A stretch of 64,000 bases of DNA from Branchiostoma lanceolatum (Eukaryota > Chordata > Leptocardii > Amphioxiformes > Branchiostomatidae): the NCBI RefSeq assembly GCF_035083965.1, contig NC_089739.1:9164001-9228000 (forward strand), written 5' to 3'. Made by a program: the position numbers and the translations under genes. This document shows positions 1-64,000 of the stretch, in pieces; the stretch's first letter is position 1, and each line of letters begins with the position of its first letter. The notes beneath the pieces were generated by a model. It did not search any database, was not told the origin of the DNA, and saw only the letters and a list, made by a program, of their open reading frames with translations.

Positions 1-1
1 T

Positions 2-3000
2 GCATCTAATGCAAGGTGCATCAACTCTCCGTATGGCTCGTACACGTGTCGGTGTCCCAGCGGCTATACTGGTGATGGGAGGACCGCGTGTGAAGGTAAG
101 TACATCGGCATTAACTACATCGACGTGCAGTCCAAGTGTACACCCATCCCAAACCTAGCCTGGGTACCATCCTCGGTAGTATCCGCTGGCTCAATCTTTT
201 AGATAGCAAGCGAGAAGATTAAGCCAGCGGCTACTACGGAGAATGGTACCCAAGCTATCCCAAACCAGGTTTTACCTTACACTGAATATCTATGATGCAG
301 TTAGTATCAGCATGAGTTTTTGGCAGTGCCATACAGTATTATGTGCAGTTTGCAACATTTCCAGTAATTGTACAAGCCTGTTCTTGGCAACTGTGGACAT
401 GCGTAGTGTTTGTTTTTAAGTATCTTCTGATGGAAGTGCAATCGTAGAAAGAGGGCCAATCAGGCCCTACTGACATTCACGTGATAATGGTCGACCAATA
501 AGATAGGTGCATTTCAGTGCCATAGAAAATATCTAGATTTCTTCTGTAATAGAGGATAAGATTTTATGCTGATGAAAAAATCGTGTTATTTTCCAGATGT
601 GGACGAGTGTGTGTCGGGTCCATGTTCTGAATTTGCCAACTGCACCAACACGGCCGGCAGCTACACGTGCCAGTGCCTGGACGGGTACGTGGGGTCCGGC
701 ACAGTCTGCACAGGTTTGTATAAAGCATAGGACTCTCTTTAGCAGCTGTATTGAGGATGATGTAAATATTAAGGAAGTTCAGGGTGTCATAATCTCATCT
801 GTGAATGACCAAGTGGCCATAAAAGTCAAAACATTTTCTATACGGCGGAACAGTACGACGTCATGACTTTCAAAGTGGCGCCATTTTGATTCTGATGACA
901 TCAGGTTAGGAACACACTATTTCATACTAGGGTCTGGAAAAAAATGGGCCAAAATGTTGTTTTTTGACCAAATTAGATGGATAAAATGGCACAGTTTGTA
1001 GACAATCTGTGCCATTTTATCCATCTAAGACCCCCCCCCCTCTACATTTCCATTGAAGAAAAGGGCGTCTACAAGTCATTTTAGGCTAGACCCAAAATTG
1101 ACCCTGGGATGGAACGTTGTACTGTGCCTTCTAAGATATGTACTAGGTGTCAGATGCAGAATGGTATCGAGATTGTTGCTTTCACATCCCTGATGTTCTC
1201 ACAATGTTTATTGTTATGTTCTCATCCAGAAATCAACGAGTGTAATTCAAATCCCTGCATCGGAGGAACATGCGTCGATAGGATCAATGGGTATAACTGT
1301 ACCTGTCGGGAGGGGTTTGCTGGTGAAAGGTGTGAAATAAGTAAGTCTGCTTGTTCTTAGTTGAACTGTATGTCCAAACATGAATTTGGACTTACCGAAA
1401 TTTTCAAATGTCCAACGCTTGCCTTTGTTAAGGAATATATAATCCAACGTTTATAACATGATGTCACAGAAGTGGTGGATTGCTTGACAAAGACTAAAGT
1501 TGGACAGTCGAAAATTTCGGTAAGTCCAACTTTTGTGTTGGTACTTATAGTTAAACTTTGCTTCAGAATGATTTCTCCCTACACAGGTTTGATGTACTTT
1601 TATGCCAAGAATGTTTGTATCTATTACAGTACACTTACACACTTATAAAAGACATAAACTGGTCGTCTTTATTCTATTAATCAGCGTCTTAGTCGTATTT
1701 CATCTTAGATTTGATAAGACTACAGCATTAAGACATGTACAGTATCAAAGCAACAAACATTAAGACCATGACTACAGTTACCAGAATAGTTGAACATGTG
1801 AGCAGTAAACAACTGTTGAATGTATTTATCATCACATGTAAACATTTCGCAGCAATCGCTGAAGTAAATCAGTGTCATCTCTAAAAGTTGGTTTTAGTAT
1901 CCTCCGTCTTAACCACGTCTACTTAAAAAGGTTGACAGATTCCTATTTCATTTCCAGACATCGATGACTGTGAACCTCGTCCGTGTCTAAACAATGGGAC
2001 GTGCAGTGACAGAGTCAATGCGTACAGCTGTGAATGTGTGGATGGTTGGGAGGGCAACAACTGCGAACAGGGTAAGACATGTTTCTATTTGTTTATCAAT
2101 GCACTAGAAATTCACAGAGCTAGCGAGATCTGTGAAGTGCCAAAACAGGCTTGTAGGACGTTTGTAGACATGGTTGGCATCTCCAACGGAGTACAAATGA
2201 ATGATGATAAAAAATTCCAATTCTCTGTAAATATTCAGAACATCGGCAGATCGATCAATTATTGTCTCGTATACATGTACATTTCAGTTGCCGATTCGAC
2301 TTAACGTACGATGCAGTTTACTAAATCAGTTGAATTAATTGGCAACATTCTTGACTCAGAACTCAGACGTTTAAAGCGTGAACAAACAAAAAGTACATTG
2401 TGTACAGACTATTCATAACCTTGCGAGACTGATGAATACCTTCAACAATATTAATTGGCCATCTAGTTCATCTTCAACTAGTAACAAACGAACATTCCAC
2501 ATTACTACTTGCCACGAAACTGCCCTCCACAAGAAATTGTGACAATCCAAGACATATGGAAGTTTCAATGTAGAAAAAACGCCCATCTCAGTGCTAAGGC
2601 TAAGCTAAAATACATCATTATTAAGTACAATGTGCCTCTTTTTTTCACAGATATTAATGAGTGCACGTCTGACCCTTGTAACAGGAACGCTGATTGTGCA
2701 AACACAGACGGCTCCTTCACCTGCACCTGTAAACCTGGTTTCCAGGGAGATGGGTTTGAATGCACCGGTAAATATTATACTATATCATACTGTTCACACA
2801 ACTTGTCTCGCATATGGTTTCCTAAGGTGTTACAACGATACCAATGATGCAATAAAACATATAAGGCTTGTTACATCTCCATACTTGGAGATGTTGTGTT
2901 ATACATATTGCAAAAGTATACCAATCGGTATTCTAGTTATTGACACATCTGTTTGCAACATCTGGTGCGAATTGCCAACGCACCGGGGTAAAAAGCTAGT

Positions 3001-3803
3001 CAAAAATGTAGTACATCCGATTTAGAGTATTCAATACAAATGCTTATGTGGGTTTTCGTCCATTTCTGCGATATCTAGATGGACCCAACAGAACCCTATG
3101 AATGTCCAGTACATAAACGATAAAAATATATAGACTGCAATTTGTTTTCTGATACCTTGTCTTCCTAGGAGCCTACCCTGTTATATTATGGACACATTCA
3201 ATCATTTACAAGAGTATTGACGTATCTTCTCATGACGTTTTGTCCTTATCTAATTATAGAAATCGATGAGTGTGATTCCAGCCCCTGCCAAAACGGAGGA
3301 GACTGCACAGATGGACTTAACAAGTACACGTGTGACTGTCCTAGTGAATGGGAGGGTGTTAACTGTGAGGATGGTGAGTCAATAGCAATTTTAAGCTATA
3401 TTCTAATAATCAATTCAACGTGGTGCAAAGAAGAGAATCAATTTCACCGATGACTGTCTTTGAGAACAGGGCTAGCCCTCTGCAATAGCCACAGGCTAGT
3501 TGGGCAGCCTTGGCCGTGTGCCCTGAACAGCTATACAAATAGATATGCATCGATGTTCTTATATTCAATTATCCATCCATTAGCATGCATAATTGAAGAG
3601 AGAGAAACCTATTAGATTTAGAGGTATCTCTGCTCTAAATTGCCCATGTTTGTTTGTCTGTTTCTTTGCAGATGTTGATGAGTGCCTTCTACAAAAATGC
3701 CATGTAAACGCAGCCTGTAACAACTCACGTGGAAGCTACAGCTGCACGTGCAAGGAAGGTTTTTATGGGAATGGCCTGACACAGGAAAACCTCATATGTA
3801 GAG
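2..3803 (+). CDS. N-terminal EGF-like exons of the mucin-like gene (seven domains, first partial)
   Basis: Seven exons (2-95, 597-713, 1230-1340, 1958-2071, 2651-2767, 3260-3373, 3672-3803) each encode one EGF-like domain with the six-cysteine pattern and symmetrical 1-1 intron phases. Most open with a calcium-binding start such as DVDEC, DINEC or EIDEC and carry a GSYTCxC or GYNCTC core. The first exon lacks its N-terminal half because the window begins inside it. The domains at 1230, 1958 and 3260 have the shorter, Notch/Delta-like spacing (CxNGGTCxD type), while those at 597, 2651 and 3672 are fibrillin-like. Calcium-dependent rigid EGF rods are the usual role of such arrays. Confidence 0.9.
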
Positions 3804-4607
3804 GTAAGAAATGATACATAGATTGTTAACTGGCAACTGGTTTTTAGCAATCTTACTCTGGATCTTTTGGTGATAGGTACAAATCCCAGTTTACCTGTTG
3901 ATGTTCTGAACCCCAAAATCAATTTTGCTGCTGAAGGTAAAACTCCAAAGGGAATAATAAATAAAGATGCTCCGCAGCCCCTTGACACTTATTTCTAACT
4001 CGATGTTAACCGATTTGCCGAATGACAAACTGTCCGTTGATGTCAATGCTTCTCAATAACGTTAGTTACCGCATGGTGGTTAGTGACATTTTCACCATTG
4101 CCAAAAACTAGAAAAAGCATATATGGCAGACCACAATACTTGTACCAACATGTGTATGTTGATAAACAAATCTTTGTTGTGCCCTGTTCTTAGCTCAGCT
4201 GTGCAAAGACGTGCATGCAATAAAGGTCTTTATTCATTGATTAAACTTTATGTTGCAGAAATCATTCTGTTCCCTTACGGCGAAGAACAGGGGGACAACT
4301 CGCTACCTGATACAGAGGAACACCAAGACATCTCTCTACCGTCCCTGATTGAGATCAGTTTTGGGTTCCCCTTCTTTGGACAGTTCTACTACAGTCTTTA
4401 CGTTAGTTCACATTTCTGTTTTCCATTTGAAAGCACGAAGAAAGATGGATATACATTCCTTTGCTATAACAGTGTGTTAGTATATTATAACTATCATATC
4501 ATCATTGCCAGTTGTTATAGATTTTAAAGGCACAAAGAGCCATCAAAATGTCAAGTGGCTAGATGGAAATATATGTATACATGTAGTTTTAAAAAGTGCC
4601 TCAAGAC

Positions 4608-4669
<62 letters not shown>

Positions 4670-4729
4670 TATAGCTTAAAGGAGGGGAGGAGATAAAGAG
4701 AAAGAGGAAGAGACATAAACAGATATAGA

Positions 4730-4791
<62 letters not shown>

Positions 4792-7700
4792 TATATATAT
4801 ATACTGGACATGTAAAATGTATTGATATATACATGTATATTGATATTCATGTTGTAGTTCACCTTTTGTCTATTTACTACAGAAACATTACATGACACAA
4901 CGTTACTTTTTGCTAATGTAAGGGTTGTCACAATTTCACAATTTCTCACTTTCTTTGCAGTTCTCAGATAACGGGCTGATAATATTCCCACCGACGGCGC
5001 AGTCCCGTTCTCGGAGGGAACCGTACCCCAACCCGAGCCCGTTCCGCAGCAGTAACACGGTACCAGCAGGATTCCCTCCCTTGGTCGCAGCATCGTGGGG
5101 TGATGTTGATCTAACATCTGATGTGGGGAAAGTGTGGTATCAGGTAAATGAACAACCCGGTTTTTAACAGTAAATTAGTTAGATTCATTCACATTTGGAA
5201 GGTTCCCTACTCTTTCCGATTAGTGCGGTGGCGTTTTTAACATGCTTGAGGTATGGTTGTCCTCAAAATAACAGGTTTACATCCCATCCGAGGGTAAGTC
5301 CTTAAACAAAATATGTACTCATTTTCACGAGTTGAGTGAGGAAATAGGTGTAAAAAGTGTATGGCCCAAGGCAAGGGCATAACACTGGGGCCTGGTGGGG
5401 TCTAAAAACATTATTAGGAAATCTAGAAGAAAAACTAAATACTATTTTTTGGTGTTTGTATTTATCATGTTGTCAGCACAAAGGCTGATTCTCTCCTCCT
5501 TTTCTTACCAGGTGTATTCTGATGACAACTCTGTTGATGATGTCACACAAGCAATGTTTGACAAGGTCATCGAGAGAATGAACCAGTCTTTCAGCGACAT
5601 CTTCGTGCCAACCTGGGTACTGGTTGTGACCTGGGACAGTGTACCATCTGTGGACGCAACACACACCAAACAGAACGTAAGTTTAGCAATCCAGTATTTT
5701 GCGCAAATTCGAACAAAATACACTTGATAAACATCCCCATTAAACCCACCCCATCATAAAAACCACTATAGAGTCAATAGGGACATTTGTAGTTTGAAAA
5801 GATCTGTCAATTTCATCTTTGACGTCCAAAAAGACTCTGTTCTATGAAGAGTTTTCAAACATCGTAGAATTCTTATAATTGCATGCATGGTGATATTCAA
5901 CTAATAGAATTCAATTTGTACATTCTAAATGTCTAAATATTTTGTTGTCAAGATGCTAGTTCAACGTCATGTTCCGTACTTTTTTTCAGCCAAACACATT
6001 CCAAACCGTCCTGGCCACAGATGGGTCGGACTCCGTTGCTTTCTTCACCTATAAAGAAGATGAGATGTTGTGGACCAACGAAACCCAGAACGTTGTCCTT
6101 GGCTACAACAGTGCTAACGGGGCCATTTTCGAAAACATCCAGCTAGAAAACCCTTACCGACCCGACCAAGTCAGCGGAAACACTGGGCTGAAAGGACGAT
6201 GGGCGTTTCGGTTAGAGAGCGATGCAACAAGGAAAACCAACTACAAGAAGTTGTGCCGTGACTGGTACAATGCAGAGCCAGAGCCTTCTGAGTGGATAGT
6301 TGGAGAAGGCCAGTGTCCTTGCACCCTGCTACAAGCACTGAGGGACCAACGCTTCACTCCTGTTACCCTGTCTCCATTTGAAATCTTCCTCCTTCTTACC
6401 TTCATTGAAGGTGAGGACTTTTTTTTAGATATTCGCTTCTACTTAAGAGGAAAGAATACTTAATTTCTATTAATTACTGTGCATTATGTGTTCAAGACAG
6501 TGGCAGCACATTTTAATGATAACTTGCACTCATTTTATCTCCAGAATTGGAAGTTTGCCTCAGCCCGCTGTTTGCCAGTCCGACTGGTTCAAGTGTAGAC
6601 TGTTGCTACAAGTTCCTGGCCCTGAACACGGAGATACCACTGGCTGGAAGCCATCACAGATATCAAAGATCCTCTCCACTTTACACCCGTAAGTCTAAGC
6701 ATTTGTGTCTACATCTTTCTGTTTTATTTATTCATTTCTGTTGTATTTAGCCAGGATGGCCCAACTCACTGGCATTACCTTTCAGTAGGGCCCTGGAATT
6801 TCAATGGGGATCTTTGTTTATTAAGGGTTTTATCAAATGTATGAAATTAGAAAATATCCAAGACGGCGAAACCTTTGTGCTGAGATAGATTGATAGCATC
6901 ACAGGTTGATTAAAACTATATAGGTAAAGCTCACTGCGCGTGCATCGGGCCTGGGATTAATCAGCGTATACGTGCACACTACGTAGGCATCACATGTTAC
7001 AACTGTCATTAGCAATATTTCCGCAAACTTTGGGGAAATCAAATCATAATGTTTTTACGCCCTGACCTGATTTTCACATTTCTGCTTCTTTTTCGAATTG
7101 ATTCTTTTCAACTGAGTATATCTGAGTTGTCTTTCAGAATTTGACGTGAATCCCAAGTCCTGGTGCTGCAGTCTGTCTGACGATGAGGAATTCTGTAAAC
7201 TGTACTATGAAAAGAGGCCTCCAAACAGCTGTTCTTCCTACGTACCACCACGTCTAGGTATGTTTTTGTAGTGATTCATGAGTTTTAAGATATGGTTTAC
7301 AGACAGCTAATGATTTAACACATGGTGTAATTGCTCTTTGGGTATCAGTACTCGTATCAATTCTTTTCTTGAAAATGTACTAAATGCTGTCATTGTTAAA
7401 TTCTCCATTTTTGTCATTATTTCATATACACTCATCTTAATCTCTGTTCTTGTTTTTGCATGATAATTTTTTCAATAGGAACTTCCCCGAAGACAAGATC
7501 TTGCTGGAATCTAGTTGTTTGCAGTGTTTACGTGGCAATTTCTGTCTTTTTTTCAGGCATAATGTGGGGAGACCCTCACATTAGGACGATAGATGGCCTC
7601 GCTTACACGTTCAATGGGTTGGGAGAATTTAGCCTTGTCAAGACGAACGGGGCAAGTGTTCAGTTCAGGCTGCAGGGCCGTACTGAGAAGGCCATCGGAA

Positions 7701-10700
7701 CACAGGGAGCTGCCGAGGCCACAGTCTTCACGGCATTCGCCTCCAAACAAGAGGACTCCTCTACGGTAAATATAGAATATAGCACAGTACGTATCACCCG
7801 AGGTACCAGCTCGACCGCGGGTATGATCGCCCTCCGGCCTTCGCGTGATACGACCCGCGGGCTGGGACCGAGAGTGATGCAGAATACACCATGTTGCATT
7901 TTATCTTTATGCCATATCTGGGCCGCGAAAACGTTCCATACAGGTGTTCTGGACCGGGAGATAACTTGGATTCTAGGGAATTGTGGACATATCAAACATA
8001 CAGTGGTTAACTTCTTTTCATTAGATAGTTCCTAAATGCACTCTTTTTCAACGTGTGTTTTCATTCAGGTTGAAATGGGCATGAACGAAGACCGGACGAA
8101 CATGACACTAATGGTTGACGGACAGTTCATTAACATCACTGACCTACAGCAGAACGGTAAGACATATGACTTAAAAGTTAAACTGGAAAGCAAAATGGTC
8201 CATTCTGTATTAAGTTGATGAAACCTTCGGGTTTGCTTAGGTCTTTTTTTTATTGCAGTATAGAATTGTGCTGACAAATGGTAACACGAGTTATATACCT
8301 CTGTGGAATATCTAGATTGTTTTGTTAGCTTCTTGGCTAATCTTATGATCTTAATCTTATAATATTATATTAATTCGTTGAGAAAAAAGTAATTGGGACG
8401 CCCTTATCCTGGACCCGGGCGAACTGTATTACCTATCACCTTTCCTGGACCTTTCTGACATCTATGACCCAACTTCCTGTTAGTTTCGCCGACGTGCCTG
8501 GCATTCAAATTCCGACTGCAGAACTTAGTACATACGCCATTGCAAACAAGCAAACACACCAACTGATAATAATACCTCCGATTCCACGGAGGTAACAATG
8601 GATATTCTTGTACTTATTTTCTTATCCAGGTGCGCAGCGTTTTGCCAACGTGACTGTCCAGTACAATTTCAACTCGAACCGAACCAGCGTGGTCGCCTCT
8701 TTCTCTTCGGGAATATCAGTGACCGTCTCGCTCCAGAAACTCATGTTGAATGTACAGTTCGGATCGCCGGATTCTTTCGAGAACACTACCCGAGGTCTCC
8801 TCGGTAGGTTATAAACTTTCTGGTATCTAACATGAAATGATGTCCTTATACGTCATTGAGAATTTACGAGAAAACTACCAACACATCATGTATAGATTCC
8901 TTACAATTTCTGTCAACATTATCAAGTAAGAGTGCACCGTAATTCAATTACCATTTACTACTGTGATTTCTAACAGTTATTGTAGAAAATAACAGACAGA
9001 CTAAAAAATAAAGATCGACAACTTCGAATTCGGTCCAGTAAACCTACTGCAACATGCTATTGCATTTAGCCTTACAAGTTACTGCACAATTCAATCAACG
9101 TAAATCTCAATTGAATGTACGCATTGCAAGCACCTTTCCAGTTAGTTTCGATGAATGATCGGTTCATTCGGTTGTGTTGATCCCGTACTCGTATATCCCT
9201 AGGTGTTTGGAACGACAACATTTTGGACGACTTCACCTATCCTAACGGTACGGTACTGCAGCCTCCAGACGGCAGAAACCTAACAGAGGAAGAAATCTTC
9301 CCTTGGGGGCTATCTTGTAAGTAGCATGGCCATGACATTGATTACGATTACATTTTTCAATGTTTATAAGCAAAGTCTTGATAATTCTCACAGAACTGTA
9401 TACATATCTTAACAAATTGCAACGTGCACTATTTTTATTGCATATGTTTTTTATAGATTTATGTATCATTTGCTGTATTCCATGACACAGGGTTTCTTTT
9501 TACATTTATAAAACAAGAGAGATCTTTGCTCCTTTATGGATTATTTCAGAGGCGATCTAAACGTTTATAGGATATGGTATTTTTGTAGCATGCAGGTGCT
9601 GGACTTTCACATACGACGCCATGCCACATTAGTCGTCTCCTCGACTAAAAATGTTAATACCGCAATTTCCTATCTTTTTGTTTTGTTTGCAGGGCAAATC
9701 AGTCAAGACGGCAGTCTTTTCACCTACACGAATGGACAAGACACAACTACCTTCGCCAAGCCAGACTTCAGGCCAAAGTTTCTGAGCGACCTACAAGCCA
9801 CTGTCTCCGATGAAAAACAAAGCGAGGCTGAAAATCTATGTGGCACAAATGTAGAATGTCTCTTTGACGTTCTCAGCACAAATGACACAGAAGTCGGAGA
9901 ACAAACCAAATCTAGTATTGAGACTTTCGATTCAGATGCAGAGACACTGGGTAAGTTCACGGCACAGTTTCGAAAGACACTATGTATTATTTTTTGTTTT
10001 GTCATTCATATTCTTAACGCGTTTTGATAAACCCTCTATAGATAAACCCATACATATCTACATTTTCACTTTAATCTAGAAGCAAGAAGACGCAAATTCT
10101 ATGTAATAGACATGCTTGTAAACGTTAACGTTAAACATGTCATCTTTTTGTCCTGCACTTGGCTCAGCTGGGGACAAATGTATGATAAAAGTCATAAAGC
10201 ATTCATTCAAAGTGGACTTCTGCAATTTGATACAAGAAAGGGCAGACATCTTTCTTTAGTTATATACTGTAAGACAAGCTTACAACATACACTACCTTAG
10301 AACACGCATAAAACAACGATGGTATATCCTTGAATGGACTGTACCACTTTTTAGTTACTGAAATAACCTTTGCTCTTCTGTTGGCAGCCAACTTCCCACC
10401 TAACATCACGGTCAATGCCACAATCAATGGGGTCGTCGAACAAGAGGTTGAACTACAGGTCATTGCTGTAGACCCTGAGGACAATCCTGTGACGTATTCT
10501 ATCGCCAACATCAGCGCCATTCCTGGGGCAACTATTCATCCTGGTATGAATGTTGTGCAATTTCTGCCATATGTTATTTATCTATCTATCTAAATAGTAT
10601 GTATTCATTTCAACTTCGTCACAGCAGGACAGGGCCAGGGGGAACAGGCAAATGAGGCAATACCTTTCTCTTGCCCTCTGTCCAGATTAAAATATGATAA

Positions 10701-13700
10701 GACAAACCTGAAACAGCATCCGCTGTCTTTCGTTGGCGACTAAACGGAAAAATAGAGTAACCAGGTCAAATTTGTAGAATGATTCAATGGAAGACGATGT
10801 CAAGACTGTGTGCTAATGAGTCAGAGGATACTGTCTGTCTGACTGTTTCCAAGTTTCATGCATTTTTTTGAGTAACTGTCATTTGGCGTGACATGGATGT
10901 CTAACCTTCATCGGCCTATCCTGTTTATCTAGTTACCGGTCTCCTAAGATGGACTCCCAACAACCTTCTGCCGGTACAACTGGAGATTGTTGCCAAAGAC
11001 GACAAAGGTGCATCTTCGTCGACCTACCCGATGGTGAAACTCTGCAACTGTAAAAACGGTGGGATCTGCAACTTCGTCACCGTCGACTTCACTGGAGAAA
11101 TCAACCCTGTTGGGCAGTTTCAGGTTTGTCTGGAAAAACGAGTTGAAACTTCAAGATTCTTGTTGATGATATGAAAGCTGTTTCTTCACTGGCCTTCTAT
11201 TTTAGTATTTAAAAAAAATACATGTTTTAGCTGTTTAACCTTTTGCTACAATTACAGCCGTCCCTTATTTGATAGAATGTGCAATACTGCACATAGATGC
11301 AGGTTTTTATGGTGTTTTGCTGTCAACATTAAATCACATGTAGCATCCAAATCATGTTACCCTCAATATGGCTTGTAGTAATCTTTATCTCACGTATTCA
11401 TGTAAATTACTGATATATATAAATATGTTTGACCACATTCCGTATTTTTCTTCTCGTTGCTTTACCTTTTTTCCTGAACATTGGAACGTTTGTTAAAACT
11501 TAAAACTGTATCTGTAGATGCCCCATGTACATATATATATACTTGATCCAAGTCTGTACTAACAGCGTTGTTAAACAGGTTGTTTCCTGCTCGTGCCCTG
11601 AAGCCTATACGGGAGAATTCTGTGAGGAAGATAAGGATGAATGTGAGGAGGACCCATGTTATCCAGGTGTGATGTGTACAGACAACATTGCACCTGTACC
11701 TGGCTTCTCCTGTGGAGACTGTCCTACTGGTCTTAGTGGAAATGGAGAAAAATGTTTTGGTCAGTTGTGCCCTCATTTTCATTTTCAATGATAACAAACA
11801 TGCGTATGTTATGTCTAGCCTAAAAGTAGAAAGTGTTCGATTATACATAGTAGCTCATGATAAATGAGGCATTCATATCATATGAATACCCATTGTTGTG
11901 TTTGCCATACAGCCATGTCCAATAAAATAACATGAGAACGTAGTGGTCCTGGTAAACCTAGAATAAACTTAAAGTTTACCAATGACTGTCCCTTCAATAA
12001 TAAGGATATCTACATAAATGTAAAAATCGCTGATGTCGTAATGAGTTGTTCGAAATTTGACACATGATCCAACAAGTAAATTCGGGTTTCGTCCTCAAAA
12101 TTTAACTACGTAGACCAGCTGAGTTGCAGAAAATAAGTGGACATGGAGGGGCTCCTGACTTTTCAACTAAAATGTGTTTGCACGTTCCTTCATGATGTTG
12201 TATTTCATTTGGCAGATGTCAACGAGTGCCTCCAAGGCCAGTTATGTGAACAGCCCCATAACTGTGAGAACACCCGAGGTAGCTACACCTGTGGATGCGA
12301 CCCTGGATACACCCTGGACAGCAACGGTCTCAACTGTACTGGTAAGTTCCATCATATTATCACAGTTTGTTATGAGTCATTGGGGGATATGCTCTGACTG
12401 CCATTTTACACATTTTCATAAATTAGGCAAAATGTTGATTCTGATGCTTCAGACAATAGCTTTTTTTGGACAAAATGTTCAGTCTATTTGATCTGATCGG
12501 AGTGGCCTATCAAATATGAAACGTTGAATTAAGCATCATTCATAAAAAATTCATTAACACTTATGTCAAGCTTAATCGTTTGTGTAAGTTTGTTGAATCT
12601 CGCTACTCTAGTCAAGTATACACCCACTGCTACTAGTACTGGAATTCACATGCTTTATTCCCCGTTTCAAGGATTATGCAAATCTTTGAACTCTCACACT
12701 TTAAATCATTTGTAATTTAAAAAAACAACAACTTATGCTATTATCATTTTATTTTGTTTCCAGCTTATATCTACTCCTACACTGTTGTATGACTTTCAAT
12801 ATATGTTAGACCTTTTGAGGTCCATAGCAGTTTGCATTCCAAATCATTGATTTCACTTTAGCTTGTCTGCAACTGATGTTGAATTCTCACTGGAAGCAAT
12901 ACCATATTTCTCTAGATGTAAATGAGTGCGCTGTTGGTGGCACCGCTGATTGTGCAGATTTGGCAACATGCACCAACACTGAGGGCAGCTTCATTTGTAT
13001 TTGTAATACTGGGTACACTGGCAACGGAACGTATTGTGAAGGTGATTAATCCATCTCATACTTTTTATATGAAATATTTTCTGCAAAAGTAATAAGAAGT
13101 TATCCTTTAGATATTCTGTATTATGACTGTATATGTATATATTCTATGTTGTCTTGTATTTCATATGTATTATATGTTGTCGTATTTTATATGTATTCTA
13201 TGTTGTCCTGTACGTTTTTGACATGGGTCTGTTTGTGATTGATTGAAAGAAAGAATTGATAAATATAACGTCATATGAATCACGCCCTAAATGGTTATTT
13301 CTAACGCTCAGGGTGTTGTCACTAATCATCACTTTCTGCATGTCTACAACATTGGAGCAGAACCAAACCAGATATCCAGTCCTCTAAATATCCTATTGCA
13401 CCATTTCGACCTTACACCCTGGTATCTTGCCAAACTGCGGACACACACCTGGACAAGCAAACAAACATTCCAACTGATTAAGATACCTCCGTTTTAATGG
13501 AGGTAATGAGAGGTAAATCACTTGACGTGTTAAAAAAATATAATCTTAAGCTATTTCTGTACACACATACATCATTCATCATCATCATCATCATTGGTCG
13601 GCTGCAGCGCAGGCGACTGTAAGTAGCTTCCAGTTCATTTGTTGCCAGCGAACTTTGCGATCTGCCCTGGTACAAGCAGACCGCTGTCATCACCCAGAAG

Positions 13701-16700
13701 TTGATGTGTGTACTGCAGGTAGGTAGTAGGTTGACGTCCTCACCTGCGTTTCCCATGTTATAGATTCTTAACTCTTCTTTGTCTTAGATATCGATGAATG
13801 TACGCGAAGTGCTTCCTGTGATCGCAATGCAGCATGCGACAACACGGATGGGTCCTTTACATGCACATGCAAAGCTGGTTATGAAGGTGGCGGACGCACT
13901 TGTCAGGGTAAGTTGTATAACCTCGCTGTTACTGTCCTACCTAAGTTGTAGGTCCTTAGACAAGGTTGGCCAAATGAAATGCAGTACCACCTAGACTATG
14001 AGATGCAACCTGGCCTAACATAGTTCAATAGACTAATTGATCCTATCCCCATACCCCACCAATGTTTGTGTCTGATGCTGCAAGAAAACATAATTCTTGG
14101 TCCATCTTAGTTTCTTATCTAGTTTGGGGACATTTCAACAACGAAGTGGAGTTTGATACAATTCCAACGTACCTACATTTCAAATTCTGGTCGTAAAGGG
14201 AAAGGTAAACGTCACATAGCCTTTGAGGCCGTAGAGATAGTGGGTTGTTAGTCCACTGTACGTCTAGGTATGGTATTGGACGGCGGATACCCCGGCCCAT
14301 CCCTCTCCTTCCACCGCCTTTCATGTCCCCAACCGAAGTTATAAGGCACCTGGGTGAAGTGAGGAAAGTCGTATAAAGTGAATTTTCCGAGGACCAAAAC
14401 TCTAGTCAGAAATGCCAGGAATCGAACCAATGACCTCTTGCTTTTATGTGCGCTAGTTTAACCACTCGATGCTATTTTTCGTTATTATCTTTAACCAATC
14501 ATCTCTGTTTTCTTCATGTTCTCGCATTGCAGACAAAAATGAGTGTGTGGACCCGGGCATCTGCCACACACATGCAGAATGTACCAACTCCGTCGGCTCC
14601 TACAGCTGTAGCTGCAATCTAGGGTACCGCGGCGACGGGACAGTCTGCACCAATGTGGATGAGTGTGATGAACTATTAGACATCTGTGCTCCTGGTCTGG
14701 GGATCTGTACAGATAATACTGGGTCCTATAGCTGTGCATGTAGGGTTGGATATGTGGGAGATGGGATCAATTGTGAAGGTTTGTTACGATTTTAGAATTC
14801 TAAACATGTTCTTGAAAATATACCTAGAGTGTGAAAAAAGCACAAAAACAATGGCACACTGCATACAAGTGATATATCTGCATATGATAAATGATACTGC
14901 CAGTTGAATGTAGCTTCCTGGTTTTGAGGTTGAGACTTGTCTGTAAACAGGTTACCATTAGTTGCTAACAGCGTTTGAAATGTGCAACCTAGGAAGCTCG
15001 AAGTAACAGTTACCATCTGTTGGTACAGAAAATACGTTTTTGTTTAAAACTAGTCTTCATATTATCTCTTCCATAAGGTATTTACATCCACATAAAGCGA
15101 GTGTTGTTGTTAAATGGAGAATACCTAGGTAGACCATCCGATGGTGATTAATACATGATCCTTTTATACGTGATATTGTGATCTTTATATTATCTGATGA
15201 TGACTTTTCAGATCTTGATGAGTGCTCAGATGATGATCTGAACAGCTGCACTGAGAACGCCGACTGCACCAATACGGAGGGCTCTTACATCTGCCTGTGT
15301 GCAGAGGGGTACGAAGGGGACGGTACAATGAGTTGCACAGGTACGTTAATCCCAAATTCTACTGGACGGTACTTCATAAATTGAATTTGTGTAACCCTTA
15401 ATTTCATTATAGGAATATCATGTAAAATGTATGACTGAAAAGACAACAAAACGCACAAAGCGTTTTGACTATGAAATTCATTAAGGTATCTGTGAAATGG
15501 TAGGTCGCAGTGCGATCGCAACGAAGTCGCCACCCAAGTGGAATAAGACTGACAGATAATAACTGGGAGTTCAAGGGAGGTTTCACCCTTTTGTCAATTT
15601 TTTTGAGCACGGAGACCATTACTTGAGATATAAGTGTTGTGTCCATTCTACCATGCATTTCCATAACATCAACGTTACTTTCTCTCAACTGTCCCATACA
15701 GACGTAGACGAGTGTGCAAGGAATATAAGTAACTGCGCACAGGAGGCAGCCTGCACCAACACTCCGGGGTCTTACCTCTGTTCGTGTAACGATGGATTCG
15801 CCGGAAATGGGATTCAGTGTGAAGGTAACCATTTAACATTTCTCCTCACAGATGAAACAAGGAAGGGTCTGAACAATACATTTCAGCTATATTCTAGAAA
15901 GCAATATAGTTCTATCAATTATCACATATCACTATCTTCACACAGGATTTTGATAAAAAAATACATTGTATCTTAAAATAAATCACCCATGAATCAACAC
16001 CTGCCGTTCTGTACAATATTTCTGTAAGTATGCACATTGCAAATCAAACGTTAATCAATCTGTATACTTTTTGGCTGATTAATCAACGATTACATCGCGT
16101 TGCTGTAGACATTGATGAATGTGTGAGGGGAGAAGATGACTGTGACGATGACACAAAAGCCGTCTGCACCAACCTGATTGGAGGATACAACTGCGCATGC
16201 TTCAATGGTTACCAAGGAGACGGGAGGAGCTGCACAGGTAGGGGCACATTGAAATCTGATTTGAAAGTGTTTCTCATCTTCCAAAATAGTAGATTATTCT
16301 TCAACTACATCCTACCAAGGAGCTCTTTAGTACAACGCAAACTCTTTTTGGCTTTCAAAGTAGCCAATAAACCAGCTAAGGAACGAAGCAGTTTAACCAC
16401 ACAGGGTCTGACTGATTTTAGGACAAAAAGTGGGGAAATGCAAAATTAGATGTTAACATCAGTACCATATCCTCCACAGATATTAACGAGTGCATGACTG
16501 ACAATGGCCAATGCTCTCACAGCTGCTCCAACGCCGCGGGAAGTTATACATGTGGATGTGATAGTGGATACAGGCTAGCAGTCAATGGTTTCCAGTGTGA
16601 TGGTGAAAGACATTCTTTTTGTACTTCTTAATCAGAATACATTCTTTTTGTACTTCTTACTCAGTCTTTAACTGACAAATACATAGATCAATGGCTACCA

Positions 16701-19700
16701 AAGTGGTCTTGACAAGTTAGTGTTAGTTACTGTATTAACTGCAATATGACGATATCTACCGCTCGGGTATAACGTACAGGTTTTGTTACAATGTTTCGCA
16801 TATGTTGATATTTGGCATGAAGACTAATCATATCAGATACTCTTATTCATCACCATAGAAATTGCACCTTTTGTAAAGTGAATTACAAGCCTGAAGATAA
16901 AACCCAACTTTTTGATTTGATTATGGTTGGACCGAATGAATGTTAGCAATGAAGATATCGTGGTCGCAAATAAACGCGACAAGGAAAGGGCAATATAGCA
17001 AGTTACAGCTTTCGTTATGTCAGCTTTCTTTGATTGCAAGTATTCAGCAAGTTGACAAGTCTGATCCAGCTCAACGTATCTCTGTAGATATTGACGAATG
17101 TGCAGAACAGTTGGACGACTGTGAACAAGTCTGCTCCAACACAGAAGGTGGATTCAACTGCACCTGTGCTCCTGGATTCACTCAGGTTGGGGACTCGTGC
17201 CAAGGTGATGACCATTTCCGTAGAGAGTTTCGTCAAGATGTTTAAAAAGTTGGTTAGATCCTTAGATGCTGGTGCTGGATCATATACATGTAATTGTGAT
17301 CATTAGTATTCTCTGGATTTTGTTTGGTTATTGTTAAGTTCATTTTCAACAAGTGTGCTTGGTTTCAGGTAACAATAGTCCTGTGGCACTCACTTGGATT
17401 AACGTTGAAAGCAGTTTCCAGATTCTACACACAACGTTTTATTATCCAAATAGTGAAGAGATGATCAAAGACCCTCAGTGCTTTGAGCAAACAGGCAAAC
17501 AGAAAAGGAAAATCTATTTCGCTTCGAGCTCTCTGATGTCGTCGGTTTTTTCCATATCATGTAACGTCACTACAAATTACATTTTCAGCTTCTGAAAACT
17601 GCTCTAGCACCACCTGCATAAATGCGGAGTGCTTTGTGGAGGTGGATGCGGAGAACAGAACCGAGAAGTGCCTGTGCTTATCTGGCTACGACGTCGTCAA
17701 CGATACAGTTTGCGATGGTAAGCTGGGTAGTAGACAAGATGTTCAGTACCAAGGACGGACGGAGTATGCCAACAGGGGTTGTGTAGAAAAATAATTATAG
17801 CAATAGTTGTGTTTCATATTTTACGTAAAACAAACAAAAAAGTCGCTTATCTAGCAAGTATCAGGTGCATAAGGGTACTGTTTAGACCAATGTTTCTAGA
17901 TTTTACATCCAAACTTTGTGAAACGTAAAATTCTTTTGATGATGGTAAGTTTGGATCGATTTTTTTGCTGCTGTTGTTTCTATGCTACGTAGGCTGAATA
18001 ATCATGGTATAGATCTGATGCAGATACTTAAACAAAATGTAATGCTTTTGTTTTAGATATCGACGAATGTTCAGATGACACACTGAATGCCTGTGACCAG
18101 TTGTGCAACAACACAGCCGGCGGATATACGTGTAACTGCAGAAGAGGTTACATGATCGGTACCGATGGTCGCACATGCACTGGTAAGACATCTTTCTTAA
18201 GACACATTCCCGAATATACAACTGACAACAACACATATTTTGATTTTGTATTTGATTTTTCTATATGTAAGTGCCTGCAATGTTGCTCGTAAGCCGGACG
18301 TCCAATTTGTGAGGAGAACCAAACTTTGAGTAGGTTAAAAAGTCCACCACAAGAATCGAAAAGAGTAGGGGTCCTTCTCAGTGTGAGTGGATCAAATCTT
18401 ACAGTCCGGCCTTACGCAGATTCTACATACTGTACAATACGAGTGTGTTATGCATAAAAGGCGGTTAACTGGTTGTAGGAAAGATTTCACTACGTTGCTA
18501 TGTGTTTTTCTTTGTAGTACCACATGAATTATCCCATTTTCGTGTGTCTCTACCCAAACTGCCATTACGACAGTTAAAAAAACATTCTTTTTGACACTTG
18601 ACAGATATAAATGAGTGTGCAGACAATGACCTACATGACTGTGACTCCAACGCCTTCTGCAACAACAACCAGGGTGGATTCACCTGCAGCTGTAGGCAGG
18701 GCTATACGGGGAACGGCACATTCTGTGAAGGTACGTAAACCGTTATGTTACCATTGCAACAGCTATTAGGTATCACACAGTCGGTACAGGGAAACGATGA
18801 AAGGCAATGTTGCAGACTAGGGTGATCACACACGTGGGCGACATGGCTTTGTACATCTTCCACCAGTACAGTTTCTATATTGTACTGGGCCAACTTTCTT
18901 GAATACAACGTGAAAGTCATGCAACTACTTAGTGTAAGATGCGCAATATCTGGTCATTAACCTTCTAAAGTTAAGTTGTAGAACGTAGCCGTTGGGAAAA
19001 GCTTTACACATTTACGAAAAACAAATAAAGACAGAAATATGACAAAAAGAACAAATAGAATAGAATAGAATACACTTTCTGACCAAAGCTTGAGGATATA
19101 GAAGAAAGCATTTCGTTGATTGTTTAAATGTTAGTCTTTATCGGTTGTTGAAGCTACATGTTATACGTTCTTAATGACTGTCCTAACAGACTATGATGAG
19201 TGCACGTTTGGCAGTCGGACCCAGAACTGCAGTGGCAGCGCGCAGTGTGTCAACACTGATGGGGGCTTCAACTGCACCTGCCGCGACGGGTTTATCGGCG
19301 ACGGCTTCTTCTGTGCAGGTAAAGTAGTCTCTCTTTCTTTGGCTGATTTTTCTTTCGTTGTTAAGATTTTCATCCTGGATCAAACTTGAGCTACCCAAAT
19401 TAACGTCACAGAAGGAGTGGATTGCTTGTTTTTAATGACAAAGCCTGGAGGTAATCAGTCGAAAATTTGGGTAAGTCTAATTTTTGTATTGGAAATTACA
19501 GTTCAACATTGATCCAGAATGACATCCGCAAACACAAATGAAATTTCAAGATATTTGTTTTTTGTACTTAAAACTTGAGTGTTAACCTGGCGCAACCATC
19601 TATGTAACAGATGTTTCAAGAGTAATTCATAAGTTTAAAAAAAATCTCTGAAACAAAAATGACTCGAAACTGTATAACCGATCTTGAATTATTGAATAAT

Positions 19701-22700
19701 CCGTGTTTGACTAAAGAAGCCTCCGTGTAAAATGCAAACAAAATGAGATGGATTTCAGACATTATTAAAGGACGTTTTGTTGTCTTCAGATGTCGATGAG
19801 TGCACTGATGGTTCGCAAAAGTGCCACGAACAAGCAACATGTACCAATGTCGTGGGCAGCTTCAACTGTTCCTGCAATGCCGGATACAACGGGACGGGAA
19901 CTATCTGTGAAGGTAGGATTAGGGGAACATTTTTGATTGGATTTTACACTGACATTGTTTATAATCACTTTGTACGTCAAACACATATGGCATTTTTTTC
20001 AAAAGATTAAACTAGCAATGACACATCTCCGTGTTCGCATCTTGTCCAACTCCATTGCTATACATCAATCGACTATAAGACTATGTCAGAAAATACTGTT
20101 ACTATCCACTTGATGCTGTGATTGAACTTCTAACAACGCAATACTTTCTCGCGTCAGACATCAACGAATGTGAAAACGGAATGAGTCCGTGCGATGGGAA
20201 CGCAACTTGCGCCAACAATGCTGGTTCCTTCACCTGCAAATGCAAGGATGGATACACGGGGTCAGGAAGAGCATGTACAGGTAAGCAGTCCTCAACGTTC
20301 TCACAACTTGTTAAAGTTACTACTTTGAAGACGTACACTTGAATCAAAAGTACGTTCGTGATGCATACACAGACATTGATCATTTACTCTTAAAACATAA
20401 GATCAATCTAACTAATGGTTTTATTAAACGGCAAAATGCGGGTTGAATGCTATAAATATATGAGAACTTGTCTGATGTTATTTTTAGCTTTATTGCTTTT
20501 TATCACTGCAAGACAGTTATCCATGTAGATTATTTCACTTCACGATTCGATTGATTAGTGTCTCCTTATGAAGCTACTTGTCACGCTGTCTAAGGTTTAC
20601 AATGTTCAAACAGTGGAGGTTATTGTGTCAATGTCCACGTATGTGAAATGCTAAGTGTTTAAACAAACTACATGTGTTGTACTTTGATGTTTTCAGATGT
20701 GAACGAGTGTTTAAGTGGCCAAGCTGACTGTCATGAACAGGCATCATGCAGAAACACGGAGGGCCACTATGTGTGCACCTGCAATGCTGGCTTCACAGGC
20801 AACGGGACGTACTGCGAAGGTCAGTAGGATCAAGGAGCACCAAATGGAACACAGGCGTACAGGAATAAACGTTTTATGTGAAACAGAGCCTTATTGTATA
20901 TTTAATAACTATTACATTTTGTTATATGCATTTGTTTTTCATCAATGCAATTTTTTTGCTATCAAAATCTTCTGAACATACCTTCTCATCTCACCTATCC
21001 CCAAGCTCTGAAATCTACGTATTACATGATGTGGTAGTTGGTAGACAGCAACGTAATCAATGCATTTTGCCTAGTACTCACTGCAACATCAACCATACAT
21101 CTTTATATTGTATTATATTATAGTATATGCATTCAAAATGACATTATCCTTACCATCGATCGCTAAAATGCCAAGGAATAAACATTTTACCACTCCCAGT
21201 CAAAGATTCTAGATCGAAAGATCAGTAAATCATCATGTATGAAAATAAAGTGACAGGAGAATACTGTGACGGATCAGCACAAAACCATCGATAACACTGA
21301 TTCTAACGAAGTCGTTCACTATTTTTCAGATGAAGATGAGTGTGCAGAAGGCTCAGACACTTGCACAAACGGTTCTGTGTGTACAAACACCGTGGGTTCC
21401 TTCACTTGTCCCTGTAAGCCTGGTTACATCGGAAGTAACTGTGTCGATGTCCGTGAGTGTGAGGAGGACATTGACAACTGTGACGACAACGCAAACTGTA
21501 CGAACACTCCAGGTTCATTTGTCTGCACCTGTCAGTCTGGTTTCGTCGGAAATGGAACAGTCTGTACAGGTGAGAAAGGTTTTCAATATTTGATACATCG
21601 TGAAAGTTTCAAAATTGTGTGAACTAATCATTTTTGTTCATTTCATTTCAACTTTAATTCAGGGACCTGGCCCATATCATACAACATACAAAGGAGAAAG
21701 ACTACATAAAAAATACAATACAATATAACTTATACAAATGATACGATTAGCATATCTTTATCCTATTTGCATTCCCTACAAATCTGTAGGTGCACATTTT
21801 AATGTCACTAGATAAATATTCTTCAGTTATTACCATTAAGAATAAAAGTAAGTGGTATGAAAATGTTTAACTTTAACAACTATCAATTCATTTTGCTAAA
21901 AAATCCCCGAAACTACGTTCTGATGGCTAGCCAACATGATAGTTTTGTGTTTAGATTATATAGCCGATCTGCTGAGTACATGTTTTTTCAACAGACATCA
22001 ACGAATGTGAAAACGGAATGAGTCAGTGCGATGGGAATGCAACTTGCACCAACAACGCTGGGTCCTACACCTGCACGTGTAACGATGGATACATGGGCTC
22101 AGGAATGACATGTACAGGTAAGCAGTCTTTACATCAGTCATGATGTGACATATTTTGTTAAAGTCACTGACGAAAGACAGCGGATGCTATCTGACACGTC
22201 TGACTGTTTCCAAATTTTATCCAGTTGCTTGAGTAACTATTTTTTGGCCAGTCTTTACATCAGTCTCAACTCTATTGCGTGCCAGTTGTAACAGGTGCAA
22301 TGTATGCCAACTTGTACATGCATGACTATTGAACTATTGATATTACCTAACAATTCTGAAGAAGAACTATTCTAATGGATGAATACCAGTAGAGGCAATT
22401 TAGATATGCATGCTAGTACTCTAGAACAGTATGTTTATAACAGTATGTTGCGTCATGAATATATAGCATTGTCTCGTTTTTGCATAGAGCTATAAGCTTG
22501 ATATCTATGTTTTTTTTAGAGAATTCTGAATTATATCAAGTCTCTTACCAACATAGTCATTGAGGATCTATGCAAATAAACATAATAGTGATGACTTTGC
22601 TTACCATTTTTTAGACGAAGACGAGTGCGCAAACAACAATGACAACTGTGACGACAACGCGAACTGTACGAACACCATCGGTTCCTTCACCTGCAACTGT

Positions 22701-25700
22701 CACTCTGGTTACAGAGGAAATGGTGAAGTCTGCACGGGTGAGAAAGGTTTTCAATATTTAATACATCATTGGCCGGGGAAGACAATCCTCACATCACTTT
22801 CAAATCATAACTCTGATTCTTTTGTTGTTATGTAGGCTTGATATCATCGGCTTACAGAAGATTCTAAAGTCTGTTACAGACATAGTCATTGGTGATTTAT
22901 GCAAATGAACATGCCAGTAATACTGACGACTCTGTTTATCATTCTTCAGACGAAGATGAGTGCGCAAATAGCGTTGCCAACTGTGATGATAACGCTGACT
23001 GTACAAACACCCCCGGTTCCTTCATCTGCACTTGTCAGTCTGGTTACAGAGGAAATGGTGAAGTCTGTACAGGTGAAAAAAGTTTTCTATATTTGATACA
23101 TCATGAATTTTTAAAAGCTCTATGAACAATTGATACGATTTACATTCAACTGTAAACCTGTAGGGGCACATTGTTATGACACTGTGAATAAATTGTTCTT
23201 CGTTTATTTCCATTGAGAATAAAAGGTGCGTATTGTGAAAATGTATAGCTCCAACAACTATCAATTCATTTTCTGAAGAATCCCCCGAAACCATGTCCTT
23301 GCGGCTTATCAATGATATAACAGGATAAGGAGTGTTTAAATGACTGATTACGTGATTTTCTCATCAGACATCAACGAATGTGAAAATGGAATGAGTCAGT
23401 GCGATGTGAATGCAACGTGCACCAACAATGCTGGCTCGTACACCTGTACGTGTAATGGTGGATACACGGGGACAGGAAGAACATGTACAGGTAAGCAGTC
23501 TTTACATCTCTCTCACATTATAAATCTGATTCTTTTGTTGTATGTTTGATATCTATTCTGCTGTTATGTCCTATGTTGATTTCTATTGAATTATTGCATT
23601 GACTACAGCAGCAACCACAGTTAACAGCACGGCAGCTCCGACGACACCAACTCCAGTGACTGCTACTCCTGGGCCACGTGAGTCCATATTCATATACATA
23701 TACTACATATACATGTCCGCTATCATCTTTTTAATGTGAAATTCGTATTTGGTGGGGTTGGTGCATTAACTCGTTGGTGCATTAACTATCATATTATGCA
23801 TATAATGGTTAATGCACTCGTTACATGAACTCAATGTCTTCTGTTGGGGAATTTGCAGTGGCACATGAAAAACACATGACAGATCATACCAATTGATGCT
23901 ATTTGTTTTACACAACGGATGTTTGAGTTTTGGTATTTTACAGCAAAACCTCGGAAGTTTGTACCAGCACAAATAACGATGGACATAGATTTCAATGACG
24001 AATACAACGACAGGACGTCAACAAAGTACATCGAACTATCATCACAGTTGAAAACATCGGTGAGTATACCTAAATACTTTCTACCTTGTTTGTGTGTCCA
24101 GCATATCATCCCACGTGCCACTAACTCTTAGTCTATATTCATTTAAAAGTTCATCTGCATCGGTAGAAGTCATTCCGGATCAAAGTTAAACTAATTTGCC
24201 AAAATAAAAATGGACGTGCCAAGATTGTCGACTGATCAGCTGCAGTCTTTGTCAAGTCTATATTGTATTCTCTCAATCTGTAGTCTGTAAGCATTGGTCC
24301 ATCTCTTGAGATGACAACAGTGCTCTAATTTGAATAACCATGGGCGTCGACTGTCGACTCTGAAGTCCGATCTTTGAATGGCACTCGCGGACAACATTCG
24401 ATGCATTCAAAAATTGTGAATGGAAATATGTTTAAAATCAATAACGTTTATCTATTTTTAAATTCATCTCCTCTAGCTCTCGGTCGTCTATTTTGGAATT
24501 CAAGGGTTCATCGAGATCATCATCATACGATTCTTGTAAGTACAGACAACATAAACACACAATTTCGAAAATCATATCCAGTTGCTTGAGTAACTGCTAT
24601 TTGACGTATCTTATTACCTGGATGTCTAACCTCCATCGACGTGCACTGAAATATACCTCTGGGTATTCTGTCATTGCAGATGTAATGCCAGTGGTATAAA
24701 TGGAAGATGTAATGCAAATGACTCAGGGTATAAAACTTTGAATTCATACCGCTGGGCATTTCTGATCTCTAAGCTTTACCTAGTACCAACGTTTTGACCA
24801 ATTACCACTATTCTAGCACAGCTTTACTGTTACTTGGATTTCTACTATATTAAGTCACAACTATGTCATTAAATGTTGTTGACCATTAGCCCAGGCAGTG
24901 TTAAAGCCAATTTCGCAGCTGTATTCACCGTGGAGGGTTCTGCACCTGATGTCAGCATCCAGCAGGTAGCGAAGGCTAACCTCCAGGAGGCAATTGACAA
25001 TGGGACGTTTGACCCCACACTTCAGGTTACCAACAGTGATAGCCTTCAGGCGGTCACACTCACTGACGAGGGTAGGTGTCATTGAAAAACTTGTTCGAAG
25101 CACACAACAGTATGTGATCGCCCTAGTGATTGTTAATTTGTTGTAAATAGGAGTCATGTGCTTTCGTCGTCTGATTGAACTTGACCTCATTGTTATCAGG
25201 GATTGGGTGGCCAAACTGTTTGTGTGTGTGTTTGTGTATGTGTGTACGTGCTTGCGTGTATGTATGCGTGTGTGTGTTTGTGTAATGCGTGTGTGTGTAT
25301 GTGTGTGTGCCTGTGTGTGTGTTATCGTGTGCGTTATCGTGTGTGTTTCTTTGTGTGTTTGTGTGTTCGCCATCTTGCGTTCACTTATGTTTTGGTTTCC
25401 ATTAAACTCTGCTCACTATTCTGCACTATACATCGTCAGAGTCGCTTTCTCTTTTTCTTATTGTCAGCTATAGTATATATGTATCATTATTTTTTGACTT
25501 GAGGAACTGCAAACTCTTTATAGACCGCGTTGAGGTAAAGAAACTGACGTAGAAATTGTCCGGTCAGAGACACAACAAAGAGATATGATGTTGTTCAATC
25601 TGTTGCAGAGTTGGATCAAGTGTTTGAGGAGTTCTGCAATTTGCCGTGTGGGGAGGGGGCCGTGTGCACACGGGGTGAGCCGTATCCTGGGGCCATCGTG

Positions 25701-28201
25701 GCGGAATGCCAGTGCGAGGAGAACTACTGCAACACGGGGACATGTGCGTTTAGCGTCCAAGAGGAGCGACCAATATGCACGTAAGCGTCAAAATTATATC
25801 TAGTTTTACGTCCTCTCCTTGATAAGAGATGATAATCAACATAATCGTCTACAAAGCCGTTTTCGTCAAGTAAATATTTTAAGTCAATATTCAACTGAGT
25901 CAAACTTTAACAAGGTGAATTAAAGTGTTAGAAATACTAGTGCTCAATGTTTTACATACGTAAATACCATTTTAATTCAGACTCTATCTTCTAGAGTCTG
26001 CGATCGTGGTATGTCGAATAAGGATTTCAAAGAATTTTCAACTGATCCTAGAAAGTCAGTTTGGTCGAAAATCAATGACTTTTACATTGTGTTGTGCCGT
26101 GCTTCGTCGAGTTGTGTTATGAGAGACAGAGAGTTTAAGATTTGACCATTGACTGCCTCTTGCCCCATGTACAGCTGCCCAGCAGAGCAGGGCTCCTGGT
26201 ACAGCGGGGAACGCTGTCAGATCAGTTTGACCCTAGCGCACGTGATCGGTATTGCAGCAGGCTGTGTGGGCGCGGTGTTAGTGATCATCCTTTTCGTGGT
26301 TGTATGTATGGCCAAAAGGTCCAGGCGTACGGCAAAGAAAGGAATGAGGTAACGTTAGCTTTGGTTTCCCATGACAGACATTTTACTTGAAACATTGGCA
26401 TGTAAGGGATGTGAATTGTATGTGCAATTCTTATGTTTTTTTATTCATTTAAACAACAAAGTACAGCCGTAACAAAAACAGAAACAATTACAATGCAGTG
26501 GTGCCTTACCCCTTACAGTATGTTATTAGTAGTATTTTGTTTTCGCTGAAGAATATTGATAAAAGCCATTGTCATTGCAGCGAAGATGAAAACGAAAATT
26601 TCTGATCAAAACTACTTATTCATACCTATTTTCCTACCTGCAGCTAACAATCTGGCATTATTTATAATCAGGATTTATATACATTCACGTTTACGTTTCG
26701 TCATCTGTCACCTTCCTCAAGAAAATATTGACCGGTACTATTCCGTTTGGGGCTGCATTGTTAGCAGCGACACCTAGCTGCAGTGTGGAATAGTACCAGT
26801 CAGTGTTGATCCAAAGAAGGTGATAGACGGTCAACGAAACGTCGGATGTTGATTGTACATAGATACTGGTTGTGAATAAAAAAGATGTGTTATCCAACGA
26901 TCTGAAACCTTTTGGTTATTGGGTTTACATAAAACGTGAAAATACTGTTGTAGGTACAGGGTTCATTCACCAGGAGTCACCCTGGAGAACTTCTACGCTA
27001 CCTCAGAGACCTGGCAACCCCTGGGTGGTCTCCCGGTCACTGATCTGGATGAAGACCTTCCACCTGTGGTAAACGAACATTTTCATGCCTCATCGAGCTG
27101 TAATCTAACGTTGCAGACAGCTATTTTCTAAACTCTAGTTCTATGGTGTGTAGAGTGCAACAAACATTACGTACGGACTATAACCTAACACATAGCTTTA
27201 TACATATAAAACTTGATTTGCCGTTTCCCTAGCAGTCAATTTGGCTTCCGTTCTTCTTGATGTTTGAACGTTGAAAATTCGGACTTAAATTGTCTTCTGT
27301 TGTTGTTGTCATTTGAGATTGACGGTGTTAACAGCTATAAAATGCAACATTGATAAACCACGACTTAAATGATTCATCTAAATGTTCTATAAATTTGTTG
27401 TTTGAAGAAGGCAAACATCGTTCGGCGTTTTTTTTCAAAGGACAATGTTCAAATTTTGAAACTGAACATTTGTCGATTATCCCGAATTTTCATATTTAGG
27501 ATTGATGATAACAATTGATGTTTTTCTTAGCCTGTAGATGCAGATGTATTACCACCTATATACACGGACTCCTTAAGAGCTAGGGGAAGATCTTTCTGGA
27601 ACCCCAGTGTTGAGAACGTGCCATCCGGAGAGGTAGGTTACTTTCAGCTCAAGTAGGGCTATTTTGGCGGTCCGACACCAAACTAGCTAAGCAATCGCCG
27701 GGAGATAAACGTTTAGATAAAGATGTCTTGCTTCCTATTCCTCTGTACTTATGATAACTTCATTTTCTAATTCTTCATACATTTTCCAACTATTGTTATC
27801 TTTTTTTCATGGTCTAATTGGTACAAGTACAGTAGCTGAAAGGCATACGTCATTCCATGCTTTATCATATGCCTATAAACTGTATGTAACAAGAAAGATG
27901 AAGGTACAATTTTGTTTTTTTCGCTCTTGGTATCACTCTCTGACTACTGCATTTTTTATTCAGTTTAAGATTCCTCGCCCATCTGTGAGGGATCCGGTTC
28001 CTCCTAAAGACGACAAAAGTGACAAGTTTGTCCAGGTGGGTTTCATCTTTTGACACTGCGTTGTCGATAAGTGACATTCTTCTTTTGTTTCCAAAACTAA
28101 CTTTGTTTCTTTTTTTAACACTTGTTACATCTATGTTGTTTTATAACAATTCTAAACTATGGTTCTTTCGTTTTTTAAAGACGTTTGAGTTCAAGTTCTG
28201 A
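2..28201 (+). CDS. Large EGF/NIDO/AMOP/VWD/SEA mucin-like membrane protein (5' end outside window)
   Basis: One spliced gene, 53 exons traced: 2-95, 597-713, 1230-1340, 1958-2071, 2651-2767, 3260-3373, 3672-3803, 4259-4401, 4961-5143, 5512-5676, 5990-6410, 6545-6688, 7138-7257, 7557-7765, 8069-8156, 8630-8803, 9203-9316, 9693-9950, 10388-10543, 10933-11123, 11579-11759, 12216-12341, 12916-13041, 13788-13907, 14533-14778, 15212-15340, 15702-15824, 16109-16237, 16480-16602, 17088-17204, 17589-17717, 18057-18182, 18605-18730, 19190-19318, 19790-19912, 20158-20280, 20697-20819, 21330-21569, 21995-22117, 22615-22737, 22950-23072, 23368-23490, 23609-23677, 23944-24059, 24477-24535, 24890-25071, 25609-25780, 26175-26348, 26467-26517, 26954-27068, 27531-27632, 27964-28035, 28181-28201. 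All junction phases match and the total is a multiple of three, giving 2442 residues plus stop. NIDO-AMOP-VWD is the MUC4 and invertebrate mucin-like core. The SEA domain and long EGF array make the architecture unusual. Likely a cell-surface glycoprotein; function is inferred. The small exon 26467-26517 and the weak SEA exon 24477-24535 are the least certain. Confidence 0.88.
148..269. repeat. Foldback (MITE-like) element in the first intron
   Basis: Left arm 148-202 pairs with right arm 211-269 with few mismatches (CCGCTGGCTCAATCTTTT against its complement). A related copy is at 35104-35210. Confidence 0.75.
973..1028. repeat. Perfect 22-bp stem hairpin
   Basis: TTAGATGGATAAAATGGCAC plus AG at 973-994 is the exact complement of 1007-1028, with a 12-base loop. 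Located in an intron. Confidence 0.9.
1385..1529. repeat. Inverted repeat, probable Penelope-related terminus
   Basis: Arms 1385-1416 and 1499-1529 (TTGGACTTACCGAAATTTTC and its complement) enclose a GTGGATTGCTTGACAAAG segment that also occurs near 19420 and, inverted, near 24225. Confidence 0.6.
4259..6250 (+). CDS. NIDO domain exons of the mucin-like gene
   Basis: Exons 4259-4401, 4961-5143, 5512-5676 and the first part of 5990-6410 encode an extracellular NIDO (nidogen N-terminal-like) domain. Visible family hallmarks are FPYGEEQGD at the start, then [17 protein letters not shown], the PFWxDVDL-type segment read here as [11 protein letters not shown], the [13 protein letters not shown] strand with the phase-0 intron inside it, and the closing GYNSANG and [12 protein letters not shown] motifs. 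Intron phases inside the domain are 0-0-0, unlike the phase-1 EGF exons around it. NIDO followed directly by AMOP and VWD is the arrangement of MUC4 and its invertebrate relatives. Confidence 0.88.
4610..4673. repeat. (TA)n microsatellite
   Basis: Nearly uninterrupted TA for 64 bases inside the NIDO intron. Confidence 0.95.
4731..4792. repeat. (CT)n microsatellite
   Basis: About 30 CT units with one interruption, followed by a short TA run. Confidence 0.95.
6251..7257 (+). CDS. AMOP domain exons of the mucin-like gene
   Basis: The 3' part of exon 5990-6410 plus exons 6545-6688 and 7138-7257 encode an AMOP (adhesion-associated) domain. It starts with [10 protein letters not shown] and a CPCTLLQAL segment, continues with a CCYKFLAL cysteine pair, and ends with [20 protein letters not shown]. 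The paired cysteines and the Trp/Tyr spacing are typical of AMOP. The domain sits between NIDO and VWD exactly as in MUC4, SUSD2-like and Mesh-like proteins. Confidence 0.85.
7557..9950 (+). CDS. von Willebrand type D domain exons with GDPH motif
   Basis: Exons 7557-7765, 8069-8156, 8630-8803, 9203-9316 and 9693-9950 encode a VWD domain and its C-terminal extension. It opens with [19 protein letters not shown]; the GDPH tetrapeptide is at 7568-7579. The chain proceeds through GEFSLVK, a beta-rich middle and the TRGLLGVWN closing motif typical of VWD. In MUC4 the GDPH is a known autocatalytic cleavage site, so proteolytic processing here is plausible but inferred. The last exon adds an acidic region with two cysteines that ends in a phase-1 junction. 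Confidence 0.88.
7786..7885. repeat. GC-rich imperfect palindrome in a VWD intron
   Basis: GTATCACCCGAGGTACCAGC with CGACCGCGGGT pairs imperfectly with ACCCGCGGGCTGGGACCGAG and AGTGATGC. Probably a small foldback insertion. Confidence 0.5.
10388..11759 (+). CDS. Cadherin-like segment and two EGFs after VWD
   Basis: Exons 10388-10543 and 10933-11123 encode a beta-sandwich-like segment beginning [15 protein letters not shown]. It contains [13 protein letters not shown] and TGLLRWTPN, which resemble dystroglycan-type cadherin-like repeats (DxxDxxxxY then G-L-x-W-x-P). The chain then runs into [10 protein letters not shown], the start of an EGF whose second half ([12 protein letters not shown]) lies in exon 11579-11759; a second EGF (DECEEDPC onward) completes that exon. 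The 11760 donor is GTCAGT, slightly off consensus. The cadherin-like assignment rests on pattern only. Confidence 0.75.
12216..23490 (+). CDS. Calcium-binding EGF array (21 exons, 23 domains)
   Basis: Twenty-one consecutive exons, all flanked by phase-1 introns, encode fibrillin-like EGF domains that mostly begin D(V/I)(D/N)EC or DEDEC. Most carry CxNTxGSFxCxC cores; the Asn/Asp in that core is the usual beta-hydroxylation position. Exons 14533-14778 and 21330-21569 each encode two domains. Exon 17589-17717 is divergent: it lacks the Asp-x-Asp/Asn-Glu calcium motif and is probably a non-calcium EGF. Exons 20158, 21995 and 23368 are near-copies of each other, as are 22615, 22950 and the second domain of 21330, showing recent tandem duplication. 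Confidence 0.9.
14220..14460 (-). repeat. tRNA-derived SINE, family A, copy 1
   Basis: Intronic. An inverted B box (GGAATCGAACCAATG) near 14420 and the family-A body (GGTATTGGACGGCGGATACC, CACCTGGGTGAAGTGAGGAA) identify it. Confidence 0.7.
18290..18480 (+). repeat. SINE family B tail copy
   Basis: Shares CGAAAAGAGTAGGGGTCC, GTGTGAGTGGATCAAA and AAAAGGCGGT with 50838-51190, but the tRNA-like head is lost. Intronic. Confidence 0.6.
22153..22247 (+). repeat. Dispersed repeat D (GAAACGTCTGACTG / GTTGCTTGAGTAACT family)
   Basis: Shares GCGGATGCTATCTGACACG, GTCTGACTGTTTCCAAATTT and TATCCAGTTGCTTGAGTAAC with copies at 10694-10915, 24574-24645 and 43178-43262 (plus), and 41503-41540 and 62886-63034 (minus). 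Probably the 3' tail of a retroelement. Confidence 0.7.
23609..25071 (+). CDS. Thr/Pro linker and SEA domain exons
   Basis: Exon 23609-23677 encodes a 23-residue Ala/Thr/Pro linker (candidate O-glycosylated stalk). Exons 23944-24059, 24477-24535 and 24890-25071 encode a SEA domain of about 119 residues. After a [11 protein letters not shown] first strand come an ELSSQLKTS helix and a [15 protein letters not shown] hairpin. This matches the FRPGSVVV hairpin of MUC1-type SEA domains, where autoproteolysis occurs between Gly and Ser (here 24896/24897). The second helix ([15 protein letters not shown]) and last strand ([10 protein letters not shown]) are also present. The intron before 24890 splits the Phe codon just ahead of the cleavage hairpin. 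Confidence 0.8.
25210..25370. repeat. Imperfect (TG)n microsatellite
   Basis: About 160 bases of TG repeats with many substitutions, in the intron after the SEA domain. Confidence 0.9.
25609..28201 (+). CDS. Juxtamembrane EGF, transmembrane helix and cytoplasmic tail exons
   Basis: Exon 25609-25780 and the start of 26175-26348 encode a cysteine-rich EGF-like segment. A hydrophobic helix follows at 26242-26307 ([12 protein letters not shown] then [10 protein letters not shown]) with a basic stop-transfer run, KRSRRTAKK. The tail is spread over 26467-26517, 26954-27068, 27531-27632, 27964-28035 and 28181-28201. It contains tyrosines in NNYNAVVPY and ENFYATSE, a PPIY motif (27552-27563; PPxY, WW-domain ligand consensus) and ends EFKF, a Phe-x-Phe C-terminus fitting a class II PDZ ligand. 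The motifs are consensus matches only. Type I membrane topology is well supported. Confidence 0.82.
26694..26896. mobile_element. Inverted repeat plus GAAACGTC tail, Penelope-like terminus
   Basis: Arms 26694-26743 and 26787-26842 are imperfect complements (CGGTACTATTCC against GGAATAGTACC). They are followed by CGAAACGTCGGATGTTGATTG and GTGAATAAAAAAGATG, a type of 3' end often seen next to Penelope-like copies. Confidence 0.5.
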
Positions 28202-29170
28202 ACAACAGCTAGCGTGAACAGCGGGAACCTGGAACCAATGGATAGCTCGATGGTTATAAACCGTTAGTCTGGCAGTACCCGCTTAAATACTTTAGGTCAT
28301 GTTTAAACTATGCACAGTGTGATAAATTGTGGATAAAGGGTCAAAGTTAGGGGCCCCTGCGACATTAGCAAAACATGTCTACTCAAGAACCGTTAACAAG
28401 TTAGGGGCGTTCATATTTGATCTAACGCATGCGCAGTTCAAACCAGGAACTAGCTTATTGTATAGGTAACCGTGATGATAATGTCAAAATAGCAACCCGT
28501 GAATCACTAATAAGATAACACAACTAAACCGGTGTTAGTAACATAGCATTACTATAGTAAACATGTAAAGAATACTAGTACCTAACATGTATAATTGGGT
28601 TTGTACAAAGATGTATACATTATAAAATGAGTTCAGTTATTTCAGCCCATAACTATTAATACGTACGTTTGTCTGACGGTATGTATCGTTTCTTGCAGAT
28701 TTGTTTTATTTCATTTACAAAGAAATGCGCTTTTAAAAAGCCACTACCATGAATGTATCGATAACAATAAATAATACCAACGATAGGGATACATTTTAAT
28801 GTAATACTATTAATAGACATTGGATTGAATTGCATTCAAGAGTTTCTTGATCTACGCCATATACCTGTTTGTAAGTCTAGGAGGTGTACAGATAGTCAGA
28901 ACTTCTAAGACGATATTTGTTTTATGGAAAATAAACAGGCTTGGAGTATATAGTATTATCTATATACATGCACCTGATTCGTTTCTTTGCTTTTCGTACT
29001 TAATCTCCTTTAGATTTTTAGGCTGCTTTATTCACTTAGTATACATAATATTTTTGTGTGGAGACCATTCCTAGCGAATAAGCTATTTTCAAAATTACAC
29101 GGCAAATTTAATACACATATCAGCTGTCCTGTATCCGAAGTGCATTATATTATCCACATATGTAGGGTTA
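28202..29170. other. Convergent 3' intergenic region
   Basis: No coding exon seen. It holds the 3' UTR of the mucin-like gene (AATAAA at 28766-28771, another at 28930-28935) and, from the other side, the 3' UTR of the zinc-finger gene (AATAAA on the minus strand at 29032-29027, about 140 bases past its stop). The two transcripts may end within a few hundred bases of each other or overlap. Confidence 0.6.
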
Positions 29171-30055
29171 CTAATCACAGTCATCAGCAGTATGTCTGAT
29201 AATGACGTGCTCGTCTAATTGATATTTATGAGCGGTAGTATAATCACACTTATCACATTTGTAGGCTCTCTCACGTATATGTTTTCTCATATGTCGGGCT
29301 AAGTCAGCCTTTTTAGCCGTCTTGTATATACACTCCCCGCACATGTAGGGTTTCTCATTGGTGTGTTTTAGCATGACGTGTTGGTCTATGTGGCCTTTCT
29401 GTGTGGCGGAATAGTCACACTGGTCACATTTGTAGGGTTTCTCGCCCGTGTGTTTTCTCATATGTACTGAAAGGTGAGATTTAGAAACCGCTCTGTAATC
29501 GCACTCTATACACATGTAGGGCGTCTCTCCGGTGTGTTTTATCATATGTTGCGTTAAGTTCGACTTGTTAGCTGTACTGTATCCACATTCCACACACACG
29601 TGGGGTTTCTCACCCGTGTGTTTAACCATGACGTGTCGGTCTATGTTGCATTTCTGTGTAGCAGAATAGTCGCACCGGTCACATTTGTACTGTTTTTCAC
29701 CAGAATGTTTTCTCATATGTCTGGACAGATGAGACCTATAAGCTGTTCTGTATCCACAGTCGTGACATACATAAGGAGTCTCCATGTTGGATTTCCCCAT
29801 AAGTGTATTCCCTTCTTCACAAGGAACCTGTACATGTGGCGGTGATGAGACTCCTTCGCCAGACTGGGCGCAGTCTTCGCCACCTGTTTTAATGCGAAGA
29901 ACGTCCTTGTCCTGTTGCCGTCCCTCATCTGTTTGCCCATGACTATCACTGGTATCGTTCCCACGATGTCCAGTAGGAGGGCCTTGAACATCAGGTCCAC
30001 AGGTCGACTCGTCCATTTCTGATACGACTGTTTCGGGAATGTAGAAAATTGACAT
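29171..30055 (-). CDS. C2H2 zinc-finger protein, seven fingers
   Basis: Encodes 294 residues when started at the ATG at 30055 (MSIFYIPETV). An acidic, Gly/Asp/Ser-rich N-terminal region of about 110 residues precedes seven tandem C2H2 fingers running to the C-terminus. Linkers are TGEKP or close variants between most fingers. Fingers 1, 3, 4 and 6 have H-x3-H; fingers 2, 5 and 7 have H-x4-H. The DYSATQK helix type recurs in fingers 2 and 5, and a related DYTTAHK in finger 7. The family acts as sequence-specific DNA-binding nuclear protein; the target is unknown. The frame stays open to an upstream ATG at 30118, but that would translate a poly-C tract. A polypyrimidine run followed by an AG acceptor at 30061-30062, plus a strong donor at 30951-30956, supports a spliced 5' UTR and the later start. 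Confidence 0.88.
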   Translation of the reverse strand: MSIFYIPETVVSEMDESTCGPDVQGPPTGHRGNDTSDSHGQTDEGRQQDKDVLRIKTGGEDCAQSGEGVSSPPHVQVPCEEGNTLMGKSNMETPYVCHDCGYRTAYRSHLSRHMRKHSGEKQYKCDRCDYSATQKCNIDRHVMVKHTGEKPHVCVECGYSTANKSNLTQHMIKHTGETPYMCIECDYRAVSKSHLSVHMRKHTGEKPYKCDQCDYSATQKGHIDQHVMLKHTNEKPYMCGECIYKTAKKADLARHMRKHIRERAYKCDKCDYTTAHKYQLDEHVIIRHTADDCD

Positions 30056-30074
30056 TTCAACTATGTAGGCACAG

Positions 30075-30092
30075 TGGGGGGGGGGGGGGGGC
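30075..30092. repeat. Homopolymer G tract (C on the zinc-finger strand)
   Basis: A run of 17-18 G. It lies within the proposed 3' splice-site polypyrimidine tract of the zinc-finger gene; if translated it would encode the Pro run of the longer ORF. Confidence 0.85.
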
Positions 30093-30217
30093 GTTAAAAA
30101 AGACCTCTCTTCTGCCATACTAGTTGTTGACCCACAAATTTCTTGAATTAGGTGAAAAATCCAAGCACGTTATTTCCTATTTTTCTCTAATATTTCATTT
30201 CGTCCTTACACTGTACT

Positions 30218-30263
30218 AATCAATCAATCAATCAATCAATCAAGTAATCAATCAATCAATCAA
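30218..30263. repeat. (ATCA)n microsatellite
   Basis: About eleven tetranucleotide units with one interruption. Confidence 0.9.
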
Positions 30264-30457
30264 AATCCGTGGTCTCGGTAGGACATAATTATCTGTAGCA
30301 TTCTGTCTCATAGTCCAAATGATAAAATATAATGGCATAATCTTGCCTCACTAACAAATAAGCTTTGAAAAATATTCAAAGCCCCCGTCTACATGCAAGG
30401 TTATCCGACTCCGATTTGATGCTGGTGCGAGGTGTCAGAGACGAAATTATTATAAAG

Positions 30458-30870
30458 TGCGTAGAAATCCCAAGGTGTGCGCTATAATGAATTGGGCGGG
30501 CGGGCAGCACTCTAAGCACCGTAGGGATAGCAGCGAGCTCACGGTGGTGTGATAACCAGGCTAAGCCCACGATCAATACGCACAGCTATAATCGGCTGTC
30601 TAAAATAGCCTAGGCCAATTCGAATAGCAGGACTGAGGTCGCCGGTATATACTAACATAGCCTGCTTGAGGCAACCATTCTTAGAAGTGCTCTACATGCA
30701 CCGATCCTTACAATAGGCCTTTTTCTGACAGCAAATATTTCCAGTCAGCGTCTCTGGCGGCCAGTAGAGAGCGAAGTAATTGAAACCGACATCGTAAAAA
30801 TTCCCCGACGTGCACTATTGGCCTGGGCGGGCGGGCAACACTACAGGCACCGTAGAGATACCAGGGAAAT
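30458..30870. repeat. Diverged direct repeat pair
   Basis: 30458-30540 and 30787-30870 share a GGGCGGGCGGGCA core followed by a CACCGTAG-GATA block at the same spacing. This suggests two copies of a GC-rich interspersed element. Confidence 0.6.
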
Positions 30871-30950
30871 TCCGATGATATATTACTAGGCTGTTACATG
30901 CCCTCAAATCGTCCACCATTGTACAAACACGTTCCAATAAGCAAATGCAG

Positions 30951-31060
30951 TCTTACCTGTTAGTTTATGATGCCCCCAAACGTTAGAATTCTTGAAATAT
31001 GTTCATATATCGGCAGATTTTAGCAGACGGTGTGAAACGATGTGAAAACAAGATGGTGGG
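30951..31060 (-). other. Candidate 5' UTR exon of the zinc-finger gene
   Basis: On the minus strand a consensus donor (CAG followed by GTAAGA; intron side 30951-30956) could join to the acceptor at 30061-30062, just upstream of the zinc-finger start codon. The upstream boundary is not visible. An AAGATGGTGGG element (about 31050-31060 on the plus strand) resembles a YY1-type promoter site. Prediction only. Confidence 0.4.
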
Positions 31061-32524
31061 AATACGGATTGCGGGTGAAAGGTCAAAGTTGATAAACCTG
31101 ATTATCCACTTAAATGTAGGTCAAACCGCAGACTCAGGTCACCGATGAACGAATGTCTTCAACTTCTGTCCCTCGACTGGGGGATGGTAAAACAAATGTT
31201 ATCTATTTCCTTATTTTGGTATTTCTTCATTTCCTTATTTTTCTTTATTTCTTTGTTCAATCTCTTTCACCCCCAGCCACCATGTGAGTGCATGAATGGT
31301 AGATGAGTTGCTTTTGTGGATGATTTCTTCTGACGGAGTTGTAAAAAAGAAGGTGTGTTTTACATGCATAATGCCTCTACCTTCAGTATTGTAAACGACT
31401 GTGCATGTAACGAATGGCAAAGTCCTAGAATATGATGCCAGTTTTGTGTGAATTTTTACCGATAGAAAAACGAAAAAAGATACATGCAATTTTGCACAAA
31501 CGTAAAATCTTCTGGATACGACATTGCGCTGACAAACATGTACCAGTCTACACATTCAGTTTAAGTTCAGTGATCTTTAATTCAACAATGCCATAAACTA
31601 AAAGAGCATCCTAAGTCTGTCGTGATATAATGTGCAGACATTCTTCGCAGGTTTGAAAAAAAAAAAAGGTTCAAATCCATTGTCGAGGCCATTCTGATCC
31701 ATGTACCAAATTTTAAACAAAGTTACCCCAACCAATAATAGTCTACCAATGGATTTTGTTCAGATTTCAAATGCTTGAGTCTTCTCTACTACTATTCCTC
31801 CTGATAGGATATGCATCAACGGCCCATATTAGCATTTTTTAAATGTATTTTTACAATGAACATTGTTTCAACTTATTTCAACATGTACTGGTATCGATAT
31901 TATTGTGTCATATTGAAAAGCCCTACTTTCGACTTCCTACTTGAGCTGCAATTCTGTACACACTGTACTCCTGATTTTACATGATACATCACTTCGCAAA
32001 TAAATAAAATATATTAGCACACAACTTGTACAATCAGCATCACAGCTTCAGTTTAATATCACCTAAACACATTACAGAGGACCTATCAGTCAATTCTACA
32101 GACATTTAACCCTAGTAGCTTAAACAACTTTTCCATTTTCAATTCCATTTATACAGTATCATTTACCTTATATATCGATGTTTTGTTGCTAACAAGAACC
32201 TTCCAGTCACACGACTATTTGATTCAGCATTTGTCATTGAACAATGAAGACAGAATTATTGTAGATACTCTCTGTTTTCCTCTGTCATTAAAGGAATTTC
32301 TGAATTTTGTATGGGCGTTTCGAATCGGAACGACTTGTCATGTCGCCATCTTGGATCTGTCAACCCAACCAAATGGTGGTGCAATATTCAAATACTTCAC
32401 TGTGACGTGCAAACTATTGCTTTATATACCGGTGGTAGACTGAATGATACATGTGATTTCTATAATATATATTTGTCATCTACTATTAATCATTCAATGA
32501 TTTGTTGCGTGCCGTTTACCAAAA

Positions 32525-33412
32525 TTACTTCCGAAAGACGAAGACAGTCTTCGACTGCCCACATGTACTTTTCTGATCATGTTTGGTTTTGGCGAGAGTT
32601 GGGGAGCTGGTTGTATCTATTTCAGCATAACTGTCGGTTTCTTTCCTTGATTTGGTGAGGGGGGCAGGAGGATTTGGTGTAGTAATGGGATAATGTTTGG
32701 GCTTGTCAGTAGAGCTGGTGGCAGTCGTTTTGTCTGAATTTGCGAGGCAGACGGGCAAGCTTACTTTGTCTATTGTGACGTCTTTGAGCTGTTCAGGACT
32801 GGCACATTTAGGAAGACCAACTATAAAACCATGATAGAGAGCTGTCTTTCCCAAGTCGATTGAGCAAGTGAACGGAAAACACTGGCGATACACACGCACC
32901 ATTTTTGCCAGCCAGGCCAGGTGACAGTCGCAGTGAAAGGGGTTGCCTTGTATGAACATGGAGTTTATAGCCACGTCTGTCTCAGAGAACGTCAAGAGCT
33001 TATTGTAGGCTAGATTTACGTAGTTCAGATACTTCAGGCGGCCAATTGCCAGGTCGAGTCTAACAGTGGACAACTGATTATGCGACAAATCGAGTTTCAC
33101 AATGAACTCGGTGTGTTGACTGAGGGACTCCCAATTGAATTCTGTGATGAGGTTATGGCTGAAATCCAGCAAATTGACAGAAGAAAATTTGGATAAGTCG
33201 GTGATGGAGGTTATTTGATTTTGCTTGAGGAAGACTTTGGTGACCATACGGGGTGGAGTAGCAGGTAGGCTGGTTATGTTGGAATTTGGGCACTTAATTT
33301 CAGTCATGGGCCCATAATTGACATAACAATCGGGTGGAAACGATTCACTTGTTCTCGCACAAGTTACCAGTGTCACAAGAATGACATAGCTGAAATATGT
33401 CATGATCATCAA
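32525..33412 (-). CDS. Leucine-rich-repeat protein with signal peptide
   Basis: Single-exon ORF of 295 residues. Residues 1-24 form a signal peptide (MMIMTYFSYVILVTLV, then ARTSES). An LRR N-terminal cap (CYVNYGPMTEIKC) is followed by about four leucine-rich repeats (for example VNLLDFSHNLIT, VKLDLSHNQLS and LNYVNLAYNKL). The LRR C-terminal cap begins NPFHCDCHLAWL. A Thr/Ser/Pro/Lys-rich tail of about 70 residues follows, and no transmembrane segment is seen before the stop. The protein is either secreted or continues into an unseen exon: a weak donor-like GTAATT overlaps the stop region. Extracellular recognition or adhesion is the common LRR role; the partner is unknown. Confidence 0.85.
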   Translation of the reverse strand: MMIMTYFSYVILVTLVTCARTSESFPPDCYVNYGPMTEIKCPNSNITSLPATPPRMVTKVFLKQNQITSITDLSKFSSVNLLDFSHNLITEFNWESLSQHTEFIVKLDLSHNQLSTVRLDLAIGRLKYLNYVNLAYNKLLTFSETDVAINSMFIQGNPFHCDCHLAWLAKMVRVYRQCFPFTCSIDLGKTALYHGFIVGLPKCASPEQLKDVTIDKVSLPVCLANSDKTTATSSTDKPKHYPITTPNPPAPLTKSRKETDSYAEIDTTSSPTLAKTKHDQKSTCGQSKTVFVFRK

Positions 33413-35103
33413 CGTTAAAAATATGAGGTTTATTGATATTTGAAGTTCACACCACTAAAGAATATCCTAATCGAGTCTCAAAATCTCAAATCGAGTGTCT
33501 GTCAGATCTTGAGCTAAAAATATGAAGGATAAACTTTCTATTGTCTGATGTTGCAGCAATGTTGTTTTTCCTGTTATACCTAAATGAATATAGAATTACT
33601 CTGCATTAATTATATCGTTGACGGCGGTTTAGACGTCTTCTTTCCTCCAACAACTCTTAGCTACCTTGTTGTAGTAAGGTAGTAGACGGCGACTTCAGAA
33701 ATACTTTAGGACCCCAATCTGCAGAGATAAAAGTTTAAAAATCCTTATGATTTGTATTTGCGTCACATTGTAATATCTAGGTAAAATAAAGTCTGATCCA
33801 TAAGTGTATACGCCATGCAGTCAAGGTTTTGTTGTGAAGGAAACTATTCAGATGTTGATATTCTGAACATAAAAAGTCCACTTTCTACAGAGGTTGTGAC
33901 TTTTAAGTCTCAAAATTTTGTCAATGCAAGGCTTAAATGATGATAGTGATCATGAAAATACTACTTCTCTTACAATGCTTCTACTAACTATGATAATGAT
34001 AGCAATAACAAAAAAATGACTAGCGGCACATTGTCGTTTCATGGGCCATGCTAATCATAACAAGAATTGCATTCTTACCATCAATAATATTCTCCCAAAC
34101 AATCACCACATGTCTTAAATGTATTCAAGTATCGTACAGACATTTTCCCATTCTAAAGAATCCGACTTATGAAGACCTGCCATTGATTTATTGTCTAAAT
34201 TAGATATTCAAGAAAAATATCAACACCAAGCGTCTAATGTCTTAATCTAATCATGTGCTAGATTTGACTACCGTTACAAATATCATGTCCGTAACTTGAA
34301 GCAAACAATACCAGGGGTACATTTATGCAAATTTGGTAGAAAAAAAAGGTCAAAAGATGTTGAATAATGTGACTAGCAGACATATTTTCACTGTAGTCAC
34401 ACTTATTTATACATTTTATTGCTTTGCTCCATTTCTTCTTTCTCTTCTTCCGTTAAAAACAAGTAAGGCCAATAATCTGGTCCAGACGGCTGTCACCATG
34501 GTTACTGGTAAAGTGGCAGACACCCTGCGGTGTTCGGTTACATTAAGTAGCAATTGCCCAGGATAGAGCTGGAGGGCCAGGTCACCATATAATGCATATG
34601 AATGTGAATAAAAATGCACACAGCGGTAGTTTGTTAGGCTAGACCATATGAAGGTAAACATGTATTTGTTTGCAAATGCTACCTTTCTAGTACTATCTGT
34701 TTTTGAGCTTTGGCATCAAATTGATAAAGGTCGTATTCATATAACGCAAAGGTATAATAACAATGGTTCTTCTGTTGAAGATGTACGGGAAATGTTGTGA
34801 TATAAAGATACAGTATAACGGATGCACATACCAAATGGCTTCATTCACAACCGGAAAGACTTCTTCTTGAATTCGTATCCGAAGCAGGGGGTGTATGAAA
34901 TCTAAAACAAAAACAACAACCGGGCGGACAAAAACATTAGATAAGCAAAAGACGAAATTATCTTAAATGAAAGGTTGAGCTTGACCGAGGTTGAAATAAA
35001 CCTAAACTCCAGCGACTACCACCTCATAGACTTCAAATCCCTGTTAAACACAGTACATTTCCTTCCTTGTCTCAGAGGCAGCAATGTTTTTGTGAAGTGA
35101 AGC

Positions 35104-35210
35104 TAGCTTGAGTAGTAACCGCTGGCTCGTAGTAACCGCTGGCTCAACCTTTTCGCTTGCTAAAATATTGAGTCAACGTTTACTACAGAGGATGGCACCT
35201 AGGTTATACT
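35104..35210. repeat. Second copy of the hairpin element at 148-269
   Basis: Shares GTAGTAACCGCTGGCTCAA and the TCGCTTGCTA centre with the element at 148-269, with an internal 22-base duplication of the arm. It indicates a small dispersed foldback family. Confidence 0.65.
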
Positions 35211-35449
35211 GAAGCTACCCTGAAACCCTAATTCTGTCAGCCTAAGATTGTTTCAGCATATTCAACAAGGAAGGAACATAGTGTCTGGTGAATTCACGTC
35301 ACAGCCCCGACTAAAAAGGAATTAAAATACGCCATAGCGAATATTTAAACTCTTTTACATCTTAAAGAAATATTAATCGCCCACATGACACCGTTTTCCT
35401 CCGGATACATACATGCTATGTGTACAAAAAAATGGTAAAGGTAGCCCCA

Positions 35450-35880
35450 TAGCCTTTGTGAGGCCGTAGAGGGTTGTTCTCCACTGTGTCTAGGGCTTGG
35501 ACGGGAGACCTGGCGCATCCCCGTCTTGTATCAGCCAACTAAAGGGTATGTCACCCCGTAATGCGCGGTATAACCCCGACGATGCACGTCGCACGTTAAC
35601 ACGTCGCACGTAAGCACGTCGACTACCTGCCTATGGCATGGTATTGGAAGGTGGAGCCTAACCCTCTCCTTCCACTGCCCTTTACCTCCCAGACGATAGT
35701 CGGGTACCCCATTTTTACACCTGGGTGAAATACAAACTTAACAAATAGAACTTCAAGAGGGTGGAGTGAGGAACGCCGGGATCTTTCCCAAGGGCACAAG
35801 ATCGATGGCATGACAGGATTCTAACCGAGGACGTCTGGGTTCTGGGCCAAACACCCTGCCGTTACGCCACACGACACCAC
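35450..35880 (-). repeat. tRNA-derived SINE, family A, copy 2 (enlarged)
   Basis: Shares with 14220-14460 and 62225-62480 the GGTATTGGA block, TCTCCTTCCAC, CACCTGGGTGAA and a terminal tRNA-like end next to TTACGCCACACGACACC. Orientation is minus by comparison with B-box remnants in the other copies. Contains extra internal sequence. Confidence 0.65.
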
Positions 35881-37224
35881 TATATGCTATATGTAGACAG
35901 GCACAAACAAAAGGAACAATAAATTAGTCGAGTTCCATACCTTTTCACGAGTCAGCGGTCTCTTGTCTTGTTCCCTCCAGTCTGTATCAGATTTATGAAC
36001 AGACCTGCAAATGCCCTGGGCAACAAACGAATCAACAGGGCATTTGATTGGCCAGGGCTTCGAATAATGCACATCGAATTAACCAATCAGCTACTGCGAC
36101 AGTCACAGCAAGGCGACCTTTTCTCCTCAGTCTAATCAACAGCGTGTAATAAGTCTGCCACTGTGCAATAGATTGCTTCCTTCCAGTCTATCGATGTCTA
36201 TTTCCCATGTCGACAAAAAGTGCCGAAAGGATCGTTTGCAAACTGCACGTCGAAGGTTCGATCAATGAAAAGAGAAACATTTGTCTAGCTGGTGTGATTA
36301 GATGAATTATGTAGGGTCTTTAACCGCGTATATGTTGACCTCCAGAACAAAATGTCAAGAGTTAACAGAAGGGCAAAATGTTTGCGGGAAAATGCATAAT
36401 ATGTACCTCAACATGGTCCAGCCTAACGAACTACAGTTCTGTTTATTCCTGCTCAAACTAATTCATGTGTATGCATATATGGTGACCAGCCCCTCCAGCT
36501 ATGTTTTACAATCTAAGTGCTTACAAGAAAAGAACAAACGAAATATAATTGAAAAGAAATGCAAAAAAATACAGAACCTAACAACAAACAAGAGAAATGG
36601 TGGGCGAATTTCTTGGTCACAGTACCTACGTACGTATTCACCTCGAATCAGATGTGGCATGTTTCTATTAGCGATACAAAGAGGTCCTATGAATATTTGA
36701 TGTCATTTTACTTTCGCAAAGATTGAAACTACGTATACGTAAGCGAGCAGACGTAAGTGGTGGGCAACCTAAAAGCAGATGTAAGGATCCTGCTTGTTCC
36801 CCGTGCCTTTGCAACATTTAGTGTGTTACAGTTGTAACAGATATTATACAAAATACAAGATAACTTTATTGGAAATCGCAGTGTTGCCACTGAATTAAAA
36901 CCAATGTACAAACATATCAATCATGCTTGTTAGGTTAGTAAAACAGTCTCCGCATTGAAGACTCCCTGCTCTGTATAATCTGTTAACACACATAAAAGCT
37001 ACTTCTATTGAATAAATAGATGCATTTGATTGAGCATCGTAACCACTCTTATTATATATTGTACATTGTCCATTTACCAGAACTATATTGAGATTCAACT
37101 CTTTTCATATGATGTTCCTGAACCACTCCAAAATGAAAGACACATCCCATGACAGTCAGATTGTTTAATATTTCAACTTTGTGCAATGTCTGATACATGC
37201 TAGGTGGGTATTGATCTATAAGCT

Positions 37225-37335
37225 ATGTGTATTCTTGAGAAAAGTCGTCCCACACTCAATTATCAATTATTTATAAATCACATACAACCATCTCTTGATA
37301 TAGACGGAGGACGCCATAGACTTTGCCAAAGTCAC
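37225..37335 (+). mobile_element. Penelope-like element remnant (GIY-YIG end)
   Basis: Translation gives a short piece including IQPSLDIDGGRHRL, the conserved QPSLNxDGGRYxLP-like end of a Penelope-like GIY-YIG endonuclease domain. Compare the better preserved copy at 51336-51527. Truncated on both sides. Confidence 0.55.
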
Positions 37336-38108
37336 GTGTTTCATTTACATAACGTGCCTTCAGAGAACCGGAAGATTTTACAATTACTGACAAAGACTAA
37401 AGCTGTGCATTCGTAAATAAGTCTCATCTTTCCACTTGGGCCGTGCATTACAGTTCAATGCCGCAACAGGATAAATTCTACCAACACATGCATTAACCTT
37501 TAAGCTATCACACGCGACTGTTAACGATTGCATACCGTGTGAAGTAACGGACCACAACGCCTGTAAGAAAAGAGGCTCTAGATCCCACTTCTGACACCAT
37601 GTTGGATATTGCATCACATTGAGACAGTAGATGCTACTAATTTTGTATTCTAGGATTGTGTTAGTTTCACAGATTGTCCATATGCTCACCCAGTGTTAAT
37701 AATGTATGAAGACTCTAATAACAACTACCAGGAACACACCATACTCAATATTCATGATGGACTATACTAAGTTACAAGTTTTGGAGGATGTGCTATCAGC
37801 TATCTTAGTTCATATAACACTAGACACCAGTTCCCCACGTTTCAGAGACTTCCGTCAGACCAGGGTACAGACGTAGGGTCCCCCCTCTCACAGTTGGCTG
37901 GTTGCCTCTGCAGAAAAACACCAACACTGTAGACAACTTCTATTTTCAAATTAACAAAGTGGATGGCCTTCAATTGATGTATTTCATCGTTCAATTGTTC
38001 GTTTTGAAATTACAATATGGTTGATGTATTTCCTTATTGATCATATTGGTCTGTACAAGTAGCATGTCTATATCAGGATACCCTGACCTTTTAGCGGTCT
38101 CTTACATA

Positions 38109-38357
38109 AGCCCCCCTCTCACTGGACCCGCGGCATGCTGGCGGCTTCGCTGCGGCCGATCGAATTGACAAAGCACTCAACGAATTTCATCGACAAAAAC
38201 GAATCTTTTTAAGCTTTGTTTGTTTTGTTGTCTTTTTGGTAATACTTTTACGTCTTGAATGATATTACAATTAAAAAGTCAAGGGTACCGGTAACACACG
38301 TCCAGTTTAGGACGCAGCAATGCCGCCAGCGTGCCGCGGGTCCAGTGAGAGGGGGCT
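38109..38357. mobile_element. MITE with 36-37 bp GC-rich terminal inverted repeats
   Basis: Left arm 38109-38145 and right arm 38322-38357 are nearly perfect inverted complements starting AGCCCCCTCTCACTGGACCC. The interior is AT-rich with no ORF. The bases ATA lie on both outer sides. Non-autonomous DNA transposon; superfamily not determined. Confidence 0.8.
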
Positions 38358-39157
38358 ATACGTTTCCCATATTGACACAAGCATTACGAATACTGTCTAC
38401 AATGACCACCTGTCAATGTGCAACATAGAACAAATGTCATCGGTCGCTATGTAGTAATCTAGGGCAGTTTTGACTATATTGTAATGGTGGTCTTCAATTG
38501 TTGTATTTCATATTTTTGAAATGGAAATATCGCTGGCCTTTGATTGATGCATCGGCCTAATTTCTATGACTACGGATCTGGGAGTTTATTTTTTCTTGAT
38601 AACTTGTGCGTAGACTTGGTCTTGGTTTGCGTATGGGAGCGTCAGGTTTTGTTGTCCGGGGTATAAGTAAGGGGGATCCTTGAATTCTGCCCCAGCCTTA
38701 GATCTGGAGGATAAAAATCGACATGGCAACTTACCGTTATTTACTATGAATTTAGAATTCAGACTCTACGTTAGTTGTCTGAATTCACGTATTCACGTGC
38801 ACGATGGCATACGCGTCTGATATATCATGTTTTTAAACATTCTAGAGCAAACTAGTTTTCACACCCTTTTCCTGGAGACAATTTAGAATGGATGGGTCTG
38901 TTTTAAACATCATAAACGCATCGTACGTGAGTTGCATTGATCATGATATTCAAGAAAGCAAAATATTAGATCAAGATCTTTTAGATAAGGCCTAAAGTAC
39001 TGTGAGAACACCATCTATATCTTCTCATGGCGCGGGGAAATACTTCGAAAGAGGAGAGAGAAACAATTTGTTAATGTATTAAATCATGCACAAATGATTA
39101 TTCATATCATATTTTGATTTACGGTGGATGGTTTAACCTTATGGTCATGTTTCTTTT

Positions 39158-39204
39158 CGTTTGTTTGTTTTTTGTTTGTTTGTTTGTTTGTTTGTTTGTT
39201 TGTT
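39158..39204. repeat. (GTTT)n microsatellite
   Basis: About eleven GTTT units with one expansion of the T run. Confidence 0.9.
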
Positions 39205-39640
39205 GAATAAGAATGTTACAGAAAATTTCAAAAAAAGTAGACGCAAAATTCGTTGGAGTGAGTTAGGTTGCAATAAAAAGGGACAGTGAACAAAATAAGC
39301 GAACTAAGAACACGTCACTTACCCAGTCTTTATCTCGTTCAACGGGAGGGAAGCTTTGTCTTCAGTTTGCCTGCGTTTGAGGGTGAAAGAAGACAGGGTT
39401 TGTTACTCCTGCCGGATTCACTAAGCACTGCAATGTCCTCTTGCGATACGATTCATTATTTCAAAAGTTTGCGTTTCGGGCATGAGACATTTCATAGTTA
39501 CCATTTGCTTTGATTATAATTCGTTCGAAGATTCTGTAGTTACATTTGATGTCATGAAATGTGTCACGCACTCTTTACTCGAAACGCCACAATATTTGTG
39601 AAGACTAAACTAAAAATCGGAGGGAAATCTTAGATCAACA

Positions 39641-39646
39641 TTTATT
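39641..39646 (-). terminator. Polyadenylation signal of the CUB/discoidin gene
   Basis: AATAAA on the minus strand, only 26 bases past the TAA at 39672. It favours that stop codon over the alternative donor overlapping it. Confidence 0.5.
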
Positions 39647-39671
39647 CTATTATACAGGATAAGATTTGCGT

Positions 39672-40054
39672 TTACCTCGCTTTCTTCTTCTTGTAGCAGA
39701 CGACAGACACAATAATGATGATGAGGAGTAACAGCGCCGCTCCTCCTGCTCCCGCTGCTATGGCAACGATGCTGCTGCTGCTGCGGCCATCTTGTAACTC
39801 TTCAGCAGTTGCTGGCTTGGTGGTCTGCTTGTCGTCAGTCTCTTTTGTCGTGAGAGGTTTTACCGTAGGATGCTTCTGATGTGTCGTTGGTGGTGATGTT
39901 ACTTCTTCGGGCTTCTCTGTTGCCTCTGAAGGTGTTGATATCAGTTCGGTAGCCGGAGATGTCAGTTTTGGTTGTTCTGTTGACATCATTGATGATGTCA
40001 TCCTCGTTGATGACGTTGTTGTTGTGAGGGGCAACGGTGACGTCATGGACTGTT
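39672..40054 (-). CDS. Terminal stalk, transmembrane and tail exon
   Basis: The acceptor at 40055-40056 follows a pyrimidine-rich tract and leads in phase 1 into a Thr/Ser/Pro/Glu-rich stretch. A helix comes next (IVAIAAGAGGAALLLLIII, then VSVV), followed by CYKKKKAR and TAA. The tail is only eight residues, so signalling would need partners. Confidence 0.8.
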
Positions 40055-43000
40055 CTGTAGGACCGACAGAAGGTGTTTGTGTGCACAGGGTTCAAGTTCT
40101 TCCGACTTCTGAAGTATTTTTTTTCTTTCCTATATAACTACTTTAGCCCAAGTGGCGTGAGCACTGGATTACAATGTAGGTGTGGATCACAACTAGCTAG
40201 ATAACACAAAGTAGTATACACAAAGTCACATAAGAAATTAACATGCAATTAATAATAATGATGTGTTTCGTTGTCGAAGCCTTACCTTCAGATGTCACAT
40301 ATTGCGTGGTTGTGGTTCCCTCTTGTGACGTCACATGCTGTATGGTCGTACTTACTCCCTCTGACGTTCCCTCCACTGAAGTCACAAGTTGCGCGGTCGT
40401 AGTTTTGCCTACTGACGTCAAATGTTGTGGGGTGCTAGTTCCACCTTCTGACGTCAAAAGTTGCGGGGTGCTAGTTCCACCTTCTGACGTCAAAAGTTGC
40501 GGGGTGCTAGTTACAACCTCTGACGTCAAAAGTTGTGGGGTGCTAGTTACAACCTCTGACGTCAAAAGTTGTGTCGTCCCACTTCCTGCTTCTGACGTCA
40601 TCGGTTGCGTGGTCGTTTCCTCACTTGTAGTCATGGATGTACTCCATCTTGGGCCTACAACATCAACATGAATAAAACATCATTGACCGACGGTTAAGAG
40701 ATGTCTTTATCATTATCTATATATATTAAATATTCTTGATATTCGTATTTGATAAATTGTTACAAATTTCATGAATTGTTATCAGTAGATTTTACATTCC
40801 ATTTGAACTAGATTCTTACAATGATCTAGAAGCAATAGCGCCATGTTGTTGTTTTTGTTGCATATGAAAAAAATGGTACAGTCTACTCACTTTCAGAGAC
40901 TTCAGTGCTTGCCGAGGTTGGGTGGACAGTTGGGGAACTAGTGCTAGTTGTAGACATTTGAACAGCAGAGGATGACATTACAACGGTTGTTGATGCTACC
41001 GGTGCTGATGAGCAAGAGAAAAACAAAATCACATCATGATAACGTTCAGAATATTCATGATAGTTACAAAATACTCAGTGCTTTATAAAGATTTTAGCCT
41101 GATATCTATCCAATTGCAACTCCAGTCTACCGCTTTTCTGCATATTTCTGCGGAGAGAATGGAACAAAAGAGAGGACTGAAGCTGGAATAGGATAACTTC
41201 TTGGCTACAATGATGGAACTGTTATGTTTTTGGTCTGATTGAAAGCAAACTTTTATCGATTAAATTGAAAACGAAGAAGATGTGAACACAAAAAATAGAC
41301 GAAGCTCCGTTTCAAAATAAATCAAACCACCGCTTTTTAACGAAGAGAAGAACGTAAGCAAGTGCAGACCTGACTGTGTAATAGTAACACTTTGTGTTGT
41401 TGAAGTCTCGCTGGCTGTTAGAACCGCCGGAGAAATTGTAGTCACACTCGACGTTGGTGACATCGTGGACAGCTCACCTAAAATGAAGGTACATGAGATG
41501 TTTTGATGAAGGTTAGACATCCAGGTAATAAGATACGCCCAACATGAGATGTCGTTGATTATACACTGCATTGACTTATGACTTGGTATATCTGCTGTAG
41601 ACATCTCTCCAAAATTTTCTTTTTTTCTGCACAGGACCTCAAGTAGGTACTGGTGATCCCTAGCCCTCTAGGTTTGTCGAAGACGTGGTCCTCCCACCTT
41701 CTCATGGGACGTCCCCTTGGGACCTTCAAACCACCACAAATTCTGATCAGCAAAAACAACATTGGGCTCACATAGTTGAAATTATGTATACCATGAAGTC
41801 TGATCAATGCAATACGACATTTGGCTCACCGGTGCACCCTAACAGTTCCATCCTCAGCCGTGGGACGTTCCCATTCCAGGTGAGGGGGTAAATGCGCACA
41901 GACGTCGTAAATATGGGAGGGTCTAGGATATGCTGGGTGATGTTCGCACCGTCGCTGTTTGCAGGGAAGACCTTTATGATAGAAAAAGATAAAAAAAAGT
42001 ACTTGTTGGTACGTTAGTAAAACCTTGAGGAACACACACTGTCAGTCACGTGACATTTATATACTCACATGATATCTATCACGCCTCGCGAGATTTCGAC
42101 GCGAGATTACATGCTGTCATCATGCATGTAGCTAAAATTTTATAATTGTGCAATATTGCTTTTAATAAGTCAATTTTGTAGGTCTCATGAGCAACAAATA
42201 TCTCACTGTTCCTGCCTTTTCTGAGACGGGAAAAGGGCATATGTTTACCGTTCCACCCCCAAAGGCGCTCCATGTGAGTCCGTCCGTGCTGAACTTGATC
42301 ATGTATGACGTCAGCCACCCTCCCCACCTTCCCTGGGTCTGCACACCGCTGACATAGTGGTTCGTGGTCAGGTTTACCTAAAGAATTGTAAGAAATGAAA
42401 GTTTTACTCGTCTTAAAACTAGAAAACCCTGTTCTAGACTTAACTAGTCTCGCTATTTGTACTAGGAACGACATACCTACATGTACAACTTTCAGTAGTA
42501 TCAAACAATACGTCCCAAATAACCTTTTTATAGTACAAAAGTAAAATCTGACATTATCAAAATAAAGTAATACTCTCATAACCAGTCAGTATGAAATTAA
42601 GATTGGGGTAGGATATGCAAAGATTACTGTTAGGTGTTAATCTCCAAGCAGAAGTTGGGATGGGAAATCGTAACGGTTTCTGGTTTCTCGGCTAGATGTA
42701 TGAGTTAGATAACTAAAGTGAAGTGTAGAAAGGTTATGCGATTTCCCATCTATATCTACAGAGTCCTTCCCCTTTTCTTACAATAGGTGTAGACAAATTT
42801 ACAGAGTTTTTACATTACATTGTAGTTTTCAGATGACGCAAATACCTGTAACCATGGTTCGTTGTCGTACGACACGTCGAACTGCCAGGCGATACCCCCG
42901 TTTAGCCTGGCTTTCCAGGCCTCGTAGTTAGGCAGCTGTGATGACGCAGACATCTGAGCATCCTCGATCTGTCTGCTTTCCAGGCCAAGAGCATAGCCGC

Positions 43001-46000
43001 AGTCAGCTAGCAAAAAATTTGAAGAAATTTTTTTTTTAAGCAAAATCTGGTAATTGAGTGATTAGCATACAACCTTATCTTAACATAGTATTCTATTGAA
43101 CCATCTGAAATTGTCTTCACTTCATTACATATCTATTCAGAGCTTTAGTATAAAATCTTGCTCTGCTAGTTCTTTCCTTGGTCACTGGCGAAAGATAGCG
43201 GATGCTGTCTGAAACGTCTGACTGTTTCAAAATTTTATCCAGTTGCTTGAGTAACTGTTTTGGGCGAGATTCCAATCCCCTTGTGCAATCTTAGTGTGCG
43301 TGGAATAATGATAGTTTACCTGGAAGTGACACTGCATTATATACTGCAAGGAATCCTGGGTAACGCCCGACTCGTTTTGCCCGAAATGTCACGAACATGT
43401 GCCGACCGCTGGATCGAAGCATTAACGAAGGTGGCCGAGCGGCACACAGCGTTGCGATGACTTCACCATCCGTGCCGTTGCCTTCGTAGACTGTAACCGT
43501 GTCTGTCAGCTGACAGCCATCTCCGCCGAAGTTAGAGCCTAAAAGCAACAAGAGTCACAATCTTCCGTGAAGTAATTATGGTAATGAAAGCTCATCTGTG
43601 TTGGTAGTAATCATAACACAATGCTAAACTTTCTTCCAACACTAAGGTATTCACGGATCGAATTTTCGACGACCACTGTCACCTTCTTCAGGATCAATAA
43701 TGACCAATCACTGCCGAACGTAAACAGAGACAGTGTGCGTTATAAATTTCCTGGCACGTTTGACCAATTGCTGACGTCACGTATCCGCAATGACACGTGT
43801 CAATAAAGTCACGTGTCCGTAACTCTCGCGAGTTTACGTTCGGCAGTGATTGGTCATTATTGATCGTGAAGAAGGCGACAGTGGTCGTCGAAAATTCGAT
43901 CCGTGAATACCTTAGTGTTGGAAGAAAGTTTAGCATTGTATTATAAGTAATTATGGTGTTTGCGGTGTAGTCGATGTGTTTGATACCCTCTTTAACTACC
44001 GACATGCCAAATTTCTGACAAATCCATCAAAAGGATCTTGATTTATAGGTGCAAAGACACAGACCTAGACAGGAACAAGTTGCCAAAGTATGAAATAGGC
44101 TATTGTAGCATTTGCTAACGAAAAAACTCCTTCTTGCAGTAACAACTGAGTCCAAACATTCGTTCATATGAAGGTGTCCCTGAAGCTCAACTGGTATATG
44201 TAGCAGCCCCACAGTTGAGTTGTTGGTTCCAATTTGTTGGTAACTTAGAGACCCCGGTCAAAAGGAAATGAGGCCGCTTATACCTTACATCAAAGAAACC
44301 TATCCATTCTGAAACTTATTTGAGAGGAAAAGATCGACAAGATGTATACTTTGTGTATGGTTCATCTCTTTAAAGAGCAAGTGATGATGATTGAAGAGAT
44401 TGATGAGATCTCTAAGCATCCCAGGGCATTTCCAGCCTCATACCTGTAAGGTTAAAGCTGATGAAGTTCAGGGTGATGTATCCCTCCGCCGGGGCGGTGA
44501 TCAGCCACTCGCAGCTGTCAAACGGCTCGTACAAGCCCGGCCAGTTCGGAGAAGTGATGTTTCCCGTGGTCTGATCCAAGCTGCCGCCACAGGCCTGGGA
44601 AACACTGTTTGCTGTAGACAATTCACGATAAAAATAGTTACTTGACACAGTAGCTTGACTAAATCGCGCTCTTAGCTCCCGGTGTCAAGCCAAATTTCGG
44701 AGCTTGACAAATACGTGAGAGGTCAGCTACTGCACCTGAGCACGGCACTTTTTGGGGGGGGGGGGGTATTCCAATATACGTGAGAGAGGTACTTTAAGTA
44801 CAAACATTTGACTGTTGGGGGAGGGGGTCATTAACCACAGCAAGCGAGACATTGTGTAAACACAGGATACTTGATACAGCAAATGTCAAGAAATACCCTT
44901 TCAAACACTGTTTGTTGCAGACAGTTTGTGATATAACTGAGGTACTTAATACAGCAAATGTCAAGAAATACACGTTTGAACACTGTTTACTGTAGACGGG
45001 TTGTGACACAACTGAGGTGCTTGATAAGGCAAATGTCAAGAAACACGCGTTAACTTGCCAGCTATAGCTAACACCCTTATCAAAATGTAGCAATAAAGAA
45101 ACACGTCAAAGTTTTACAGTCTTAGAGTTCTCTTACCCTCCCCTCAAGTCTTAGCTCTAGCGCTTATTTTCTTGGTCGTGTGTTCATGGACAGAAAATAC
45201 ATTTTTGTAGAGCCTTTCCGAGAAATAGAGAATATATAATTCATTCTCCCACCGTAAGAAAGCAGCTTTACCTTTTTTGCGTCAGTAAAGCTTTTATATA
45301 ACGTCACTTCAGTGTTACGTTGCCGAATATGACAAAATTACGAGGGGTGAATGATAAGTTCGCCGTCTCACCCAGAACTAAGGCGCAAAAGTCAAATTTT
45401 CAGGCCATAGTTATGTAGCATTAAGTCTTTTATCAATATGCACCCGATTTCAAATGATTCTGGTCATTACTTTCATTGTCAAAATTTCTGATAAGGATTC
45501 TCTTCGTATTTCAACTAAAAAGAAGTCGAGAAAGTTAACCCGCACACCTTTGGTCGCATGCTCAATTACTGATCTTTTTTCCATCTCCCTCACCTAACTC
45601 TACTGCGTGTCGCCTGCAAGGTAATTGTCACAATTATTTGAATTTTGGTAGACTTTCTTGTAAGGATTCGTACTTTATTGTCATGCCCCGAAATTTTAGT
45701 TGTGCAGTTTATTTCTTGGTGACGCCGCGAACTTATTGATCGTCACTCGTGCACGAACAATCATGTTACAAAATGTACCTACTTGGGGTGGGGGTAGGTG
45801 CCATGACGAAGTAGAAGGCAGGATCCCAAGAAACCCACCTAAATGAACCAATAAAAACAAAAATGAGTGTCTTTTGCAAAATAGAGTTAACCTAATATTT
45901 CTTCTGAATGTTTACACGACCCTGTCCTTGGGCATTCGGAGACTTATTATTTGTCATTAACGCGTGTAATATGATTTCAAGTTATTACCTAACTTGTACG

Positions 46001-49000
46001 TACACGCATTCATTGTAATAAATTGTTACTAACTTCACAACATTAAATGTAAGATATGTAAATAAATCAAATATCAAAATGATTATGATATTAATAGTAT
46101 AATACAAGATGGAAACTCATTGGGTATGATGATATTTGAACTCAGAAATAGGGCAGTGTTCTATTTTGCCGAATTCGTCGATCCCTACCCCAGTATGAAA
46201 GCCTGGTAGAGGCTAGCACAACAGACAAATACACACGAGCTGGGCAGATATATTTCTTCCGTTGTCGAGTAAAAATAGCGTCATCCTTACGCAGTTGAAG
46301 TGATTCCATTCTGCGATGATCCTAGATAACTATCGAGTCCGGGTCTTAAGACAACTGTCACCACTCCCCCTGCGTCGGTAAGTCGTCCGTCGTGAATGGC
46401 AGCCCGGCATATACTGGAATCCTGTCAATTTGATCCAATACAATGAATAAAGTCAATCTCAATTAATCATCGATTATAGAAAACCTATTGTCCTTATAGA
46501 AACTGTCCGATTTGGATGGTGTCGTAATGCCGTAGGCAGTCATAAGCTTCAAGCATCAAACCTCTGCATGTAAAAGAACCCAACACACTTATGGAGAAGA
46601 GTAGGGGTGACCCTGTCTGCTTGGCCAAAAACGCGAGCCGAAGCGAAGCCGCATTGCACTAGTAGCTAATTAGAAAGTGTTATGCTTCGTTCTCAGTCTA
46701 AGATTCGGCCGCTTTACCTTTTTCATAAAGAAAATCATTACCACCATGAAGAATAGGAGTATTGCTTTTGGTCTGTGAGTGTTTGCCTGTGTTTCCGGAT
46801 ATTTGTGGTCCGCATAACTTAAGATTCTCTGGATAGATTGTAAAGATATTTTTTCTGTGGGTAGTTTTTTTTATGACGAAGGTCAATATAAATTTCGGCC
46901 CCGCTGGTGTTTGACCTTGGTACTGCAGCAGAACTTCCGGTATTTTTGGTATCTTTTTTTTTTCTTAGACATGCTATGGTACTTAGGATGGCGTCCAAAA
47001 CAATGAAAGTTTGCTTACGCTGGTGTAAGTCCCTGTCCCATAAACATAGTAAGGCGTATCACGACAGTCAGGGGGACACTGCACGCTGTAGGAAATTATA
47101 CATCACATAACAACAGCATTGACCATGCAACAGTTAACAAACCTATCTTAACCTATATTTCTTACATCACAGAGAGACGAGAAAATGCCGAACCTATGTA
47201 TTAGTTTTAGTTAAGAGCAGTTTTAGAACCAGTGTTTTCCATTAGTATCAGAGGTATCAGAGGACCCGTCAGTGTCATTTTCTGTACTTTATTACGACGT
47301 TTATATCTGTATGCCTGTACTTAAAGGTTATCGAACATTGACGTGCAACGAAAATATGCGAGTGGCTGCCAGGATACGTGGATTTTTATTCGTTCACGTA
47401 TCTGTATCCATGCCCTTTGGCGTAACACACCAGCTTCGCAGGCACACGACGGGACCACCCTAATGATTCTGAATAGATAGTTACATTGTATATTACACTG
47501 AAAGACCTGTCACAATTAACTATACATAACGTAGAGGAAATCCCTCTAATACTTCATTGTGGATGTCGATCTTCTTATGTCTTCCCCATTTACCAGTATT
47601 TCATTGTGCAAACCTGTCACATCGGACCATTATTTTAATTTCGGCGACTTCCTGAAAAGGTTGAAAATTTAAACCAATTTTTACCTGTATGTTGTCCCAT
47701 CGATATCGTCCGCTTCTGTACTGCACTGCACTGATTCTAACAAAATAGTTTCACGGTGCAAGTTGAAAAATACCAACAAGCTTACAGCTATACGAACGGC
47801 ACTAACAATATCATGTCATGATGCCCTCTTTGATATCTTATGTTTCGTCAATTCATGCAAACGAAAAACTAAACTGTGGAACAACAACTGTATCTGTATG
47901 TCGTTTAATCAGTAACAATTCTACACAGACTACATGTCCTTATATTGTACGAAATACTAGAATACTCTGCCACTATAATGCTATTATGATTTGTAATTGT
48001 GAACAAAAAGGCCTTACTACCGTTTCTTTACGCTGAGTGTTTTAAAGAAAATTTGCTTAATCTACAGTTTGCCCTTTACCCCTTTCTTCTTGATTTGCCA
48101 TGGATGTGCTAAAAAAGACAACTTCACACAAAACATTACAGAAAGTACAGAAAGCTGGTGGTGTGGCATTACAAACTGGCATTTAAACACTTACGTAGTT
48201 GAGCAGTTGTTCCTCTGCACACTGAAAGTAAAATGCAGAATTTGACATTGTTAACGGTTGACAGCAAATATGAATGATGATTGCTAACAGCATTAAAGAT
48301 TGCAAATATTGCGTCTAGGACTCTGATCTGGGCTTAGTTAAAACCTCTACAACAAGTCTGTTTTTGTTAACTGCTTTTCACTGAAGATATGATATGTTTA
48401 TCAAGTCAAACCTGGATTCTGGAACCACCTAACGAATATTGAAAATGGTAGCTGTGGACTGGTATTTGCTCAGAACAGGGTGGGGTTAACTATCATGTAA
48501 AAATAGACGGGCCTGTTTTTGTGTTGTTGAGATGGTTACATATCGAGATCTTTATTGACACAACAAAAGCACAGCGACTTTCGTAAGGTCTACTACATAC
48601 ATACATACAAACGAATAAGTGCATACAAATGAGTTTGATTACATACAATCATATGGGATAGGGCAACATATCGAAATATCGCATGTGATATACTTATACA
48701 TTGCTTGTTATTGCTTACATGTGTCAGATGGTTGTCCGATAGGGTTTGACTGTACATGTATATGTTTGACTTTAAGAGATACCCTAGTACTCGGGACTTT
48801 TATTTGTGGGTGTGAAATAGGACTATTGTCTACTTTTATTGTGCTGTATAGAAAAAGGCACACAGTGACACACAGACGTGTTTACTGAATAGCGATAACG
48901 TGGAACAGATACATGATTAAAGGGACGGAAACAAACATCGTAAAGTTTCAATCAAACATTGTTGTATACCAGCTGTGGCGGCCTGGTCATATCAAAGGGC

Positions 49001-50429
49001 ATGCGTGGTGTGTCCCGACAACATGGCACGGTTTTTGTTCACCTTGTAGCACATATTACACCAGTAGTGGTGTGTGTAGCCCTATTGACACACAAGGCAG
49101 TACGTTTCCTTGCTGTTTCTGTCGCATATATATTTTCATAGGGCAGGGTTGCATTTTACGTCCCCTCCCAAAGACGGTTGCAGCCCTAACCGAGATGTCC
49201 TGTTCGGGTTTCCCAGTTACCAACTAATAGGAACCAGGAGCTCAACTGTGAGGCTGCTGTGCTTTACGATAATTTCACAAGGACTCAAACAGTATCACTT
49301 CTCATTTTTTTGCGTTCCTGTTCCTCAATTCGGAAAAGGTGTTTTGTTTTCAATAGTAGGCGCCGATTAGGAGGAAATGACTGACATTCTTATTTCTTTG
49401 TTCTGCTTTTGGTGCCCTTTGACTATGAAATACCCGCAAGTCTAGTTTTTTTGCTTGCTTGCGACTATTTTCAAGAAGTTAGCATAGCGAAAGGTCATCG
49501 GCGTACAGCCTCTCTGACTCACTCTCTCCCCCCCCTCTCTCTCTCTCTCTCAGAAATACGTTTATGAAAGTTAGACATTAAGGTTAGGTATTCATAAGCG
49601 AATCATTCTCTACAACTGGTTAAGAGACGGGGATTACTTGAAGACGTTTTGAATGACATCCATCACTCTTCTTCACCGTCACTAGTATGAACTAGCAGAA
49701 CAAGTCAATATTACTACATGAGATGTAACTGGCAAAAGCGGTTGAGCATGGTAATCACAGATTCCGACATCCTTTCCATTCAAAACATGAACTAACAAGA
49801 AATTAAGGACCATGGCAATTGACGGAAAACTGACTTTTTATCAGGTGAGGTTATAGTACTATAATTTGTATCACGTCTGGAAATGCAATATACACATTTG
49901 TTTACTAAACGTTTCGATTCAGAATTAGATATTATTGAAGTCTATAGATGTAGATATTATACATTGTAGTATGCTTTGAAGTTTGTGATGTCCCTGTAGC
50001 TGAACTGGTTGCATTGTTTGCCTCACAGAGGCCTCATAGTTAAGCAGCGGCAACTGTTTAATAAACTAGACATTTATACACATCTAGCAGCCTCACTGAT
50101 TCCAATTGTTTGGTAACAGGTTAGACTCCGGTTCAAATCATGGGACAGGGCATCTCGGTTGGCGCTGCACTCGTGCAAAGGACGTAAAAATTGGGGTCCC
50201 GTGTTCGAGGAGGTGGCTCGAGCACGTCGAAGAGGAAGGGCTAGCAACCTCTTCCTATGAAAATATACAATGCTACGAAAAAATGTCTTGCCTTCCCTAT
50301 GTGCCATGGCACCACAATGTGAACAACAACAACATATTAACTTAAGTTTGAAAAAAAAGATTATGGTATCTTACCTAAGAACAACAGCGACGTCATAGCC
50401 AGCAACAATACCGAATCTGTCCACGCCAT
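39672..50429 (-). CDS. CUB and F5/8 type C domain membrane protein with Thr-rich stalk
   Basis: Ten exons on the minus strand, in transcription order: 50375-50429, 44444-44611, 43320-43538, 42846-43006, 42249-42377, 41830-41971, 41370-41477, 40891-41004, 40286-40654, 39672-40054. All junction phases match and the sum is 1848 bases, that is 615 residues plus stop. Order: signal peptide, CUB, discoidin (F5/8 type C), Ser/Thr-rich stalk, transmembrane helix, eight-residue basic tail. CUB plus discoidin is reminiscent of neuropilins and DCBLD proteins, but there is no LCCL or MAM domain and only one copy of each. A role as an adhesion or ligand-binding surface protein is inferred. The final exon could alternatively splice at AG|GTAAAC, which overlaps the stop codon, giving a longer tail. 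Confidence 0.88.
40286..40600 (-). repeat. 36-bp coding minisatellite
   Basis: Units are spaced exactly 36 bp at 40413, 40449, 40485, 40521, 40557 and 40593 (anchored on TGACGTCA), with older units at 40290, 40326 and 40377. Every unit is in frame with the stalk exon. Confidence 0.88.
40286..41477 (-). CDS. Ser/Thr-rich mucin-like stalk exons
   Basis: Exons 41370-41477, 40891-41004 and 40286-40654, all phase 1-1, encode almost only Thr, Ser, Pro, Val and Glu, a likely heavily O-glycosylated stalk. Exon 40286-40654 contains tandem 12-residue repeats of the type TSEVVTSTPQLL (36 bp), about nine copies decaying toward its 3' end. Confidence 0.85.
41830..43006 (-). CDS. F5/8 type C (discoidin) domain exons
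   Basis: Exons 42846-43006 (DCGYALGLESRQIEDAQMSA onward), 42249-42377 (VSGVQTQGRWGGWLTSYMIK) and 41830-41971 (FPANSDGANITQHILDPPIF, ending RMELLGCT) cover a full discoidin domain with its first and last cysteines. These match the family signatures G-x-E-S-x-x-I, V-x-TQGR, Y-x-x-SxDGxxW and P-R-x-R-x-E-L-x-G-C. Such domains bind phospholipid, carbohydrate or protein ligands; which applies here is unknown. Confidence 0.9.
43178..43262 (+). repeat. Dispersed repeat D copy in the CUB/discoidin gene
   Basis: Nearly the same 85-base segment as 22153-22247, in the intron between the CUB and discoidin exons. Confidence 0.7.
43320..44611 (-). CDS. CUB domain exons
   Basis: Exon 44444-44611 (CGGSLDQTTGNITSPNWPG, then CEWLITAPAEGYITLNF) and exon 43320-43538 (CQLTDTVTVYEGNGTDG, then RSSGRHMFVTFRAKR) make one complete CUB domain. 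All four expected cysteines are present. The lost acidic residues of calcium-binding CUBs were not checked in detail. A Penelope-derived inverted repeat sits in the intron between the halves. Confidence 0.87.
43620..43938. mobile_element. Large inverted repeat with Penelope-like endonuclease end
   Basis: Arms 43620-43728 and 43832-43938 are almost perfectly complementary over about 107 bases. The interior encodes KFPGTFDQLLTSRIRND, matching the YDPLLTS-type C-terminus of Penelope-like GIY-YIG proteins. It lies in an intron of the CUB/discoidin gene. Confidence 0.75.
44595..45030. repeat. Tandem copies of the CUB-exon acceptor region
   Basis: Three diverged units of about 75 bp carry an AACACTGTTT-CTG-AGAC block followed by ACTTGATACAGCAAATGTCAAG-like sequence. 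They occur near 44601, 44908 and 44983 (with a partial start at 44865). The first unit contains the real 3' splice site of exon 44444-44611. Confidence 0.7.
44754..44766. repeat. Homopolymer G tract
   Basis: A run of 13 G within the intron preceding the CUB exon; a second G-rich stretch follows at 44816-44827. Confidence 0.85.
49130..49262 (-). repeat. SINE family C copy, minus orientation
   Basis: Its reverse complement shares GGACATCTCGGTTAGGGCTGC, GACGTAAAA and GTTGGTAAC with the plus-oriented copy at 49990-50290. Confidence 0.55.
49990..50290 (+). repeat. tRNA-like SINE family C copy, plus orientation
   Basis: Begins GTCCCTGTAGCTGAACTGGTT (A-box-like) and contains GGTTCAAATC at 50131-50140 (B-box-like). 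A downstream body is shared with 49130-49262; the head and TTGGTAAC segment recur at 44165-44270. Confidence 0.55.
50375..50429 (-). CDS. Signal-peptide exon of the CUB/discoidin gene
   Basis: ATG at 50429 begins MAWTDSVLLLAMTSLLFL, an 18-codon hydrophobic signal sequence, then a phase-1 consensus donor (GTAAGA). It joins across a 5.8 kb intron to the CUB exon at 44611, which starts ANSVSQACGG. Confidence 0.8.
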
Positions 50430-50567
50430 TGTTACAGCACTTCTTTCTCCCTTCTTCTCTTATCAACTAGCCGTTTGATCCTAATTCTTTTCGGAAAAAA
50501 CTCTTGCGTTGCAATGATGTTTTATCCAGTGGCAAGCTCGTCTATTGTTCTGCGTTATCTGTCGATG

Positions 50568-50575
50568 TATTTAAA
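50568..50575 (-). promoter_or_regulatory. Candidate TATA-like element of the CUB/discoidin gene
   Basis: TTTAAATA on the minus strand, about 140 bases upstream of the ATG at 50429. Position fits a core promoter; unverified. Confidence 0.35.
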
Positions 50576-50837
50576 GGTCCTGTCATTCGCGCGGTGGTTG
50601 TTGGGACGGGACTTTAAATGCTAGGCAGTTAAACCGTCGTCTTTATCTCGTATATACGTCACGGGTGACCTAATATATGGCGTCTGGAGATAGTGAGTTA
50701 ATGAGATTTAGGCGAAGTGATGATAGCAGGACGTACAAAGAGGGCCATTGAGAAGCGCGATCAAAACACTCTGAGTAACAACTTTCATCTACAAAGCACA
50801 CAACTTTGGTTCACATTGTGATATTGTGGCAATGTGG

Positions 50838-51190
50838 TCTTGTGATTAGGGTTGTCACCTTTGAATCTAAAGGTTCTGGGTTCGAATCCAGGGCATGCCC
50901 CATTGGTGTGTCCTTGGCAACGGCACTTTATACCTAATTCTTTACTCACCTCAGGTAAAAGTTAGTACCTATAGCTTCGGTTAGAGACGTCCACTCGTAA
51001 AGCCAGCGGTCCCGTGTTTGAGGAGAGCCCCGTCTCGAGAACCCACCATACTTCTCGAAAAGAGTAGGGCTCCATTCCGGTGTGAGTAGATCAAACCAAT
51101 CAGTCCATTCCTACGCTGATTGTACTTGCTGTACAAAAACTGGTGTGATTCGCCAAAAGGCGGTCTACCCGTTATGTGAGACAAACAAAG
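50838..51190 (+). repeat. tRNA-derived SINE, family B (complete)
   Basis: The tRNA-like head has a perfect B box GGTTCGAATCC at 50879-50889 and an A-box-like TGGTCTTGTGATTAGGG upstream. The body contains CCTTGGCAACGGCACTT and CGAAAAGAGTAGGGCTCC. Tail copies occur at 18290-18480 and 46565-46615. Confidence 0.75.
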
Positions 51191-51335
51191 AAACAAAAAA
51201 AAATAATAAAAAATACAAACACACAAACAAGCAGTTGTTTGATAGATATGATGTTTAAACGTACATTTACTTAGCATGAAAATTCATTTGAGTTCGTGAA
51301 TTACTTAATGAGAAATCAAATTACAATTCAAAGAA

Positions 51336-51527
51336 TTGACTCACCGAAATTTTCACTGCCGAATCTATTGGGAAGGTTTCAACTTTCTGAACACTGAATA
51401 TGACTACTTTTTGAGGGGAGTGAAGGAGGCCATCTACATCAGGGCGCACCAACCTTCTCTCAACCCGGACGGGGGTCGGTACCAACTTCCGACAACCTTT
51501 GACCCAATGCTGACGTCACACGTGTGA
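51336..51527 (+). mobile_element. Penelope-like element remnant (GIY-YIG endonuclease C-terminus)
   Basis: A 63-codon ORF ends with RGVKEAIYIRAHQPSLNPDG, then GRYQLPTTFDPMLTS. This is the conserved EAIxIRxxxPSLNxDGGRYxLP end of Penelope-like proteins. A CACGTGT-rich segment and GAAGAAGACCGAGAGATTTGGTCGAAA-type 3' sequence follow. The reverse transcriptase part is absent, so it is a 5'-truncated dead copy. Confidence 0.7.
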
Positions 51528-52089
51528 ACAAAGCCCACGTGTCTACAGCACTTAGGTCAGATAGCTGAAGAAGACCGAGAGATTTGGTCGAAAGATTATT
51601 CTGACTATTTACGAACATTCACTATTATACGCGATTTGTCAAGTACAAGGGCCAAGGGAGTTATGTAGCCTGTGAAAGTGGACCTTCAAGCCTGTAGTTC
51701 TTCCGAAGTACATGGCTGCCTCTCACATACGTAAGATAAGACTCTCTATTCAGTGTTCAAGAATTTTGTCCGTATGGCTACTTTCTATATACTCGCATCA
51801 TTGCGGATAAATATTGTTGCGTTCCAATACATGTAGTACTTGTTCTATGGAGCCGTAGGGTCAATTACCGTACGGTCATAAGGCGGACCCTAGGCTGAAT
51901 ACATAAAGAAGGGAACCAGGACCTGGAAAGACTGTAGCAAAATACGGGGTATTTGGAAACCATATACTAGCCTTCCCCGTGTATGTATTACCAGGCGTGT
52001 TTACAGGATACCCCTGAGATTCAACTATACGCGCCCCTTTCCGTATGTGTAAATATAGTCCCGGTAATAGCAAAGAGAGAAGAACAACA

Positions 52090-52345
52090 GCAAGACGGTG
52101 GAAAATGACAGCCCGATGTGCCTCACTGGCAAGGGTTTAGACCGACCCTGGGAGACCAGACTTGAGATCGGTCCGTCAGCCAGTTCCTTCGGGGGGCCAA
52201 GGCAGGCAGTGCCGTCCGATCTAAATTAGGGCTACGGGGGAGTCCTAAATCTTGTGGGTGGGGACCGGCGGGATCGTGGGGCCGGTAAAGTTCTGGCGCG
52301 CGATCGGTGAAACACTGGATCTGGTCTTTCAGGCTAGGGTAGAGA
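52090..52345. other. GC-rich block of unknown origin
   Basis: Visibly richer in G and C than its flanks, with no long ORF. It looks like an inserted fragment of a foreign or repetitive element, but I cannot name it. Confidence 0.4.
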
Positions 52346-52478
52346 GGACCTAAGTAAGGTACATCCTGAAAAATCTATACCCTTCTACCTTCTCTAAATA
52401 AAAAAGAAATTTCCATCTTTAGATACGATTTGTGAGTGACTGATTACTCATTCTGTTCTTTTGATGGTTTACTGTGGG

Positions 52479-52611
52479 GTGAATGACCGATATGTCAAAC
52501 TCTAATTAGTCATCACTAATGTAATCTTCTGGCATTACTGTGTGAGTTTGTGACATCTCGGTCATTGACCCTAAGGTCATTTCCAAATTGTATGACATTA
52601 CGGTCATTCAC
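52479..52611. repeat. Foldback repeat with GTGAATGACCG ends
   Basis: GTGAATGACCG at 52479-52489 is the inverted complement of 52601-52611, and internal GGTCATT and TGACAT blocks pair too. Probably a small MITE of about 133 bp. Confidence 0.6.
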
Positions 52612-52843
52612 CTTAAGGGCGATTCCATTCTAAATCTTCATAAAACTGAAATAATAGGATTTTTTTTCACATACATATAGGATGTTTTTAAAATATTAAG
52701 GCTAAAAATAACGTATCAGACTAGTTGACTCGTAACTTTGAGAGACTAAGAAGCAAAAGGTGGTGAAAAAAATTCACACTACCCCCTGTGGTCTTGACAT
52801 GGAATATCCCATAGCGGCTATGCAAATAAGGCCATGCCATGTG

Positions 52844-52850
52844 TATATAA
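52844..52850 (+). promoter_or_regulatory. TATA box of the FABP-like gene
   Basis: TATATAA, 79 bases upstream of the start codon at 52929, preceded by AT-poor sequence. Position implies transcription start near 52875. Confidence 0.7.
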
Positions 52851-52928
52851 GGCCGTACCCTCGAACTTTGTTACAAAAACCGACTGTGTCTACCTTGAGA
52901 ACAGTTCGAGTCTCTGATTTGAGGAAGA

Positions 52929-55315
52929 ATGGCAGACTTTTCCGGCAAGTGGCGCCCCGTGGAAGGGCAGCAGAATGAGGAGAGTTTCATTAAGTTCTTC
53001 GCAGCTATGGGTAAGTGGATATAGTCTCAATTCAATCGTGGTCAATTTTCAACAAAATTAGTATAAACTTAGTCTTATACCATCGTCTGCACAAGACCTT
53101 CAGATCAGGGTAACATAGCCTATAACCAGGGCAAAATGAGACCCTTTTGATACGCTGATTGGCCAATATCTAGTTGTACTCGAGTTCAAGATGATGTTAC
53201 ACTTGGGAGGCACGGAAAAAGTAAAAAAGGAGGATTGGTCCGATCTCTGTCATTCTTAAGAAAGACGAGTAAAGTCGAAACCGGTTAAAGTTCCGTCTCA
53301 GCGCTGTCATTGTCCCAGAGTTACGAATGGCTTATACCATCGTCTGTTGCATGACTTAACTTTAAAGCTGATGAACCGGTCGGGGGTATTTTGTAGGTCC
53401 CTTTGTGACATTTTTGTAGCGGGGGGATAGCCCAAAGAACGCGCACCAGTAAAGCATAGTCTCTACCAGACTAACTGTGCGGCAATAGAGAGAAAATTTG
53501 CCAGTGGAGTTTGGCCACCATAGGGTTTCATTTGCAGGCTCCGAGGGGGAGATATTAACCTTACCGCGGACTGACTCTCAAAGCCAATTATTATCTCCAT
53601 GAAAAATGGAGATATTGTTTTGGGCGTGTCTGTCTGTTTGTATGTCTGTTTGTGTTTCCGGACTACTCTAGTCAGCATAGCTCAAGAGCCTCTTGATGGA
53701 TTACAATGATATTTGGTATGTGGGCGGGTCATGTGAAGCCGAAAATCAAGGTCGATTTTGGGCCCCCTGGAATGTGACCTTGTTCTCTCTTTTTTTGGCG
53801 AATTCTACGACCAATTTACCTGCTCAAAGATTAGCTGTAAGTGAGATAAAGAGATCGGTCATAGGAGTCTTGTTTTCATGAATAGGACTAAAATACACGC
53901 ACTCCGAACCTGTCTGTATTGCAGCCGTATCGCCGCCCTGTCGTCACAAAGGGTTGGGCGTGACCTTTGATTTGACCTGTGACCACTCCTATGACAAGGG
54001 GGGTCAATGACCGTAAGAGCACGGTCGGGATGAAAGACCACAAGTCCATGTATGAGACCATTTGTTTGTTAGTACCTCCGTGACAAATGAAGGTATAGTT
54101 CTGGTCTAAACCAAAGAAATGTTAATACGGAACTCTAACGGACTTAAAATACGCACTATGAATATAGTCTCTACCAGACTATTAAACTACGCCGGCTTTG
54201 GGGAGAATATCAGTTACCAGGCTTTCACTTGCAGATTGGATCCTCTCTCCGTAGCCGGTTTAGCCAATTTCTACTATTCACTCAGCGATCCGTGGGGCCT
54301 GGTAGAGGCTACTATGAATATGCCTTTGCATATAGTTGTCCAATAAAAACCACTACTAGTATGTTGGCTAAAGATCAAGTTCTTTTTTTACCTACAGGCT
54401 CGCCGAACCCAACCATGGCGCAAAAACTGTTTAAAACCGCCGAGAATTATGAAATCATCGACAAGGGAGACACAGTCATCTTCAGGGTAGGATTCGTCCT
54501 CAGTTTTATGCAAATCATATATTTTGCGTATAAGTACTACCGATAGACCGGGCTAACTATATTTCATCATTAGGTTCAAAACCAATTTCTTCAACTACCA
54601 TCGTTTAGGCACAATGCCAATTTGCCAAGGTGGCGTTGCGACAAGCATGCGATACAAAACGTTACTGTCCACCTCCCGTCTTTGTTTTGAAAGTTTCCAA
54701 AACGCTAGCCTGGATAATCGCACAAAAAATTATATCCTAGCGGTCTGCCTGGTCATTGCCTGACATCGAGAGATTTTGAAACACAGTCTACTAAAAGGGT
54801 TGTGAACAAAAGAGAAATGATTTACCATCCTAAAGGTCTAATTTCCATCTTCAGATTCCCGACTCACAGAGTGAAGCAGGAACAAAGGACATTCTGTTCA
54901 AAGTAGGACAGGAGAACGAGGTAGTGGGACCCATTGGAGTCCCAGTAAAGGTGAGAAACAAGTATATTTCCTCTCCCTCTCTCACAGACAAAACATTGCC
55001 CCTTGTCTCTTTTCTATAAGTACTTCCGTGGCCATTGATCACACTACTTGTCCCTCCGCTGAGAGCCTTTCAACTTAACACTAAGTTTCCCTCTAGCTCA
55101 CATAGTTTCACTGTTCAAATATTAGTCTCAAGTCCTTCTACCGCCAACGGCTTCTTTCCACGGACTGCCAAGCTATGGAGCTCTCTTGCTGACAACTGTT
55201 TCCCTTCCGTATACGCGACCTGCAAGCCTTCAAACCACCATCTCCCTCTTCCATCAACGTGGTTCAATGCTTAAAAGTGGTCAAATACGGCCTTGCACAC
55301 TTGTGTGATAGGTGT

Positions 55316-55346
<31 letters not shown>

Positions 55347-56706
55347 TATGGTACACTTGGTGTAAGGCTATACAACCTTTTTCATATATATACATATTGT
55401 GGACAAGCATACGTACACGCAATTTACATTTTAATTGACTCACTTATAAAGTAAGTTCCCTTTCTAATTGAAGAAATTCGTGACCAAAGAGGGCAACAAG
55501 CTGACATTCCACGAAACAGCCCCGAATGGAGAGAAGAACATCACTGTTCGAGAGCTGCAGGGAGACAGGATGCAGTTTGTGAGTAAAACTATTATTCATG
55601 TCGGACGTTCGCACATTGCAGAAGATCTTACGTTGTTGTAGTTTATAGTTCGTAAAGAACGGAGGTACTGTATTGGGTGTGTCTGTGTTTCCGCATATTT
55701 GTAGTCAGCAATAACTCAAGAACCGATAGATGGATTATGATGATATTTGATATGTGGGTAGGCGTTGGTCGGGCCCCCTGGTGTATAACCTTGGTACTGC
55801 ACGTTTTTGTATATGTTGCACTGGTGTGCTGTGAACCTACATCTGCTTGGAGATCAGACTTTCCGCTAGATGTTTTGGTGGCAGATGTTGACGTAGCAAT
55901 GACGTGGTGTATGTTTGGGCCCCAAAGCAGCTTGCTTCGAAACTGCACGGGCGTTTTTTTGTTAAAATCTTTCAAAGAAGATAACTGAACAAAGCAAATA
56001 CTCATATAGTACATCACAAGGGTTGGAGTTTCCTGGTTCTGGTCTTAGATTTCTTTATTATAAGGTGGGGGAGAAGAACCCCCATCGGTCAAAATTTAAA
56101 CTCCTTTGGCACGAGTTACCCACATTTGTGGTAACCTATATCGATATACCCCATTGGGTAACCGTGAACTCCAAAGCTAAGCTACAGCACTTTGTTAGTT
56201 AATGCACCATTTCTACAAGATAGGTATGCCAGGTTCTATACATTTGTGGTATTTTCATCTTCACATCTTATAACTGTTTGGTGTAAAATTCATTTAATCA
56301 AATATGGAAATCAGGGTGTAATGAAAGGAGACCGGTTTGCCATATTTACCTGGATTCGCTGAAAGGATTGTGTTGGTTGGAAATGGACTAGAAACACGGT
56401 TAATAGTTGTTTTAGCGACAGAGCGTGGTGTTGTGATGCCATTAACATAGTCTGAAGGTGACGTCATAGTGTTGCGATTTAACATACAGTTCTGAAATAG
56501 TCCGCTACGTGGCGCTTTTGTCATATTCTTAAGTCGAAATAGCTACGGCCTTAACGGTTCTGCATATAGACTGACTAAGATTCATTACAAAATAGACACT
56601 TGTATGTTTGGTGCTCATCTTCCTTCTAACATGTCCTTTATACTTACAGTCTAAGACTCACGAGGGTTCCGGCGTCACCGCGTCCGCCGTGTTCACCAGG
56701 CAGTAA
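52929..56706 (+). CDS. Fatty-acid-binding-protein-like (intracellular lipid-binding) gene
   Basis: Five exons: 52929-53010, 54398-54486, 54855-54950, 55474-55578, 56650-56706; 429 bases, 142 residues plus stop. Begins MADFSGKWRPVEGQQNEESF, matching the FxGxWxxxxxxNxxxF start of intracellular lipid-binding proteins (usual length 127-140). A helix-turn-helix region, ten-strand barrel-like pattern (for example TVIFRIPDS, NKLTFHETAPNGEKNITVREL) and the closing GVTASAVFTRQ follow. Such proteins are cytosolic carriers of fatty acids or retinoids. The introns after residues 28, about 89 and about 124 correspond to the three classical FABP introns; the one after residue 57 is extra. The C-terminal Arg-x-Tyr carboxylate-binding pair is replaced by Ala-x-Phe, so ligand choice is uncertain. 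Confidence 0.85.
53590..53790 (+). repeat. Dispersed repeat E (GTGTTTCCG-TATTTG-TCAGCATAACTCAAG family)
   Basis: Related copies: 46775-46925, 55660-55802 and 63205-63375, all in plus orientation. They share GTGTTTCCG, TAACTCAAGA, GATGGATTATGATGATATTT, GGCCCCCTGG and GACCTTGGTACTGCAGC-like blocks in the same order. Confidence 0.7.
55311..55346. repeat. (GT)n followed by poly-G
   Basis: About ten GT units then sixteen G, in intron 3 of the FABP-like gene. Confidence 0.9.
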
Positions 56707-56713
56707 ACTCTGC

Positions 56714-56857
56714 AGATGGTTTTCACGTGACGTCATCGCTGTGTCGGCCGCCATCTTGGTGTCCCTATTTGCATTTCAGTGAATCATGGTTTTTCACGTG
56801 ACGTCATCACTTTTTCCACCACCATGTTGGTTTTCCTATTTGCATTTCAGTGAATCA
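56714..56857. repeat. Tandem 72-bp duplication in the FABP-like 3' flank
   Basis: Two adjacent copies (56714-56783 and 56787-56857) each start ATGGTTTTCACGTGACGTCATC and end CTATTTGCATTTCAGTGAATCAT. Each carries CACGTGACGTCA, an E-box fused to a CRE. Confidence 0.85.
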
Positions 56858-57359
56858 TAGCTCAAGCGTTTTCGGACATTGAAGAATCGTTCAATCCTCT
56901 CAGTTATTGCTACGAAATTCCTCAGCTGAAAGAAGAGAATGCATGAAGAATACTTGAAAAGTTGCCGATGAAACACAGACATTCTGTTTATGACCAATTG
57001 AAATACAAATAGAGACACCAACGCGGCGGTAAGCACCTGTCTTCATCATTAAAATAGTAAAAATGCTATTAAAAATATCTGAGTATTGGCATTGGAAAAG
57101 TGTATCATATACAACTATATTTCTGCTTAAAGGGAAGTCGTTCACACCAAGGCATTGGTGTAGTTATGCCTATTATCACCAATCCGTATATTCAATCACG
57201 TTATCAGATTTTAGTCGTCTTGTATATCTTATGTCGTTGACAAACAGCTTAACATTCCGATTTGTTTCAATGCAAATCAGTGACTAATGATGACTGATCG
57301 TATGCCCTTTTGTATCATGAACACAATTTAGCACTTTTGCACCACCATGTTGGCTATTC

Positions 57360-57365
57360 AATAAA
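57360..57365 (+). terminator. Candidate polyadenylation signal of the FABP-like gene
   Basis: AATAAA about 650 bases past the stop, followed by T-rich sequence. The implied 3' UTR would include the tandem duplication. Confidence 0.4.
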
Positions 57366-58402
57366 GTTTGTCATCATCTTATGTAGTACACTCGACAATT
57401 TTATGTTCTTACTAGCAAAATCAAGGAGAGAAGCTAAGTTCTTCATTGGTAGAGAACCTATTTGAATAGTGTCCTTACTTAGAATTAACGGATTTTATAT
57501 TATAATCTAGAAAGACCAAGATGAAGTTTGTGAGTTCGTTTCGATAAAATATTTGTCGAAAGTTATGTGCTTTTGGTGCCGTAGAATTTTCAACTGAACT
57601 GTGGTAGGCCCAGCTAATGACAAAGATCTGAGGATTTAGACGGTCTCTTCCGCAACAAGAGAGCTGAATTTTGCTCGGCATATTTCAATTCGCGAATATC
57701 CTAAAAGGGCATTAAGTTTACGATCGTACATATACGACGAATGTACGACAACTGTCACCCCCTTAGACTTGTTTGATCTTCGCGCGATCGTGAAATAGTC
57801 ATGTACGTTTCAAATGCTTACAAAGCTGTCTGTAGTCATACAGCCGCGATCTACCACGGATGAAATGTATTCATTTAGCTTGAAATACAGGACCTCTGTA
57901 ATGAGAGACAAATGTAACTTGTAAATTGTCCCGTAGCGTTTTTCTTTAGTATTGTATATGTACAATCATGTAAATAGTTTTCCCCTAACGTGGAGAATGG
58001 GAGCCCCGGTAATTTAACTCGGATGGCACACAGTCTATGTGTTTGTATGTTTCTTTCATAAAATGACACTGTTCTTATTTGGTTATTGACAGGCTATGCT
58101 TTATTGATTCTACTGACATGTAGCCAAGGCTGTCGAGCTGGCCAAAGATTAGCTTGCATACCAGACCCCTCGCGCTGGACGATAACAACTTTTGGCCTGG
58201 GGACGCCACACACACGCAGTATGGATCTAGAGTTGGTGCCCGGTCTCTCTTGGCACCCGATCTCTAATATCTATCGCACTTAGCGAGAGATGATTAGGGG
58301 CCGTGTGCTAATTGTTTCGGCGGGGCAATTTGCTTTCCCGGCCGAAGGGATTAGCGTCTGTAGCGCGGTGGTCTTGTACGCAGGCTAGACAGAGTTGGCA
58401 TT

Positions 58403-60474
58403 TTATTTCCCTGTTGGTAGCTGCATCTGCAGGGGTGCAGCTGCTATGATCCCGGGCGCGTCCATGTCCAACGGACATAAGTCCCAGGAGCTGGTTCCCT
58501 CCGTTACTCCCACGTAGTCACAGTGCGGCTCGCTCCATCTCTTCTCACAGCAGAAATCATTCAGCTCAGGCCAGCAGCGGTGACAGGACGGGTCGAAACA
58601 CGGCGGGCTGGAAATATATAACGCGAAATATCATAATTATTTTCTTATTACAGACATGACCGCCAAATTCTCTTCTGTTTTGTTGATGAACGGTAGACAT
58701 ATTTAGCCTCCATAGCAGGCTCTACCGGGTCTTTTTGGCTTATAATACACTTTTCGCAGCCAGCCTGTAACCTTCAGCCAGACTGTAACCATTTTGCCCG
58801 CACGGGTTACAGGCTGGCTGCGAAAAGTGTATTATAATTAAAAAAGGCCAGGTAGAGCCTGCTATGGAGGCTAAGACATATTGCTAATAAGATACGCAAG
58901 AAAACAGTTATTGGGTAGATTTTTGGAAATCAAAATGTCTTCTGTTTTATCTGGTGCCAAATGGGCACCGCCATGTTGACTTGTGACGTCATGGGTCGGT
59001 CATCTTGAAACCTACCAGCTGACCCATCTCCACCAATCACAAAATGACTCAGCCAAACCAATTAAACGTATCATTACTTTTGACCTTATTCATAAGGGCC
59101 AGTGCGGTAACTGTCAAGGTAAAAAAACACAAAAAACACAAGAAAATATAACATTAAAAGTCTAATTTTTAGTAATAAGTATAACCCCTGCAGCGTGAAG
59201 TCGTCTCAATTACGAGAGACAAACATGAAATGCCAACATCCTGATAGCTATATTTATATGCAATGATTTGTTATCTAGGAAATATCATTATTATTCTGAC
59301 CCCATTAAAATTCTTATCACAGATAAATTTTTTTATAAAAAACACACTCGCATGTCACTCAACCTGTTATATCTGTAGCTGTACATTCAAGTACATCCTT
59401 AAACTAAAGTTTACGTACGGTGTTGAGCAGTATGAGAATTCGCTATCGCACCAGCACCCGAAGCCACACGGAGTTCTGTCGGAGTCGTCATACGGGCACG
59501 GACCGCCTGTAAAAAAGGACAGGTTCAGGATATTTGGAGGTTCTTTTTATATAACTAGGTAATCTCAGCTGCTGACGTTTCGTTGTCTGTCAGACAACTT
59601 CTTCAGAGCTTCTGACTGGCTCCCCCTACATCGCAAAAGCCCCACCTACTTTGGCTACTTTCCCCTCTTTTTACCATCAAGAAATTTCGGAGTGGCGAAA
59701 ATATATGGGATAAAACCATCACAGTACCACCATCCCGATAATCTTGTTTATCCCGGATTTTAATGCTAGTATACAACTCAGTACTAAATAAAAGGGATAA
59801 ATAATCAAGTCTCAAATAAGTGATTCTGGATTAAACATATTCTAATCTACACGTAGTACACGTAATTGCTAAGTATATATACTGCCGGATGACGAAAATT
59901 GCCTTTAAGTAAATTTTGACAGTTTGCCTAACCGTTCAGAGGCCATCTTCCGATAGCCGCATCTGTGACACCGACTGACAGCCAGACTACAACCTGTAGC
60001 ATGATTAAGTCGGAAACAAATAAGATTGAATCAAAAGAAATGATCTGGTGATACATTCAGAAATAGTCCCTTGGCAGCAAAAGAAAGATCCCTAAAAAAC
60101 AGTGAAGATTTCAAGCAAACCAGATCTGCAGAAAACTGCGAATACGTCCTCAAAATAAATGTTCAGTTGGTGGACAATACAGTATTTTGCATTATTTCAG
60201 AGACGTAGAGAAGCATTACTAAAACTGTTTTGACAGACAGAACAGGCACATAGTTCAGACTAGCTAGCTACTTTTTTCGAGGAGAAATATTCTACTGGTT
60301 GCCCAATGCATATATGCAGTGTTTTTTCGCAGTGTAGCTCTTTGCTGTGCCATTCGACTAAAGGGACTACCTATATGTACCAAGATTGATAAATAAACAA
60401 AGTTTAACCAAGAAAATGTAGAAGAAATAACTTACCAAAGTGGTGGACAGCAAGAGTAGATGACCGCACTGCAT
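58403..60474 (-). CDS. Small secreted cysteine-rich protein (130 residues, family unknown)
   Basis: Four exons, transcription order 60436-60474, 59933-59993, 59419-59506, 58403-58607; 393 bases with matching phases 0, 1 and 2. The first two exons join to a signal peptide (MQCGHLLLLSTTL, then VVVWLSVGVTDA) with a likely cut after TDA. The mature chain of about 105 residues has 12 cysteines concentrated in its first 80 residues (CGFGCWC, PPCFDPSCHRC, DFCCEKRW), then a cysteine-free tail ending QMQLPTGK. Even cysteine number and spacing indicate six disulfides and an extracellular role. I do not recognise the family. Exon 2 has its own in-frame ATG (at 60002, just upstream of the acceptor), so an alternative start, MLQVVVWL, is possible. 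The AATAAA signal overlaps the stop codon. Confidence 0.78.
58704..58873. mobile_element. MITE with 9-bp target duplication
   Basis: A 170-bp foldback element beginning TAGCCTCCATAGCAGGCTCT and ending with its complement, with a second inverted pair inside (58742-58772 and 58804-58835). It is flanked by perfect AGACATATT duplications (58695-58703 and 58874-58882). It lies in intron 3 of the cysteine-rich gene. The 9-bp duplication suggests a Mutator-like origin. Confidence 0.85.
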
Positions 60475-61705
60475 GACTGGAAGCGTCAGTGACTGTTACA
60501 GATCCTCACAGAATCTAAAGAGGACTTCAATATGGCCCCCTTTACCTCTAATGTTAGCTTTAAACATGACGTAAACGTGTCAATAAGTTACCGGTAAAAT
60601 ATGTGACTCATTCATAAAGGAGGAAATGAGCTATGCCTTGGAACTTACCAAGTAGTTTACAACACTGACAAGTAGAAAGATACTACATGTACATGACTTG
60701 GCCCGGGCGTGACAGAAACTTTCTCACTGAATAAATTTGTAAAAAATTCAGAAAAAACTGTAATCTCAATATCAACCTCGTTCGCGCGATGAGGTCTATA
60801 TTGAGATTACAGTTTTTTTTCTGAATTTTAATGTTAATTTATTTTGGGCATGGCACGGCAACGTTCGATGTTAAGAGGTTATCTCTTTAAGGAAGCGCCA
60901 GAAGGTACGGTCCCAGGGTAGCTGTGACGTCATCAGTAAATGGACACATCCGAGCGGAAAACAGATTATGTGTGTGTAGAGACCTATACTCGTGGTATAC
61001 TAATAATACTACTACGAAACAAAATCTGTATGTATATGTACCTTGTTAAGATCCAGAAATGTCTATCAAGAAGATTGTCATTATTTAACAGAGTATAATG
61101 TGCTTTTAATGTCATGATTTTGAAAATGATAGATACGGACAGTGCTGTACATCTAAGTCATCTTACATAAAGTTTATACTGTCTTCTGTACAAAATCAAT
61201 TTCCTGTTACATGTACACATTTCGTTAGAATCATTACGCTGATCGCCTTTTTATCTATAAGGATTAGTACTATATTAATAGTGATGGAATTCATGCTTCC
61301 TATATGAAAGATGTAAACGAAATGACTTGAAGCTCCGTTGTTGTATGTTGTATGTTGTACCATTGAACAACATTTAAATGCACATGCTACGATCACCATC
61401 ATTGAAAATACGTACCTCGACATTGCACAATACCATATTTAATGAACACGTTTTTACGACAATATTTACATAGACGTGGCTTCAGTCATATTGTATTGCC
61501 CTTATTCAATCCAGTGAAAAAAAGAAACCTAATACGATATCGCTAAAAAAGTGTATTCTTTCAAGTACTTATTGCTTGACTTCTCATAGAAGTGTGGGGT
61601 GCAGCAGACAGGCAACCAAGGACCTAAGGACCTCTACTTAGAGCCCCATACACCCCAAGCAAGTAAGCAGGTGTTGCTTGACTTCTCATAGAAGTGTAAG
61701 CAAAT
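60475..61705. other. Intergenic region upstream of the cysteine-rich gene
   Basis: Holds the 60743 hairpin and a duplicated GCTTGACTTCTCATAGAAGTG at about 61574 and 61675. No exon recognised. Confidence 0.55.
60743..60829. repeat. Foldback hairpin of about 87 bp
   Basis: Arms 60743-60772 and 60798-60829 (AAATTCAG then AAAACTGTAATCTCAATAT) are nearly perfect complements around a CG-rich loop. Possibly a MITE or structured RNA. Confidence 0.75.
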
Positions 61706-61975
61706 ATACTGGATCGTCCACTATCCACTCATGGATCTTTACCTGAATGTGACAGCGACCTCTAGTAATATTTCTGAAAAGTGCAGACTAAAACGCTCTC
61801 TAAACCGGTTGGAGGCTAGTGGATCGCCCACTATCCGCTCATGGATCTTAATCTGAATTTGACAGCGACCTCTAGTGATCTTCCTGAAAAGTGCAGGCTA
61901 ACAATGTTGCTATCTAAACCTGTCCGAGGCTAGTGGATCGTCCACTATCCGCTCGTGGATCTCTATGAAAAGCGG
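61706..61975. repeat. Tandem duplication of the terminal exon end
   Basis: Three units of roughly 110 bp share GGATCG-CCACTATCC-CTC-TGGATCT. The copy at 61932-61966 is the coding 3' end of the gene at 61910-63920. Those at about 61819-61850 and 61709-61736 are non-coding relics that still translate to IHERIVGDPLASNRFR and IHEWIVDDP on the minus strand. Confidence 0.8.
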
Positions 61976-63920
61976 AATGTAGATGAGGTAGGTCAGGAAA
62001 TCCACCAGGCCTGTTCCCTCCCGGTCCAACTTGCACAGAACCTGAGGAAAATAAAATGAAGGTTTGATGTTTGTTATGAACGTACTAATATCTATTTTCT
62101 TGTGATAGCTATAGTACGTCAAATAATCATACTAACGGGTAAAACCATGAAAGATTACCAACGAAACCAGATAGGACTGCTATGTATATTTTTGCATTTT
62201 CTTATTGTTCTGTACCTAATTTTAACGTAGAGGCAGTGGGCTGTCATTTATCACTATGGCACGGTATTGGAAGGCGGAGCCCATCCCTTTCCATTTAACC
62301 TCCCCAACCGAAGTCAGGTACCCATTTCTAAACCTGGGTAGGGTGAGGAAAGTCATAAAAGTTATTTTTCCAAGGACACAACGTCTAGCCAGGAATACCA
62401 GAACTCGAACCTGTGACCTCTGAAGCTTGTGTCTATCTGTCAGCCTATCCAATCGGCCATCTGACGCCACGCTAACAGGTTGGTACAAGCTTAAGGCTAC
62501 AAAATCGAGGCTACGTATATTTTAGTACCCACCCTCTTGATGTGATCATTTCTTAGTCCTCCAGCCGCCATTTCCACTCCCAGCGCATGCGTCTTGACCG
62601 TGCCGGGCGGGGTGTCGCTGTACTGGTCCGACAGGAGGCGGAACATCTCCTGGAGATTTGGAAAGAGATAATTAGATGGAACCCATTCAGTTCCCACAAT
62701 AGATTTAGATAGAACTAGGGTAGTCTAGAGAGCCAGTAGATAGAGAGAATGTTGAGGAAGGAGCTTGGTATATAGGGACTGAATGTATCTTAGACTAGGA
62801 AAAGAATAAAAGGGAGGTGTTCCACTCCAGTTGTATCTGAGGTGAAACTGTAGACCCGGCGTATACGCACGAGTGCGACGATGAAGGTGACATCCAGGTA
62901 ATAAGATACTCAGTTCAAAAGTTAACTCAAGCAACTGAAATACTAGTAAGTTCTGTAAACGGTCATACGGTTCAGTCACTGAAGAAAGATAACTAATGTC
63001 TGACGGTTTGCAAAACGTATCCAGTTTCTTCCATTGATCAACTCAGAGTACGTACCTTACACCTCTCCATCTTCACTGAGAGGGCCTCAAAATCCATCTT
63101 GTCAATCAGCTTCTTCACGAAAGGCCTGGAGGGAAGACAGCAGTAGTTATGTACAAATATGCAAAACGTATGGATATGTTTTACCTCTTACCTTAGGAGA
63201 AGGTTCACTTACGACGGTAGTACTGTTTTCGGTTGTGTTTGAGTGTCTGCACCTATAACTCAAGATCCTTTCGATAGATTTATATCGATTTTAATATGTG
63301 GCTAGTTATTGAGGTCCAGAAAAAACATGGCGATTTTGGTTCCCCTAGCGCTATCTTCAGGTACTGCAGCATTACATACCGACCCCCCATCTTGAAAATA
63401 GTGTGGTATAGCCCATTATTACGGCTGCTGCTTGCCTAATGGTAGCCTGTGTTACACGAGCTCTCGTTATTCTCAACTACATGTGTATTTTGAGATATAA
63501 CATTCCCTGTGACTTTTTTGTCTTTGTTTGAAGGTGGACATGCCTTTGAATTACGAAAGAAGCCAAGCCATCAAAGAGATGAGTAAGTCTTAAATAACTC
63601 TTACTCCACTTCCGTGATTCTCTCTGACAAGGCAGCGATCGCGCTGAACAGTTTGAGGTTAAGACGCCGCCTGCCGGGAATGTCCAGTACCTGCAGGGAA
63701 AAGATGTTGCACTTGATAATTGCAGTTTATTTTGATTTCGGTAGATGGCAACATTCTCTGATTCACAAACATTTCAGCAAATGCCATGGGAACGAGTTGT
63801 CATAACGCGACCTTTGACCTCTAATTCTCGGGCAAAGAAGAGGAACAGTTTGGCCAGACTCACGACAGGTTTGTGTATTTCATTACCGTATCGCACCGCA
63901 GCTAAAATAGCAGCCATACC
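61910..63920 (-). CDS. Last five exons of an unrecognised gene with EF-hand-like end (5' part outside window)
   Basis: Exons in transcription order: 63819-63920, 63605-63690, 63056-63125, 62533-62649, 61910-62041; phases 0, 2, 0, 0 agree, giving 168 residues plus TAG. The chain is helix-rich (MAAILAAVRYGNEIHKPVVS, LNLKLFSAIAALSERITEVE, VKKLIDKMDFEALSVKMERC). Near the C-terminus LDREGTGLVDFLTYL resembles an EF-hand loop with D, E, T and D at positions 1, 3, 5 and 9 but Thr instead of Glu at 12, so calcium binding is doubtful. The family is not recognised. The first exon ends at a weak GTCAAA donor and is the least certain. A SINE lies in the last intron. Confidence 0.7.
62225..62480 (-). repeat. 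tRNA-derived SINE, family A, copy 3
   Basis: Contains GGTATTGGAAGGCGGAGCCC, CCCAACCGAAGTCAGGTACCC, GAGGAAAGTCATAAAAG and an inverted B box (ACTCGAACCTGTGA). Highly similar to 14220-14460. Confidence 0.7.
62886..63034 (-). repeat. Dispersed repeat D copy, minus orientation
   Basis: Contains the inverted GTTACTCAAGCAACTG-like core (here AACTCAAGCAACTG), CATCCAGGTAATAAGATAC and GTCACTGAAGAAAGATA. Confidence 0.6.
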
Positions 63921-64000
63921 CTTTAATACAGTAAAGAGAATAAGAATAGAATGCAGATTACAATGATGGTAGGTTTGTGCAACTTTTTAAGCTGCATGCA

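Follow-up and report, generated by a model that had tools for sequence, protein, structure and literature searches.

To our knowledge, the SEA- and EGF-bearing membrane mucins MUC3, MUC12 and MUC17 carry no NIDO-AMOP-VWD domains. Among membrane-bound mucins, these domains belong to MUC4 alone (PMC5354666). In vertebrates, a membrane mucin is either of a SEA type or the SEA-less MUC4; the predicted amphioxus gene described here combines both. Sea-anemone mucin4-like proteins (from Actinia tenebrosa and others) have an additional C-terminal SEA domain, and a SEA-bearing MUC4 ancestor from which SEA was later lost had been proposed by Zaretsky and Wreschner in 2013 (as reported in PMC9080433). 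In the excerpts of the literature examined, PMC9080433 is the only source reporting NIDO, AMOP, VWD and SEA in one protein; the part of PMC11788884 consulted names AMOP once, for SUSD2, and that of PMC10381214 deals with echinoderm nidogens and with SEA in syndecans, not with the NIDO-AMOP-VWD-SEA combination. Among the papers listed by our literature search, no title or abstract opening names this architecture in amphioxus.

Gene model and domain order

We analyzed a window of 64,000 nucleotides from Branchiostoma lanceolatum (NC_089739.1, positions 9,164,001 to 9,228,000). Open exons with splice sites were combined with a three-frame reading and joined, which gave a chain of 51 exons on the plus strand (2-28201) encoding 2384 aa. 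The list of open exons contains the single best exon for every acceptor in each frame (from 142 candidates). Because phase was one of the criteria by which exons were picked visually, the agreement in phase is no independent evidence, while the domain scores are. All 50 introns of the chain are GT-AG, and the chain contains a single stop, at its very end, as compared to 69 and 184 stops in the other two frames. Upstream, the chain reaches position 2, which is inside an EGF module, and the protein start (the 5' end of the gene), together with any signal peptide, therefore lies beyond the window edge. Downstream of the stop at 28201, a zinc-finger array reminiscent of amphioxus proteins neighbours the gene (29171-30169).

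As seen in Table 1, the order of domains is EGFs, NIDO, AMOP, VWD, MUC4-type C8-3, 24 EGFs, a stretch rich in S/T/P, SEA, a cysteine-rich EGF region, the transmembrane segment and the tail. Five Pfam domains pass the curated cut-offs (NIDO, AMOP, VWD, C8-3_MUC4 and SEA; see Table 1 for E-values). NIDO, AMOP and VWD are in MUC4-family order, and the AMOP match is partial (profile positions 3-80 of 143). Matches below the cut-off (RGM_C, DUF7658, JAG1-like_EGF2 and HIG_1_N) and overlapping matches were not used. The first-pass annotation had read a phase-consistent exon chain from 7557 to 25071, with NIDO-AMOP-VWD and SEA in one continuous gene model; the exons do join in consistent phase, and a profile search for the four domains found all of them within the 51-exon chain. 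It had also set this pairing against vertebrates, in which the two are alternative juxtamembrane modules; as a novelty the pairing does not stand, having been published for sea-anemone MUC4-like proteins (PMC9080433).

The VWD match covers query residues 395-566. There are no cysteines in the 196 aa of VWD, as is also the case for VWD of human and chicken MUC4 (PMC1552070), and the domain is followed by a MUC4-type C8-3 domain (PF23263). Both motifs proposed earlier as cleavage sites were found exactly in place: GDPH, a candidate Asp-Pro autocleavage site (7568-7579, plus strand; residue 397 of the query, inside the VWD match), and PGSV (24891-24902, plus strand; residue 85 of the query, inside the SEA match at 39-124). 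The former aligns with GDPH of FCGBP VWD domains (PDB; the whole-sequence value of 1e-11 is summed over several single domains, each weak). We rejected the idea that GDPH or PGSV is a chance find, because both are inside independently scored domains. A second GSV, at residue 1795, belongs to an EGF module and was not considered further. Viral contigs gave two pattern matches to the translation of 5990-6409 (NIDO/AMOP), neither confirmed by tblastn, and a megablast search of a phage collection using 7400-8035 (the first VWD exon plus flanks) gave no match.

Table 1. Features of the 51-exon chain, with positions in the window
Feature	Positions	Strand	Basis and remarks
Seven EGF exons 5' of NIDO	2-95, 597-713, 1230-1340, 1958-2071, 2651-2767, 3260-3373, 3672-3803	+	Pfam EGF 1.5e-41; first exon cut by window edge
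NIDO exons	4259-4401, 4961-5143, 5512-5676, 5990-6410 (last one also starts AMOP)	+	Pfam NIDO 1.5e-29
AMOP exons	5990-6410 (3' part), 6545-6688, 7138-7257	+	Pfam AMOP 1.5e-7
VWD exons	7557-7765, 8069-8156, 8630-8803, 9203-9316	+	Pfam VWD 6.6e-15; PDB matches to FCGBP and gel-forming mucins (sums of single-domain matches, each weak)
Post-VWD region: MUC4-type C8-3 and start of array EGF 1	9693-9950, 10388-10543, 10933-11123	+	Pfam C8-3_MUC4 2.8e-13
Remainder of 24-EGF array (21 exons)	11579..23490	+	21 EGF_CA stretches
Short S/T/P-rich linker (24 aa, 62.5% S/T/P)	23609..23677	+	
SEA exons	23944-24059, 24477-24535, 24890-25071	+	Pfam SEA 1.7e-10; weak ADGRF1 SEA alignment
Juxtamembrane 10-cysteine EGF region	25609..26217 (cysteines 25635-26217)	+	Last part TGF-alpha-like
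Exon with last EGF loop, transmembrane segment, then basic residues	26175..26348	+	Hydropathy
Cytoplasmic tail exons	26954-27068, 27531-27632, 27964-28035, 28181-28201	+	Ends in TGA

EGF array and S/T/P content

A long EGF array is present between VWD and SEA, where about 25 modules had been estimated; our count is 24. Exon 10933-11123 contains the start of the first module, and the part of the array from 11579 onwards has 141 cysteines (3 + 23 x 6). Pfam reports 21 separate EGF_CA stretches in the array (3e-170), and 20 out of 21 array exons are of symmetric phase 1-1. Among 26 EGF exons, the six closest pairs share 76-88% identity (pairwise, over the shorter exon), and all six pairs are found among exons 20158, 21330, 21995, 22615, 22950 and 23368, which adjoin SEA. 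DNA repeats matching these six exons extend into the introns. The rod has been lengthened by late tandem duplication.

The description of the protein as mucin-like is not supported within the window: no long PTS domain was found in the 2384 aa (the richest 100-residue stretch has 36 S/T/P), and the linker of Table 1 is the sole S/T/P segment. A PTS domain could be encoded upstream of the window.

Juxtamembrane EGF region

We compared the 10-cysteine region with PDB sequences, and all five matches (E up to 10; best 9.8e-5) are ErbB ligands (two TGF-alpha sequences, epigen, and two betacellulin sequences). Two controls, for which the threshold was different (E up to 1), returned no ErbB ligands, with none among the best 60 of 73 matches of an array EGF and none among the 31 matches of the EGF stretch after VWD. 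The spacings of the ten cysteines are 3-5-13-1-4-4-10-1-12. The last six cysteines (4-4-10-1-12) have an extra cysteine two residues before them, and the middle part alone fits an ErbB ligand. In ErbB ligands the first-loop spacing is 7, and their six-cysteine spacing (7-4/5-10-1-8, the values after the first being those of the aligned TGF-alpha) is not found in the juxtamembrane EGF region. Because its cysteine spacing departs from that of a regular ErbB ligand, the region appears to have a likeness to ErbB ligands, not membership among them.

A phase 2 intron (25781-26174) interrupts the region, and the resulting junction (25780/26175) lies between Cys 2223 and Cys 2225, which are C4 and C5 in the TGF-alpha alignment. 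A splice site between C4 and C5 in the membrane-near EGF is the ErbB-ligand criterion proposed by Stein and Staros, who reported such a splice site also in mucins 3, 4, 12 and 17 (PMC1618406). The transmembrane segment gives the 19-residue hydropathy maximum (3.09, residue 2250); only two further stretches exceed 1.6, with values of 1.75 and 1.76.

Alternative explanations

The gene model is a prediction from genomic sequence. Two neighbouring genes, one MUC4-like and the other coding for an EGF-SEA membrane protein, could have been read as a single gene, or the assembly could contain a false join. We scanned the 23 introns between the two halves (11124 to 23943) for two kinds of candidate, namely last exons encoding a transmembrane segment and first exons whose start is hydrophobic. 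On the forward strand there is one weak candidate of each kind (a last exon from 18202 and a first exon at 11354-11401), versus three last exons and no first exon on the opposite strand. With three last-exon candidates on the opposite strand, the single forward one is background, and one first-exon candidate against none says little. There are 13 AATAAA in the forward introns, a count that has no control. On the other side, the introns concerned are just 118-850 bp long, and the chain is uninterrupted by any stop or second transmembrane segment. We rejected a gene boundary within these introns based on the candidate counts; a hidden one is unlikely, and the reading as two genes or as a false join of the assembly is very improbable. 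A single gene across both halves is likely.

Such a gene may still encode a protein in which SEA and/or VWD are not cut, both having a structural role in an adhesion rod that stays uncut. The SEA domain is near the membrane and, according to the sequence alignment, has G-S at the predicted cleavage turn, but its motif is GSVKA instead of GSVVV, and the alignment of GSVKA with GSIVA of the ADGRF1 SEA domain (PDB) is weak, with E 1.3 overall and 6.5 for the best of its single stretches. A motif is also no proof of cleavage: tagged MUC16 constructs were not cleaved at the predicted SEA sites (PMC4456727). Against an uncut rod, GDPH and GSV are both intact at their canonical positions, GSVVV or GSIVA is the motif for autocleavage in the beta2-beta3 loop of the SEA domains of the adhesion GPCRs ADGRF1 and ADGRF5 (PMC6954182), and MUC4 undergoes cleavage at GDPH (PMC10880436). 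Of the double processing put forward in the first-pass annotation, the occupation of both canonical cleavage positions is supported, and the processing itself is not; we regard an uncut rod as rather unlikely. As for origin, the SEA-EGF-transmembrane end might have been fused to a NIDO-AMOP-VWD gene separately in the amphioxus lineage by exon shuffling, and not kept from an ancestor common with the anemone MUC4-like proteins. Symmetric phase 1-1 EGF exons (the kind that makes up nearly the whole array) shuffle easily. However, C-terminal SEA domains are found on MUC4-like proteins in several sea anemones, and a SEA-bearing MUC4 ancestor has already been proposed (Zaretsky and Wreschner 2013, via PMC9080433), which makes a separate fusion possible but doubtful. 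The explanation we prefer, i.e., a single MUC4-family gene for a type I membrane protein with both cleavages and force release of rod and head, is somewhat probable when taken as a whole.

Proposed working and implications

According to this preferred explanation, and given the predicted splicing, a rod of 24 EGF modules, most of them of the calcium-binding type, would hold the NIDO-AMOP-VWD-C8-3 head away from the cell, and the membrane end would consist of SEA followed by the ErbB-ligand-like EGF region, the transmembrane segment and the tail. During maturation, VWD would be autocleaved at GDPH and SEA between G and S, and the cleaved pieces would remain together non-covalently. SEA fragments remain associated after cleavage, and their separation is likely to occur by force (PMC6954182, PMC9578598). 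For cut VWD domains that lack the disulfide, dissociation is possible in principle (PMC10880436). The cysteine-free VWD alters what double cleavage would mean: because of it, the GDPH halves, if cut, would lack a disulfide tether, and the three-piece complex would be non-covalently held. A three-piece surface complex with non-covalent contacts at both joints is possible. Force or unfolding at SEA would then release the rod and head, leaving on the cell an EGF-transmembrane stub that might signal.

A further reading, which we consider unlikely, is that this is a bilaterian MUC4-family protein which has retained the ancestral SEA domain and functions as a force-releasable growth-factor precursor. 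SEA self-cleavage would provide a joint that gives way directly above the membrane-anchored, TGF-alpha-like EGF, loss of the long rod and head would uncover a juxtacrine ErbB ligand, and MUC4 and MUC3/12/17 would descend from such a composite, having lost SEA and NIDO-AMOP-VWD, respectively. With SEA, a MUC4 head and an ErbB-ligand-type EGF with its intron in one gene, the proposal of SEA loss in MUC4 becomes testable outside cnidarians (by domain trees and intron positions). In addition, candidate sites for two types of autocleavage chemistry (Asp-Pro for VWD, Gly-Ser for SEA) occur in one chain, so that both could be compared while folding conditions are kept identical.

Comparison with known systems

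Like the ErbB ligands TGF-alpha, epigen and betacellulin, the juxtamembrane EGF region has a C-x4-C-x10-C-x-C core (and CxFxVQE..PxCxC as in TGF-alpha), the C4/C5 intron and a position near the membrane; unlike them, it has ten cysteines, with altered first and last loops. The gene shares with vertebrate MUC4 the NIDO-AMOP-VWD domains, C8-3_MUC4, the cysteine-free VWD with GDPH, and an EGF adjoining the transmembrane segment (PMC1552070). In contrast, MUC4 has no SEA domain (PMC9080433), which the gene here has, and VWD of MUC4 is followed by EGF1-EGF2-TM (PMC1552070), as compared to 24 EGFs and SEA in the amphioxus gene, with no PTS domain within the window. The sea-anemone mucin4-like proteins are alike in having NIDO, AMOP, VWD and an extra C-terminal SEA domain in one transmembrane protein; they differ in being cnidarian transcriptome models, for which the excerpts of PMC9080433 make no mention of a long EGF array or an ErbB-ligand-type EGF. 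The pairing of MUC4 domains with SEA is known, and the most useful additions of the present analysis are the absence of cysteines from VWD and the intron-split juxtamembrane EGF that resembles ErbB ligands.

Putative neighboring genes and repeats

Downstream of the MUC4-like gene, on the minus strand, two open frames encode repeats rich in S/T/P, a hydrophobic segment and then lysines (see the table); a Pfam search with these two frames returned no matches. These frames, together with the CUB pieces, may represent another mucin-like membrane gene.

Putative protein-coding features neighboring the MUC4-like gene
Feature	Position	Strand	Pfam
C2H2 zinc-finger array, within a 332-aa open frame	29171-30169	minus	
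Leucine-rich repeat protein, hydrophobic start	32525-33454	minus	
Open frames carrying 36-bp repeats rich in S/T/P, plus a hydrophobic segment with lysines after it	39672-40679	minus	
CUB pieces	43291-44684		1 of 2 above cut-off

Within the MUC4-like gene itself, the EGF exons adjoining the SEA end of the array (20146-23537) are tandemly duplicated at a higher order, including the flanking intron sequence (repeats D2, D3 and D8), and pairs of these exons share 76-88% identity. The cytoplasmic tail contains PPIY (27552-27563), which by motif we take to be a possible WW-domain ligand.

An 81-bp dispersed repeat is found in two copies (93% identical), one inside an intron of the MUC4-like gene (22163-22243) and the other close to the CUB pieces (43181-43261). 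Two inverted repeats, 43608-43949 (arms of 118 nt, 96% complementary) and 58703-58874 (70 nt, 93%), are perhaps small mobile elements. The zinc-finger array is presumably of the style found in amphioxus.
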